Positions 1 through 64,000 of a stretch of 64,000 bases of DNA are shown here, in pieces. The stretch comes from Daphnia pulex (lineage: Eukaryota; Arthropoda; Branchiopoda; Diplostraca; Daphniidae): positions 310,001-374,000 of the forward strand of contig NC_060023.1 of assembly GCF_021134715.1 (NCBI RefSeq), given 5' to 3'. Within the stretch, counting starts at the first letter, position 1, and every line of letters starts with the position of its first letter. A program made the translations under genes and the position numbers. The notes under the pieces are model-generated. The model did not search any database and was not told the origin of the DNA. It was given only the letters and a program-made list of their open reading frames with translations.

Positions 1-8
1 ACATTTAC

Positions 9-134
9 CTTCAAACACGAGAGGCAGACGGTGTGGGAGCATTGCAGAAATTTGGGTTTCTTGCCAACATCGTCGTATTCGCAAAAACAAACGCCACAAG
101 TCACGAAATCTTCTACGTCGTTAGCCGCTGCCAT
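9..134 (-). CDS. RING-finger protein, first exon only (runs off left edge)
   Basis: Minus-strand first exon of 42 codons, ATG at 134, ending at a GT donor just below position 9. It encodes the first six zinc ligands of a C3HC4 RING: CGVC, then a KPKFLQCSHTVC block and SCL, with the same spacing as the complete paralogs downstream. The remaining exons (last RING cysteines, coiled coil, C-terminal module) would lie outside the window. The family is expected to act as E3 ubiquitin ligases, as TRIM-type RING proteins do. The start is chosen because MAAAND matches the MATAN-type starts of the paralogs and lies about 40-50 bases below a TATA box. Whether the full gene is intact cannot be judged here. 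Confidence 0.75.
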
Positions 135-174
135 TTTCCGCTATCGACTGCCTCCAAGTTATCAATCGCTCCAA

Positions 175-200
175 CATTTATACCTGCTTCTTATCAGCTG
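175..200 (-). promoter_or_regulatory. TATA box plus GATA/E-box element of the first RING gene
   Basis: Read on the minus strand, CAGCTGATAAGAAG lies about 53-66 bases upstream of the ATG, followed by GTATAAATG. The same pair in the same order and distance occurs before the next RING gene (2421-2444), so it is probably the inherited core promoter. Confidence 0.5.
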
Positions 201-550
201 ACTCATCAAACTGTTTAAATAAAGAAAAATGAGTCAAGACATCTATACGTTTAAAACATTTAGTAGATTTTATCAAAGTCGGTAAAGACTATAACAAAGG
301 CATTCTTTAAACTGCACATAGCTTTCTGTTTTTATCGTGTTATGCGTCATTTTGAGTGGTCCGAACCTTTGTCTTGATTTCAAGTGACTATATCGTTTTT
401 ATTAGAATTTCTCTACTAATCCAATATTATCAAGTGAAATGAAATTGCGACTGTATTATGCCGGAACTAGTTTCACACACTGGCGTATACAGTCCACATT
501 CCAATTTGAAACACTACAGCATTAAAAACTCGTAAATTAGGAATCATACC
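201..550. other. Intergenic, no gene seen
   Basis: About 350 AT-rich bases between the promoter of the partial RING gene and the stop codon of the next one. No recognisable gene, RNA or repeat was seen. Confidence 0.5.
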
Positions 551-2380
551 TTACTGGGATTCCATAGTTATGACGTAGTTCTCATGTAAATGAGCAGGTT
601 CCAATCCCGAGCAGAGGGACGCCACACGACCAAAGAGCTCGTTGGAAGATACATTTTTCACGTGCATTTCGTACTTTGGGTTTCGGAAATGTGCAAACGG
701 GAATACGAAGCTCCATCCGGTGATGGCGTTGTTATTAACGTCGGACGACAGAATCAAATTGTTGACACCGACCTCATCGACGTTTTCCGCTTTTGGGTTG
801 CAGTGGGATCTCTGATTAGCAGGGCCGATCATACTGGGAATTACAGGCTGGAATTGCAGATGTCCCATTGGAAATAAGACAAACGCTCCAAACTTATCCT
901 GTACAAAGAAATTAAGTTAAAACGTGATATTAAAACAAGGAATTATAGTAAACTAGTTACCTGATTGACCCTATTACAAAAAACCTTTGGAGATTTGTAA
1001 CAGAACTCGCCCAATTTCTGAACAAAATCCAAGTGAAATGTGGGCACGGGACGAATAAAAATTTCACCCTTTAGAGAACCAGACTGAAACCATCGCAGAA
1101 TAAAAACAGACGACTGCCCCAAGACGAATTTCGTATTTGCTGGTATAGAGGGTGGCAGAGATACGCTCAATAATTTAGCAGCTACTGTGGTACGTTTCTG
1201 GTGTTCGTTTTTCAATGCGGATGGAGATGACGCTGGAGAAATAGCAGCACTGGTCGTTTTTGGTCGCAGCTCATTTTTCAATGAAATCTTCTGCCTTTCT
1301 AGTAATGAAAAAACGGCATGCGAGAGCAACTGGGAATCTTGTCGGACTTGAGATCCTTTCAAAGCTGGACAGAGCGGTTGGAAACGGAATCCTTCTTCCA
1401 ACCAAGGAACCGTTGGAATTTGCCTGTCGTTTTCATCGTACAGATGGACAGCTATTTTCAATTTCTGGCGGAGTTCGTACTCTGAAGCTATTGCGTTTGC
1501 TTCACAATAATTTCGCTCATACAGCTCGATCAATTTTTCCATCTTCTCTTTCAAGGTCTCTGTTGTATCTTCTTCGGTCGAACCATCAACCAACGACATC
1601 AATTCTGAAAAGAACAATTCTTTCTTCGGTTGACCATCCTGGGCACAATCTTTTGATCCACTTCCTTCCAATATCGAAATCCATTCAGCCAAGCGCAGGT
1701 TGTTTTCGTCTTGGAGTTTATTTACTTCTTCCTCTGAACTCTGGACGAATTTCTTGATCAGAGCAAGTTGCGCTTGTACTTTTTTCCGTTCTTGTATCGC
1801 CATGGCCAATTTGTTCGTCCCAATGTCTTTCATTTTCAAAAGTTCTTCTTTGAATTTTAGAAGGGATTCCAAGTTCTTGATCGTGTCGGCCGTCATGTTG
1901 ACAGAAGAGTGACCAGATGGAGTACATCCTGGTTTCTCTGCCGATTCACAGGTCGAACACCAGCTGACTTCCCTGGAATATCAGTAAATTAAAATAGTAT
2001 AACTTATAGTTTGCTTCAAATTTGTTACATGACTTACATAAGTGTAACAATGTTTTTTGGCTCTTTCTTCTCTTTGAATTTGAGCATGTGGAGAGCGTAC
2101 GGGTTGTTGGGTAAACCGGCGACGTCCAAGCTGAGGATCATTTCGCGACAAAATGGGCAAGTAATCAGGTGTCCTTTACGCATTTCCTGAGCCACAATTG
2201 AGACTTGAAATAATTAATATTTGTTTGAGTTATGAGTTTGTCAAATTAATTTACCTTTAAACACGAAAGGCATACTGTGTGAGCGCATGGGAGAAATTTG
2301 GGCTTCCTGTCGAAATCATCGAATTGGTAGAAACAAACTCCACAAGTGACGAAATCTTCGACTTCGTTTGCTGTGGCCAT
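551..2380 (-). CDS. TRIM-like RING/coiled-coil protein with unrecognised C-terminal module
   Basis: Four exons: 2255-2380, 2038-2186, 961-1972 and 551-898, giving 544 residues with all phases consistent. A C3HC4 RING occupies residues 13-55 (C13, C16, C32, H34, C37, C40, C52, C55). A short Cys/His segment (C97, C100, C108, H113) sits where TRIM proteins carry a B-box. A coiled coil covers about 118-190. A middle module has the signature GFRFQP then LLSHAVFSLL. The C-terminal module begins near VFILRWFQSG and ends in TMESQ. RING-B-box-coiled-coil proteins are ubiquitin ligases whose C-terminus picks the target. The middle and C-terminal modules recur in the paralogs here, but I cannot assign them to a known domain. 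Introns are 62-68 bases. Its neighbours on both sides are paralogs in the same orientation. Confidence 0.85.
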
Positions 2381-2420
2381 TTCTCACAGTAGACTGCCCA
2401 CATCGTATCAATTGCTTCAG

Positions 2421-2444
2421 CATATAAATGTTCTTCTTATCAGC
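2421..2444 (-). promoter_or_regulatory. TATA box and GATA element of the 551-2380 RING gene
   Basis: On the minus strand, GCTGATAAGAAG is followed about 3 bases later by CATTTATATG, 41-64 bases before the ATG at 2380. The rest of the gap down to 2867 shows nothing recognisable. Confidence 0.5.
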
Positions 2445-2866
2445 GGATGATTGGATTACGACACGAAATTTATTTTCGAAGTTGCTTCATGGTACCCAAA
2501 GGTCTTGTATACGTAGCCTATCTTACGCGGTAAGGAGTATAGTATCACCACAGGTATCAATCACCGATAAGTAAAGGCCTGAAAACGAATTAAAGTAATT
2601 CAGACCTATAGGTTAGAATCAATACAAATTAATGAAAACGATAAAAATTGACAAATCAATTAAGTGTATGACAAATACTCAATTTCTTAATACAGATTGT
2701 TTCTTTGATAAAAGTTGGTACTTTTAAACGATACCATTAAGTGTCTACTTCTTGATTGATGATTTCTAAGTCAGCTACTTTCATTATTTTGGTGAAGAAC
2801 ATCTTTACATCACGTACCGGTTATTGGCTTCATGGCAAAGGTAGTATTTCTTGTGAATCCAGGTTG

Positions 2867-4120
2867 TTATCGAGATTCCAGAGTCATGACGTAGTTCTCT
2901 CTGTCAGACTTGCTAGCCAGACTGAGTCTGACTAAAGGTTCCAGCATGTGGTGGTGAATAACACGACCAAAGACCTCATTGTCCGTCACTGTTTGTGGCA
3001 AATTCTCGTGCATTTGAAAATCTTCGTCATCTTCCAGTATAAAGACCAAACTCCAGTCGGTAATTTTATTACCCGACGCTTTAACCATGGTGATCCCGAC
3101 CTCATCAACATCCTTAGCTGCTGCTGTCCAGGAATCCATATGCTCAGTCATACTTGGAACCACAGGTCGGAACTCTGTGTGTAGCATTGAGAAAAGAACA
3201 AAGACTCCAGCCATGGCCTGTTGAAAAAATTTTTTGTTTTTAAATACAACCAAATTAATAGAAATAAATAAAGATGAGACCAATGTATACCTTGTCAACA
3301 GAACTGCAAAACTCCTTGGGGGATCTGTAACAAAATTCCCCTAGTTTCTGCACAAAGTCTGGATAAAATGTTGGTACAGGGCAGATGTGAATTTCACCTT
3401 TTATTCTACCTGACTGGTACAACCGGAGGATAAACTTGGACTGCAGATTTCTTGAAAAGAACAGCTCGGTTGGCACACTGTTGGGAGAGATCATGGATTG
3501 TTTTTTAAGTAATTCCATCAGAGAAATCATTTGAGCTAGGTTTGAGTTGTTTTCTTCAACAAGTTTTTGAGTTTTCTCTCCGGCAAGATTGATGGAAGAC
3601 ATAGTTTTAGCCAGTTGATCATCAATTGTTTTATGAACCATGACCATATTTTCTAATGAACGTTGAGAAATAGCCCTGTAAAATAATCATTGTTGTTGTG
3701 AGTATGCTAATTATGAAAAAATGTGAAAAAATTTTATACAGAAGATCTGTTGACATCTTTTCCATTTTCTTTTTCTTTTCTTGCTTGAGCATTTCGAGTG
3801 CATACACATTGTTTGGCAGTTCCAGGATTTCACAAGCCATCCGACAGAATGGACACACGATTATATCATCCCCTTTCTTGAAATTGTGAAAATGAGGGTC
3901 AGTCTTGATAAGGTGAATTTCTTCCAAGAGATAAAAATAAATTATACAAATGGTAGCTTACTGAAATGTTGTAGATGCATTCAGAGCAAAGGGTGTGAGA
4001 ACATGGCAGGAACTTGGGTTTTCTATCTATCTCATTATACTCTCGTATACAAATTCTACACTTCACGAATTCGGCAATATCCTCGTCATCATCGAGAGAC
4101 ATTGATAATGATATCGACAT
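2867..4120 (-). CDS. Short RING/coiled-coil paralog lacking the middle module
   Basis: Exons 3962-4120, 3740-3903, 3291-3675 and 2867-3217 give 352 residues. RING ligands are C21, C24, C40, H42, C45, C48, then a longer loop before CPFC (C70, C73). The coiled coil runs straight into the C-terminal module (FILRLYQSGR, KLGEFCY, then FVLFSM and TLESR). The Cys/His segment and the middle module of the long paralogs are absent, as in the gene at 12323-13533. The start at 4120 is the first ATG in frame upstream of the RING. The acceptor of exon 2 is the least certain join: AAG before residue T54 is the only phase-consistent site seen. Probably an E3-ligase-like protein with a reduced middle region. 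Confidence 0.75.
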
Positions 4121-4580
4121 AACTTCAATTACTCGATTCCCTTGACCATACAACTTAAATTTTTATACAAAAATTGTAGCCACTTGATATCCAATAAGTG
4201 AAATCAAAAATGCAACAAAATATTATAAAGATATCAAATGTTATTGAAACTTTAAAACCACACCACACTCGTGATTTTTTTTCAAAGATGGAGGTTTTGG
4301 AACCACAGACTACGAAAGTCTGTTGTGGAGGAACCGAGAAATGGCAATGGCGGCAATTGAATGGGGATGGGTTCACAAATCAGAATGGATCGGAAATTCG
4401 GAATGGATTAGCGACAGTGGCGCCTCTGGATAATTTGAATTAGAAAATCAAAATTCGATCACCTTTAAAAAATTTAATTTATCAGTTTAGTTAAGAAATG
4501 TTTTGAGCATTAATAATACATTATCATTTTATTTAATCAAAGTATAATACATTCCGTATTTCCGTTAAACTTCATTGGGA
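4121..4580. other. Intergenic, no supported gene
   Basis: About 460 bases, AT-rich in its left part. A short open frame runs at about 4198-4440 on the plus strand, but it has no similarity, splice context or codon signature that supports a gene. Confidence 0.4.
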
Positions 4581-6310
4581 TTATTGCGATTCCAGAGTCA
4601 TGCTGTATTCTATTCGTTCTGATTTTTTACTTTTGCTAAGTTGCGTCATAGCTTCCAACATATTATTATGAACAACTCGACCAAATAAAACATTATCCAA
4701 TACATTTTCATGCAAATTATCACGTTTGATGAAATGCTCATACTCTTCCAATACAAAGATGAAGCTCCAGCCGATAACTTTGCCAGCCGATGTCTGAACT
4801 AAGGTTACACCTACATCATGGATATCTTCAGCTGTATAGTTAAATAAAGGGTCGTAACTGCCATCTTCGTTGGAGCAATGACCAATCATACTAGGAACTT
4901 CCGGTTGAAATTGTGGGTGCGTCATCGAAAATAAAACAAACACCTCTGAAAGAGCCTATAAATACGTTTAAATTATGTTAGTTTGAATGCTGTAATATCT
5001 GATAACATTAGAATATGTTACCTTGTCAATACCAGTAGAAAATTTCTTCTGAGTCTTGTAACAAAAATCACCCAACTTTTGCACAAACGCAGGATGAAAT
5101 GTAGGCGCTGGACGGATGTGGATTTCACCTGTCGACCTACCCGATTTAAACAGTCTTAGAATAAACTTGGACGACAGATCTCCCAAAACAAATTTGCTCT
5201 TGTTGGATATTGTTGGAGGCAAAGACGTTAACTTGGAAGCACCTGCTATTGGCTGTTCATTTTTCAAAGAGATATTTTGCTTCTTCAACAAGGAGAATAC
5301 GGCGTGTGAGAGTAGCATCAAATCCTGCTGGAATCCATTTAATAGAGATGGATTGAAAGGTTGAAAGCGGAATCCTTCAAAGAACACGGGTAGCGTCTGG
5401 ATCGGGTGATCGTATTCATCGTACAGGTAAACGGCAATTTTTGTTTTACTCCGGAGTTCATACTCTGAAGCAATGGCCGTCGCTTCACCGAGTTTCTGTT
5501 CGCACAGTTCGACGGATTTTTCCATCTTCAGTTTCAGCGTCTCGGTCGAATCCGCCGCAGTTGAATCGTCGAATAAAGATTTTAACTCTGATAATACCAA
5601 AGACCTTTTCGGACCGTCTTGGTGATTTGTTTGGTCAGTTTTCTTCACGTCATTTTCCATTACTGAAATCATTTCAGCTAGGCAAAGATTATTCTCGTCC
5701 TGGAGTTTCTGGACTTGTTCTCTAGCAGTTTCGATGGATTTCATAATCAAGTCCAGTTGCTTTTCAACCTTTTTGCGCTCTTGAATAGCCATGGCCATTT
5801 TGGTCGTCCTAGAATCTTTCAGTTTCAACATTTCTTCTAGTGAGTTGAAAAAGGCATCCACATTTTTGTTATGCATCCTACCAACAAAATAAATCAAAGT
5901 TAAAGTAAAAGATTGAATTGAAATAAGTGAAAATCTTACAGAGGATTAACAACAATCGAAGTGAGTTCTTCAATTTGTCTCTTTTGTTTGATTATGTGGA
6001 GGGCGTGGTTATTGTTGGGAAGAATCCATTTTTCCTTGATGTCCTTCCTGGGATCGGTGCTAATGTTTCGGCAGAACGGGCATGTAATGGATTTCTTGCC
6101 TTGACTTTGACTTAATAATTTCTATGGAATAAAATTGCTTTTATAAAAATTGTGTTGCGTCTATATTGAATGGAAATGAATTACCCTGATGCACTCGAGG
6201 CAAACGGTGTGGAAACACGGAAGGAATTTGGGTTTCCGAATTTCTTCGTCGTATTCGTACAAACAAACGCCACAGGTAGCGAAATCTTCGGCGTCGCCAA
6301 ACGTCGTCAT
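4581..6310 (-). CDS. TRIM-like RING/coiled-coil protein, long form without Cys/His segment
   Basis: Exons 6185-6310, 5940-6121, 5022-5877 and 4581-4955 give 512 residues, all phases consistent. RING: C13, C16, C32, H34, C37, C40, C56, C59. Exon 2 encodes the WILPNNN-HALH stretch shared with paralogs. Exon 3 opens directly into the coiled coil, so the four-ligand Cys/His segment of the 551-2380 gene is missing. The middle module (GFRFQPF, LLSHAVFSLLKKQ) and the C-terminal module (FILRLFKSGR, GEIHIRP, KLGDFCY, then FVLFSM, GWSFIF, TLESQ) are both present. Likely a cytosolic ubiquitin ligase. The target-recognition role of the C-terminal module is inferred only from its position. Confidence 0.85.
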
Positions 6311-6790
6311 CTCACGCGCAGTCTAGTCTAAAGTATTATCAGTCTCACATCACATTTAGCCTATTTGGATTTTTGGCCTTATCGTTTGTTGAAACCGAAA
6401 GGCGTAGCAATCATACTGTTGCTATGGCAATAACCTGCATACAAGAGGCATAAAGAACGATATCAGATTAAAAAACAATTTGAAATAAAAGTAAACTAGT
6501 TTCTCATAACGTCGTACGTGCTGATTATCGACTAAACTGCAATCTATTCTTAGAATGGCGTAAGCTAACCGAGAGTTGCATTACCTTGTAATTCGAGGTA
6601 CGGCACGTACGGTGGTTTTTATTGCTAATAATTAGCAATCGATAAATATCAGAAAAGTGTCGCTTTACAAACTAGGATGGAGGCATTACTTTCCAGGCTA
6701 CTGCCACGTCGACCAAATTCGCCTATAAAACCTGGATGAATTCATAGTTAAATCAATCGTTTCCCAAGCAGCAACAGTCAGCTCTTCAAC
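6311..6790. other. Shared upstream region between divergent genes
   Basis: Separates the minus-strand RING start (6310) from the plus-strand secreted-peptide gene (6791). It holds TTATCA close to the RING start (about 6335) and a TATAAAA box at 6724 for the plus gene. The rest is AT-rich with nothing else seen. Confidence 0.5.
6724..6730 (+). promoter_or_regulatory. TATA box of the small secreted-peptide gene
   Basis: TATAAAA lies 67 bases before the ATG at 6791, in line with the short leaders of other small-exon-1 genes in this window. Confidence 0.55.
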
Positions 6791-7215
6791 ATGCAATCGC
6801 ACAAGGTAAAAAAATTACAATTATTAAATATCTTAATGTTGTCCTAATGTAGATACATGTTTTTATTGCACGTTAGATTTTTGTGGCTATGTTGGTCGTA
6901 GTAATGGTCTCACTGGCTACTGCTAAACCCGTTCCCGGATACAAAAAAGGATCGGATCCTAATGCTGAAGCCCAATTGCATCGCAACATCAAGAAAGAAT
7001 ACGGAAATGAAAAACGGTACGAAACTTTGAAAAACTCCAACGTTAAATTCGTTCAAGCAGAAGAAAAGTCTTTCGCCGCCAAAAACCCACCAGCTGCAGT
7101 TATAGCCCCAGCAGTAGTTCCGGATAAGAATATCGGAGTTGCACCGGATCGCAAATGTCCTCTGCCAAAGCAAATGGATTCAAAGGGAAACTGTCGCGAA
7201 CCTTGGGGCCGCTGA
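6791..7215 (+). CDS. Small secreted protein of unknown function
   Basis: Two exons, 6791-6805 (MQSHK) and 6877-7215, give 117 residues. Residues 1 to about 21 form a clear signal peptide (IFVAMLVVVMVSLATA). The mature chain is Lys/Asn/Pro-rich and polar, with one pair of cysteines near the end (KCPLPKQMDSKGNC), which could form a single small loop. A tiny first exon followed by a signal-peptide exon is a layout also used by the genes at 19016 and 21241. I do not recognise the family. The product is probably secreted, but no enzyme or binding motif is visible. Confidence 0.7.
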
Positions 7216-7739
7216 AACTGTTGAGGTACATAAATTCACATTTAAAACTAACCTAAATTTCTCAAGTTTCAAATATTTCCATAAATTTAGTTTTGAATTT
7301 CAAAATGCTTGGCTTTTGGAGGACAATATTGGAGTCGCTTCACCTACTACCCAGTCATGTTTACCGAGCACTGAATACTATTCAATATTCTAAACCCCAT
7401 ATTCTAAACGCCAAAAACCCACCAAATGCAGTTCCGGCCATAAGAAACCTTTCTTGGGCTAAATTTGCAGACACACCCATATCCGCCACAGCTGAGGTGT
7501 ATTGACTTCACACGTCCATCCGGAATACCCTCATTCTCCACTTCTACTTTTCCGTCATGTAACCCACTATATTACTTGATTTGCTGGCCACTCCAGAATA
7601 TTCCATTATTAGCATTACTGAATTGATTTGCCAAAATATATTTTACTGCATTGCACTTGATTGATTCACTTTTGGTTGTAATGCAGTCATGAGAAACTAT
7701 GAGGGAGCTGGGATTCATAACTAAAATTTCATTTGGGAT
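7216..7739. other. Intergenic with a weak copy of the neighbouring coding sequence
   Basis: Around 7410-7440 a stretch reading AAAAACCCACCA resembles the Lys-Asn-Pro-Pro codons of the secreted-peptide gene (about 7078-7110). This may be a decayed partial duplication. The match is short, so it is only noted. Nothing else was seen. Confidence 0.25.
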
Positions 7740-8074
7740 TTTTTTGCTCACCTTGCTTAATAGAATCACAGCAGCAGGTGTTATTGGGCAGAATCCATTT
7801 TTCTACTTTGCCGGAGTCTTTAGAAATAATTTTCCCGGCATACTGGACAAGTGATCGTGTCGTCTCGTCGTATATCCTTTTCAGTTTAGACCAAATAGAA
7901 TTAATAATATTAATGTAACGTTTTTTTAAAAGGTATTAGACACAATTTACCTGACACGGAAGGCAAAATGTGTGCGAACACGGAAGGAGTTTCGGTTTTC
8001 TAACTTGTTCCGTCGTATTCACATAAAAAAACTCGGCGTGAGATAAAATCTTCTTCGTTGTTGGTAGTGGGCAT
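7740..8074 (-). pseudogene. Decayed RING gene fragment (exons 1 and 2 only)
   Basis: Minus-strand remnant with the exon order of the RING family: an ATG at 8074, LCEYD, RKPKLLPCSHTFCLPC, a GT donor near 7950, then a second exon with ITCPVCRE and WILPNNT. The frame is lost inside exon 1 (after CEYDGT) and again just after VCREN. No coiled-coil or C-terminal exon follows before the plus-strand gene that ends at 7215. It is therefore a truncated, dead duplicate sitting between two working members. Confidence 0.75.
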
Positions 8075-8314
8075 TTCTCCAATCGACTATCAATTGTATC
8101 CGAAATGTGTATCCTAAATTTACCTTCGTCAAGTCGTAGCCTTCGTCCGTTTTAAAAATTTGAAATTATCATATTAACCATTCGCCAGTTCAGCTTCAAC
8201 GACGTTGTATTAGTACACGACTATACAGCGATGCAAACCCAAATTTGACAAGGTGAAAAACTTCAAATTTCATCAAAACAAGTTATGAAACACGATCTCC
8301 CGTCTCATTTCAAA

Positions 8315-10059
8315 TTATTCGGATTCCAAAGTGAAATTGTACTCTGCACTTTCAGCCTTATTGACCGTACTCAACTGACTCAAGGAATTCAATGTCCGAC
8401 TATGTTTGTCCACAGTTCCAAAGTACTCGCTATCTAATATCGATTTAGGTAGGTTAGTAGGATAATTGAATTTGTCAGAATCCTCCAACAGAAAGAAGAA
8501 ACTCCAGCCCGTAACTACCCCGGAAGACTTTTTCACCAAAGTTAAGCCAATCTCGTTGACATTGTCAGCTATTAAGGGGCCGTATCTGCGCTTGCTGGGA
8601 ACAGGAGGCTGGAATTGTGGGTGATGCATTGATAACAAGACAAATTGTTCAGATGTAGCCTGAAAATGTAGAAAGGTTTATGTAGAAAGGAAAGAATTGC
8701 AAAATTAAGGCTGTTTATACTTTGCTGATGGTACAGGAAAAGTCACGTTGGGAACTGTAACAAAATTCGCCCAGTTGTTGCACAAATTTCGGATGAAATG
8801 TGGACGCAGGTCGAAAATGAATTTCGCCTTTCGGTCTGCCCGATCGAAAAATTCGGAGAATAAACTTGGACGAAGAATTCAAACGAAAGTTACTGCGGGG
8901 ATGAGCTATGCTATGCGGATGAGCAGTTTCTTGTGTTTGATGGCTTGGTAATTTGGTCGATGGACCACTCGTGACTGTGTTAATCGGTTGAACCTCCTTT
9001 TTTAACGAGATCCTTTGTTTTTGTAGGAGCGAGAAAACAACATGAGAAAGTAATTTTAAATCCTGTTGAGTTGGCGGTTCAATTTCGGATGGTTGATTGA
9101 ACCGAAATCCTTTTTCGAACGCGGGGAAAGTTTGGATTGGACGATCGCTTTCATCGAACAAATGAACTTGAATCTTGGTTTTCTGGCGGAATTCGTACTC
9201 TGTAGCCACTTCTGTGGCTTCAGTAAGTTTCTGATTGTACAATTCAACAGACGTCATCATCTTTTGCTTCAATGTTTTGGCTGTGTCATCGTATGTCGAG
9301 TCATCCACTAACGAAAGCAACTCTGAAAAGACCACGGCTTCCTCTGCATCCCCATCGTCTATGACAGGAAAATCCTTTGATCTTTTGGTTTCCAAGGTTG
9401 AAATCAGTTCCCCCAGGCAAAGGTTATTTTCATCTAGAAATTGTTTGGCCTCCTCTTCTGCAGCTTGAATAAATTTAACAGCGAGGCTCACTTGCTCTTC
9501 AACTTCTTTACGCTTCTGGATGGCAAGAGCTAATTTGTTCACTCCAGTGTCTCTCATTTTCATCAGCTCTTCTTTCAAAACTGTAAGGGATCCTATCCTG
9601 TTTGAATAATAAAACATTCAAACAAAGAAAACATTAATTACCAACAATACTTAATGGAACATTTAAAAAACATGTCATCACTTTGAAACTGCAGAACTTG
9701 AAGTCAGCTCGGCAATTTTTTTATTTTGCTTGATCACGTAAAGGGCATAACTGTTGTTGGGTAGAATCCATTCTCCTTCTACGGATGTGGTTTCTTTTGA
9801 AATCATTTTGCGGCAGAATGGGCACGTAATAGTGTCCCCTCGGCGGATTTCCTGTTAAAATGAAGAACAGTTAAATGGAACACAATCAAACAATAAGTTC
9901 TTTCAATTTTTGACGAAATACCTGAACACAAAGGAAACAAACAGTGTGGGAACAGGGAAGAAACTTGGGTTTACGAATTTCTTCGTCATATTCGCATAAA
10001 CAAACTCCACAGGTGACAAAATCTTCAACAACATCTGTACCAACGTTTGCCGTAGCCAT
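8315..10059 (-). CDS. TRIM-like RING/coiled-coil protein, long form
   Basis: Exons 9922-10059, 9682-9851, 8721-9597 and 8315-8659 give 509 residues. RING ligands are C17, C20, then LPCSHTVC and LCV, with the last pair in ITCPFC at about 56-59. Exon 2 carries [12 protein letters not shown]. The long third exon holds the coiled coil, the middle module (GFRFNQP, LLSHVVFSLLQKQ) and FILRIFRSGR-KGEIHFRP with KLGEFCY-type residues. The last exon has FVLLSMHHPQF, GWSFFF and ends TLESE. A GTGATG donor after exon 2 is weaker than average but fits phase and paralogs. Predicted function as for the other members: probable E3 ligase with unknown target. Confidence 0.85.
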
Positions 10060-10479
10060 TTCACAGCTCACTGCATTTAAATCTTATCAAATCAACTTTT
10101 GCCACCAGAAAGTCTATTTTTCGATTTTTTTCGCCACCTGTGTTTTGATTTGAAGGACAGAGATTATTATTTTGAGCCGACGTTGCCACCTTTAAAACTG
10201 TGCGCGCCATCTTAAGTAAAAAATCGAAGCCTTTTTATTTTTGAATCGAAGTTCGAAGATCGGAAAAAAAGTTTCCAAGGCGAAATGCCAAAATGGAAAT
10301 AAAATCACTTTTTATCAGTACTCAACACAACAGCCAACATATCCATTTAAAATACGTTCGGCCTTCGGGCTGACAAAAAGCAAAAAGGAAAGTCTACTTT
10401 GGCATTATGCAAGTTTTCTAAAACAAAACGTCACGTCATGAACAAACTAAAAAAAAACGTATGCTGCAAATTTGTTACC
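10060..10479. other. Intergenic upstream of RING gene
   Basis: Holds a CTTATCA (GATA-type) site about 24 bases above the RING start at 10059. No TATA box is clear and no other feature was seen. Confidence 0.4.
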
Positions 10480-10622
10480 GTTATTAGATACCAAAACAAA
10501 TGGTATGACGTGCTGTACACTGAAGAAATTTGGGTTTCCTGGTAACATCACCGTACATACTAACACAGTCGGACAGTCCAATCCCACAAGTGATCTTGTT
10601 GGCGTGAGCTGTTGCTATTTCG
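10480..10622 (-). pseudogene. Solitary decayed RING first exon
   Basis: Read on the minus strand it gives IATAHANKITCGIG, later [13 protein letters not shown]. That is closest to the first exon of the RING gene at 12323-13533, which has an identical QC-x-ARHT variation. The start codon reads ATA and several zinc ligands are gone. No further exons follow. A decayed duplicate exon. Confidence 0.6.
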
Positions 10623-11017
10623 AAAAATCTTAATGAACTAAGCCAAATTATGAGCCGAATACAATACGCCAGCTCTAACCTGCTCTAACATTCACTTTCG
10701 TTTCATTTCACACGTGCACGTGCAGACGAACAAACAAAGATACTTGAGTGATAGAGCCATCTATCAACCGCTTCTATAATCACGATACAGAATATTAAAA
10801 AGCGAGGGAAATCCAAAAACGAAATTGAAATTTGAACAGAAAAAAGGGAAACGACTTGCATTTCGACAGAATAAAACAATGTCATGTTTGATAAATATTA
10901 ACTCAGTCTTTCTTCGCAAAAATAAGTTGTATTTATTTGTGTTAAATTGAACTTGATGTGTCAGTTTATTTGGGATAGATGATTCTAAGGCACAACAAAC
11001 CTTAGCAATTATATATC
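10623..11017. other. Intergenic, 3' flank of RING-MIB gene
   Basis: About 395 AT-rich bases without a recognisable gene, RNA or repeat. Confidence 0.4.
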
Positions 11018-11858
11018 TTAACATTTATCCGGCGACGTGAACTCATTCGGAGTAATGACTCTCAAATCATACTTGCCTTTGACACCCATGCGATATGTAT
11101 TGGATCCACCATGGTCCCAGGTGACGGATATCCAACCGTTGACTAAGTCGCTCGTCACGGTGCCTCCCTGTCTCTCAGTCGAATTTCCTGCAGTGTCTTG
11201 GTCGGCCCACATCCAGTCAACTCCACGAACAACCCGAGCCCCTGGCCCCAGACGTTGAAGCTTCACACTGGTCTCTGGGGCGACAGCAACCGCCTGCTGT
11301 CGACTTTGGTTAATCACAATTTGAAGCATAACTTCTTCCAAAGCTTCTTGGTTTTTCCTTGTTTCCATCTCTATATAACTCATGGCTAGAGCAGCCTTCA
11401 GTTGGACATCCTCCTCTTCTGGCTCCCTAAAATAATAGCACATTGAAAGAAGGATGCTAAAACTTGATCTTGCCCTTAGCACAAATGGATCTTACACTGG
11501 TTTTGCAACATTCAGCACGGGTTTTGATCGGTTGATAAGTTTGAGCATTTGTAAGGCATAAGAATTGTTGGGTAGAATCCATTCTCCTTGTTCACTGGGG
11601 TCCTTGGAAGTAATTTTGCGACAAAAGGGGCACGGAATAGTGTTATCTTGACGAATGTCCTTTAGTCATAAAATTGAGAATTACAAAATAATTATTTCGA
11701 AATAACTTATCAGTAGATTGTCCATGTCTTACTTGAAGGCACTCGCAGCAAACGGTGTGTGCACATTGGAGGAATTTCGGTTTCCTTTTGACTTCGTCGT
11801 ATTCGCACAAGCAAACTCCACAAGTCACGAAGTCTTCCAATTCATTTTCACTGGCCAT
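11018..11858 (-). CDS. RING - UIM - MIB/HERC2 domain protein
   Basis: Exons 11733-11858, 11496-11659 and 11018-11426 give 232 residues. The first two exons are the family RING (C13, C16, C32, H34, C37, C40, C52, C55) with [10 protein letters not shown]. The third exon is unlike any neighbour. Residues 100-116 ([17 protein letters not shown]) fit the ubiquitin-interacting motif pattern of acidic run, L-x-x-A-L-x-x-S-x-x-E. Residues about 155-220 match the MIB/HERC2 domain known from Mind bomb and HERC2 ligases: [42 protein letters not shown] proteins catalyse ubiquitin transfer, UIMs bind ubiquitin, and MIB/HERC2 domains bind protein partners. No coiled-coil C-terminal module is present. It appears to be a chimera made by replacing exon 3 of the RING family. 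Confidence 0.85.
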
Positions 11859-12322
11859 TTCAATTATGGTCAACATTCGACTGCGATCGTTTTCAATAGC
11901 ACACTAGTACGCGCTTTTATCAGCTGCAGCGGCGGTGATGTTAGACAAGCGACTGTATAGGCGTGAACCTGCAGCACTAAACGTTAACACTTATCTTTCT
12001 GATTAGCTACCACATAATGCTGCATAATCTAACATACGGCAATCACTTCATAACTCACAGTTCAAGCCAGGAAAAATTTAAGAAGTTGCGGTTAGTATAG
12101 GATATTCTAAAGAAATCTGTGTCTGCATGATCTGTATGACAGTTTGTATATAATAGACAAATAACAATGGTTTAAAAACGCATAACATTTCATCATATTA
12201 TGTTGAAAAAGATCTACCAAAAGGAACTGTTTTATTAGTAATAACGAAATTTAAAAACTCACTCTTGGTACACTACGTAAATCATTTTTCTTTAAGTCAT
12301 ACAAAACGAACGCCTTTTGAAA
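11859..12322. other. Intergenic with GATA/E-box element of the RING-MIB gene
   Basis: CAGCTGATAAAA (minus strand, about 11915-11926) lies 57-68 bases above the start at 11858, the same distance as in the two leftmost RING genes. The remainder is AT-rich with nothing else seen. Confidence 0.4.
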
Positions 12323-13533
12323 TTATCTGGATTCCAATGTAAAAGTATACTTTGTTCTTGCTGACTTGCAAACCCTGCTCAATTGTTCCAGCACATCATA
12401 ACAACTAACGTGGCCAATGAGCTCGCAGTCGTTCGATACGTTTTCGGGCAGGTTATCGCGTTCTATGAACGTTTCGTTATCTTCCAGTATGAAGACGAAG
12501 CTCCATTCCGTAACTTTATTGCCCGAAGAATAAATCGAAGTTATACCGACCTCTCCGTAATCGCAAGCCTGTTCCACGGAGAAGTTGTTGATGTCACTTG
12601 AGTCAGGCAGAAATTGTGAGTTCTCATTCGACAGTAAAACAAAAACTCCTGGCATGGCCTGTCGTATTAAATATAACAAGATTTAAAGCTGCTTTATAAC
12701 AAGTTGTTTGAATAAAAAACCTGTGTTACCTTGTCAACAGTGCTGTTAAAATTTATAGGAGACTTGTAACAAAATTCACCCAACTTTTTAAGAAAATGTG
12801 TGGTAGCACGTGATATGTTAGGACTTATGTGAATCTCCCCTTTTGGCTGACCAGACTTATAAACTCTGAGTATGAAAACAGAACTGTCCTTCAAGACAAA
12901 ATTGTCTTTTAATTCCATCAGAGAAACCATTTGCGTCAATTTAAAATCATTTTCTTCCTGAAGTTTCTTTACTTCTTCTTCCGCTGCTTGGATGGATTTC
13001 ATAACGGCTCCCAACTGCTTGTGAGCCTCTTTTTGCTTTTCAATGGCAGTGGCCAATTGATTAATTCCTGCATCAGACTTGATTCCTGATCCACAAGTTG
13101 GGCAAACACTGGGACCTCTGGTGTTTTTTGTATGGTTATCAAGATTTTGCATATACATTACACCTGTTGAATCTTGAATGTTAATACTTACAGAACCTTC
13201 TTGTCGATGGGTTTATTCCCTTTCTGTTTTCCAAATTTCAGCATGTGAAGGACATAAACATTGTTGGGCAACTTGGAAGCATCAGCCACGTAGAAGTTTT
13301 CGCGACAAAATGGACAGGATACTGTTGCATTTTTAATAATTTTCTATTGTTTCAACAATATAGTAAGTTGTTTTATAAGGGCAAGGAAACGATTATTTTA
13401 CCCTTAGACACAAAAGGCAGACTGTATGGCGTGCAGAGCATTGAAGAAATTTTGGTATCCTATTTATATCGTCAAATTCACATAAACAAACACCACATGT
13501 TATAAAATCTTTTAAGTCGTTGGCTGTCGCCAT
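12323..13533 (-). CDS. Short RING/coiled-coil paralog lacking the middle module
   Basis: Exons 13402-13533, 13192-13343, about 12730-13108 and 12323-12658 give about 332 residues. RING exon: [22 protein letters not shown]; note the extra residues between C and H. Exon 2 has VSCPFCREN and LPNNVYVLHML. Exon 3 opens with a VCPTCGSG motif, then a coiled coil, then directly VFILRVYKSGQ-KGEIHISP and KKLGEFCYKSP. The last exon has FVLLSN, EWSFVFILED and ends TLESR. The start of exon 3 is uncertain: the strong-looking acceptor at about 13168 gives a stop, so I used a CCCAG site that restores phase. The middle module is missing, as in the gene at 2867-4120. Confidence 0.7.
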
Positions 13534-14222
13534 TTCGTAACTCGCAAGATAGAAACTGACGTTATCTAAATTTCTATCTAAACAAACCAATGCTCCAATT
13601 CAAACAGCTGATTTATTTTTCCCTAAACTCCAAAAAAAGGACTAACGGGAATCTGGTGAACTAAGCCGAGCAGGAAGCCGGGAAATACAAATTTGAGTTT
13701 TTTCTTCAGTAGGCTATGTATCTAAAAATGCTGGAATCCTCTTAGGTTGCGAAGTTAAAAAAAAAATTAAATATACATGCTGGCCTGATCCCCTTGGGTT
13801 ACGCCACGCCACACTTTCCTTTAGCTTAAACTGTAGTAATATTTTGGGCGTAAAATAGAGTGATAATTAATTATATCGTGAGGTGGCGGGCTCCGCCTCT
13901 CCTCATCTCTCTAGCGGTTGGCGAAAATTCCAAATATTTTGACTAGGAAAATGTCGTCATCAAGTTCTAGGCTGCATTAGTCATTTCTTTGTTTTCCTTA
14001 TCAGCAGGTTTCTACAAGGGAGACCTGTGGGGAAGTGCCGATGTATAAAGTCTCGTGTTTTATCAGTTTAGCTGAATCACATGCCACGCTACGGCCAATG
14101 TGCTTATCAGTAGTATATGGATTTCAAAAGACTGCACACTGCATTCAACTGTGCAGTTTAGTGATGGCTGTTACAGCATTACCTCCCCAGTTACCTGTGG
14201 TTTGATTTCCTTCTTTCCCATT
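13534..14222. other. Intergenic region between divergent RING and CD20-like genes
   Basis: Holds a TATAAAG at about 14043 and TTATCAG at about 14060, both possible promoter parts for the plus-strand gene at 14223, and a GC-rich patch near 13882 (GGTGGCGGGCTCCGCC). No gene seen. Confidence 0.4.
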
Positions 14223-14788
14223 ATGGAAAAAGCACTTGCCATAACTAACGTGGTCTTTGGAGTTGTTACCTTTTGTTTCCACGATCCTGAATCGGCTACT
14301 TTAGGCATTTGCGGAGGAATTTACCTGATGGTGTTTGGCCTTCTTCTCATTAGTTCAAAGTCAGTTTCATCTATAAATTTAACCTAGTAAAACTTTAGAT
14401 TGATAGACCATATGTTATTTGTTTAGGTTGAAAAATAAAGTCATTATCATAGGACTGGGAGTAAAAGCAACGTTCATTGGTATCGCATTAATCAGCCTTT
14501 ATACCAAGAGTTTCGACAGCTATCAAGGATTACTCGACAATTGTCAATTAATAGCTACTGTTATTTATGGATTAAAACAATGTAAGCTAAGCCAATTTTT
14601 ACAACCACGATTCATTCTTTCCATTCAGCCAAAATTACCTTTGTTTTTATGCAGGTGATAGAATTGCCTGGGATCCAATCATGGCCGTTCTCGGCCTTCT
14701 AATTATCGTTGTCAACTCATTCTTGGCCGTGATTACTTATATCTCAAAGAGTAATTCAAATTCAAAGACAATCGTTGGATTGGATTGA
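14223..14788 (+). CDS. Four-pass membrane protein, CD20/MS4A-like
   Basis: Exons 14223-14359, 14427-14581 and 14655-14788 give 141 residues. Four hydrophobic segments are visible: MEKALAITNVVFGVVTF, GGIYLMVFGLLLIS, VIIIGLGVKATFIGIALISLY and MAVLGLLIIVVNSFLAVI. The GICGGIYL-type motif in segment 2 and the Cys just before segment 4 (QC-DRIAWD) match the three paralogs at 17609, 61311 and 62912. The pattern resembles CD20/MS4A-type tetraspans, which act at the plasma membrane as channel modulators or receptor partners; that family call is tentative. Unlike the paralogs it lacks intron 1 and about ten residues between segments 1 and 2. Confidence 0.7.
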
Positions 14789-15166
14789 AAATTTAAAAAT
14801 GTTAGTGTTGGAAAAAACAAATTCTTTTTAGGTTGCAATTCTAATATTTCTCTTGATTTGATTATTACACGTTCTGATTTCCTAATTATTTGGTGTTTGA
14901 TTTTACCTTAGCATATTTGAGATGAGTCCGTGCATGATGCCCTCTAGCGGAAAGCGCTAAAAATGTAACTTTCAAAAGTCTTGCCAAATCGTGACTAGTT
15001 AAAAAATTCCGATTTCAAACACGTTCAAACGATAAAAGTCTTTGTTAAGGTTACATCATTGTCTTGATTTTAAAAAATAAACATGAAGGAATGGATAACA
15101 TCTAGTTAAACAACCTTTCTTGGCACACACCTTTCCGGGGAAAAACAAAACGATTGATTGTTGATT
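14789..15166. other. Intergenic with a CTCF-like core
   Basis: At 14938-14950 the minus strand reads CCGCTAGAGGGCA, a good match to the CTCF core. It lies between the convergent ends of the CD20-like gene and the next RING gene. Nothing else was seen. Confidence 0.4.
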
Positions 15167-16990
15167 TCAACGCGATTCCAAGGTGAAAGTGTAGCCACTT
15201 CTCTGGTATTTTGTCGTCCAGCTGAGCGCTTCAATAGCTTCAATACCTTGTGTAACTTGGCCGATGAAATAGACGGGCTGGATGGTTTTCAAGTGCATAT
15301 CGTTCCTTTTGTTTTCAAAGTACTGCAGAGGGAAAACCAAATTCCAACCTCCCAGATCGCCGTACTCGTCCACCCACAACGATATTCCGGCTTCCATGTA
15401 ATGGCGGGTGAGCGGTAAGCTAGACAAGTCATCATAGGAGAAGTCTGCCATGTCCTCGAACGCTGGGACAAGCAGAAACACGCCAGGAACAGTCTAAAAT
15501 TTAAAAAGAGAACGAGCGTTACGGAATTGGAAATATTTTGATGTTGCAACTATTAGACTCACTTTTTCAATCAGGTTGCTGAATTGTTTGGGAGTTCGGA
15601 AGCAGATTTTCCCCAGTTTCTGGATAAATTGGGAATTGCAGCTCGGAGATAATTTGATGTGGACAGAGCCCTTAAACGTACCGTGTCGCCGTACAGTCAT
15701 AATTAAAGTTGCTTTGTTGAGATCAAATTTTTCGATAGGGCTGTTCAAACTAATCACTGAGCTAGGATTGGTAGTCGTCACTGACGGACTCGTTTCTTCA
15801 AATTTCTTGGTCACAGAAAGGTTGTGGTCGGGAGGCTCATCAGCAGTAACATCGGATGTAGTTTGTTTGTTAAGCTTTGCGCCCCTCTTCTGAATGGAAA
15901 AGACGATGTGAGAGAGAAGCAGGAAATCGCGTTTGGTCGGGGACAGGTTGGTGTCGCTTGGCCAGTACGTGGTGAAACCCTTTTCCAGCCAGTCAAAGGT
16001 AGGAATGGTCTGATTTCTGGGGTCAGTAAGCCACACAGAAATTTTACTCTTTTTCTGGTATTGAAGAGTTTTGGCCACGGCGACGGCATCGGCTAATTTG
16101 CTCTCGCATGACAGTAGTGATTTCTTCATTTTCTCTTTGAGAGTATCGAAACTATCTTGTGGATTGGAATCGTCGACTAGAGATATCAATTCTGATAAAA
16201 GTGGGTCTTCATCTTGTGGTATTTCAGGGTTGAGAGGTTGATGTAAACAAGGACTACTTGCTTCCAACTCAGAAATCATTTCGACTAGGAGAATATTGTT
16301 TGTCTCTTCTTGTAGGTTGACTTCATGCAGGACTAGTTTTAAACATTGAGATAATTGATCCAAATGAGTCTGAACTTCTTTCCTCTTTTCGATAGCCAAA
16401 GCCAATTTTGTTTGTCCCTGGTCTCTCATTTTCTTGATATCATCTCTGAGTTTCAACAACGACTCAAAATTCTTGATTGTTTTTGCTGTCACATCAATGA
16501 TTGAGTGAACTGAACATCCCTGTTTAGCCAATGCTCCACAAGTGAGACACCATGTAGGTTTCCTATTGAAAATTGAAGGTCAACAAAACTTGTAAATTCA
16601 TGAAACAGAAAATTTGATTTTTGTACCCGTTTGTTGAATCAGGTTTACTTGCTGGGGTTTCTGGGCTTTTCTCTGAAAATTTGAGCATGTGAAGTGCATA
16701 AGAATTGTTTGGAAGACTTGAGACGTCATCCTGGTGAGAAAACTCTTTACGACAGAGTGGGCAACTAATGACAAACTCCTTGTGTATCTCCTACAGAAAG
16801 ACGGTATGGATCACTTATTCAAGAGTAATGTAAACAAAACATTATTTACCTTTAAACATTTAAGACAAAGTGTGTGAGCACACGGTAGGAACTTTGGTTT
16901 CCTGGTTTCAGCATCAAATTCACACAGGCAAATACTACAGGTAACGAAACTCTCAGTTTCCTCTGAATAAGTGCAAGCTGCAGCAGCCAT
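15167..16990 (-). CDS. TRIM-like RING/coiled-coil protein, divergent long form
   Basis: Exons 16850-16990, 16627-16790, 15563-16562 and 15167-15493 give 543 residues. RING: C18, C21, C37, H39, C42, C45, C57, C60 (ISCPLC). A Cys/His segment WCLTCG, then KQGCSVH, follows in the B-box position. The coiled coil reads KTIKNFESLLKLRDD onward. The middle module (IPTFDWLEKGF, LLLSHIVFSIQKRG) and C-terminal module (VHIKLSPS, KLGKICFRTPKQF, then GVFLLVP, GGWNLVF, TLESR) are the most diverged of the set. Its closest relative is the gene at 59364-60528, which stops where this one continues. It is divergent with the CD20-like gene at 17609, sharing a 619-base upstream region. Confidence 0.85.
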
Positions 16991-17608
16991 TTCTCGAGTG
17001 ATAAAGTGGAACGGACGTTAAAAGTATATATTGTTTACAGAGCGATATGTCTCATGGTGATAACAATCAGAAAATGAGGCATGTGTGGGCAAAACGTTGA
17101 AATTGCCGCGGGCTTTGAGATACCAAGAATAACAGTGCAAGTGTTCGAACAGATGGCGCTGGTAATTAGGGCACTAATAAATAGGACATCATTTACGTCA
17201 TTGACTCATCGTAATTTGAATTTTTAGGGCATTTTTACGTGTGGCAAACTACGCATTTTTCATTCAGACCAGAATCACTTTTAAGAAATGTAATAAAAGT
17301 TGCGCTAAAATGTCGCAAGACTGGCTGGCTGGCTGCCCATAAAATTTACTTGTGAAATCACGAAAATACTAGCATATAGTAAAGCTTACAAATAGTCAAA
17401 ACCACGCTCTATCATCAAAGGCGGCTAATATCTTAATTCACTATTGCCTTCTACTCATTAAACGAAACGTTATCAACACCTTTGGTGCAGGTATAAATGA
17501 GAGCTTCGTGGCATCGCTAGATTTAATTACAGACATCATCGCTTGCACTAACCACATCCAAACCTGATATTCTAAACAACTAAAGTTTATTTTGTAATCG
17601 TCCTCAAA
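16991..17608. other. Shared upstream region of divergent RING / CD20-like pair
   Basis: Contains a TATAAAT at 17492-17498 for the plus-strand gene, a GATAAC (minus-strand GTTATC) near 17058 for the RING gene, and an AGATGGCGC core near 17150. Compare the equivalent region 60529-61310. Confidence 0.5.
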
Positions 17609-18305
17609 ATGGCGAGTTCGGTTTTCACTTTTGGAAATAGTTTTCTAGGAATTTTCGCTTTCATTTTACAGGTAAAAAATTTAACGAAATTATCACGACT
17701 GAATATCCGATGTTACGAATATTTTGTTCAAATCTATTTAACATATCTTTTTTTTTTTTAAATTGCAAAATGCGTTTAGATTGTGGCATTGATTGTTTCC
17801 GGTGCGCAGTGGATACCTGATTTGGTGAGTACTGGAATTTGGGGAGGAATCTTTCTCATCTTTAACAGCTTCGTGATCGCGAAAAAAAAATGGTTTATAA
17901 CTAAATTCGTTTCTATTATCGACGCATTAAGTCAACCAAAAAATTATGTTATCATCACAGGAAGAGCTCTGAACCCAACAAGTTTTGGCAATTTACGCCA
18001 TTTTAATTGGCCTCACCTTAATTGGGATGAACTCGTGGAGCATCAGTGCGTACCAACCCTTTATCGCCGATTGCCAACGGGTTCAATTCGCTAGAATCTC
18101 TTTGTGTGAGTTTTTATTTTTTAAATAAATTCAAACGAAATCATCTTTCTGGTTAATTTTAAAAATTAACTTTTGTTTTTGTTACTGTCGGCATATAGGT
18201 GGTCGAGTGGCTATCGATTCCTTGTTGATTTTGACCGGTATTTTTACTGTCCTACTTAACGTATGGATTTACAGTGAGGCTTCATCTTTGATTGTTGGAA
18301 GCTAA
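17609..18305 (+). CDS. CD20/MS4A-like four-pass membrane gene with a frame break
   Basis: Exon layout matches the paralogs: 17609-17671 (MASSVFTFGNSFLGIFAFILQ), 17780-17892 (GIWGGIFLIFNSFVI), 17961-18105 and 18199-18305. The last two exons encode AIYAILIGLTLIGMNSWSI and VAIDSLLILTGIFTVLLNVW, clear homologs of the others. The phase of exon 2 does not lead into the homologous frame of exon 3: between 17961 and about 17983 the reading frame is off by one, giving either an early TGA or a stop near 18000. Changing the length of the A9 run at the end of exon 2 would not fix this. It is either a recent pseudogene, a polymorphic null, or a sequence error. Confidence 0.55.
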
Positions 18306-19015
18306 ATATTCCGTTTTAGCAGAAATAGTATAGCCCCTGCAATGAAATTATAGCTGCAATCATTCTAAAGGAAAAATACAAAATTTGAGTCATACTTCCT
18401 TTATGGTTTGATTACTCACAAGTGACCACATGGGGTTTAATGGTCTTACTCTGGTGTGACATTCCTCGAATAATTCCTACAACTGAATAAGATACACGTG
18501 TGAGTTGTAGGCCATTCACTCAATTATGACTTATCTCTGAAATGATGCCATTTACCACTAAATGGGTTTATTATTCACATCCTTTAAACGTATGGTAAGC
18601 AGGTTATAACCATTATTACAGCTAATAAAAATTCAAATTCAAATTTGCAGAGTATAAAAAAAGGACTCACCAAGTAAACATGCGATGAAGATTAAAACAT
18701 CCGGAGCCAGGTGCTAAACTGGGCGCCGTTGGGACCCTGAACGAACGAAGGTCAAAGAAGCATTAGTGGCATCCAACGATTCCATTATTTCAACGTTTCA
18801 ACCTTTTGCTTTTAGTGATCGCTCCTGTTTCGTCATTCAAGTGCTGCGTGATTACGTTACAAAGCTGTTCAATATTTAAAAATTGCTTACAAAATCAACT
18901 GGCTGCCATATAAATACGACGCCGGAGTCGAGTTGAATCTATCCGTCCTCTGCTCTCTGCTGTTCCAGTCACGTTCCAGTCGTCTAATAATTCCCCAAAA
19001 TAAAGAAAATTTAAA
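18306..19015. other. Intergenic with promoter of the Cys/His/Pro-rich gene
   Basis: TATAAATA at about 18910 lies roughly 105 bases before the ATG at 19016. The rest shows nothing recognisable. Confidence 0.45.
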
Positions 19016-19653
19016 ATGAAGGTAGTATTACATCTAATTCAATACATTTGAACACTTTTCAACACATTTGAAATTCATGATTTGGCTTTAGGGACTGTCA
19101 ATCTTGGCTCTGGTGATCGTTGGCATCGCCTGCGTGGTGGCCCAAGAAGACTCCAATGACGTAACTTTAATTTGAATTTGTGGGGTCTTGTTATTAGGAA
19201 TAAATATAACTATGATTAATATTTGAAAAGCAGGGGTCGGTGTTGGACTTTGCAGCGGACGAAACGGCCATGGCCGACGATAGAAACACCGGCGACCTTA
19301 TTATCAACTGCCGGAATTGCCACCCTCATTGTCATCCCAGTTGTGTGAAACCTCCTCATCATCATTACAACCATCACCATCGTCCTTATTCGCATCAATG
19401 CCCCAGCTGCCCACCCAGACCGACTTGCCCCATTCTCACCTGCCGGCCTATACTCCCTTGCCCCGTACCCACTTGCCCTCCTCATCATTGCCCACTCTGT
19501 CCTATTTGCCCAACCAAACCAACATGCCCAACTTGCCCTACCAAACCTCCTTGTCCTACCAAATGCCCGACTAAACCACCCCACTGCCTCAAACCTCATC
19601 CCACTCTGATCGGAGTCTGCCTGGATGTGGATTTGGGCATCGCTGGCAAGTAA
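19016..19653 (+). CDS. Secreted Cys/His/Pro-rich protein
   Basis: Exons 19016-19021 (MK), 19092-19160 and 19234-19653 give 164 residues. A signal peptide (GLSILALVIVGIACVVA) is followed by an acidic linker and then, from about residue 50, a low-complexity domain rich in Cys, Pro and His: CRNCHPHCHPSC, HHHYNHHHRPYSH, then repeats of the type CPTKPPCPTKC. It ends in a hydrophobic tail LIGVCLDVDLGIAG. Repeated C-P-x-C units with His clusters suggest metal binding or a disulphide-linked extracellular matrix or cuticle-like role, which is inference. The tail resembles that of the gene at 21241-21861. Polyadenylation signal AATAAA near 19884. Confidence 0.7.
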
Positions 19654-20430
19654 AAAGGAGGATGGAAGACGACCAAAACGAATCCAGCATGTTCCAGCGA
19701 CAATGACCATGGCAAATTTTATAACGTTTACTGTAGCAGAACTAACATTAGATGCTTCTCTTTTTAATTATTCTTTTTTCTTGTTATTAGTGTTCTGGTC
19801 TCTGTGGGTTTTTCATGTCGGTCTATTGGGGACTATCTTTAGTTAACTCGAGTGTGATGTGTTTGATACCCTACCGAAAAGGCAATAAAATGACTGACGG
19901 ATAGTAAATCATTTTTCGTGATTTTATTCACTCATCATTCAAGCGATGCATTGGATTTTGGAATTTTTTTTTAAATTAAATCCTTTACCCCATCTAAACA
20001 GCCCACCGATGATGACAATAGTGTTCGAACTTGAAAAATAAATCTGAGCCACTAAAAACTTTGACGTCCGATTTTAGGAAAAATAAAATAAAAAAATTTT
20101 GAACTTGGACGTGACATTTTGGCATGTTATAGGCGACAAAGTGTTTGGACGCTGCTCAAATAGAATTTCTTTCGCCCGTTAGGTAACAATAAAAAGCATA
20201 TCCAGCGACTGACCCTTGAAGGAACAAAAGGGTAATAATAGGAATTAATTCTTAACTAGGGCGATCTTAGCCAATAATCAAACACGCGTCAGAAAACAAC
20301 AAGGCTCTTGTCTGAAAATAATTCCTGTCAAGCCCTTGATTATCCAACACCATGTAAGACACAAAATCGGACAGATGAAAAAGCACCGCTGTCTCTTACA
20401 GTTGACAATCTCAGTGCACGAATAACCAAC
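19654..20430. other. Intergenic, 3' flank
   Basis: Contains the likely polyadenylation signal of the upstream gene near 19884. No gene seen. Confidence 0.4.
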
Positions 20431-20545
20431 ATGCAGGTAAAAATATTCCCTTATTCATCTAATCAAAGATAAAATTGGATTCCGGCAGAAATATTTAATT
20501 GCTAACGCCAAAAAGGGGGAGAAGAAAAAAAAAAAAAAAAAATCA
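20431..20545 (+). pseudogene. Orphan copy of the first exon of the PAN-like gene
   Basis: AACCAACATGCAGGTAAAA at about 20424 closely matches CGCCAACATGCAGGTAAAA at the real gene (21235-21253), and the upstream leader is also similar (ACAATCTCAGTGCACGAA against ACAGTCTCACACAGCCGAA). After the donor, a CAG acceptor near 20490 opens a frame KYLIANAKKGE that soon runs into an A-rich tract (20525-20542). It looks like a decayed duplicate of promoter plus exon 1, though a non-coding or alternative first exon cannot be ruled out. Confidence 0.4.
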
Positions 20546-21240
20546 GGTGTGGACTAAAGTCGCAATACACGACGAGCAAAGGATATCTTATGAAACATCA
20601 CGCCATCATCATTAGACACTCTTGTCCTTATTTCAATTGACATAATCGCGCTGACTTTAAACGACTTTAAAAGAGATTTTGAAATATTTAAAAGATAAAT
20701 AGGAAATCATTAAATTAATATTTCCAAATTGTTATTCCTTGGCACTATCTACGAAATTTAATTGTTCCAGAAAAAGAAAAACAATGCTGAGATTTCGATG
20801 GCTAAATTCTGACAAAATTTCAATTAGCTTATCTTTAAAACTAAAATTGCGTAACCTAATAAAAAAAAGGATCACGTTCAAAAACCTGCGTTCTTTTATA
20901 GATTCCACCATCTGACTGAAGCCGAGTAATTGCACATGATAACGAAATGGCTGACATCCTTGAGAGCCTCTTATAAGCAGCGAGTATGTGGCACAATGCA
21001 GTTGACTTATACGTACGGGGATGGCTGCAAGACTCGGTTGAAACGATTAGCCAAGGCCGGACTGCGGTGTTTCACCAGCAATTCAAATCAGAATTGATTC
21101 CAATCGACAAATGACGACATAACGCGTTGACTGAAATCGATTTAAGCTCTGGTGCATCTGATCGATCCTTTCAAGAGGTATAAATAGAAACTCGTCGACC
21201 GTTTAGAAAAACAGTCTCACACAGCCGAACAATCGCCAAC
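20546..21240. other. Intergenic with promoter of the PAN-like gene
   Basis: AT-rich. A TATAAATA box at 21179-21186 lies about 55 bases before the ATG. No other feature seen. Confidence 0.45.
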
Positions 21241-21861
21241 ATGCAGGTAAAATCCTATCGTCACTAAAACACGCTCAATTCTAAATGCAGTTAAATCTAA
21301 TTGAAAATTTGTATACAGAATTACTTCCTTGTCCTGATCCTGGCGGTCGCTTCCGCCCACACTCTGCTGATGGATGAGGAGCCCATGGATTTCTCGCGTG
21401 AACGCCGTCAAGTTCCTTCGTTCGACCAGGAGCCGGAAGTGATCGAGCCATCGGCCGACACATCGGTGGTCGATCCGACCACCAAGCAGGTCCTGCCACT
21501 GACGCCCCAGCCATACTCTGAGGACTGCGTCTACACCTACAACCGACAGTTCCTCGGCTTGGTCCTCTACGTCAGGATTAACGTGGGCAGCGCCTTGGTG
21601 TGCGGCAACGAGATCTGCAGCAGCGACTCGAGGTGCACCCACTTCACGTACAATCCCCTCCTGAACGGAGGCACTTGCACGCTCTACAGTCAGCCGTTAT
21701 CGGGCGGAGCCTGGTCCGTTCCCACTCCGCCGTCGTCCCGCATCATTTGCGGTCACATCCCCAAACGATCCTGCAGTCCCAACGCTCTCATTTCCATCTG
21801 CCTCGGTCTCGATATCGGTCTCGATCTTGGCCTCGGTCTCGGTCTTTTGGGTAAAAAGTAA
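21241..21861 (+). CDS. Secreted protein with PAN/apple-like cysteine pattern
   Basis: Exons 21241-21246 (MQ) and 21319-21861 give 182 residues. A signal peptide (NYFLVLILAVASAHT) is followed by an acidic segment with an RERR site (possible furin-type processing near residue 30). The central region has the cysteine order of PAN/apple domains (C-VYTYN, VCGNEIC, SRCTHFTYNPL, GGTCTLYSQ), known for binding proteins or sugars outside the cell. The end is an unusual Gly/Leu/Asp repeat (LGLDIGLDLGLGLG) after LISICL. Base composition is more GC-rich than its surroundings. The tiny first exon and tail link it to the gene at 19016. Polyadenylation signal near 21953. Confidence 0.65.
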
Positions 21862-23004
21862 AAACTGCTGGAAAATGATCAGAATTTGAACTGGACAGGA
21901 TTTTGACTGGTGGAGGGTTTAGTCTTTGTTTCTATTATTGGTGATGGACTATTAAATAAACGGGAATAATAGATACGTGTGCATCAGGATGGTCGTATTA
22001 TTCCTTTTTAAATGGAAAAGAGAAGCGCATCAATAGGGATATTTAATTGAGCAAGGTTCTTAAACAGGCGAAAAGGCTAACATCGCTGTTTATTGTTTTG
22101 GAACAAAGACAATTTAGGATTTCAGGAATCGGATGGACAAGATCCTCTTCAAAAACGCAAACACCGCTGGTCGAAAAGGACAACAGTTTGAGCACAATTG
22201 CGATCAGATTATTAAAGGAATTGTTTCGATTGTTTCAATTATTCAATGTAACCACGCTCATCAAAAACCAATCCCAAGACTATACCCAACGTAGAAGCGT
22301 TTCAACTTTGACTGAATGTGATCCAATCAAACATCTTTCTATGTCTCTGATTAGGTTTTCTTTAATGTGGTAAAAATGTGACAGGCAGAGTGAAACATAA
22401 TTTCGATGGACTCTTTCTTGTTTGATTGATTGAGTTATCGATCCACGTGCTAAGCTGATCATTGATAGCCAGCAACACGCAATTGCTATTTCGTCCTGTG
22501 CCCCCGACTAATTTCAACGTCCACGCGCCATATCAACAGAAAAGCGGGCGCAGAAAAGGCCGTAACAAAAGGTCATTTTTTAAGAGTTTTTTTTAAGAAT
22601 TTTTCAAAAGTTTACATTTTTAAGTTGGACGGTTTACGCAACAATTGTTCAGTTTCAGCAATTTTCCATTTAACTGAGTTCCCCTAGCAACTAGTGTCCC
22701 GTAGCAGGGCGATAGACGTCAAAATGTGGATAAGTGGTACAACGGACATCCGTCAGTTGCGTCACAACTGCTGCGCCAAGTGCGTGCAGCAAACATATCG
22801 GGCTGTACACAACACGGATCTAAACAATTACCCCATTGACGAAAGTGACACATTTGCGAGACACCTGCTGTGTTGATATCAACAACAGGGCGAATAAACT
22901 GGTGCCCCATAAAAATGCGATGTACAGTATCGCCAAAGGGAATGCAACGAACTCGATTTCATTGAGAGAAAAACAGTTGGAGAAACCAGACGTGAGACAA
23001 AAAC
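21862..23004. other. Intergenic / leader of gamma-glutamyl hydrolase gene
   Basis: About 1.1 kb. Short overlapping open frames at 22.7-23.1 kb on both strands show no family signature and probably lie in the leader of the next gene. No TATA box is clear. Confidence 0.4.
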
Positions 23005-24285
23005 ATGGCGTCGTTCCATTTTGGTTGGCTGGTTCTGACCTGGGCAATTATCGGACATCCCGACTACATCCAGGGACAGTCTGCTGTTATTACAGGCCCA
23101 GTTATAGGTGAGAAATTTAACAACATTCAAAATTTGTTCACTATAGAAGAGAGAAAGTTATGTCGATATTACTCAGGAATCTTGACACAAGAAGTGGATA
23201 GCGATTTGATTTCCGTTCCACCAGGAGCCATCAGCTTTCACTTGATTTCCTACGTCAAATGGCTGCAGACCCAAAACGCCACAATTGTGCCCATAAGGTA
23301 ACACATACAAGTCAATCAAATAAACTCTGATTAATCGCTATGACTAAATTGCCTTGACAGAATTAATCAAACCGATTCTTATTACACGACCATCTTCAAC
23401 TCTATCAACGGGTAAGATTTCCTATCCAACGTCACCGCCATGGCAAAATTAATTTTCCCGCGATATTCTAATTCAATTTGAAAATAAAAAACAGATTGAT
23501 CATTCCCGGAGGATCGGCCAGCATTCGATCATCGGGCTACAGCAAAGCTGGTTCCATCTTGTACAATCTGGCCATCACTGCCAACAACAACGGAGATTTC
23601 TTCCCCATCTGGGGCACCTGCTTAGGCTTTCAATTGCTCCTGTATTTATCGGCCGGCAAAAAGAGTTACCTGGCCTCATTTCCAGCACAGAAAAAAGCTC
23701 TGCCATTGAACTTTAGCCCAGGTATTTCGACCTAAAGAAAATTAAATATTAAACTATCGCCAAGTGTAATTTTAAAACTGCTGATCATCCAAACAGGGGC
23801 CAGTACCAGTCGGTTGTATCAAAACGCACCGCTGGATGTGATGGATTTGCTGGTCAACAACCAATCGACGCCCAATTATCACAACTATGGCATATCACCG
23901 CAGAACTTGACACTTTCGGGGTTGGACAAGTTTTACACCAATTTGGCCACTTCGATCGATGACAACGGCGCAACCTTCGTGGCCTCGATAGAGGCCAAAA
24001 GCTATCCCATATGGGGATCGCAATTCCATCCGGAAGCAACCTCAAGCTGGCCGGCTGCCGTCAAACCTGGATTGTACTTTGCCGAGTTTTTCGTCAATCA
24101 AAGTAATAAGTCTATTTCTTTTTTAACTCTTGAGAGGTTTCTTTTTAACTAAATTAATTGATTGATTTCCAACAGGTCGGAAGAATCAACATCGGTTTGC
24201 ACTCGACGCTAGTTACGTACTAACCAACATGACGTCGGCAGTCTACCAAGGACCTGGAAAACCATCCGCCTTCTTCTTCAATTAA
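23005..24285 (+). CDS. Gamma-glutamyl hydrolase (folate polyglutamate hydrolase)
   Basis: Six exons: 23005-23107, 23177-23297, 23361-23411, 23495-23721, 23797-24102 and 24176-24285, giving 305 residues, close to the family's usual 300-320. Signal peptide about 1-24. Family blocks occur in order: PVIGILTQE, SYVKWL, INGLIIPGGSAS, WGTCLGFQ with nucleophile C134, NYGISPQN, and QFHPE with H245 and E247. The 111-residue gap between Cys and His fits the human enzyme. The enzyme trims gamma-linked glutamates from folates in lysosomes or outside the cell. The first intron has no in-frame stop, so reading through it would add 23 residues in the middle of the PIIG-LTQE block; splicing restores the family sequence. 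Single-copy here. Confidence 0.92.
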
Positions 24286-24608
24286 AATTTGTTAAAAGGA
24301 CCAGACTGGCGAATTGTAAGGAAATAAACTGTTTTAGAATGCAGATGTCCTATTAATTAATGTGAAGCAAAATTCGAATTCAATCAAGATTTTCGGCACT
24401 AATTGATAAGCCCATTACAAGTTGATCCTCGTACCTTTTTTTATGTACGTAAGACAAAGTACGTCGAGCCGTGATGGCAAAGAATGTCACCAACGACCAC
24501 GGATCGAAATTCAAAAGAGTTTCAGCACAAGTTTAAAGCAAAAGGGGGGCCACCGGGTTTGAACTGGCACCAATTGAAAGAAAAGGTGGACGCGTTGCAA
24601 ATGACAAT

Positions 24609-24633
24609 AGGTTAGGTTAGGTTAGTTAGTAGG
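24609..24633 (+). repeat. Short interstitial TTAGG tract
   Basis: About three perfect GGTTA units and a degenerate continuation (GGTTAGGTTAGGTTAG). TTAGG is the usual arthropod telomere unit; such a short tract may be chance or a repair scar. Confidence 0.4.
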
Positions 24634-24831
24634 TGCCACGAAAATATGTTTGGAACACCAAATGACAGGGTTTTGTTTCATTCATTTAATTTGTTAAATC
24701 ATTTCGAGAAACCAAACGAGAAAAACAATTTACTGAAACGGAATCTGAAATTTTAAGTCAACAGCAGTGTGCAGACGATTTTTCAATTCCAACAGCCATC
24801 TAGCGGTAGATTCTTAATAATTTGAAACGAT

Positions 24832-24871
24832 ATTGCGCAATGCTGTATTGCGCAATGCCGTATTGCGCAAC
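24832..24871. promoter_or_regulatory. Triple C/EBP-like palindrome, 15-bp period
   Basis: ATTGCGCAAT begins at 24832 and 24847, and ATTGCGCAAC at 24862, separated by GCTGT and GCCGT. ATTGCGCAAT is the textbook C/EBP site. The array sits about 310 bases upstream of the KH gene start and 550 downstream of the hydrolase. Confidence 0.5.
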
Positions 24872-25088
24872 ACTTCTGTATCACGAGAATCATCCTCCAC
24901 TCCTTTTAGTACAAATTAATCAATTCAAAATTAATATAATTAAGTTGAATGTAATTGAACATTCTTCTTTAAAATAAAATCTTTGAAATTAAAAAAGATT
25001 TCAATACTTTTCGATGTAAATTAATTGTAAAATCAAAGTTGAAGAGGTCAAAAGTTGATTGCAGACGTCCAAGTCGTTGGCCGAGTCT

Positions 25089-25095
25089 ATAAAGC
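25089..25095 (+). promoter_or_regulatory. TATA box of the KH-domain gene
   Basis: TATAAAG, 85 bases before the ATG at 25174, in a leader without visible introns. Confidence 0.5.
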
Positions 25096-25173
25096 CTCGA
25101 CGATTCAACCCCAATAATCACGAAAGTTTTCACAAGCAAACTATTCAACTAAACTTCAACTCAAATCTTGAAA

Positions 25174-26682
25174 ATGTTAAGCATCCTCATTTGTTTTATC
25201 ATTTTCGTCGTGACGATGTTTTTTCTCCATCACAGTGAAAAACGCTCGTCCCATTCCCAAAAGAAAGTCATTGCGCCTCTGGCAATAACTTACCCAACAC
25301 CGGATATCTCCGGATATCCAGCATTACCTGACCTGGATCACGCAACTAAGAAACCCAACACCCGCAAGTCTAAATCACGCCAGACTAAACCTGACGTCAG
25401 TTGCAATCCATCCAAACTCCCCGTTCTACAAATCACCCCTGAGAACAACAAAGGAGAAGATTATGTCGACCAAATACAACAACTGAAATCGGCATTAACA
25501 AAAGCCAATTTTGATTTGCAGCAACAACAGCAAACCACCCAGTCTGTTGAACTGCGAGAGAAATTGCAAATTGAACGCAATGAAACCCTGACAAATGAGC
25601 TGTCGGAACAAACGACCAACAATGAACAACTTCGACAGCAAGTCTCGAGTTTGTTGGCTGAAAAAGAAGAACTGAAAGCCCAACTTGAGCTGGATAGAGT
25701 CCAGACCAACATGGTCATTAAAATGCAGGCTGGGTGTTACGCAAAGCAGGTGCAGGAACTGAAAAAAGAGTTTGCGGATGCCAACAAGTCCGACAAGCCA
25801 ATCACCAAAGAGGTGGGATGCGGGCCGGATATGGATGCAGTTGTTTCCACTCGAACTGAATCAATCGCCAAAGACGTTGGGACGCCACAAATTATTCCAC
25901 CTCGAACCCGTACAACCCAACAGGATGACCCTCAACGTTCGGGTTTCATCCCGGCCCGTGAAACATCAACCGAATCGCCTGCTGCTGTCCCAGCTGCCGC
26001 TCCAAAACCCAAAGTTCACTTCCCCGTTGGAGATATCCGCTATAAAGATAAACCCATGAGCGGATATGTGGTAAATCCGGATGGGACGCAGGAGACTTAT
26101 GGCGATGCGGTCCAGTCGACCCGAAAATCTGCAGCTGCTAATCCAACTAACAACACGGAAGCTGCAAGGCCGCCGCCCGTCTTGGAACAACCGAAACCAA
26201 AATCCTACACCAATAACAACGGCCAGGTCAAGATCGACGACCTCGTGATCACTACGACACCCGTTGAACGAGTTTCACTCCCCGGCAACAGGTTAATGTT
26301 GAAGAACGTTCCGGAAGGAGATTACGGAAAGATTATCGGTGGTGGTGGCTCCAACATTCGCCGCTTGGAAACACAATATCAAATTTTTGCACGGCTAAAC
26401 AGATCACCCGATGGGAATTACTCTTTCTTGATCACCGGAAATACGGAAGAAGCGAGGCAGGCAGCCGCGGATGACGTCATCGATGGACTGACGGTGACGG
26501 CAGAATTTCCCAACTCGAAGCTGCTCAAGCGGATCAAGACCTTTAGGCTTCACGAGATCGGAAGAAAGTATTTTGTAAGGATAAACCGACCCTCCGACAT
26601 CAACGGGATGATTACACTAACCGGAAGATTGGACAGTTGTCAATCGGCGTATGCAGAAATGATGGGCCAAGATATCTACTAA
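25174..26682 (+). CDS. Membrane-anchored coiled-coil protein with a KH domain, intronless
   Basis: A single exon of 502 residues. An upstream in-frame TTG at 25168 is not used; the ATG at 25174 is the first. Residues 2-20 (LSILICFIIFVVTMFFLHH) form an N-terminal membrane anchor. Residues about 96-180 are a Gln/Glu-rich coiled coil. A Pro/Thr-rich linker follows. Residues about 371-440 are a KH domain with the GxxG loop in GKIIGGGGSNIRRLE (near residue 386), and a weaker KH-like stretch follows to the end. KH domains bind single-stranded RNA. An N-terminal anchor plus KH recalls Papi/TDRKH on mitochondria, but no Tudor domain is present, so homology is only suggestive. Being intronless in an intron-rich region hints at an old retrocopy. 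Polyadenylation signal near 26919. Confidence 0.75.
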   Translation: MLSILICFIIFVVTMFFLHHSEKRSSHSQKKVIAPLAITYPTPDISGYPALPDLDHATKKPNTRKSKSRQTKPDVSCNPSKLPVLQITPENNKGEDYVDQIQQLKSALTKANFDLQQQQQTTQSVELREKLQIERNETLTNELSEQTTNNEQLRQQVSSLLAEKEELKAQLELDRVQTNMVIKMQAGCYAKQVQELKKEFADANKSDKPITKEVGCGPDMDAVVSTRTESIAKDVGTPQIIPPRTRTTQQDDPQRSGFIPARETSTESPAAVPAAAPKPKVHFPVGDIRYKDKPMSGYVVNPDGTQETYGDAVQSTRKSAAANPTNNTEAARPPPVLEQPKPKSYTNNNGQVKIDDLVITTTPVERVSLPGNRLMLKNVPEGDYGKIIGGGGSNIRRLETQYQIFARLNRSPDGNYSFLITGNTEEARQAAADDVIDGLTVTAEFPNSKLLKRIKTFRLHEIGRKYFVRINRPSDINGMITLTGRLDSCQSAYAEMMGQDIY

Positions 26683-27505
26683 AAGACACCCAACCTCTAG
26701 ACTCACACTACCTGGACGAAACAGAATAAACGGCGATTGCCCGAGCAATTGAATTGTTCAAAGTTGCCTTAATTGGTGGCTTTTTGGATAACGATTTTGT
26801 CTCGAGCAGTTGGCCAGGTGCCAAGTCAGTCAGCTCCTTAATTGGAGTTGGCTGATGGCACTTCGTTTACGGTTTATTTTGCTAGTCTCGTCAGTTTCGT
26901 TATTTCCTTTGTGAGTTCAATAAAAATCTTTAAAAAATACAAAAAGTTTCAATTCTTATTGTTTAAAATTTAAAAAAAAAACTGCAGTTTAGGGTTTAGG
27001 GGTCCTAATTTTGTTTAGGGGAAGATAATTTTGCTCACTATGCAATTGATGACGTTCAATTTCCCCACTGTTTCACGGCTTAGATTTAACCCACTGCATG
27101 TCGTACAATTTTTCCCGCTTCTACGCTGGTATAAAAAAACAGTGGTGCCAAATTCAATTTAAAAAAAAACAAAAAACAAAAATCAAACAAAAAAAAGTCT
27201 TTTCAGCTTTCTTAATCTGCACCTGTATCTCCCAATATCTATTCCATGGCCAATAACCTATTTTGTTACACATATCTCTGCGGGACAAACACACACGGAA
27301 CAAAGGCCAGCCCTTTTGCATATCAGTCGAGCTGTCGATTCCCCATGCAGCTGAGAATGAAATAAGATATACGACCCAGGCTGAAATGTGTGTTGGCTGG
27401 GCAGCATTTTAAAACAGACCGAAATCAAACAAGCATTTTTCAAATAGATCGCTCTGCGAGTCAACACATTTTCAGTTGGTGTTCACCGTTAAAAGACAAA
27501 AAGAA
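26683..27505. other. Intergenic, includes an inverted repeat
   Basis: Holds the inverted repeat at 26818-26861 and AT-rich DNA. No TATA box was clear for the protease gene that follows. Confidence 0.4.
26818..26861. repeat. Imperfect hairpin
   Basis: GTGCCAAGTCAGTCAGCTCC, a short TTAATT loop, then GGAGTTGGCTGATGGCAC, which pairs back with two unpaired bases and two mismatched or G:T positions. It lies in the 3' region of the KH gene, before its likely polyadenylation signal, so could form in the transcript. Confidence 0.4.
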
Positions 27506-28723
27506 ATGGCCTTCAAGTTATTTAATATCAGTTATCTTGTCGTCGTCATTAACGTTCTATTCGTGATCGGTGCCAACAGTTTGGGGTTCAGAAAATCTTA
27601 TTCGGCGTTCGACGCCGATTGCGGAATGGTCGATTCGATTTCCAACAACAGGATCGTTGGTGGAGCAGAGACGCAACCAAACGAATTCCCGTGGCAGGCC
27701 TTCCTCCAGGTGGAAATGCAAAGTGGCAATGCATACGCCTGTGGGGGGACTTTGATCGCCGATCGTTGGATCCTGACAGCCGCTCGCTGTCTCGTAGTAC
27801 CAGGGTAAACAATTCCATCATTATCAATGATAAGGTTCAAGTCAAAATTTCATTCTTTGTGAATTAGACAAAAGGTGAGATACATCGACGTCTATCTGGG
27901 GGCTCACGATCGCACGGCAGAGTCGGAAGACAACCGGAAATTGTATTCGAATAGCGAAACCTTTATCCATCCTGCCTGGAATCCGGCCACCGATGCAGGA
28001 GACATTGCTCTCATCAAACTCAAAAGCGCCGTCAAATATTCACGTGCCATTTAAAAATGTTCTTTAATTTAAAATAACAATTAAATTCAAAAATTTGTAC
28101 AGAGTACATCCGCCCAGTGTGTCTGTCAATTTCCGGTATCGACGAACCTGATTACGTCAACGAAATGGTTACCGTCACGGGATGGGGTACAACTTACGAC
28201 GGTATTACGTTCAACATGTGACGACGAGTTAATCCAAATCAAAGTTAAATGTTTCAAAAAAATGCAGGTAGTCCACGTATGAGCCCAGTGTTACATAAGA
28301 TGACGGTCCCGGTCATCTCCAATAACGACTGCAGGGCAACTTATGGCGACAACATCACGGACGACATTATGTGCACCAGTGGCGCCAACAACATGGGAAC
28401 TTGCATAGTAAGTAAACGCATACTAATCATCAAGTGAATTAACTTTTAAAATTTATGCAAATATTACGCAGGGCGATAGTGGCGGACCGATGAATTACAA
28501 ACAGCCGGACGGCAGGTGGAAACAGATTGGAATTATTTCGTTCGGTTCGACCGAGGGATGCCAAAAAGGTCACCCAAACGGTTACACCAGACTGAGCTCT
28601 TATTCGTCAACGTGGATCAAGGATGTCATTGAAACAACTTCCGGCACTCATCCGACAACATCCGCCTTTTTATCGACGCCCCTTATCTTCGTTTCCATCG
28701 CTTTCGTGACGGCGTGCTTCTAA
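27506..28723 (+). CDS. Serine protease homolog (chymotrypsin fold, catalytic His replaced)
   Basis: Exons 27506-27804, 27868-28043, 28103-28201, 28268-28407 and 28472-28723 give 321 residues. Signal peptide about 1-24; activation site NNRIVGG at about 50. The His box reads LTAARC instead of LTAAHC, so the catalytic histidine is Arg. The Asp box (AGDIALI) and Ser box (GDSGGP) are intact. The residue six before the catalytic serine is Gly, not the Asp of trypsins. A Thr-rich stretch and a hydrophobic end (PLIFVSIAFVTACF) suggest a GPI-anchor or membrane tail. Loss of His predicts no protease activity. First of four tandem same-strand paralogs that share intron positions. Confidence 0.85.
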
Positions 28724-29222
28724 CGACTCATTTGCATGCCCTCCCACCCACCTACTAAATGTATATTACCATCGTCTATTCAGTTATTCTATCAAGTCTC
28801 AAAACAAGTTGAATCACCAAACGATTTTAAAATGTATAAAATGAAATTTTGAGTCATCGGTGATTACGTCATTTTAATAGCCCGGCATTTGTTACAATTA
28901 GATACCCGCCAGATGACACAAGCGTATAAGCATTTACGTGAGAGCATTGCGTATACGAGAGTGTCATAGCCTATAATCAGCAAGCAAATCGCTGTAAAAT
29001 AACATCTTTTACAAGTTTTAAACAACATTTTACTTCCCCTAAAATCCCAGATTGCATCAAATAACCCACAAATGGTGACATATACCAATTTAGTTCACAG
29101 GCAATAAAACTTGATAATTTCACGCCGATAACTTAGCCACACTAAACTTCCCCTGTTTTAGGTATAAAACGCTTGAAAAGCATCGACAAAAGTACAGACA
29201 CATTCGCGCTATAGTAACACAA
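28724..29222. other. Intergenic with TATA box of the next protease homolog
   Basis: TATAAAA at 29163 lies 60 bases before the ATG at 29223. Nothing else was seen. Confidence 0.5.
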
Positions 29223-30651
29223 ATGTCGGCCAAGTTCCTAGTAAGATCTCTTTCCCTCGTCCTCTTGACGGCCGCCGGGTTGACATTCGCCTCCGACGAG
29301 GTCGACAACGTCATATCCCGGCTGATGCTTTCGCACCGGAACAACATCCTAGCCCCTCTGGCTCAAAGTGGAATTTCATCCAGCGGCAGGGCTACGGCTA
29401 CACCCTCTTACGCTGATTGCGGAGTGGCCAACGAAATGGCGACAAGCAAAATCTTTGGTGGAGGAGAAACGGCACCCAACGAGTTCCCCTGGCAAGCGAC
29501 CCTCCTAGTTGTCAAAAGCAGCAACGAAACAAATTCGACAAATTCCTGCGGAGGCAGTCTGATTGCCGATCGATGGATTCTGACATCCGCCAGCTGCCTG
29601 GAAGGGCCACCAGGGTACGAGTCCAAAAACAAAAGACCATTTAACATTTTTTAAATTATTAATATTTCATTTGATTTGATCATGAAGGCAAGATTTAGAG
29701 GCGGTATATGTTTATCTGGGAGCGCACAACATCAGTGCCCCATCAGAAGCGAATCGCAAAGAATATTGGGGAAACGAAATTTTTATCCATCCCAACTGGA
29801 ATCCTACCACCAAGGCCGGAGACATTGCCCTGGTTAAACTCTCAACCGTCGTCGAGTACACGAGTAAAACAAAATCAAATCAAATTCTAAAACAATAATT
29901 TCAAAAAATCTAACGATGTAAACTTGATGCAGAATACATCCATCCCATCTGCCTGCCAAATCCATCCGAACCTGATTACGTCAACCAAAACGTCACCGTT
30001 ACAGGATTCGCTGTTGTACAACTTGATGGTAAAATACACATTTCAATCATTTCCAATTAATATTTTACGTCAACGAGTTGTTTCGACACATTTCAGATAA
30101 TGATCCGAGCCTCATACTTCACAAAATGAACGTCACTGTCGCATCGAATAGCGATTGCAATGCCACCTATGACAACGTCATGACCGATCAAATGATGTGC
30201 GCAACAGGAGCTGCCGATAGCGAAATTTGCAAGGTCAATATTGCCGCACCGTTTAGATTAGAGTTTTGAATCGAGGGAATTTTGATTACAATTATTATAC
30301 TGCTGTCCGAAACAGGTCGACGAAGGCAATCCGATTATGGTCAAACAGACGGACGGAAGGTACAAGCAAATCGGGATCGTTTTACAGTTTTATTTTTCAG
30401 ACTTCTGCCATTTTCGCGAACCATTCGCCTACACCCGATTGAGTTCTTATTCGTCTTGGGTCAACAACATTACCTCGCCTGCTCCCAGTCAAACTTCGAC
30501 CACCAGTCAATCTTCAACGTCGACCAATTCCACGTCTACTACACCAAGGACACCAACTACTACACCGAGCCCATCTTCTTCGGCAACCATTCAAACTTCA
30601 CTCGCTATTTTGTTGCTCGTTTCATTGATCAGTTTTTCGATAAATTTCTAA
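29223..30651 (+). CDS. Serine protease homolog (catalytic His and Ser replaced)
   Basis: Exons 29223-29614, 29688-29863, 29933-30028, 30097-30233 and 30316-30651 give 378 residues. Signal peptide about 1-24. The activation-site region reads KIFGGGE. The His box is LTSASC (His to Ser). The Asp box AGDIALV is kept. The Ser box is VDEGNP in place of GDSGGP. So two of three catalytic residues are gone while the fold cysteines remain. A long Ser/Thr-rich stalk (about 50 residues) and a hydrophobic C-terminus ([14 protein letters not shown]) suggest surface anchoring. The frame is open throughout, so it looks like a kept non-catalytic protein rather than a pseudogene. The GTCAAT donor of exon 4 is weak. 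Confidence 0.8.
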
Positions 30652-30819
30652 ATCTGTTTCCCACCCCATCCTGCATTTCTAATTCTGGCGTTTCGTCTAT
30701 CAAAGAATTGATGATCAATTTAAATCAAAAAGATGGGAAAAATAAATGCTATTCGATTTGAATCAATAACACATGAAACACGAAGATTTTGCATTCTTCT
30801 TCTCAAAAACAAGTCCGAA
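30652..30819. other. 3' flank of protease homolog
   Basis: Contains an AATAAA near 30739; nothing else. Confidence 0.4.
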
Positions 30820-31309
30820 ACAAGTGGCCTGGGAAAATTAAATCCCCCCCCCCAAGCTTCAAAATAACAAGTGGAGCTCATTAGTTACAAACAAATTTCT
30901 TATCGGTTTCTTAATCATCCACGTACCCATTTTTACGCAATACGACACAATTCAAGGATAGATAAAAGTCGTATCTCTATAAATCGTCGCACTGCATAAA
31001 CAAGCCGCGGATAAAACATTTAGACTGGAAATTTGATTTCAATTAGACTGTCCGACAGGTCGACAAAGGCAATCCGATGATGTTCAAACAGACAGAGGAC
31101 TGCGCCTACAAGCAAATTGGGATCGTTTTATAGCGCCGAAATGAGACTCCTGCCAGATTGGCGATCCTTCCGCCTACACCAGACAGAGCTCTTATTCGTC
31201 TTGGGTCAACAATATTACGTCACCTGCTAACAGTCCATCTTCGGCCAGTCAAACGTCGGCCGTCTCTTTGCTACTCGTTTCATTCGTCACTTTCGCATTG
31301 AGATTTTAA
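30820..31309 (+). pseudogene. Relic protease homolog: upstream region joined to last exon
   Basis: 30820 to about 31015 matches the upstream region of the gene at 33866 (GATAAAAGTCGT, ACAAGCCGCG, and TGGAGCTCATTAGTT-like words in the same order). From about 31058 it jumps to a copy of the last exon of the 29223 gene (GTCGACAAAGGCAATCCGAT) with an in-frame TAG after IGIVL and a hydrophobic end. All middle exons are absent. A duplicated gene that lost its interior. Confidence 0.7.
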
Positions 31310-31764
31310 ATGTCTCTTACCAAATTTCAACAGACATTTTGGACGATTAAATTTTTCGAAATCAATCCAGTTAAATGCCGTGAGAATGTAGTCAACATTT
31401 TTATCAAGTGGTTGTGTACCGAGTTGTGTTTGCATTGTCAATAAGAGTTGCAACCGTTTCGATATTATCTTGGCTTAAAATTCAGCCGAAATGTGTCTGA
31501 AAAATGTCGGTTGGAGCCGTTATTAAATATCCCCTCCTAATGGCTGTGTAAATAACGTAATGCATCAATGTAAAAAAATCGCTCGATAAGTCCAAGTTAG
31601 GTTTTGTACAAACACACAAAACCCAAAACATAGCAAGGACATTGTTCTAGAAACGCTTCGATCGCTATTGGTATTTTGTTATCAATTTGATTCGGACGAT
31701 TATAAAACGGTCAGACGCAATGCAATGAGTGCCATTGTTACACCGTCGTCCATTATTTCAAAAA
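31310..31764. other. Intergenic with TATA box of the active protease
   Basis: TATAAAA at 31701-31707, 58 bases before the ATG. Otherwise AT-rich with no feature. Confidence 0.5.
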
Positions 31765-33170
31765 ATGTCCCCCATCAAGTTCCAATTGAAATCCATCGTC
31801 TTTTGGGCTGTTTTCACCTTGGGATTCTGTTCGATGATTCCATCTGATGACGACGCGAATGTCATCGACTTGCTACCGCAATTGTCCAGCCCGGAATCAG
31901 ACGGCCAGGACGCCATGCCAATTTCCTGGGACGACGTGGATCAGGAACCCATTGAAATTGTAGCTCCCAAAGCAGCAGCAACAACTGCCAGGACAACCGC
32001 AAGGACTTCGTCAACTCCATCCGGCAGTTTCACGACCCCTTTGCCGGGGTCGTACTGCGGAGTGGGCTGGCAATATCCGGCGGATGATGATGAGGAGAAC
32101 AACAGGATCGTTGGCGGGACAGCGACATACCCAAACGAGTTCCCCTGGCAAGCGTTTCTACGAGTGGAAATGAGCACGGGGAGCATTAAGTACTGTGGAG
32201 GATCTTTAATATCCAATCGATGGATCCTTACGGCCGCCCACTGTCTTGTTTCGCCAGGGTAAGTTCAATAGCCTACTTTTTAACTTGATTTGAATGCAAC
32301 TTAAACAATTCTTTTGATTACATTTGAAGGAAAACATTAAAATCAGTCGGAGTTTACTTGGGGGCCCATAACATTACCACGTACGAAACCAACCGGAAAT
32401 CTTATTCGGCAATGCAAGTCTTTATTAATCCGGAATGGAATCAAACCACTCTGGCGGGAGATATCGCTCTGATTAAATTGTATTCTCTAGTCACCTTCTC
32501 TCGTAATCTCTTAACTTGTTATTCTTTTAAAATGGCACCCAACTGTAAAAGGAATTAATTTGATTTGACAGGATACATCCGCCCGATCTGCCTGCCGAGT
32601 ACAGTCGAACCGGATTACGTCAATCAATACGTGGTCGTTACAGGCTGGGGTAGTAGTACGACGAGAGGTAATTCCAGTCTCAGTCCTGTACTCCGCAAGG
32701 CGACAGTCCCGGTCATTTCGAACGCAGAGTGTCGATCCGTTTACAAAGGGATCATAACCAGCAAAGTCATGTGCACCAGTGGATCCAGCTATCGTGGAAC
32801 GTGCAATGTAAGTAACAATGCTCATAAAATAATTGTCGATTATTAATATGACGTCAATTTGTTTCTGAAATTGAAACAGGGCGACAGTGGCGGACCGATG
32901 AATTACCGACAGTCAAATGGCAGGTGGAAACAGATCGGGATCGTTTCGTTCGGCTCGTTGGTAAGTTGCCAGAGCGGCCGTCCGTACGGTTACACGAGAC
33001 TGAGTTCTTATTCATCTTGGGTTCGTGCCATCGTGTCGGCCAATTCCGCGTCTACTACAGCAAGGACACAGACTACTACTACACCGAGCCCATCTTCTTC
33101 GGCAACCAGTCAAACGTCACCCGCCATTTTGTTGCTCGTTTCATTGATCGGTTTTTCCATGAATTTCTAA
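31765..33170 (+). CDS. Serine protease, chymotrypsin fold, intact catalytic triad
   Basis: Exons 31765-32258, 32330-32502, 32572-32807 and 32880-33170 give 397 residues. The ATG at 31765 is preferred over an in-frame GTG at 31729. Signal peptide about 1-22, then an acidic and Thr-rich propeptide of about 90 residues, NNRIVGG cleavage site, LTAAHC, AGDIALI and GDSGGP, so His, Asp and Ser are all present. The specificity residue six before Ser is Gly, unlike trypsin. A Ser/Thr-rich stalk and hydrophobic tail ([14 protein letters not shown]) suggest anchoring at the cell surface. It is the only member here with a whole triad. The intron that splits the VTGWG and SPVLR segments in its three paralogs is absent. 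Polyadenylation signal near 33259. Confidence 0.88.
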
Positions 33171-33865
33171 ATCTGTTTCCCACCCAATCCTGCATTTTAA
33201 CTTCTGGAGTTTTGTATTAAAGAATTAAAAATCATTTTTAATCGAAAAGATAGAAACAATAAAATATTCGAGTTGAATCAATGAGGCGGTGATTTTTGAG
33301 GTCGTTATCTCTGATGACATTTCGACCAAAATTTGAGAGAGATATTCAACTAATGGAAATGTACCGAATATCATCTGACTCTGTAAACAAATGAAATAAC
33401 AATTCCACCCTCGATAAAGGAAGTTGTTTGTATAGAACCAAAGTCCAGTTCGTGTTGCACTTCTTGTGAAAGAAACGACAAACCAGAAAACAATTAAGCC
33501 CAACGCACGTGTGCCTGATCGATCTCATCAATCCAACATTCTCAAAAAACAATTATCAAGTACGTCACTGGCTATGAAATCGATCGTTACAATACCAAAA
33601 GCGTAACAGGTTCCGTATCTTCTATACGCAATTAAAAGTGGCCTGGAAAAATCGATTAATTAAATTCCCCCCAAGTTTCAAAATAGTGGAGTTCATTAGT
33701 TGCAAAACAATTCTTATCAGTCACGTCCCCCCATTTTACGCAATCTACGTAATGACTCAGCCACACAATAGAAAGGAATAGATAAAAGTCGTCGCTACAT
33801 AAACAAGCCGCGAGGGGTCATAAAAATCTAAAATTGGTTAATTCTCCACGATAATTCCATAGACA
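33171..33865. other. Intergenic, upstream of last protease homolog
   Basis: The part from about 33640 to 33815 is the source or sister of the relic upstream region at 30820-31015. GATAAAAGTCG at about 33781 is shared by both. Confidence 0.45.
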
Positions 33866-35313
33866 ATGGCCGTCGAAAAATTCGGGTCCCTGTTTCTAAC
33901 GGCCTTCTTAATTGCAACTGCTTCCGGATCGATTGCCCCACTGAAATTAGACGCTCAGGAAGTCGTCCTCAACTTACAGCCACCATCGTTCAGCATCAAA
34001 TTAAATCTCCGCAACGACAGCAGTTTACTGGATCTGCCATGGACCAATGGGAAACAGCAAGAAAAGGTTCCTGCACCCGACACTACCATTTCTCCTATTA
34101 GAACAACCCCCAGCAGAGCCCCCAGCACGACGCCTTCCTATTCGTACGGTGATTGCGGAGTGGCCAATTTGATGGATGAGGAAACTAACAGGATCGTTGG
34201 CGGAGTGCAGGCCATTCCCAACGAATTCCTTTGGCAGGCCTTTGTCAAAGTGGAAACTAACGCCGGCAACATTTACTACTGCGGAGGGAGTTTGATCGCC
34301 GATCGATGGATTCTCACTTCCGCCCGCTGCGTTTTAATCCCAGGGTGAGTTAACTACAATTAACAATTAAAATTTAATCCTTTCATTTTAATCTTCCTGT
34401 TATCATTTAAAGGCAAACACTGAGGTATTTGACGATTTACCTCGGGGCGCACGACATCACAGCGTCATACGAAGCCAATCGGAGAGTTTACAACGGGTAC
34501 GAAGCCTACGTCCATCCGGAATGGAATCCCAGCACACAGGCTGGAGACATTGCCCTGATAAAACTCTACAACATCGTTACCTACACACGTAACTATGCAA
34601 ATGATACCACTGGATTGTTTCATACTTTCAAACTTATAGCCGAAAAAATGTGAATTGAACAGAATACATCCGCCCGGTTTGTCTGGCAACTTACAACGAA
34701 CCGAGTTACGTCAACAGTAAAGTTACCGTTGCTGGATGGGGTACAACAAGTGACGGTAATTATTCAAAATGAAAAATCATCGCTTTCAATTTGGAGTTAG
34801 AACATAAATACAACATTTTGTTTAAATAACCGCATAGGAAGTTATACTCTGAGTCCGGTACTCCGCGAAGTGACAGTTCCAGTCATCTCAAATACTCAAT
34901 GCAGCAATTACTACGGCAGCGCTGTCATTACAAGTAAAGTCATGTGCACCACCGGAATGCTCAGTCGAGGGCCATGCAACGCAAGTTCCAAAAAAATTTC
35001 AAAATCAAAATTTCAAAAAATAATTGCCAATATTATTACGCAGGGCGATAATGGAGGGCCGTTGATTTTCAGAGAGTCTAACGGCCGATGGAAACAGATT
35101 GGGATCGTTTCGTTCGTCTCTAGTCAAGGTTGTCAGTCAGGCTATCCGTACGGTTACACGAGACTCAGTTCCTATTCGACGTGGGTTCAAAACGTCATTT
35201 CATCCTATTCCGGTTCATCTTCTACTACAACCACGCCGAGTTCTTCTTCCGGCAGTCAAACATCCGCAATTTTATCGCTCGTCATCAGCCTACTCTTGTT
35301 AATGCAACTGTAA
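33866..35313 (+). CDS. Serine protease homolog (catalytic His and Ser replaced), GC-AG intron
   Basis: Exons 33866-34344, 34413-34588, 34663-34755, 34838-34980 and 35044-35313 give 386 residues. Signal peptide about 1-22; TNRIVGG; His box LTSARC (His to Arg); AGDIALI kept; Ser box GDNGGP (Ser to Asn). It is therefore predicted to be inactive, with the fold and the stalk plus hydrophobic tail (ILSLVISLLLL) kept. The fourth intron, 34981-35043, starts GCAAGT instead of GTAAGT, is 63 bases long and contains no stop in frame, so an unspliced form would simply add 21 residues before the Ser box. Polyadenylation signal near 35347. Confidence 0.82.
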
Positions 35314-35675
35314 CGACTGTACACATTCCCTATTTTGTCCTGAATTGAATAAAACGTTGCATCGATTCCAACTTGATGTGAGTCACTTCGTCGCAATCTA
35401 AAACGGATTTTAGAATCCTACGGTATTAATAAACCCATGTGTCAACTTTTTTTTTCAAATCAGTGACGTCACAAATGACTGGGCGCACCGGAACAAAGAG
35501 AGTCTCCGCTGTGACGTAATCATGAAAAGGGCCTTGTATCTTTTGAGTCAGCAACACCTAATCTTTTCACATTTGTCGGCCTCACTATATACTCACTGGC
35601 GGTGGTCCAAGGCTATTATATAATCAGTGCTGTACAACAAACCAATTCAGTTCAGCGGAGTCTAAATTAGTAGCA
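35314..35675. other. 3' flank of protease homolog and possible promoter
   Basis: Bases 35314-35430 recur inside both large repeats (38155-38290 and 45846-45975). At 35610-35650 a TATTATATAATCAG followed by AATTCAGTTCAG resembles a core promoter pointing into repeat copy A. Confidence 0.45.
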
Positions 35676-38154
35676 ACATTTTCTCATGGGAAAAGTTCAC
35701 AACAAAACTGTCCATATTTATAATCTGAAAACATGAATAGTAAAAGATAAACCAGCTCATCCTTTCTTTAATGCATTTCCCCCCGGCGGTTAGACACGAT
35801 CGTTTTGTAATGTTCACATAAAGTGACACATTTCCACGAGAAGATTAAAAATAAACAATTGGCCTAATCACATGAACGCCAAATCAAAGAACAACGTTCA
35901 CTTCGTTTGTTGGCAACAGATGTTAATTGCCTAGTCATAAAAATGCAAAAGTTGTTCAAGTCTGCGGACTTATCAGGTTGGAAAGCGGAAAAACCGTTGC
36001 GATTTACGATTTTGCTGTAATAACACCCGATGAAAAAGTAAAAATCCAAAATGTCATCCTACCTTGAAATTACGATGCAGGAGACTCGAGTCATTTCCAG
36101 CAATCGGACGTTTTCTGGCTGAACAAGACTGGAAGGAGGTGGTTGGTTTCGCAACACTTTTTCTTGAAATCATTTGGAACCATCTGAAAGGAGAAGAAAT
36201 GTATTAATGTCAAGAATAATGTTTCGAATAGATTGTCAAACAAATCACAGCTGTACTAGTTTAAACAGTGTCATATAAAGTCATTTTTAGTTTTTAGTAC
36301 TACGTCATCGACCCGAAACAATTTAGAATCAAGCTTAGCTAATGGCTGCAGAAGATCTATCTATCAGGGCCTCCAAAACAATAGAAAAAATTGATACAGA
36401 CCGCCCAAAGCTGGAAATGTAATTGACAATAGCCTTTTCTCGAAATTTTCATTTAATGGCGACGAATTAGTTATAACTTGAAGTTGTAGAAATAGTTTGA
36501 CGAAGGAGCACTGGTAACGTGAGAAATATTCCATCTAATCAAGAAAGAATTGAAAACATTATTAGAAAAAGGACATTTAATCATGGAACATCAGAAACAG
36601 ACGATGAACAGACACGAGTTGACAGATAACAGAAACATAAAGTTTCGGTGGACATCGTGGTCTGATGGAAAACGCAACCACAACATTTGTTTATAACCGC
36701 CAGACTATAAATAATTGAAAGGCGTCATATGTGAGCTACATCTCGCAGAAATTGAAGGCGCCATTAAACGAAGATTAGTCATCACTGCCAAGTGGCTTAA
36801 AATCAAATTTGCAATGAAACGGTCGTCTGAATTACCTTAAATGGATGAGGAAGTCGAACGTCGTAGCTGGAAAAGTCTCATGTCAGGTAGGAAAAGGGGA
36901 AGGAAAGGAAGTCCTCGTGAATACACTCACCTTCGCATGAATGTACACGAGGACACAGTCAAAAAGGAAAGTCGAGAAAGAGTTGACTGACGTTGGATTG
37001 TCGGCTCCGAGAGATGATGAGAATACCTAGAGAAGAAAAAGACAAATTGACGTGACAATTATTCGAATAGAATGTGATAGACCTAAGGCTATATAAGACT
37101 GCTGCTAGATTGACAAATTTTCCTCATCATCACTCAGTGTACAGTTACTGCTCGTCATAGGCTGTAGAGAAAAAAAGAAATCAAATAAATCTTGTGAATC
37201 TATCTAGCCCTTGGCAATTGGAATGGAATTCTTTAGTATTATCACATTAGAGTTTATCAAACATTTTATTTGCAAAATGTCATACTAAGACTAAAGGCAT
37301 CATATCCTACATTAACTCTGATGAGATAACTGCTAAAATGAAAACACGAATTAGAAAGTGTTGCCAATTTGAACTTCAATCAGTACCATGTAGCAACCAG
37401 TCAACCACGATATGTGAAAACTCCTAACTTATCTTCCCCTTCTACAAAGAAAAAATAGTTACCTCTACAAATTAAAACAGCAATCACACAAACAGCTTCG
37501 TTGATAAGGAGGATCAAACCACGTGCAATTGTGCATTAGAACTTTGCCAACTCAGACTTCATGGAAAAACTAAGTCAAATAAGTAAATCAGAATTACATT
37601 TCTTTCTCCTGTAATGTACAATCTTTTAATTGAATTACATTTACCAATAGAGAACTTCTATTATAGCCATTCGAATAGGTTACTTCTTATTGGATTCATT
37701 CAAGATTTCACGTGAAATGTGTTATAAGCCTAGACTCGCCTACACCACGGTACAGCAGCAGACGATTACTTTTTTGCGCCACTAACTGCTAGTGTAGTGA
37801 GTCACCTAGCGGTAGACAGCGTTTCCAATTTATTCAAATGAAGAAACAGCTGCACCGCCCCCTGATGGAATGAGCCACCTAGCGGTCGAAACTCGAAATC
37901 CTTTCGTTTGTTTATTCAAAAAAAAAATTCAGCGAAATCTTTGGACATCAAAGCATCACCTAAATGATACAAATAGTTTAGCTACTAGAAAATGTTTTCT
38001 TTCTCACCGCAATTCGTTAATCAAGTGGGGTAACTGAATCGAATAAACGTAATTCGGATTAATGTTGAATACCTGATTCCTGAAGACACGATGCTTTACC
38101 GTAATCATTCGACATAAATATCTTAAAAAAAAGCTAGAACACATTAAGTGTAAA

Positions 38155-38290
38155 TATAGTAATAGCGACTGTACACATCTCATTCCCTATGTTTTCTCCT
38201 GATTTAAATTAAACGTTGCACCGATTCCAACTTGAGTTATATTGCCGCAATCAAAAACGGATTTTGTAAGAATAGTTTTTTAATGCCCAT
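38155..38290 (+). repeat. Copy of protease-homolog 3' flank inside unit A
   Basis: GCGACTGTACACAT, AAACGTTGCACCGATTCCAA and AAAAACGGATTTT occur in the same order as at 35310-35420 downstream of the protease homolog, with scattered differences. The matching stretch in unit B is 45846-45975. Confidence 0.65.
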
Positions 38291-38610
38291 TTCAAGTGAC
38301 CTGGACACAACTTATTCCTTGTTGTTTGAAGAACAATATATAGAAAATTGATGAGCAAATATTAAAATAACACTTTTGTTTCTTGTCCAAAAATGCTTAA
38401 TTGTTAATTGCTGCAATATCCGACCGTTCAATTTAGTACAGGTTTTCGGTTCTTAATTAGAAAGAAAGTAAAAACAGAAATCTAATTGAAAATACAAAAA
38501 TCTAATTGCAATTTATTTGGAGGTTAAATACTAAAATAACCATATGTATGCAAAATCCAAGGAATAAAATGAAGTACAAACAACTTTCTTATATGAGATA
38601 TGTTAAGAGG

Positions 38611-38977
38611 TCGGGTAGGTGAGTCGGACAAGGCGTCACTTAGTGATCGGGGCACTTTGAGACGTGAGGTTCGATTCCCCTGGTGAGCAAAAATGCTCCC
38701 ACACCCGAACCCTTACCATTGCTCACGAGAGATGTCAGCAGTAGGTCGGTCTAGTGTGTAAGATTTTCTGTAGTCATTTGCGACTGCTTGACCCTGGTTG
38801 AACGTTCATCAACTAAGCATCTTATCTTTGTAAGCGAAGAGACTGGGCACCGTTATCAGTTAAAAGCGATGTGGGTCCGTGGAACATTACCAACGTCTCT
38901 TCCTAGGCCGCTTGTTCACGCAAGCGACCTAAGCAAACTAGATGATGGGTGGAGATAAAAAAAAAAAATAAAAAAAT
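38611..38977 (+). repeat. tRNA-derived SINE, copy 1
   Basis: Head with pol III boxes: A-box-like TAGGTGAGTCGG at 38616 and B box GGTTCGATTCC at 38668. The body has a CGAGAGATGTCAGCAG stretch, and a 3' part has CTTGTTCACGCAAG and an A-rich tail at 38956-38977. About 365 bases. No clean target duplication was found. Confidence 0.7.
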
Positions 38978-41044
38978 TCGAACGACCACCCGACGACCGC
39001 ATCTCACCCGTTTCTTTTATCTTTTTTTTTTCATCTTTTACTTTCAATGGATGTTTGACGTTCAAACGGCACCCTTCCTCTACCAATTGCAATTTTTGGC
39101 ACGTTGAAGTTAAACGATTATCGAATGAAATGTCGGATCATTGGGCAGAATTGCGGGGCCATTCTCATTTGTGACAGGTTTGCAGCAACCACTGGCAACG
39201 GCTAGCAACAGACGAAAAATGCCTAAACAACCAGACGGACATGCAGTGAAACGGCAGCTGGCGATTGTAACGATAAGAAAAAATGTGAAAATTGATGACC
39301 CATAAAGTAGGAATACTGGTGGAAAATAAAAAGAAGGGATGTGATTAATCAACTTAAGGAATAGCAAATGACGGTGGTCAGGGTAGTCATCATTGTTGGT
39401 TTAACAAAAACAATTCAAGATGCTATTTTTTTTTCAAGTAATTTACGTAAATACTAAGGTCTTTTGACGGGTCTCACAGCGACTTGACGTCCCACTATGA
39501 TTCCCTCCACCCGTTTTCGATATGCAAATGAAGAATGAATATTCCGATTTCGACTTGCTGGTCCCAAAATCAGGGTCAGGTTATTTTGTTTAACATTAAA
39601 TTAAATTGAGCGAGAAATCAACAGTTGACTCATCCTTCAAATTTCACTTCAATTGTTAACTCGTAGTCTGAAAGAAAAGATCCTTTGCTGGACACTCGCA
39701 AGAAATGTCCGATTGGTCGTTGTGTTGCTTTAAGATAAGTCATCGTCGGTCTTCAAATTTCAATTTTCAGAGGTGAAATTAAAAGAGAAATTCAATTCAT
39801 TTTAAATTACAATGTCTCAGCAGCAGGTATTCAATAGCTAACTTTTAATTCAAAATCAATTTTTTAAAACTAGATTTTGAAGTTTCTCAGTCAGAACCAA
39901 ACGGTCGGTCAACTTGAAATTAAAAATGGATTAAAAATCGACAATTGGAAGAGAAAAAGAACCGGCTGGAATCCGGAGTCGAACAGCTAGTCATTCGATC
40001 AGAGGACATACCGTGTCGACGTTTGTCGCAATTGGACGAGAAATGAATTGACCATAGCCATGAATAGCCACAAACAACAAAAGTCCGAAACTGAAATATC
40101 AAGTGAATAATCTGGATTAAACAAGATCCAGTTTAGTGCATGTTAATGGAGTGGGTCCGGTATTAAATACCATCAGAGGGATACGACACGAGCGCCACCA
40201 ACGGCGGAACCGGAAAACTCGGGCATTACATAACGTCAAAGATTGCGTCTCTAAAACATGAATGCTTTTGTTGATTGATGTCAGGTCGCAAAAAAACGAA
40301 ATCAATACTTTTGAAGATGATTTTGAATAGTTTGATGGCATTTGCTTTCGAAATTCCATCAAATCAAAAGCGATCAGTAAGTGGAAGAGTCACACATACG
40401 TGGTCGCTCCACTACTATCCACTAGTCGAATGCGATTCGAAATTGAACCGTCTCGTCTGTAAAAATAAAACTCGAATCGAGTGGGAGAAACCCAAAATCA
40501 ATAACAAAATCAACAAGAGCCTCTGAGCCAAAATCGGTGAACCAGACTTGGCTGATATTCCCCGACATCAGGCGATCGTCAACAGGAGTGATACCACTAA
40601 AAAGTTTTATTTGATGTATTTTCCTGAAAAAAAAACCTAAATTGTGAGAAGACGACTTGATTTGGAAGATGTCCACAAATTAAAACTTGAAAACCAATTC
40701 AAATATCTTATTCTTTATTGACACCAATTTAGACCATGTTCACTAGAGATTGACCGAAGGTTTGATCGATTTGAGCGGCGGAGAACGGTTAAAGTAAAAA
40801 AAATTTACTGAACTAATAAAACTGATTACCGGCCAGTGAAAGCTACTAAAAAGAGGATGCCATTCAAGTTTATAAACGTGGAACTATTCATAAATTTGAA
40901 ACACCCAAAAATATAATCACAATTTGTTTGGAGGTTAAATGCCAAAATGGCCATATACAAGAGTCATTGGGAGTTGACAGCCAGATAATCATGCCAAATA
41001 CAAGTTATGAAATTAAGTACAAATATGTCTGTTAAGGGAAATGT

Positions 41045-41145
41045 AGTAGTGATCGATTGGGTGAGTTGGATAAATCGTCGATTGGTAATCGAGACACTTT
41101 CATAGTGATCGAGACGTGAGTTCAATTCCCAAGGTAAACATCGAT
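41045..41145 (+). repeat. SINE head fragment in unit A
   Basis: GGGTGAGTTGGATAAATCGTC and GAGTTCAATTCCC are diverged A and B boxes of the same SINE head, without a body or tail. The sister copy lies at about 48945-49045. Confidence 0.45.
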
Positions 41146-41233
41146 TACATTTCCTTAATTCTCAAAAATTATTCATATTACATTATTAATTCTCTACTAT
41201 TCTCTACAGTTCTTCAAATACAGGAATTCTAAA

Positions 41234-42334
41234 ATGCCAGGACCTAGAAATTATTATCTCGAAATGAAAATGAACGGCCATGACGTACGTTTGAAACTGG
41301 ACTCTGGATGCGATAAGCCAATGATCAGCAAAGCCGTGTGGACCCAGATGAAGGAGCCAAAGTTGTTGATTATCAAGGGTATTGCCAGAACATCTGCGAC
41401 TGGAGTCGTACCGGTAAAGGGCGTATTCTTAGCCAGGATGCACTTCGCTGGAATCAATTTCCGCTGTCCTGTCCTAGTGTCAGACGATGACAACACACGC
41501 AATTTGATTGGGCGGCGAGCGTTTCCATTCCTCATGGATTTTAACTGGAATAAATTCATCCGTGACGGAACAATTGCAATGGTATCATCCGATCTAACTA
41601 TGCCCGATGACGAGAAAAAGCAAGAAATGATGGCTAATACCGTCAAGTGGCTAACACTGCCGTTCTACATCAATGTCTTGGTAAACGGCAAAGATTATGA
41701 AATGAAATTGGATACGGGATCAACTCTCTCAATGGCTGGCCTTGCGAAATGGGAAGAGTTGGGGAAACCCAGACTGACTACGGTCACAGGCAAGAGAGTC
41801 ACGAGTACGAGCAATGAGCCAATCCCACTTCTCGGCAGGTGTTTACTCAACATCACGTACAACGGTGTCAGCGCAACATTGCCACTCCTGATTGCCGACA
41901 CCAACAGCTTCCAGGCAGTTTTGGGGATCAATTGGTTCGATTCTCTAAAAATAGACTTCAATACGATCTTCCGAAGTCTACAATTCGACAAGTCATCCCG
42001 ACCACCGCCGGCAAAACAGACCAGAAAAGTGAAGGATTGCGGCGAAGGCAGCCAAACGGAGGACCAGCTCGTACCTCAGTTGATACAAGAAAATGACAAG
42101 CCGCTCGAACAGCCGGTCGCAGGGCCCTCAGTGTCCAATTCCGACGCAACCGCTACTTCACAACCAGAACAAGTGAAGTTGGTAAGGAAATGCCAGGCTC
42201 AATCTCCGACACCCGATCCAGAGGCTAAGAAAGCTAGAATCGTTCATGATCTACAGAGCAGCGCCATAAGTCCATCAGCCAGCCGGTCTCAATCGTCGAA
42301 GATATCGCTCACTACTCGATTGTGCAGGAAATAG
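41234..42334 (+). CDS. Twin retropepsin-like ORF, copy A (retroelement-derived)
   Basis: An uninterrupted 366-codon ORF that looks whole. It holds two aspartic-protease-like domains in tandem: first KLDSGCDKPMIS with a later NLIGRRAF (residues about 15-100), second KLDTGSTLSMAG with a later AVLGINWFDSL (about 140-245). A basic, Ser/Pro-rich tail follows. LTR-element proteases (Ty3/Gypsy type) carry one such domain per chain and work as dimers; two in one chain could fold as a single unit. No capsid, reverse transcriptase or integrase lies nearby, so it is a stand-alone derivative, possibly a host-kept gene. A CTACAG acceptor about 20 bases upstream could join it to the MSQQQ exon at 39812. 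Confidence 0.65.
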   Translation: MPGPRNYYLEMKMNGHDVRLKLDSGCDKPMISKAVWTQMKEPKLLIIKGIARTSATGVVPVKGVFLARMHFAGINFRCPVLVSDDDNTRNLIGRRAFPFLMDFNWNKFIRDGTIAMVSSDLTMPDDEKKQEMMANTVKWLTLPFYINVLVNGKDYEMKLDTGSTLSMAGLAKWEELGKPRLTTVTGKRVTSTSNEPIPLLGRCLLNITYNGVSATLPLLIADTNSFQAVLGINWFDSLKIDFNTIFRSLQFDKSSRPPPAKQTRKVKDCGEGSQTEDQLVPQLIQENDKPLEQPVAGPSVSNSDATATSQPEQVKLVRKCQAQSPTPDPEAKKARIVHDLQSSAISPSASRSQSSKISLTTRLCRK

Positions 42335-42770
42335 GGATTTCGATGTACATCTGTATCTGAAATGTTCTAACTGTATATATAAACTGTCGACTTTGGATTG
42401 CCAATACACATGTCAAAATTTCTTTTCATTTCATCATTTTATTGTAATTCCCTTCCCACACGTTAAACAAATAAGAAAATGATTGTGGTTACAATTCTCG
42501 TTTTAGCTTGCAACATTCTTCTTTGAAATTATTCACGGGACTCCAAACGGGAGAGCCTAAGACATATTTGACAGCAAGAATTTTCGAATATTGTAATTTC
42601 ATTTACAAATTGACAATCCTTTGGGCAGTTCTTAATCATAAAACGAATATGAAAATTGATGCGGTTCACGTACGTCTAAAAAAAACCCACAAACGGCCCC
42701 CCTGGCGGTGGAAATGTTCAGTCCATTTTTTTTTTTTAATTTCCATCCTTTAAGGAAACCAAAATTAAAA

Positions 42771-43335
42771 TCAACAAGAAGCGTAAACAGTCACACAGCC
42801 CAACAATAATAGGATAATGGCAACTCATTCTCTCGAACGCCATCTGTCAGTTAACCCAAATCGAGCAGATAAAACGGCGATTCGATGGCACGGGGTTTAG
42901 TCAATAAAAAAGAAAAGAAAAAGAAAGACCAAACTGGACGAGTTTTCACCGGGGGTCCTGTTAAGAGTTCAATCAATCAGAATGTGGACCAGACCTGCCA
43001 ATCTCCTATTTCAGCGTATCAAGACTCAAGAGAAAAAGGTTTGTCTTTCCGTCTCTCTCCATTCAGCTTCAATCAAGGATGCTCCTTGATAAATCCTGTT
43101 CCTTACTAATTGAACAACAGGCTGCTTTCCTGGGAAAACGATTTCGCACAGGATCAATATCAGTGGCCTGCTCATCCTGCCCAACAAAAAAGATTCTGAC
43201 AGAAAAACAGCTTGTTATCGGACCCGACATGCAAACTGGATAAAAAATGACTGGGCAGCAGCTGTACCCACCAGGGAAATACCCACGAGTCACACTGATT
43301 CAAAATCGATTTCAATCAATAAAAAAATAGTTGGG
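42771..43335. other. Spacer between repeat copies A and B
   Basis: About 560 bases with no match to the units. A short open frame at 42885-43109 lacks support. Confidence 0.4.
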
Positions 43336-46300
43336 ACATTTTCTCATGGGAAAAGTTCACAACAAAACTGTCCATATTTCATCAGAAAACATGAAGAATA
43401 ATAGACAAACCAGCTCATCTTTTCTTTAATTCATTTCCCCCTGGCGGTTAGACACGATCGTTTTGTAACGCGTAAATTGTGACACATTTCCACGAGAAAA
43501 TTTAAAAAATTGGCCTAATCAAATGAACGGCGAGAATATAAGAAAAAGCTCAAAATGGTTCGCTTCGTTTGTTGGCAACAGATGTTAATTGCCTTGTCAT
43601 AAAAATGCTAAAGTTGTTCAAGTCTACGGACTTATCAGGTTGGAAAGCGGAAAAACCTTAGCGATTTACAATTTTGCTGTAATAACACCCGATGAAAAAG
43701 TAAAAATCAAAAATGCCATCCTACCTTGAAATTGCGGTACAGGCGACTCGAGTCACTTCCAGCAATCGGACGTTTTCTGGCTGGACAAGACTGGAAGGAG
43801 GTGGTTCGTTTCGCAACACTTTTTCTTGAAATCGTTTAGAACCATCTGAAATGAGAAGAAATTTATTAATGTCAAGAATAATGTTTCGAATAGATTGTAA
43901 AACGAATCACAGCTGTACTAGTTTAAACGGTGTCATATAAAGTCATTTTTGGTTTTTAGTACTACGTCATCGACCCGAAAAAATTTAGAATCAAGCTAAG
44001 CTAATGGCTGCAGAAGATCTATCTATCAGGGCCTCCAAAACAATAGAACAAATTGATACAGACCGCCCAAAGCTGCTGGAAATGTAATCGACAATAGCCT
44101 TTTCTCGATATTTTCATTTGATGGCGACGAAGTAGTTTGAACTTGAAGTTGTAGAAATAGTTTGACGAAGGAGCACTGGTAACGTGAGTAATATTCCATC
44201 TGATCGAGAAAGAATGGAAAACATTATTAGAAAAGGAAATTTAATCATGGAACATCAGAAACAGACGATGAACAGACACGAGTTGACAGATAACAGAAAC
44301 ATGAAGTTTCGGTGGACACTGGTGGTCTGATGGAAAACGCAACCACAACATTTGTTTATAACCGCCAGACTATAAATAATTGAAAGGCGTCATATGTGAG
44401 CTACATCTCGCAGAAATTGAAGGCGCCATTAAACGAAGATTAGTTATCACTGCCAAGTGGCTTAAAATCAAATTTGCAATGAAATGGTCGACTGTATTAC
44501 CTTAAATGGATGAGGAAGTCGAACGTGGATAGATGGAAAAGTCCCAATGTCAGGTAGGAAAAGCGGAAGGAAAGAAAGTCCTCGTGAATACACTCACCTT
44601 CGCATGAATGTACACGAGGACACAGTAAAAAGGGAAAGTCGAAAAAGAGTTGACTGACGTTGGATTGTCGGCTCAGAGAGATGATGAGAATACCTAGAGA
44701 AGAAAAAAGACAAATTGACGTGACAATTATTCGAATAGAATGTGATAGACCTAAGGCTACATAAGACTGCTGCTAGATTGACAAATTTCCCTCATCATCA
44801 CTCAGTGTACAGTTACTGCTCGTCATAGGCAGTAGAGAAAAAAAGAAATCGAATAAATCTTGTGAATCTATCTAGCCCTTGGCAATTGGAATGGAATCAC
44901 ATTAGGGTTAATCAAACATATTATTTGCAAGATGTTATAATAAGACTAAAGACATCATATCCTACATTAACTCTGATGAGATAACTGCTAAAATGAAAAC
45001 ACGAATTAGAAAGTGTTGCCAATTTGAACTTCAATCAGTACTGTGTAGCAACCAGTCAACCACGATATGTGAAAACTCCTAACTTATCTTCTTCTCCTTC
45101 TACAAAGAAAACATAGTTACCTCCAAAAATTAAAACAGCAATCACACAAGCAGCTTCGTTGATAAGGAGGATCAAACCACGTGCAATTGTGCATTAGAAC
45201 TTTGCCAACTCAGACTTCATGGAAAAACTAAGTCAAATAAGTAAATCAGAATTACAATTCTTTCTCCTGTAATGTACAATCTTTTAATTGAATTAAATTT
45301 ACCAATAGAGAACTTCTATTATAGCCATTCGAATGATTACTTCTTATTGGATTCATTCAAGATTTCACGTGAAATGTGTTATAAGCATAGACTCGCCTAC
45401 ACCACGGTACAGCAGCAGACGATTACTTTTTTGCGCCACTAGGCACTAACTGCTGGTGTAGTGAGTCACCTAGCGGTAGACAGCGTTTCCAATTTATTCA
45501 AATGAAGAAATAGCGGCACCGCCCCCTGATGGAATGAGCCACCTAGCGGTCGAAACTCGAAATCCTTTCGTTGGTTTATTCAAAAAAAAAAAAAAAATCA
45601 GCGAAATCTTTGAACATCAAAGCATCACCTAAATTATATGGCATCACAATGATATAAATAGTTTAGCTATTATAAAATGTTTTGTTTCTCACCGCAAGTC
45701 GTTAACCAAGTGGGGTAACTGAATCGAATAAACGTAATTCGGATTAATGTTGTGTACCTGACTCCTGAAGACACGATGCTTTACCGTAATCATTCGAGAT
45801 AAATATCTGGAAAAAAAAAGCTAGAACACTTTAAGTGTAAATATAGTAATAGCGACTGTACACATCTCATTCCATATGTTTTCGCCTGATTTGAATGAAA
45901 TGTTGCACCGATTCCAACTTGAGTTATATTGCCGCAATCAAAAACGGATTTTGTAAGAATAGTTTTTTAATGCCCATTTCAAGTGACCAGGACACAACTT
46001 ATTCCTTGTTGTTTGAAGAGCATTTCACTTATATTTTGACGGTTTTTAATTTTCTTTTTATTGCAGATTCGCTGATTCTTGTAACTGTATTAAAATTTAA
46101 TTTTAAAATAGTTACATGTATTTAATATTTTGAACACATTTTTGTTAACACTTTAGGTACCAGTAAATTTATTAAAAATTTATAGATTTTAATGTTAAAA
46201 GACTTAAGACTTATAAAAATAAGTTAATATTAAAATAACACTTCAATTTCTTGTCCAAAAATGTTTAATTGTTAATTTCTGCAATATCCGACCGTTCAAT

Positions 46301-46479
46301 TTAGTACAGGTTTTCGGTTCTTAATTAGAAAGAAAGTGAAAACAGAAATCTAATTGAAAATACAAAAATCTAATTACTATTTATTTGGAGGTTAAATGCT
46401 CAAGTTACCATATGTATATGCATCATCCAAGATATAAAATAAAGTACAAATCCCTCTCTTAACGTAAATCAGTAGAAGT

Positions 46480-46850
46480 TCGAGTGGGTGAATTGGACAA
46501 GGCGTCGCTTAGTATTCGAGGCACTTTGAGACGTGGGTTCGATTCCCCTGGTGAGCAAAGTTGCTCCCACACCCGAGCTCATACCATTGCTCACGAGAGA
46601 TGTCAGCAGTTGGTCGGTCTAGTGTGTAAAGTTTTCTGTGGTCATTTGCGACTGCTTGACCCTGGTTGAATGTTCATCAACTAAGCACTTTATCATTGTA
46701 AGCGAAGAGAACTGGGCACCCAGTCAGTTAAAAGCGATTGGGGTCTATGGACCATCACCAACGTCTCTTCCTAGGCCGCTTGTTCACGCAAGCGACCTAA
46801 GCATATCTAGATGATGGGTGGAGCAAAAAAAAAAAAAAAAAAAAAAAAAA
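46480..46850 (+). repeat. tRNA-derived SINE, copy 2
   Basis: Orthologous to the SINE in copy A: GGGTGAATTGG A-box-like word at 46485, B box GGTTCGATTCC at 46536, the same body, and a long A tail at 46824-46850. It was present before the unit duplicated. Confidence 0.7.
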
Positions 46851-49124
46851 CGAACAACCACCCGACGACCGCATCTCACCCATTTCTTTTATCTTTTATT
46901 TTTTCATCTTTTACTTTCAATGGCTGTTTGCCTGTTTGACGTTCAAACGGCACCCTTCCTCTACCAATTGCAATTTTTGGCACGTTGAAGTTAAACGATT
47001 ATCGAATGAAATGTCGGATCATCGGGCAGAATTGCGGGGTCATTCTCATTTGTGACTGGATTGCAGCAACACTGGCAACGGCTAGCAACAGACGAAAAGT
47101 GCCAAAACAACCAGACGGACATGCAGTAAAACGGCAGCTGTCGATTGTAACGATAAGAAAAAATGTGAAAATTGATGACCCATAAAGTAGGAATACGGAG
47201 AGAAAATAAAAAGAAGGGATGTGATTAATCAACTTTAAGAATAGCAAATGACGGTGGTCATCATTGTTAGTTAAACGAAAACACTTCAAGATGCTATTTT
47301 TTTTTTCGACTTATTCACGTAAATACTAAAGTCTTCAAACGGGTCTCACAGCGACTTGACGTCCCACTATGATCCCACCCAACCGTTTTCGATATGCAAA
47401 TGAAGAATGAATATTCCGATTTCGACTTGCTGGTCCCAAAATCAGGGTCAGGATCTTTTGTTTAACATTAAATTAAATGTAGCAAGAAATCAACAGTTGA
47501 CTCCTCCTTCAAATTTCACTTCAATTGTTAACTCATAGTCTAAAAGAAAAGAGCCTTTGCTGGACACTCGCAAGAAATGTCCGATTGGTCGTTGTGTTGC
47601 TTTTAGATTAGTCATCGTCGGTCAGTGTGGCTCATGCATCGACAAAGTTGAGCCAATACCAACGTCACTAGTATTTCTCTCCAAATTTCAATTTTCAGAG
47701 GTGAAATTAAAAGAGAAATTCAATTCATTTAAAATTATAATGTCTCAGCAGAAGGTATTCAATAGCTAACTTTTAATTCAAAATCAATTTTTTAAAACTA
47801 GATTTTGAAGTTTCTCAGTCAGAACCAAACGGTCGGTCAACTTGAAATTAAAAATCGATTAAAAATCGACAATTGGAAGAGAAAAAGAACCGGTTGGAAT
47901 CCGGAGTCGAACAGCTTAGTCATTCGATCAGAGGACATACCGTGTCAACGTTTGTCGCAATTGAACGAGAAATGAATTGACCATAACAATGCCACAAACG
48001 ACAGAAGTCCCAAACTGAAAAATCAAGTGAATAATCTGGATTAAACAAGATCCAGTTTAGTGCATGTTAATGGAGTGGGTCCGGTATTAAATACCATCAA
48101 AGGGATACGACACGAGCGCCACCAACGGCAGAACCGGAAAACTCGGGCATTACATAACGTCAAAGATTGCGTCTCTAAAACATGAATGCTTTAATTAATT
48201 GATGTCAGGTCGCAATCAAACGAAATCAATACTTTTGAATATGTTTTTGAAAAGTTTGATGGCATTTGCTTTCGAAATTCCATCAAATCAAATAGCGATC
48301 AGTATAACTGGAAGTCACACATACGAAGTCAAACGCTTTGCTCCACTAGTCCACTGCGATTCGAAATTGAACCGTCTCGTCATAAATATAAAACTCGAAT
48401 CGAGTGGGATAAACCCAAAATCAATAACAAAATCAACAAGAGCCTCTGAGCCAAAATCGGTGAACCGGACTTGGCTGATATTCCCCGACATCAGGCGATC
48501 GGCAACAATTGAGTGATACCACTTAAAAGGATTTTCTTGATGTATTTTCCTGAAAGCAGAACATAAATTGTGAGAAGGAAAAGAAACCGACTTGACTTGG
48601 AAGATGTCCACAAATTAAAATTTGAAAACCAATTCAAATATCTTTAATGGCACCAATTTAAACCATGTTCACTAGAGATTGACCGAAGGTTTGATCGATT
48701 GAACTATTAAAACTGATTACCGGCCAGTGATAGCTACTAAAAAGAGGATGGAATTCAAGTTTATAAACGTGGAACTATTCATAAATTTGAAACACCCCAA
48801 AATCTAAATACAATTGGTTTGGAGGTTAAATGCTAAAATGGCCATATACAAGAGTCATTGGGAGTTTACAGCCAGATGAACATGCCAAATCCAAGTTATG
48901 AAATTAAGTATAAATATATCTGTTAATGTATAATGAGTAGTGATCAGGTGGGTGAGTTGGATAAATCGTCAATTATAAATCGAGACACTTTCATAGTGAT
49001 CGAGACGTGAGTTCAAATCCCGTGGTAAACATCGATTACATTTCCTTAATTCTCTAAAATTCATCATATTACATAATTAATTCTCTACTATTCTCTACAA
49101 TTTCTCAGATACAGAAATTCCAAA

Positions 49125-50177
49125 ATGCCAGGACTAAAAAGGTGGTATCTTGAACTGAAAATGAACGGCCGTGACGTACGTTTGAAACTTGACTCTGGTT
49201 GTGATAAGCCGATGATCAGCAAAGCCCTGTGGTCCGAAATAGGACAGCCAAAGTTGTTCCCTATCAAGGGTATTGGCAGATCATGTGCGACTGGAATAGT
49301 TCCGCTTAAAGGCGTGTTCTCAGCCAATATGAACTTCGCTGGAATTAATTTCCGTTGTCCAGTCTTTGTGTCCGACGATGACAACACACGCAATTTGATT
49401 GGGCGGCGAGCGTTTCCATTCCTCATGGATTTCGACTGGAACAAATTCATCCGTGACGGAACAATTGCGATGGTATCTGATGATGCAAAAACTGATGACA
49501 GCAAAAAGCAAGAAATGATGGCTGATACCGTCAAGTGGCTAACACTGCCGTACTATGTAAATGTCTTGGTAGACGGCAAAGATTTCCAAATGCAATTTGA
49601 TACGGGCGCCACTTGCTCCATGGCTGGCCTAGCGAAATGGGAAAAACTGGGCAAACCCAAACTGACTACGTACACAGGCAGGAGAGTCATGAGTACGGGC
49701 AACCAGCCAATCCCACTTCTCGGCAGGTGTTTACTCAACATCACGTACAACGGAACTAAAGCTCAATTGCCACTACTGATTGCCGACATCCACAACTTTG
49801 GGGCAGTTTTGGGGACTGATTGGTTCGATTCTCTAAATATAGACTTCAATACGATCTTTCAAAGTCTCAAATTCGCCAAGCCACTCCAACAACCGCCGGC
49901 AAAAGAGACCATAAAAGTGAAGGATTGCGGCGACGGCAGCCAAACGGAGGACCAGCTCGCCCCTCAGTCGACACCAGCAGACAAGCCGATCGAACAGCCA
50001 GTCGCAACAGAACAAGTGAAGATGGTAAGGAAATGCCATGCTCAATCTCCACCACCCGATCTAGAAGCGAAGAAAGCTAGAATCGTTCAGAAACTCAAGA
50101 GCAGCGCCACAAGTCCATCAGCCAGCCGGTCTCCACCGTCGAAAATATCGCTCACTACTCGATTGTGCAGAAAATAG
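49125..50177 (+). CDS. Twin retropepsin-like ORF, copy B (retroelement-derived)
   Basis: An uninterrupted 350-codon ORF that looks whole, the paralog of 41234-42334. It has the same two domains: KLDSGCDKPMIS and NLIGRRAF, then FDTGATCSMAG and AVLGTDWFDSL, and the same basic tail ending ISLTTRLCRK. Protein identity between the copies is roughly three quarters, with changes clustered in some stretches and others nearly unchanged, while the 3' flanks are about 97% identical by eye. No other retroelement genes are nearby. Whether the product is made is unknown. Confidence 0.65.
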   Translation: MPGLKRWYLELKMNGRDVRLKLDSGCDKPMISKALWSEIGQPKLFPIKGIGRSCATGIVPLKGVFSANMNFAGINFRCPVFVSDDDNTRNLIGRRAFPFLMDFDWNKFIRDGTIAMVSDDAKTDDSKKQEMMADTVKWLTLPYYVNVLVDGKDFQMQFDTGATCSMAGLAKWEKLGKPKLTTYTGRRVMSTGNQPIPLLGRCLLNITYNGTKAQLPLLIADIHNFGAVLGTDWFDSLNIDFNTIFQSLKFAKPLQQPPAKETIKVKDCGDGSQTEDQLAPQSTPADKPIEQPVATEQVKMVRKCHAQSPPPDLEAKKARIVQKLKSSATSPSASRSPPSKISLTTRLCRK

Positions 50178-50605
50178 AAATCTCGATGTACATCTGTATC
50201 TGAAATGTTCTAACTGTATATATAAACTGTCGACTTTGGATTGCAATACACATGTCAAAATTTCTTTTCATTTCATCATTTTAATGTAATTCCCTTCCCA
50301 CACATGAAACAAATAAGAAAATGATTGTGGTTACAATTCTCGTTTTAGCTTGCAACATTCTTCTTGGAAATTATTCACGGGACTCCAAACGGGAGAGCCT
50401 AAGATATATTTAACTGCAAGAATTTCAAGTATTGTAATTTCATTTACATGCATAATCCTTTACGCAATTCTTAATCATCAAACGAATATGAAAATTGATG
50501 CCTCTCACGACCGTCTAAAAAAACCCGCCAACGGTCCCCCTGGCGGTAGAAAAGTTCGGTACAGTTCTGGTTTTTTATTTTTTTCAAACTTTAAGAAAAA
50601 CTTTT

Positions 50606-51208
50606 AAGGCTTGCAGATTTGGTCCATTTTACCTGGCGTACAAAAGTGCAACAGTATAGCTATCACTATCAACATTTCACTTGGTTTTCTTCCGCACGAA
50701 GAAATGTCGTTTGATCGCTTCAATTAGCTAATAACAACCTAATTCGATAATGACTGTCTCATCGGAAATGGGGAAAAGTGGGAAATGTTGTGATTGCATC
50801 GGCTCGAGCATTCGTGGCTCCGGTAAAAATTAAAATAACAAAAATAAAAAAAAAAAGTTGATATCCACTCAAGGCAACAGAAGGCCATTGAAGCAACAAA
50901 TCAGAAAACAAATAATAGAAGCTGACAACAACAAGCAAAAAAGCAATAACCTCAACGTGAAAATTATACCCCATCAGCAAAGGTGTCTAATAGGCGAATA
51001 CCGTTCACCACCATCGTTATGATCGTCATGGAAACAAATCGAAGGAATGACGCGACTCAACGATGATGTTCGCCCGCACAGTTTTATAGTCCAATGCATC
51101 AGTGAAATTCTCAAGTCACTTTACGAAGGGAGAAACGGATCAATCGAATCTAAATCTAAATCACGATGACATGATTCATGAAAAGGCTTTGTTGTCAAGG
51201 GGACTAGA
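50606..51208. other. Intergenic, upstream of C1q gene
   Basis: About 600 bases. The first coding exon of the C1q gene may lie here but could not be resolved. Confidence 0.35.
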
Positions 51209-52238
51209 GCTCGGCAAAGGTTTACAAGGTTTTTTTCTGGGCCGGCGCCACCACGGATGTCATCACCTGCCAGGGCGGATTGGATGGAAATTGTGTCGAA
51301 TCTTTTATGAAATGCAACTGCGATTCTACTGCACCGGAGCAATTAGTCGATAGCGGTTAGATGTTTTCAATTCAAACGCGTTTGATAAACCCAATCAAAC
51401 TCGATACAATTGAAATGCAGGAGTCATTAATGATAAGGACATCCTACCCATCACCCGTTTGAATTTCGGCCGAACTGGGCAACAATATTCTTCTGGTGTC
51501 CACACGCTGGGCCGATTCGAATGCACCGGACAAGTGGCCGTCACTGGAATGCCGACGTCGTGCGAAGATCTCTGGAGGATCGGCCACATCCTGAGCGGAT
51601 TCTATTCCGTTAAAGGAGTCAAAATGGTCGAAAGTGTTTACTGCGATTTTTCAAAACTACCGAACGAAGCAGGTACAATATCTCTTATTTTGAATACAGT
51701 CTACGCATTTCTAATTCAATTAAATGGATGACAGGTTTCCAGAAATGGATCGGATACGACGACGTCAAGTCGGCACCTGTCTACTTCTACGTCCAGCGGA
51801 ATTCTCTCTTCAACACGGGAAATGTCTCAATTCCTTTCCAGGTTTCCAAATTAAACATCGGCAACGCCATGGATTTGTCGACAGGAAAATTTACGGCACC
51901 TGTCCAGGGAACGTATTTCTTCTCGTTTACTGGACACGCCCATATTTCCTAAGTCATCATCTTTACTTAGTTTAGGAGTAGGTCTCTATCTGAACGGGAA
52001 TTTTATCGGGTGGGGCTTTGTGGAAGAGTACCAAACTTCAAATTTGCAAGAAACCCCTTTGACTCTGCAATCGACGCTCAATTTACAAAAAGGAGATGAA
52101 ATTTGGTTGCAGATCGCATTAATTTCGGATAGCGTGAGTCTCTTGGATGACGGTAGGAACTGCTGGACCCACTTTACGGGATACATTTTGGAAGAAGAAC
52201 TGTTTTTTTTAACATGTTGTGAGACGGAAAGTAAATAG
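51209..52238 (+). CDS. C1q-domain secreted protein, with one frame break
   Basis: Exons about 51209-51355, 51421-51672 and 51735-52238; the first coding exon with the start was not found. The second exon has a Cys-rich block (PTSCEDLWRIGHILSGFYSV, VESVYCDF). The third carries a C1q/TNF-like domain: GYDDVKSAPVYFYVQRN, FTAPVQGTYFFSFTG, VGLYLNGNFIGWG, HFTGYILEE. C1q domains form trimers that bind ligands outside the cell, often in immunity. Near 51945-51950 the frame shifts by one base between HAHI and PKSSSLL; the only splice solution would be a 22-base intron with a CT donor, which is not credible. So this allele is broken once, or the sequence has an error. Confidence 0.65.
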
Positions 52239-52839
52239 ACTTGAAATTAAATCACAACAAATAAAAATTAAAACGCATTACGCAATTCAAATATCTAATT
52301 CTATAATGGCACCGATTTTGAGATTGGTTCACTTCAGATGGATTAGAGTTTTGTTTACTTTAAAAGAGGAGAAATGTCCATCGACAAAAGGTCAGATGAA
52401 AACAAATCGGCAAAATAGAAGAGAAAAAACAAAAATTGAATGCCGGCTAGCCCGAGCAAGGAAGCAGCCAAACAACACTATAATAACAATACGAGTTGGT
52501 GCCCAGATTCTGATGGAAAAGTGAAGAGACGAGTATCAAAACCTTTTTGCAATAAGCTCGCTGATATCCTACAGTTTAGCAGATCGATGATTTGAATGTA
52601 ACCACTACCAAATGAGACGGTGAACAACTGCCTCACAGACACTTTTGTCGTGTTCGGCAAAGGAAGGCATTGATCGTTAGCCTGTGTTTCGACTAAAATC
52701 TAACAGCTGAATTTGGTCTCAAAATTATTGTTCGGTCATTTAGATGCTGTTTTAAAAGAAATGCGGACATGTCGATACGGGGATACATCCACCAGTCAAC
52801 TGGCCAGCCTTCAAGGAAGCCCCCACCCCACTCTAACAT
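52239..52839. other. Intergenic, no gene seen
   Basis: About 600 bases. Short open frames on both strands have no recognisable content. Confidence 0.35.
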
Positions 52840-53060
52840 TAATGGGAGAGATATGTCTGCAGTAGGTCAGCCGAAGTGAATAAGGTTATCCTGCAGTTCT
52901 CGTGACTGTTGAACTCTGGTTGAATCTGTTCTAAACACCTTGCTTAGTAATGTAACCAAAAAGACTGGAGGATAAAACAATCCCCTCTCTATCGTATACT
53001 GGTGTGGTTCGAAATTTTTCCCAGGACGCTTGTTCACGCAAGTTCACGCTAAAAAAGGGG
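52840..53060 (+). repeat. Diverged SINE, copy 3
   Basis: GGGAGAGATATGTCTGCAGT, CTGTTGAACTCTGGTTGAA and CTTGTTCACGCAAG occur in the order of the two SINEs in the large repeats, but with many differences, no clear pol III head and no A tail. An older copy of the family. Confidence 0.55.
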
Positions 53061-54695
53061 AACCAACAAAGAGCCGAACGACCACAGCTCAAAATCCCAA
53101 GCTTCAGTGAATACACGATCCTCACTTTTAATCTGTTCACTGGTTGTTATTATTAAACGAATTATTACACTGGCAAACGAGGTTTTAACTTTTTTGCCTT
53201 CCCGCAATTCAACTGTTCGTTGCTTGAATGCAAGATTACATTCAAATTCAAACGTTTAAAAAATTTTAAAAAGGAATACACCGAACGGTCAGTCAGTGGC
53301 TAAAACCAGTGGAACCACTTTTAAAGGCAGCAAAAAATGACATTGCTTCTGCAGACCAATGGCGATATTTACTTGATTGGTTGACCTAAATGGTAATTCA
53401 TAGATGGGACGAAGGCCAGTGCGATCCAAAGAGATTTCACCAAACGTCAAAAACAGGGACCTAAAAATGCGAACCCAGAGCCCTGGATCGTGGAAGCCGC
53501 CAATGCCGGCACCAAACAACGAAAATCCCACCGGACAAAAGGGAAATGAGACAGTAATAACAAAAACTGGCTTCTCAGCATAACTATCCAAGAGTCAAGA
53601 GACTAACGACCAACAGCCCAAATCCAAAATAGATATAAACTACGAAAAAAGGCTAAAGAGGACAAAAGACTATAAAGGTCAGTTTTACCTTGACTTGATG
53701 GCCAAATGAATGATTACAGTAGTGGTGACTTCTGGAGGTAGAATATATACGACGTCTCCATACCATATGGATACCTTTGCACTCGCTTAAACGTACGCAA
53801 GGACAGGAGAGAAGAATGATGCAGCTGGAAGCTTTCCATATCTAGTATAAAAATAACAAAAACAGTTATGGTATTAGTAAGTAGCATTATCAATTCAGTT
53901 TGTCAATTAGGTTCAATCCAGTTTCAACAAGTTAAAGACATTATTTATCCCCATGATTACTAAATGGAGCAAGGAAATCCTGTTTAAGCATTGTGGATTG
54001 AAAATGACTATACACGCTTCAGGGCTTTAGGGTTTGATTTCTCAAGGTTATGAAATCACGAGATCCACTTTTTTGTTTGGGTAACATCTAGACAACAGTT
54101 TTCTCAATTTATTTTATATTTCATGTGAAATAATAAGGGATCACATTTATTATAGATGTGAAAACTGTTTTTCGTGAAATTCCCAGAGACTATGCTACCT
54201 TAGACTTAGAATCTTGTTATTCATATCACTGCTTTTCTGATGAAAACATTTATAAGATTAAACAAAACATAAAAATTTATCATTTGAATTAATACCTGTT
54301 TTTGTTGATGGAAGACTTTTGTTCCATTCTTCTAAATTCTTTGTTAAGCAGTTGTTAAGTTACATTCTTGATGGAAAACTTCTTCGGCAGACGACGTAAA
54401 AAGGGGCGTGGGAAAAGATGAGTCATGAGACACGACACATGGGGCTTTTGACAATTCCGTTCTGCTTGGCTATGCGTCAAAGTCCTGGAATAAGCACAAA
54501 TAAATAATAGTTACTAGCTTGCCAAACTTTCCTAGACTCATAATTAATCGTTAAAGTGGTATAAACAGGGTGACAGTAAAAACGACTAGCTGTGCCATCT
54601 AGTAACCAAACTTTCTATCTGTTAATTAGGGCTCGTGCGCGTTACGAGCGGGGGCCTTCGGCTAAGTTAGGTTTTCAGAGTTAAGAAAAAACTTA
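53061..54695. other. Intergenic, nothing assignable
   Basis: About 1.6 kb. A 100-codon minus frame at 53289-53591 was considered and set aside. Contains a CTCF-like half-site near 54596. No gene call is supported. Confidence 0.35.
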
Positions 54696-56694
54696 GAAGA
54701 AGATTAAACAATTGGCCTAATCAAATGAACGCCAAATCAAAGAACAACGTTCACTTCGTTTGTTGGCAACAGATGTTAATTGCCTTGTCATAAAAATGCT
54801 AAAGTTGTTCAAGTCTACGGACTTATCAGGTTGGAAAGCGGAAAAACCTTAGCGATTTACAATTTTACTGTAATAACACCCGATGAAAAAGTAAAAATCA
54901 AAAATGCCATCCTACCTTGAAATTGCGGTACAGGCGACTCGAGTCACTTCCAGCAATCGGACGTTTTCTGGCTGGACAAGACTGGGAGGAGGTGGTTCGT
55001 TTCGCAACACTTTTTCTTGAAATCGTTTAGAACCATCTGAAATGAGAAGAAATTTATTAATGTCAAGAATAATGTTTCGAATAGATTGTAAAACGAATCA
55101 CAGCTGTACTAGTTTAAACGGTGTCATATAAAGTAATGTTTAGTTTTTAGTACTACGTCATTAACCCGAAACAATTTAGAATCAAGCTTAGCTTATGGCT
55201 ACAAAAGATCTTAAGATTGTTTTGGATCCAAAACAATAGAACAAATTGATACAGACCGTCCAGAGCTCAAAATGTAATTGACAATAGCCTTTTCTCGATA
55301 TTTTCATTTGATGGCGACGAAGTAGTTTGAACTTGAAGTTGTAGAAATAGTTTGACGAAGGAGCACTGGTAACGTGAGAAATATTCCATCTTATCAAGAA
55401 AGAATGGAAAACATTATTAGAAAAGGAAATTTAATCATGGAACATCAGAAACAGACGATGAGCAGACACGAGTTGACAGATAACAGAAACATGAAGTTTC
55501 GGTGGACGTTATGAATGATGGAAAACGCAACCACAACATTTGTTTATAACCGCCAGACTATAAATAATTGAAAGGCGTCATGTGAGCTAAATCTCGTAGA
55601 AATTGAAGGCGCCGTTGAACGAAGATTAGTTATCACTGCCAAGTGGCTTAAAATCAAATTTGCAATGAAATGGTCGACTGTATTACCTTAAATGGATGAG
55701 GAAGTCGAACGTCGTAGCTGGAAAAGTCCCAATGTCAGGTAGGAAAAGCGGAAGGAAAGAAAGTCCTCGTGAATACACTCACCTTCGCATGAATGTACAC
55801 GAGGACACAGTAAAAAGGGAAAGTCGAGAAAGAGTTGACTGACGTTGGATTGTCGGCTCAGAGAGATGATGATAATACCTAGAGAAGAAAAAAGACAAAT
55901 TGACGTGACAATTATTCGAATAGAATGTGATAGACCTAAGGCTACATAAGACTGCTGCTAGATTGACAAATTTCCCTCATCATCACTCAGTGTACAGTTA
56001 CTGCTCGTCATAGGCAGTAGAGAAACAAAGAAATCGAATAAATCTTGTGAATCTATCTAGCCCTTGGCAATTGGAATGGAATCACATTAGGGTTAATCAA
56101 ACATATTATTTGCAAGATGTTATAATAAGACTAAAGACATCATATCCTACATTAACTCTGATGAGATAACTGCTAAAATGAAAACACGAATTAGAAAGTG
56201 TTGCCAATTTGAACTTCAATCAGTACTGTGTAGCAACCAGTCAACCACGATATGTGAAAACTCCTAACTTATCTTCTTCTCCTTCTACAAAGAAAACATA
56301 GTTACCTCCAAAAATTAAAACAGCAATCACACAAACAGCTTCGTTGATAAGGAGGATCAAACCACGTGCAATTGTGCATTAGAACTTTGCCAACTCAGAC
56401 TTCATGGAAAAACTAAGTCAAATAAGTAAATCAGAATTACATTTCTTTCTCCTGTAATGTACAATCTTTTAATTGAATTAAATTTACCAATAGAGAACTT
56501 CTATTATAGCCATTCGAATGATTACTTCTTATTGGATTCATTCAAGATTTCACATGAAATGTGTTATAAGCATAGACTCGCCTACACCACGGTACAGCAG
56601 CAGACGATTACTTTTTTGCGCCACTAAGCACTAACTGCTGGTGTAGTGAGTCACCTAGCGGTAGACAGCGTTTCCAATTTATTCAAATGAAGAA
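54696..56694 (+). repeat. Large repeat unit, partial copy C (about 2.0 kb)
   Basis: Matches the ORF-free left part of units A (35857-37845) and B (43506-45515). It is nearest to B over most of its length but carries the A-type word AACGCCAAATCAAAGAACAA at its left end. It stops at TCAAATGAAGAAA, 32 bases before the hAT element. Confidence 0.7.
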
Positions 56695-57064
56695 AATATA
56701 AATAAGGCAAGGCTACAACTGTAGGCAGGGCCGCCGAGAGGGGGGGGCTAGAGGGGCAAGCTGCCCTGGGCGCCAAGAAGCGGGGGGCGCCAAAAAGCGG
56801 GGGCGCGAAAAAAAAAACAGAAATTAAAAAATAAAAGAAATAAATAAATGATTGTAAATGATGTGTCTTGAAATAGGAAATCGTCTATGTTATTTCATAC
56901 TTAAATTGAATTTTAGGACGAAAGTGAGAAAGTGAGAGAAGCGAGTAAGCGATATGAAAACGATTTTCCAATTACTTCACTACTCAACTAGCCCACTAGG
57001 TGGCCATCAGGCCATGCTTGTTTTCCTAGTGTTGAACTGTTTATTCAATAAGTTATGTTACCTC

Positions 57065-57247
57065 ATGGCTTCGATGGGCCACAAAAAGCTTTCCGGGGCG
57101 CAAAATCGTGCTAAGGCAAAGAAAATAGCGGATGAAGTTAACAAAAATAAACGTACGCTAAGAGATTTAGGGTTTTTTACTGAAACAGGTACAACCACTG
57201 TTAAAAAACTTAACAACTATTTCGGGGTTAAACGCCCTAAATTCTGA
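57065..57247 (+). CDS. Transposase N-terminal fragment of the hAT element
   Basis: Sixty codons from MASMGHKKLSGAQNRAKAKK to a stop. The KKLSGAQ-x-R-x-KKK start followed by a lysine-rich helix is typical of the N-terminus of one group of hAT/ZMYM-like transposases. The catalytic domain is absent, so this is a deletion derivative. It may be longer upstream in the same frame to 56954, but the internal ATG fits the family. Confidence 0.55.
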   Translation: MASMGHKKLSGAQNRAKAKKIADEVNKNKRTLRDLGFFTETGTTTVKKLNNYFGVKRPKF

Positions 57248-57335
57248 CCAAACCAGATCTGGGGTTCCCAAACCCGAAAAATTTGTATCGTATCGCAATA
57301 CGAAACGTTCAGGGTTGTATAGAAGACAAATAAAA

Positions 57336-57412
57336 GTTCCGACCAGGGCCAGGATCGAACCTTGAACTTTTGACTTGTCAGCTCAGCTCGCTAACCACTA
57401 CACCATGTAACT
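57336..57412 (-). repeat. tRNA-like pol III segment inside the hAT element
   Basis: Minus strand reads GGTGTAGTGGTTAGCGAGC (A box) and later GGTTCGATCCTGGC (B box), the layout of a tRNA or tRNA-derived SINE head. No complete cloverleaf or A tail was found, so it is called a SINE head and not a tRNA gene. Confidence 0.5.
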
Positions 57413-57692
57413 TATTAACTGATTAACGATCTATGCGGATAGAATATTGGATTTTACGTGCTTTACTAATACTAAATACTGCACGGGTGAAGTGACTAGT
57501 TAAACTAGACTACTGTGCTATCTTGAAATGTAATAACCCAGAAAACTGCAAACTAAAATAAATGAAAGCCTATTTGGTTCATCGTCAAATTTCGTCCAAC
57601 TTTTTTTAGAACTGTATTACTCGAAAGTGGCAGGGCGCCGGACGACGCCTGCCCCGGGCGCTAAAATAGCTCTCTGCGGCCCTGACTGTAGG

Positions 57693-58219
57693 CAGCGTAC
57701 GTACGCCGCAAGGTACCCGAAGGGAATGATAAGGGTATACTAGCTGGTATAGTAGTATTGGTATAGTTTTATAAAGACAGAGCTATAGAATAGTTATAGA
57801 ATAATAATAATATTCTGTTGTAAAGGTATTATTAAGAGTAATAAAACAATATTTAAAAATAAATTATTTCCTTAGTTTCCGGAAGACTGTAATATGCAGA
57901 AATCGGGAAAGAGATGAAAAGCATATTTTCACATGTTTCTATCCAAACATTAAATACAAATTCAATTCCAAAAAACCTAATCTTATATGGCGCCGCGTAA
58001 GGGTAAGGCGTGACTTTGGTGTGGCGGAGGCTTCGCCCCGCCACCCCACGTCACACCGGATATTGTTAAAATTAAATGTAAGTAACTAACTATCAGCACT
58101 TCTTTCACTGGAGATTGCGTTTGATGATAGCATACAGTGTCTTCTATTCTTATTCTATCTTACAATATTACTCCAACAGGATGATAATTTTGAAAAGAAA
58201 AATAAGACAGGCTATTGAG
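57693..58219. other. Intergenic, no gene seen
   Basis: AT-rich, with one GC-rich inverted repeat near 58018-58044 (GTGGCGGAGG and CCCCGCCAC). Confidence 0.35.
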
Positions 58220-58655
58220 ATTGTCCAATAATCAACGGCGGTACTCTACGCTTTTTCTTTGATCTTGGGGCATTCTGGTTATCATATTCAATGAGACGCT
58301 GCTGTTTTCTACAGGAGTTCCAGAACTAAAAATGTTGATAATTTAAAAAAATCATTCCAATTAATAAATTATTCAGCTTATGTGTCTTGTTAACCTTTGA
58401 CTTTCTTCCATCAGAACTGTTGGTATTCTGCTGTATGCTTCACTATTCGATATACTGGCTTAAGACGGTCCAACAATATTGAACGATGGCACGCTTATTC
58501 TTCGAATTTGCGGCGTTCTCGTCATATTCTGTAGAGACACTGCTGTCCTAAAGGAGTTCCAGAACTAAAAGTGTTATTAATTACAATAATTAAATTATCC
58601 ATGCCTTGGATGCCTTATAATTTGTCTTGTTAACCAGTGACTATCTTCAATCGAT
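58220..58655 (-). repeat. Tandem duplicate of a possible terminal exon pair
   Basis: Two diverged copies of about 190 bases (58220-58410 and 58465-58655) share GGAGTTCCAGAACTAAAA and TGTCTTGTTAACC. On the minus strand the right-hand part of each looks like a small exon with a GTTAAC donor, and the left part like a last exon after a TTTTAG acceptor. The copy at 58220 is open and would encode KFWNSCRKQQRLIEYD, then RSKKKRRVPP and a stop; the other copy has lost the frame. The family is not recognised. It could be a gene relic or part of a transposon. Confidence 0.35.
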
Positions 58656-59363
58656 TTCAATTCAATCGATAATTACGTTTATATCCCTGTCACAAAAGTC
58701 TAACATGTCTCTGTATTATCGTCTGCTGTAACAGCTATTGAAATTCTGTCAAAAAGTAACAAGAACTCCGTTTGTTCATATGCCTGAATCGATTGCAGCC
58801 AAATTTTCAGAATAGATGTAAAAAATTGTAAGCTACCGATTACTGCCATTGAAATTCAATAAAATTGTTGATTACAATCAATAATTGCCAAAAACTAGTG
58901 CATCCATCTATGTAGTGTTACGATAACTGAGGGTGCCCATGTAAACCATACTGCAAACGAAACTTTGACCAGTAACCCTTCGGGTAATTTTTTTTGTTTC
59001 TTTTTACTACTGTTTAGCCAGTTTGTTTGCGGGTGTATTTATGTCTTGGGAACAGCACACTTAATTTGTTATGAAATGAAACGAAAATTACGAGGCCGCG
59101 AGTCAAACATCACATCGGATTTTGAAATAACCACCAGATCATCATTCATGAACGCTGCAGTTTAAAAACATTCTCATACGATAAAAATAACATGTAACCC
59201 AATGAAAAAATATTATTACAAAATTTGTTCTCAAATTTTTCGCGAAATATTTTCAGCTCGTCAGTCTCTGCGCCAAGAATATTAAAATTAAAAGATTTCA
59301 TAAGGATAACAAGCCAATACAGCTTAAGTCAGCATTCAACTGAATCAGGAACACGGTTGCTCT
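58656..59363. other. Intergenic, no gene seen
   Basis: About 700 AT-rich bases. A 66-codon frame at 58965-59165 has no recognisable content. Confidence 0.35.
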
Positions 59364-60528
59364 TCATTTCTTAGATCTGATCTTCATGCCCCTCTTCTGA
59401 ATGGAAAAGACGATGTGAGAGAGAAGCAGGAAATCGCGTTTGGTCGGGGTCAGGCTGTTGTCGTAGGGCCAGTACGTGTCGAATCCGCTTTCCAGCAATC
59501 CCCAGGTAGGAATGGGCTGTTTCTTCGAGTCAGCAAGACGGACAGAAATTTTACACTTCTTCTGGTATTGAACAGCTTTGGCCAAAGCGACAGCATCGGC
59601 TAATTTACTCTCGCATAATTGGAGTGATTTCTTCATTTTCTCCTTGAGGACTTCCAGACTCTTCCTCTTCTCTGGTTTGGATTCGTTAATGAGGGATACC
59701 AATTGGGACAAATGAGGATCTTCTTCTTTTACTTCAATGCTGGCGGGGGAGATGGGCTTTTCATCAGAGACTTTGTTGGACGGCTCCAACTGGGAAATCA
59801 TCTCGCAGAGGAGGGTGTTGTTTTGCTCTTCTTGCTGGTTGACTTCGTGCAAGACCAGTTTCAGGCATTGAGATACTTGGTGTAAATGAGCTTGAACTTC
59901 TTTCCTCTTTTCGATAGCCAACGACAATTTGGTTTCACCTTCAGCCATCAAGTTCTTGAGATCTTCTTTCAGTTTCATGAAAGATTCAAAATTCTTGATC
60001 GTGTTGGCTGAAACTTCCACAGCAGAGTGAGTTGAGCATTTGGGCTTATTAGCCACTTTTCGGCAGGTAAGGCACCATGCTGCTGGTTTCCTGATTAATG
60101 ATGATATTTTTAAAACTTCACTTATTTTTTAAAAAATTCCATTATCAACTTACTCTTGAGAATTAGGTTTGACTGTAACTTCATCTGTGCCTTTAGTTGC
60201 TGTCAGTTTGAGCATGTGCAGAGCGTAAGAATTGTTTGGAAGGCTGGAGACGTCATCCTGGTACGAAAACTCTTTACGACAGAGTGGGCAACTAATGACA
60301 AAGTTTTTGTGTATTCCCTGTGATAAAATACAAAGTTGAGATGAGTAACTCTGTACATGAGTGTAAAATGATAATAAGATTTACCGTTAAACATTTGAGA
60401 CAAAGTGTGTGGGCGCATGGTAGGAATTTCGGTTTCCTGATTTCTTCATCAAATTCACACAGGCAAATGCTACATGTAACAAAACTCTCGATTTCCTCTG
60501 GTGATGAAGTACAAACTGCAGCTGCCAT
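59364..60528 (-). CDS. Truncated TRIM-like RING/coiled-coil protein without C-terminal module
   Basis: Exons 60385-60528, 60154-60317 and 59364-60090 give 344 residues. RING: C19, C22, C38, H40, C43, C46, C58, C61 (ISCPLC). Cys/His segment WCLTC, then KPKCSTH. The coiled coil and middle module (IPTWGLLESGF, LLLSHIVFSIQKRG) align closely with the gene at 15167-16990. The chain ends seven residues later at a stop, where its paralog goes on for about 200 residues, and no last exon follows. It may act as a form lacking the target-binding part, or be a truncated duplicate that is still open. Divergent with the CD20-like gene at 61311. Confidence 0.82.
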
Positions 60529-61310
60529 TTTGATGACGTCGAAGATACGTCAAAAATTATCTTAATTCAAGGTTTTGGGTGATAACGTAAACATGCGTTG
60601 CCCAGGGCGACGTACGGCGGAAGGTGACGCATCTATATTATTATAGATGGCGCAATGGTCATGAAACGGTAAATGTTTTTCTTCATTGACAGCAGTAAAA
60701 TTCTAGATGATTTTCTAAAGATGACACAGATAGTAGAGAAAACACTAAAACAGACAGTTAGAAAGAATTGAATTAGTTGAACAAATAGATGGCGCATTGA
60801 TTCGTCAAAAACTCAAAGGTGTTTTTCTTGATTGACACAAAACAATTCTAGATAACTTTTTTAAATACAGATTGTGTAGCACAGTTAGTCAGAATTGAAA
60901 CTTGCGTAAAAAATTGAAATTTAATTAAACATTATTGCAGATGCACCGGAAACGCGACAGTATGTGCGAGCCGATAAAAAACATTTATAATTTATTTTAT
61001 CAGGAAAATATTTTTGGTCTGTGATATTGCTCAGAATACCTGAACGATTTCGCCATTTAGTATCATATCAGTAGGAGGTCGGAGTCTCATTTATTGCTCG
61101 GGATATCCGGTGATGCAGTCGCAGTTGCAATCGCCCGTTTTTAGACAAAAATTTGTTCTCTTCAACGGTGTCATGATAACAAACTACTTGGCACAGAAAT
61201 GAGCCTTGTGTACTGGACTGAAATGACCTTAATAAAAAGATTTGACATAACAAGCTTTGCAGTTTCTGGTCGTTATCCATTCATTGTCCGTCGTTGTTAT
61301 TCAACTCGTC
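60529..61310. other. Shared upstream region of second RING / CD20-like pair
   Basis: Equivalent in position to 16991-17608. Contains AGATGGCGCA words at about 60647 and 60787 and a GTTATC site near the RING start. No TATA box is clear on either side. Confidence 0.45.
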
Positions 61311-61955
61311 ATGGAAAAAGCTCTGGCGATATCAAATGTGTTCCTAGGTCTTTTGGCCTTCAGTTTGCAGGTATTTATTGATTTAATTGTGAGTTTAATT
61401 TAAATGAATATAACGTAAACATATTTCTTTATTTAGGTTTCGGCTATGGTGCTCTTCCTTTCGGTTCAGGATAAAGTGGCAACCGGAATCTGGGGTGGAA
61501 TTTTACTTGTCATCTTTGCTCTTTCTCTCATCAATAAATCGTAAGTTTCATTTTAAAATTTAAAATTGGCAATCTAAAAAAATGTATAATCTTGTTTTTA
61601 ATAAGGCTGAATTCCAGCGGAACTATCAGGATTGCCGTAATGATCGTTTCACTGATTGGTGTCATGATGATCGGGCTCTACTCCTGGAGCATCCATTCCT
61701 ACCACGAATTCATTGGCTGTCACTCATTTTTCGACTTTGTTTACATATGTAAGTCTTAATAGAAGATTTTCATGGAATTTTTTTACGATTATTGTTTCTA
61801 ATTTATTAGGTCCGAACAACAGCCGAATTGTCATCGATTCTTTGATGATCGTCTGTGGGATTCTCATCGTAATCGTCAACGGAATCATTGGCCTCAGAGC
61901 ATCCGCTTTTATTCATAACCCGTACCAATTGCCTGGGACTATTGGCGGAATTTAA
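61311..61955 (+). CDS. Four-pass membrane protein, CD20/MS4A-like
   Basis: Exons 61311-61370, 61437-61540, 61606-61748 and 61810-61955 give 150 residues. Four membrane segments: ALAISNVFLGLLAFSL, GIWGGILLVIFALSLI, IAVMIVSLIGVMMIGLYSW and SLMIVCGILIVIVNGIIGL. The GIWGGI motif and the Cys before segment 4 (YIC-PNNS) define the family seen in this window. Exon boundaries are identical in phase to the 62912 gene. Probably a plasma-membrane protein; its partners are unknown. Polyadenylation signal near 62055. Confidence 0.75.
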
Positions 61956-62911
61956 AAACATCAATCTGTTCCGTTCTGAGCATTTCGATAAAAAAGCGCG
62001 ATATTTAAAAATAATTTAAAATTCTGAAATTGTATTTATTCCAACCGAAATCAAAATAAATTTGATGTTCTCACATAAATCAACTCGCCTTTTTCAATGT
62101 GTCGCACTCAGAAGAAGCCTGGTAAAATTTGCTACACCAGATAATTGAATTGGCAAACCTGTTGGGCAAATAAGTGCAGGATATCAGCACAACTTTAATT
62201 GCATGTGCAGTTGTTTTGAGCGGTTTTGAGCTTATGCAATAGTGGACGATGAACGAATATGGAAACCAACCGGGTAGAGAATAATTAAAAATTCTGAATT
62301 AAATTCCATTCAAGATTTTAAGTCTATCAAGAAGCCTATACAAGAAAACGACCAATGAATGACTCATCAGGTGAGGACAACTATGTACCGAGTCATCGGA
62401 AAAGAAAGTGGGCGAACGTTGGGAGTTTTATAAAAAGTTATTATTACAAAATGAAAAATCAAATGATTATTCATTCATAAAAAAAGGTAAAAATAGGAAA
62501 AAATAATTTGTACATATAGTTTAGAAATATCCAGAGAAAAATTGCTCACAAGATTAGGTAATGAGTTGGTGCGGTACCTAAATTTTCATGACTCAAACAA
62601 TTTTATCGGAATACTGTATACACCCATAGGAAACGTTTATCGCGTCACCTAGACCTCATTATTCATCACTGTTTATTTAGTTCGTCACGTCAAATGTTAC
62701 AGTCAAACTTCTATTATCTATAAAGGTTAGGCATACACCAGCCGATACACCGTACACAGCGTAGCGTATAGCCTACGCAATCGCTTGTTACGGTATAAAT
62801 TAGGAATCTAGAACGACAGTAGTTCATCAGTTGTTCTACAGACTCATTTGAGTTAACTACTTCACTAGTCACTACAAAGTTCCGTACGTGTAAATCTTTA
62901 ATAAGATAAAA
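61956..62911. other. Intergenic between tandem CD20-like genes
   Basis: Contains the polyadenylation signal of the upstream gene and the core promoter of the next (TATA at 62794). No other feature seen. Confidence 0.45.
62794..62832 (+). promoter_or_regulatory. TATA box and initiator of the last CD20-like gene
   Basis: GGTATAAATTAGG is followed about 30 bases later by TTCATCAGTTG, a fair match to the arthropod initiator TCAGT, giving a leader of about 85 bases. Confidence 0.55.
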
Positions 62912-63626
62912 ATGGAGAAAATTCTGGCAGCTGCTGATGGATTCGCCGGTCTTTTGGCTTTCTCATTGGGGGTAATTAATTTAAATTATTTAATTATACC
63001 TATTAAGTAGGCTATCATTTTCTTATTTCATTACTTGATTAATTAAACAGATCTCCGGTTTGGCTGTTTATTCAAATTGGACTCCGGATAATGTCGCCGT
63101 TGGCATCTGGGGAGGAATTTATTTACTGGCCTTCGCTGCTCTCCTCTTCATGAAAATGTAATCAAATTATATTTTTGATTAGATCCTTTGAACCTGTAGA
63201 TAGAATCTAAAAAAAAATGGTTGCGCATATAGGTTGAAAAAGAGTGAAATCGTCATGGGTATGGCGGTGTTGGCGGCTTTGATTGGCGCCACGATGATTG
63301 GAATCCATTCGTGGAGTATCGACATGTACCAGCCATTGATTGCCGATTGCAAAATGTACGATTCAATCAACTCGACGTTGCCAAACTCGACGGTAACGAT
63401 TGGCGAAGAGTATCCGGACATCTTCGAACCAGTCAAAATCTGTGAGTCTCTTATTTCTCCCCTTAATTATATTTGGAGAGAAAAGAAATTATGACATTAA
63501 GTTCAATTTGATTATTTTATAGGTGACCGAACTGCCATCGATTCATTGATGCTCGTTTGCGGCATTCTGGCCGTCGTCGTCAACGGATTCATTGCCGCTA
63601 CTGCCTCGTCCATCGCATCTGATTAA
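62912..63626 (+). CDS. Four-pass membrane protein, CD20/MS4A-like
   Basis: Exons 62912-62971, 63051-63157, 63233-63441 and 63523-63626 give 159 residues. Membrane segments: ILAAADGFAGLLAFSL, VGIWGGIYLLAFAALLFM, VMGMAVLAALIGATMIGIHSW and SLMLVCGILAVVVNGFIAA. The loop between segments 3 and 4 is longer than in the paralogs and carries two N-glycosylation sequons (NST, NSTV), so it is likely the extracellular loop. Tandem duplicate of the 61311 gene. Confidence 0.78.
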
Positions 63627-64000
63627 TAATATTTCATCATGTTTAATTCATTTAACTTTAATATTTGTAGATTCGTGTAATTGTGATATCAAATGTACTG
63701 TGTCTATTAAATGACCTTCAAAATTAAACAGATTTTTTCTTGATTATATTTCAATATGTCGTTCATTTTAAATTAATAAGAATTGATGATGAGTTAACCT
63801 CTTAAAAGATCGTTTTTCATTTTTTTACCAACCGTCCATTATAAGGACATTTAAATATATGTTTTCTTAAGTGCATTCCAGAATGTTCGACACAATAAGA
63901 TTCTGTTATAAATATCTACAAGGACAAACAAACAAAACAGCGGAACGATATGGCTACGCAGACGTCCTCCATGTCACCTTTCAAACAGCACAGATAAGAA
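63627..64000. other. Right edge, possible promoter of a gene beyond the window
   Basis: TTATAAATATC at about 63905 is a plausible TATA box for a plus-strand gene starting past the edge. No coding exon could be confirmed. Confidence 0.3.

Follow-up and report, generated by a model that had tools for sequence, protein, structure and literature searches.

A tandem array of RING/coiled-coil genes in Daphnia pulex whose C-terminal module seems to have a strongly altered cyclophilin fold

TRIMCyp is an antiviral protein in monkeys that binds a viral capsid and restricts the virus. The joining of a RING ligase to a cyclophilin is already a published architecture, described in primates, in one zebrafish gene and in the fly gene CG5071. 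TRIMCyp is reported to carry a B-box (PMC2279257) and its CypA to have arisen by retrotransposition (PMC3137616), and zebrafish ftr52 is described as a finTRIM with a RanBD-CypA tail (PMC3137616). Sardiello et al. 2008 (PMC2533329) report that Drosophila CG5071 combines a tripartite motif with a cyclophilin domain, an architecture that they regard as having converged on that of the primate fusion. Human PPIL2, PPIL6 and SDCCAG-10 are given in PMC2911226 as cyclophilins without tetrapeptide activity, for which a proline-binding role was suggested. Among the matches listed in the open-licence literature, judged by title and start of abstract, there was no crustacean RING-cyclophilin family.

We analysed 64,000 nt of the Daphnia pulex genome (GCF_021134715.1, NC_060023.1 positions 310,001-374,000, forward strand), a stretch that we call the window, using hand-built gene models that were spliced by script (Table 1). 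Six minus-strand genes at 551-16990 (g1, g2, g3, g5, g7 and g8) have a common C-terminal module. In all six, the frame is open to the stop, the introns are GT-AG, 58-85 nt long and in phases 0/2/0, and a single phase-0 intron interrupts the module, whose identity between copies is 27-53% (15 pairs). This common gene structure, together with the module identity, rules out chance. The original prediction of a co-oriented tandem array of RING/coiled-coil genes, with a common C-terminal module split by one conserved intron, was therefore borne out. The motifs that it named, KLGEFCY and a TLES-x end, are present but looser in g3 (KLGDFCY), g5 (QLGEFCY) and g8 (KLGKICF) and at the end of the g1 module (TMESQ). 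For g2, the exon 2 acceptor was chosen from two possible sites.

Table 1 Features of the family, with positions in the window
Feature	Position	Strand	Description	Size	Basis
g0	134-9	minus	RING first exon of another member, rest beyond window edge		
g1	2380-551	minus	RING, CxxC/CxxxxH knuckle, coiled coil, middle region, cyclophilin-like module	544 aa, 4 exons	spliced model
g1 module	exon 4 part 551-898, exon 3 part 961-1104	minus			alignment
g2	4120-2867	minus	short member without knuckle or middle region, with module	343 aa	
g2 module	exon 4 part 2867-3217, exon 3 part 3291-3434	minus			alignment
g3	6310-4581	minus	full member without knuckle; its module is the source of the AlphaFold2 model	512 aa	
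g3 module	exon 4 part 4581-4955, exon 3 part 5022-5165	minus	intron 4956-5021 (66 nt)		
RING remnant	8074-7744	minus	broken frame (dead member)		tblastn and three-frame reading
g5	10059-8315	minus	full member without knuckle	509 aa	
g5 module	exon 4 part 8315-8659, exon 3 part 8721-8864	minus			alignment
RING first-exon remnant	10621-10481	minus	stops after exon 1 (dead member)		tblastn, reading frames
g6	11858-11018	minus	RING exons as in other members, then UIM-like stretch and MIB_HERC2	232 aa	
g7	13533-12323	minus	short member; RING with 2-residue insertion	335 aa	
g7 module	exon 4 part 12323-12658, exon 3 part 12730-12876	minus			alignment
g8	16990-15167	minus	module-bearing member, most diverged, with knuckle	543 aa	
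g8 module	exon 4 part 15167-15493, exon 3 part 15563-15706	minus			alignment
g9	60528-59364	minus	g8 sister, ends immediately before module	344 aa	

The gene structure and the RING are established. RING zinc ligands are present in all eight full genes, with two additional residues between two ligands in g7, and Pfam placed the RING above its curated cut-off in six of the eight proteins; g6 and g7 were the exceptions, and the g7 RING falls under all Pfam RING cut-offs. The nearest PDB relatives of the g8 RING were TRIM2 (E 4.3e-10) and TRIM3 (E 1.1e-8). No zf-B_box was found in any of the eight proteins by Pfam (five searched at E≤1, three at E≤10). A CxxC..C..H knuckle is restricted to g1, g8 and g9. 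The putative coiled coil of the family is predicted to be a long helix; AlphaFold2 modelled that of g8 as one helix of 76 residues (pLDDT blocks 62-86).

Relatives that the original prediction had not mentioned are g0 at the window edge, g6 and, far from the array, g9. In g6, which has no cyclophilin-like module, MIB_HERC2 was matched by Pfam at E 4.5e-16 (58.9 bits, cut-off 33.5). The RING of g9 is 87% identical to that of g8, and tblastn (E≤0.01) detected no module remnant beside g9 in the window. A further RING-like match at 21911-22204 (30%, E 0.001) was set aside, as it has stops in all three frames.

Sequence searches left the module without a family. None of the six module-bearing proteins matched PF00160 Pro_isomerase in Pfam, and PRY-SPRY, NHL, MATH and other TRIM-type tails were likewise missing, as had been predicted (Pfam E≤10 for whole g3, g5 and g7; E≤1 for whole g1, g2 and g8). 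Three modules searched alone, each query containing a one-residue splice error, returned no Pfam family at E≤10. Used as a profile against the PDB, the module alignment gave only one chance match (E 1.4), and scanning viral contigs with the module gave 91 pattern matches and no relative.

The cyclophilin fold is an eight-strand barrel with two helices. We modelled the g3 module with AlphaFold2 from an alignment of 10 rows, all of them window sequences; the exon-4 rows had been shortened until they aligned, so that the first 30-35 exon 4 residues of four copies are absent, and the modelled chain includes 22 intron-derived residues. The model had a mean pLDDT of 62.5 and a pTM of 0.66, with core ten-residue blocks at 72-88. 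Its strands and helices follow the cyclophilin order, although strand b4 could not be assigned; the cyclophilin barrel of the module is a prediction. Searching the PDB with Foldseek gave 433 matches at E≤10, the best being 2ose (E 2.5e-4, probability 1.00). Among the best 50 of these 433, 42 titles were cyclophilin or PPIase, two (3kop) were a cyclophilin-like fold, 2wlw was a TRIMCyp chain and five were large assemblies without a chain name; no other fold was named. The superpositions were modest (TMq 0.39-0.49, TMt 0.33-0.60, rmsd 5.7-13.6 Å), with TRIMCyp 4dgc_E at a TMt of 0.60. In a viral structure library, the top four of 545 matches at E≤10 were all PPIase or PPIase-like, with probabilities of 0.96-1.00, and none of the remainder of the best 50 exceeded 0.14. 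A second AlphaFold2 model, of g8 from the knuckle to the C terminus, had a pTM of 0.27 and a module mostly below pLDDT 50; its best Foldseek E value was 2.0, and there was no cyclophilin in the best 50 of its 125 matches. On the strength of the module model, the tail seems to be a cyclophilin fold that has changed a great deal. The original prediction had treated it as unrecognised, a view now contradicted by the predicted structure, AlphaFold2 with both Foldseek libraries pointing to cyclophilin; the match to a known domain that the prediction had named as grounds for its own refutation holds at the level of fold and not at that of sequence.

We also compared module and cyclophilin sequences directly. 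Using hhalign, the module compared with 109 bacterial/archaeal cyclophilin domains plus CypA gave a P of 0.053, a score reached by 13 of 300 column shuffles. The default alignment covered 41 columns in the C-terminal half of the module, and with the alignment threshold lowered to mact 0.05 it was nearly full length and in register (5-176 to 4-159). A narrow CypA profile, made of CypA and 34 of 80 loci after a motif filter removed 46, was rejected: it gave a P of 0.067 over only 19 columns, and its forced global alignment was meaningless. In HMMER searches, composition shuffles scored as high 2 times per 1000 for g5, 8 for g3, 21 for g8, 35 for g2, 90 for g7 and 374 for g1. The signal is thus near chance in g7 and g1, and the alignments of g1 and g2 are out of register; in four of the six copies the weak cyclophilin signal is in register. 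Though weak, this sequence signal agrees with a cyclophilin fold.

The cyclophilin active site includes Arg55, Trp121 and His126, according to PMC2911226. In our alignment, counterparts of these CypA residues are absent from all six copies. Strand b3 contains no Arg in any copy; in the direction of b5, an Arg first occurs after 12 residues in g2 and after at least 19 in g1, g5 and g8, and that stretch has none in g3 or g7. The b6-b7 loop has no Trp and the six residues preceding the FG/IG pair have no His in any of the six, and the Phe that hhalign aligned with CypA Phe113 is invariant. Because the counterparts of Arg55, Trp121 and His126 are missing throughout, the module probably serves for binding and not for catalysis.

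To examine divergence between copies, we applied the Nei-Gojobori method to eight of 28 gene pairs, of which five to six were usable per region. In the computed pairs dS was high to saturated, mostly saturated, and dN was below dS in every estimable pair for the RING, the coiled coil and the module. These values indicate that the intact copies are old and have been kept, and with dN below dS there is no sign of an arms race. Birth-and-death evolution of the kind seen in immune families, as originally proposed, therefore fits only in part: the two predicted dead members exist, both as RING remnants only, but the intact copies are old and retained. Strands and helices of the module are 31-72% identical between copies, and loops are 15-39% identical, save for one 2-residue turn at 83%; the b3-b5 loop varies from 24 to 35 residues. 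Trees supported g8 with g9 (95/99) and, weakly, g3 with g5 in the module (88/90), and no other grouping.

Could the fold or its function have been misread? AlphaFold2's familiarity with cyclophilins might have imposed their shape on an unrelated beta-barrel, and the thin 10-row alignment, the pLDDT of 62.5, the failed g8 model and the lack of a significant sequence match would all suit such an artefact. Yet in both structure libraries cyclophilins stand out clearly from all other matches, the cyclophilin order of elements is kept along the length of the module, and the weak sequence signal is in register in four of the six copies, so that we regard an unrelated barrel as improbable. An active prolyl isomerase, belonging to an E3 that acts on isomerised substrates, would fit the invariant Phe aligned with Phe113, but the b3 Arg, the b6-b7 Trp and the His before the FG/IG pair are missing from every copy, and we give this idea hardly any credence.

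We favour, with a probability of about 0.62, the reading that these genes encode TRIMCyp-like RING E3 ligases that hold their target through a dead cyclophilin fold. The protein plan would be TRIM-like without a B-box: a RING resembling that of TRIM2/3 is followed by a long coiled-coil helix, and the C terminus is a strongly diverged cyclophilin-fold domain without the prolyl-isomerase residues. The coiled coil would pair two chains, the cyclophilin-like domains would grip the target through loops corresponding to the active-site face of cyclophilins, and the RING would then ubiquitinate the held target; tandem copies with differing loops may take differing targets. A cyclophilin fold of this kind would account for a tail that domain libraries miss. 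A serious competitor, to which we give slightly less than even odds, is that these cyclophilin-fold E3s serve housekeeping or reproduction and not defence, each paralogue perhaps having a single fixed substrate, and that the array is a block of old duplicates among which subfunctions are divided. High to saturated dS with dN below dS in all three regions of the computed pairs, the intact gene structure of all six module-bearing copies and the related architecture reported for the fly gene CG5071 are consistent with this; six module-bearing copies, the C-terminal swap in g6, the module-less g9 and two dead RINGs exceed what is usual for a fixed housekeeping gene. An immune role of the array is speculation. 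A more ambitious extension of the TRIMCyp-like reading, which we consider unlikely, would make the array an invertebrate counterpart of TRIMCyp expanded into a gene family: an arthropod system of many restriction factors of the TRIMCyp type whose scaffold lacks a B-box, with dead cyclophilin heads that bind pathogens, loops diversified on the former active-site face and a head swap to MIB_HERC2 in g6. If the family is a many-copy arthropod RING-cyclophilin fusion, it would have been kept until the isomerase site was lost and the binding face varied, and what selection favours in cyclophilin heads would become a directly testable question.

TRIM2 and TRIM3, the closest RINGs among solved structures for the g8 query, carry a B-box and end in filamin-NHL, whereas no B-box was detected in the Daphnia genes. 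PPIL2, PPIL6 and SDCCAG-10 also pair a cyclophilin fold with a changed active site, but PMC2911226 recognises them as cyclophilins, whereas Pfam misses the Daphnia module. Zebrafish ftr52 is likewise a TRIM-type protein with a cyclophilin in place of the usual tail; it is a vertebrate gene, and a Ran-binding domain adjoins its CypA domain. CG5071, as described, offers RING plus cyclophilin within an arthropod, but is a single gene with a reported tripartite motif. TRIMCyp of owl monkey and macaques, a TRIM5-CypA fusion, differs in its B-box, of which none was detected in the Daphnia genes, and in its nearly unchanged CypA derived from a retrocopy; the Daphnia module is not CypA by sequence, has an intron inside it, is 10-11% identical in the structural match, lacks the catalytic residues and occurs in six paralogues. 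The two are alike in combining a RING with, in Daphnia by prediction, a coiled coil and a C-terminal cyclophilin fold, and the macaque TRIMCyp domain (4dgc_E, 2wlw) is itself among the structural matches of the module.

Within its first 17 kb, the window carries a co-oriented array on the minus strand. This array includes six spliced genes sharing the C-terminal module, in agreement with the original prediction of a common module split by one conserved intron. All six have a frame open from ATG to stop, with GT-AG introns of 58-85 nt in phases 0/2/0, and the last intron falls inside the module, after the first helix and before the third strand. The two dead members also predicted are present as remnants (8074-7744 and 10621-10481), which comprise the RING part only.

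Gene models of the RING/coiled-coil family
Gene	Description	Position	Strand	Model
g0	first exon of a further member, cut by window edge	134-9	-	
g1	module-bearing	2380-551	-	spliced
g2	module-bearing, short	4120-2867	-	spliced
g3	module-bearing	6310-4581	-	spliced
g5	module-bearing	10059-8315	-	spliced
g6	between g5 and g7; no module	11858-11018	-	
g7	module-bearing, short	13533-12323	-	spliced
g8	module-bearing	16990-15167	-	spliced
g9	about 42 kb from g8; no module	60528-59364	-	

The RING is evident in the N-terminal part: its zinc ligands are kept in all eight full genes, and Pfam RING models score above the curated cut-off in six of the eight proteins (g6 and g7 fall below). The nearest solved structures to the g8 RING are those of TRIM2 (E = 4.3e-10) and TRIM3 (E = 1.1e-8), in a match of ~80 residues that reaches beyond the RING. 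Pfam found no B-box in the eight proteins; a small cysteine-histidine knuckle stands in its place in g1, g8 and g9. A 76-residue helix was predicted C-terminal to the knuckle region in the g8 structure prediction, and the middle region is absent from the short members g2 and g7.

Three short pieces, KGEIHI, GWSFIF and FGRV..NMLEAM, first raised the suspicion of a cyclophilin. Structure prediction used window sequences only: g3 and g8 were read through their last intron, which keeps the frame, and the remaining four copies contributed exon pieces. The resulting model (mean pLDDT 62.5, core blocks 72-88; pTM 0.66) has its elements in cyclophilin order. Foldseek returned 433 PDB matches at E<=10; among the best 50, 42 titles name cyclophilin or PPIase and 2 (3kop) a cyclophilin-like fold; one, 2wlw, is a chain of TRIMCyp, the other 5 are large assemblies whose chain is not named, and no title names another fold. 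A viral structure library served as a control on the sharpness of the match: among the best 50 of 545 matches, four had a probability of at least 0.96, all PPIase or PPIase-like, and none of the remainder exceeded 0.14. The PDB matches listed have TMq 0.39-0.49, TMt 0.33-0.60 and rmsd 5.7-13.6 Å, and strand b4 could not be assigned in the model. In a second model (g8, knuckle to C terminus), the module lay mostly below pLDDT 50 and Foldseek gave nothing better than E 2.0. We put the probability that the module has a cyclophilin fold at about 0.85.

Sequence searches gave marginal evidence for a cyclophilin. Pfam found no family matching the module in whole g1, g2 and g8 (E<=1), in whole g3, g5 and g7 (E<=10) or in three modules alone (each with a one-residue splice slip), in line with the earlier failure to match it to PRY-SPRY, NHL, MATH or other TRIM-type tails; a PDB profile search gave a chance match only. 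Aligned by hhalign to cyclophilins, the module scored P = 0.053 over 41 columns at the default setting, and reached a near full-length register only once the threshold was lowered; the score was equalled by 13 of 300 column shuffles, and the reversed alignment scored 13.3 versus 18.1 for the real one. With HMMER, shuffles scoring as high numbered, per 1000, 2 for g5, 8 for g3, 21 for g8, 35 for g2, 90 for g7 and 374 for g1, the six copies not being independent of one another. The weak alignments of g5, g3, g8 and g7 are in register with the expected elements; those of g2 and g1 are out of register.

The cyclophilin active site comprises Arg55, Phe60, Met61, Gln63, Ala101, Phe113, Trp121, Leu122 and His126 (PMC2911226). 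As read from the alignment, catalytic residues appear to be lost: in all six copies strand b3 (FVLFSM or a variant) lacks Arg, the b6-b7 loop lacks Trp, and the six residues preceding the FG/IG pair lack His. The position that hhalign matches to Phe113 is Phe in every copy. Without Arg, Trp and His counterparts, the module probably serves for binding alone, judged by alignment to the predicted fold. By analogy with TRIMCyp, the primate TRIM5-CypA fusion, we infer that the predicted long helix would form a coiled coil pairing two chains, that the paired cyclophilin-like heads would provide avidity and that the RING would ubiquitinate the held target.

Identity between copies is 31-72% in strands and helices and 15-39% in loops, except for one 2-residue turn (83%), and the b3-b5 loop ranges from 24 to 35 residues. 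In cyclophilin A this loop bears part of the binding face. Because loops change faster in most domains, such variation is compatible with changing ligands and no proof of them. Among the eight gene pairs computed, only g8-g9 gave a dS below about 1.5 (0.47-1.24), the others reaching that value or above or giving no estimate; dN/dS was 0.10-0.44 where both terms could be estimated. With copies this old and constrained, the birth-and-death evolution originally proposed is here slow at most. Defence is a possible role; from the evidence so far, a fixed cellular role is about equally likely.

Two relatives lack the module. Exons 1-2 of g6 are of the array type and its tail is a MIB_HERC2 domain (Pfam, E = 4.5e-16), with a UIM-like stretch at the Pfam cut-off (21.0 bits), an apparent exon swap within the array. 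The RING of g9 is 87% identical to that of g8, the two are sisters in the tree (support 95/99), and g9 ends just short of where the module would start. Near both g8 and g9 lie, by eye, multi-pass small membrane protein genes (14076-14700, 17620-18100, 61230-63600), an arrangement suggestive of the duplication of a gene pair; the ORF at 14076-14384 had no Pfam match. A weak RING-like match at 21911-22204 (minus strand; 30%, E = 0.001), with stops in all three frames, is either a very old remnant or chance.

Elsewhere on the plus strand, two similar ORFs (41159-42334 and 49077-50177) each encode two retropepsin-like aspartyl protease stretches per chain, matching Pfam gag-asp_proteas and Asp_protease_2; they look like a duplicated single-chain retropepsin gene, possibly domesticated. 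The ORF at 25153-26682 encodes one KH domain (E = 4.8e-8) and, by eye, a membrane-like segment at the N terminus. Several serine-protease-like ORFs (by eye) run through 29118-35313, and a scan of one, 31729-32259, found a trypsin domain. The ORF at 19216-19653 is rich in Cys-Pro repeats, and its opposite strand is open too.

We found no paper on such a family in literature covering few subscription journals. The RING plus cyclophilin architecture has already been published and is therefore not new: zebrafish ftr52 has a cyclophilin tail (PMC3137616), in the fly, CG5071 joins a tripartite motif to a cyclophilin domain, described as convergence with the primate fusion (Sardiello et al. 2008, PMC2533329), and is listed with the fly RING proteins that have no human orthologue (PMC3166285, supplementary legend), and changes in specificity have been described for TRIMCyp (PMC2924388). 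A binding-only role, as proposed here for the module, has likewise been suggested for inactive human cyclophilins (PMC2911226). Beyond the relevant passages of those papers, the Daphnia genes add a multi-copy family, a module past sequence recognition, an apparently lost isomerase site, the absence of a B-box and a MIB_HERC2 tail seemingly swapped into one member.
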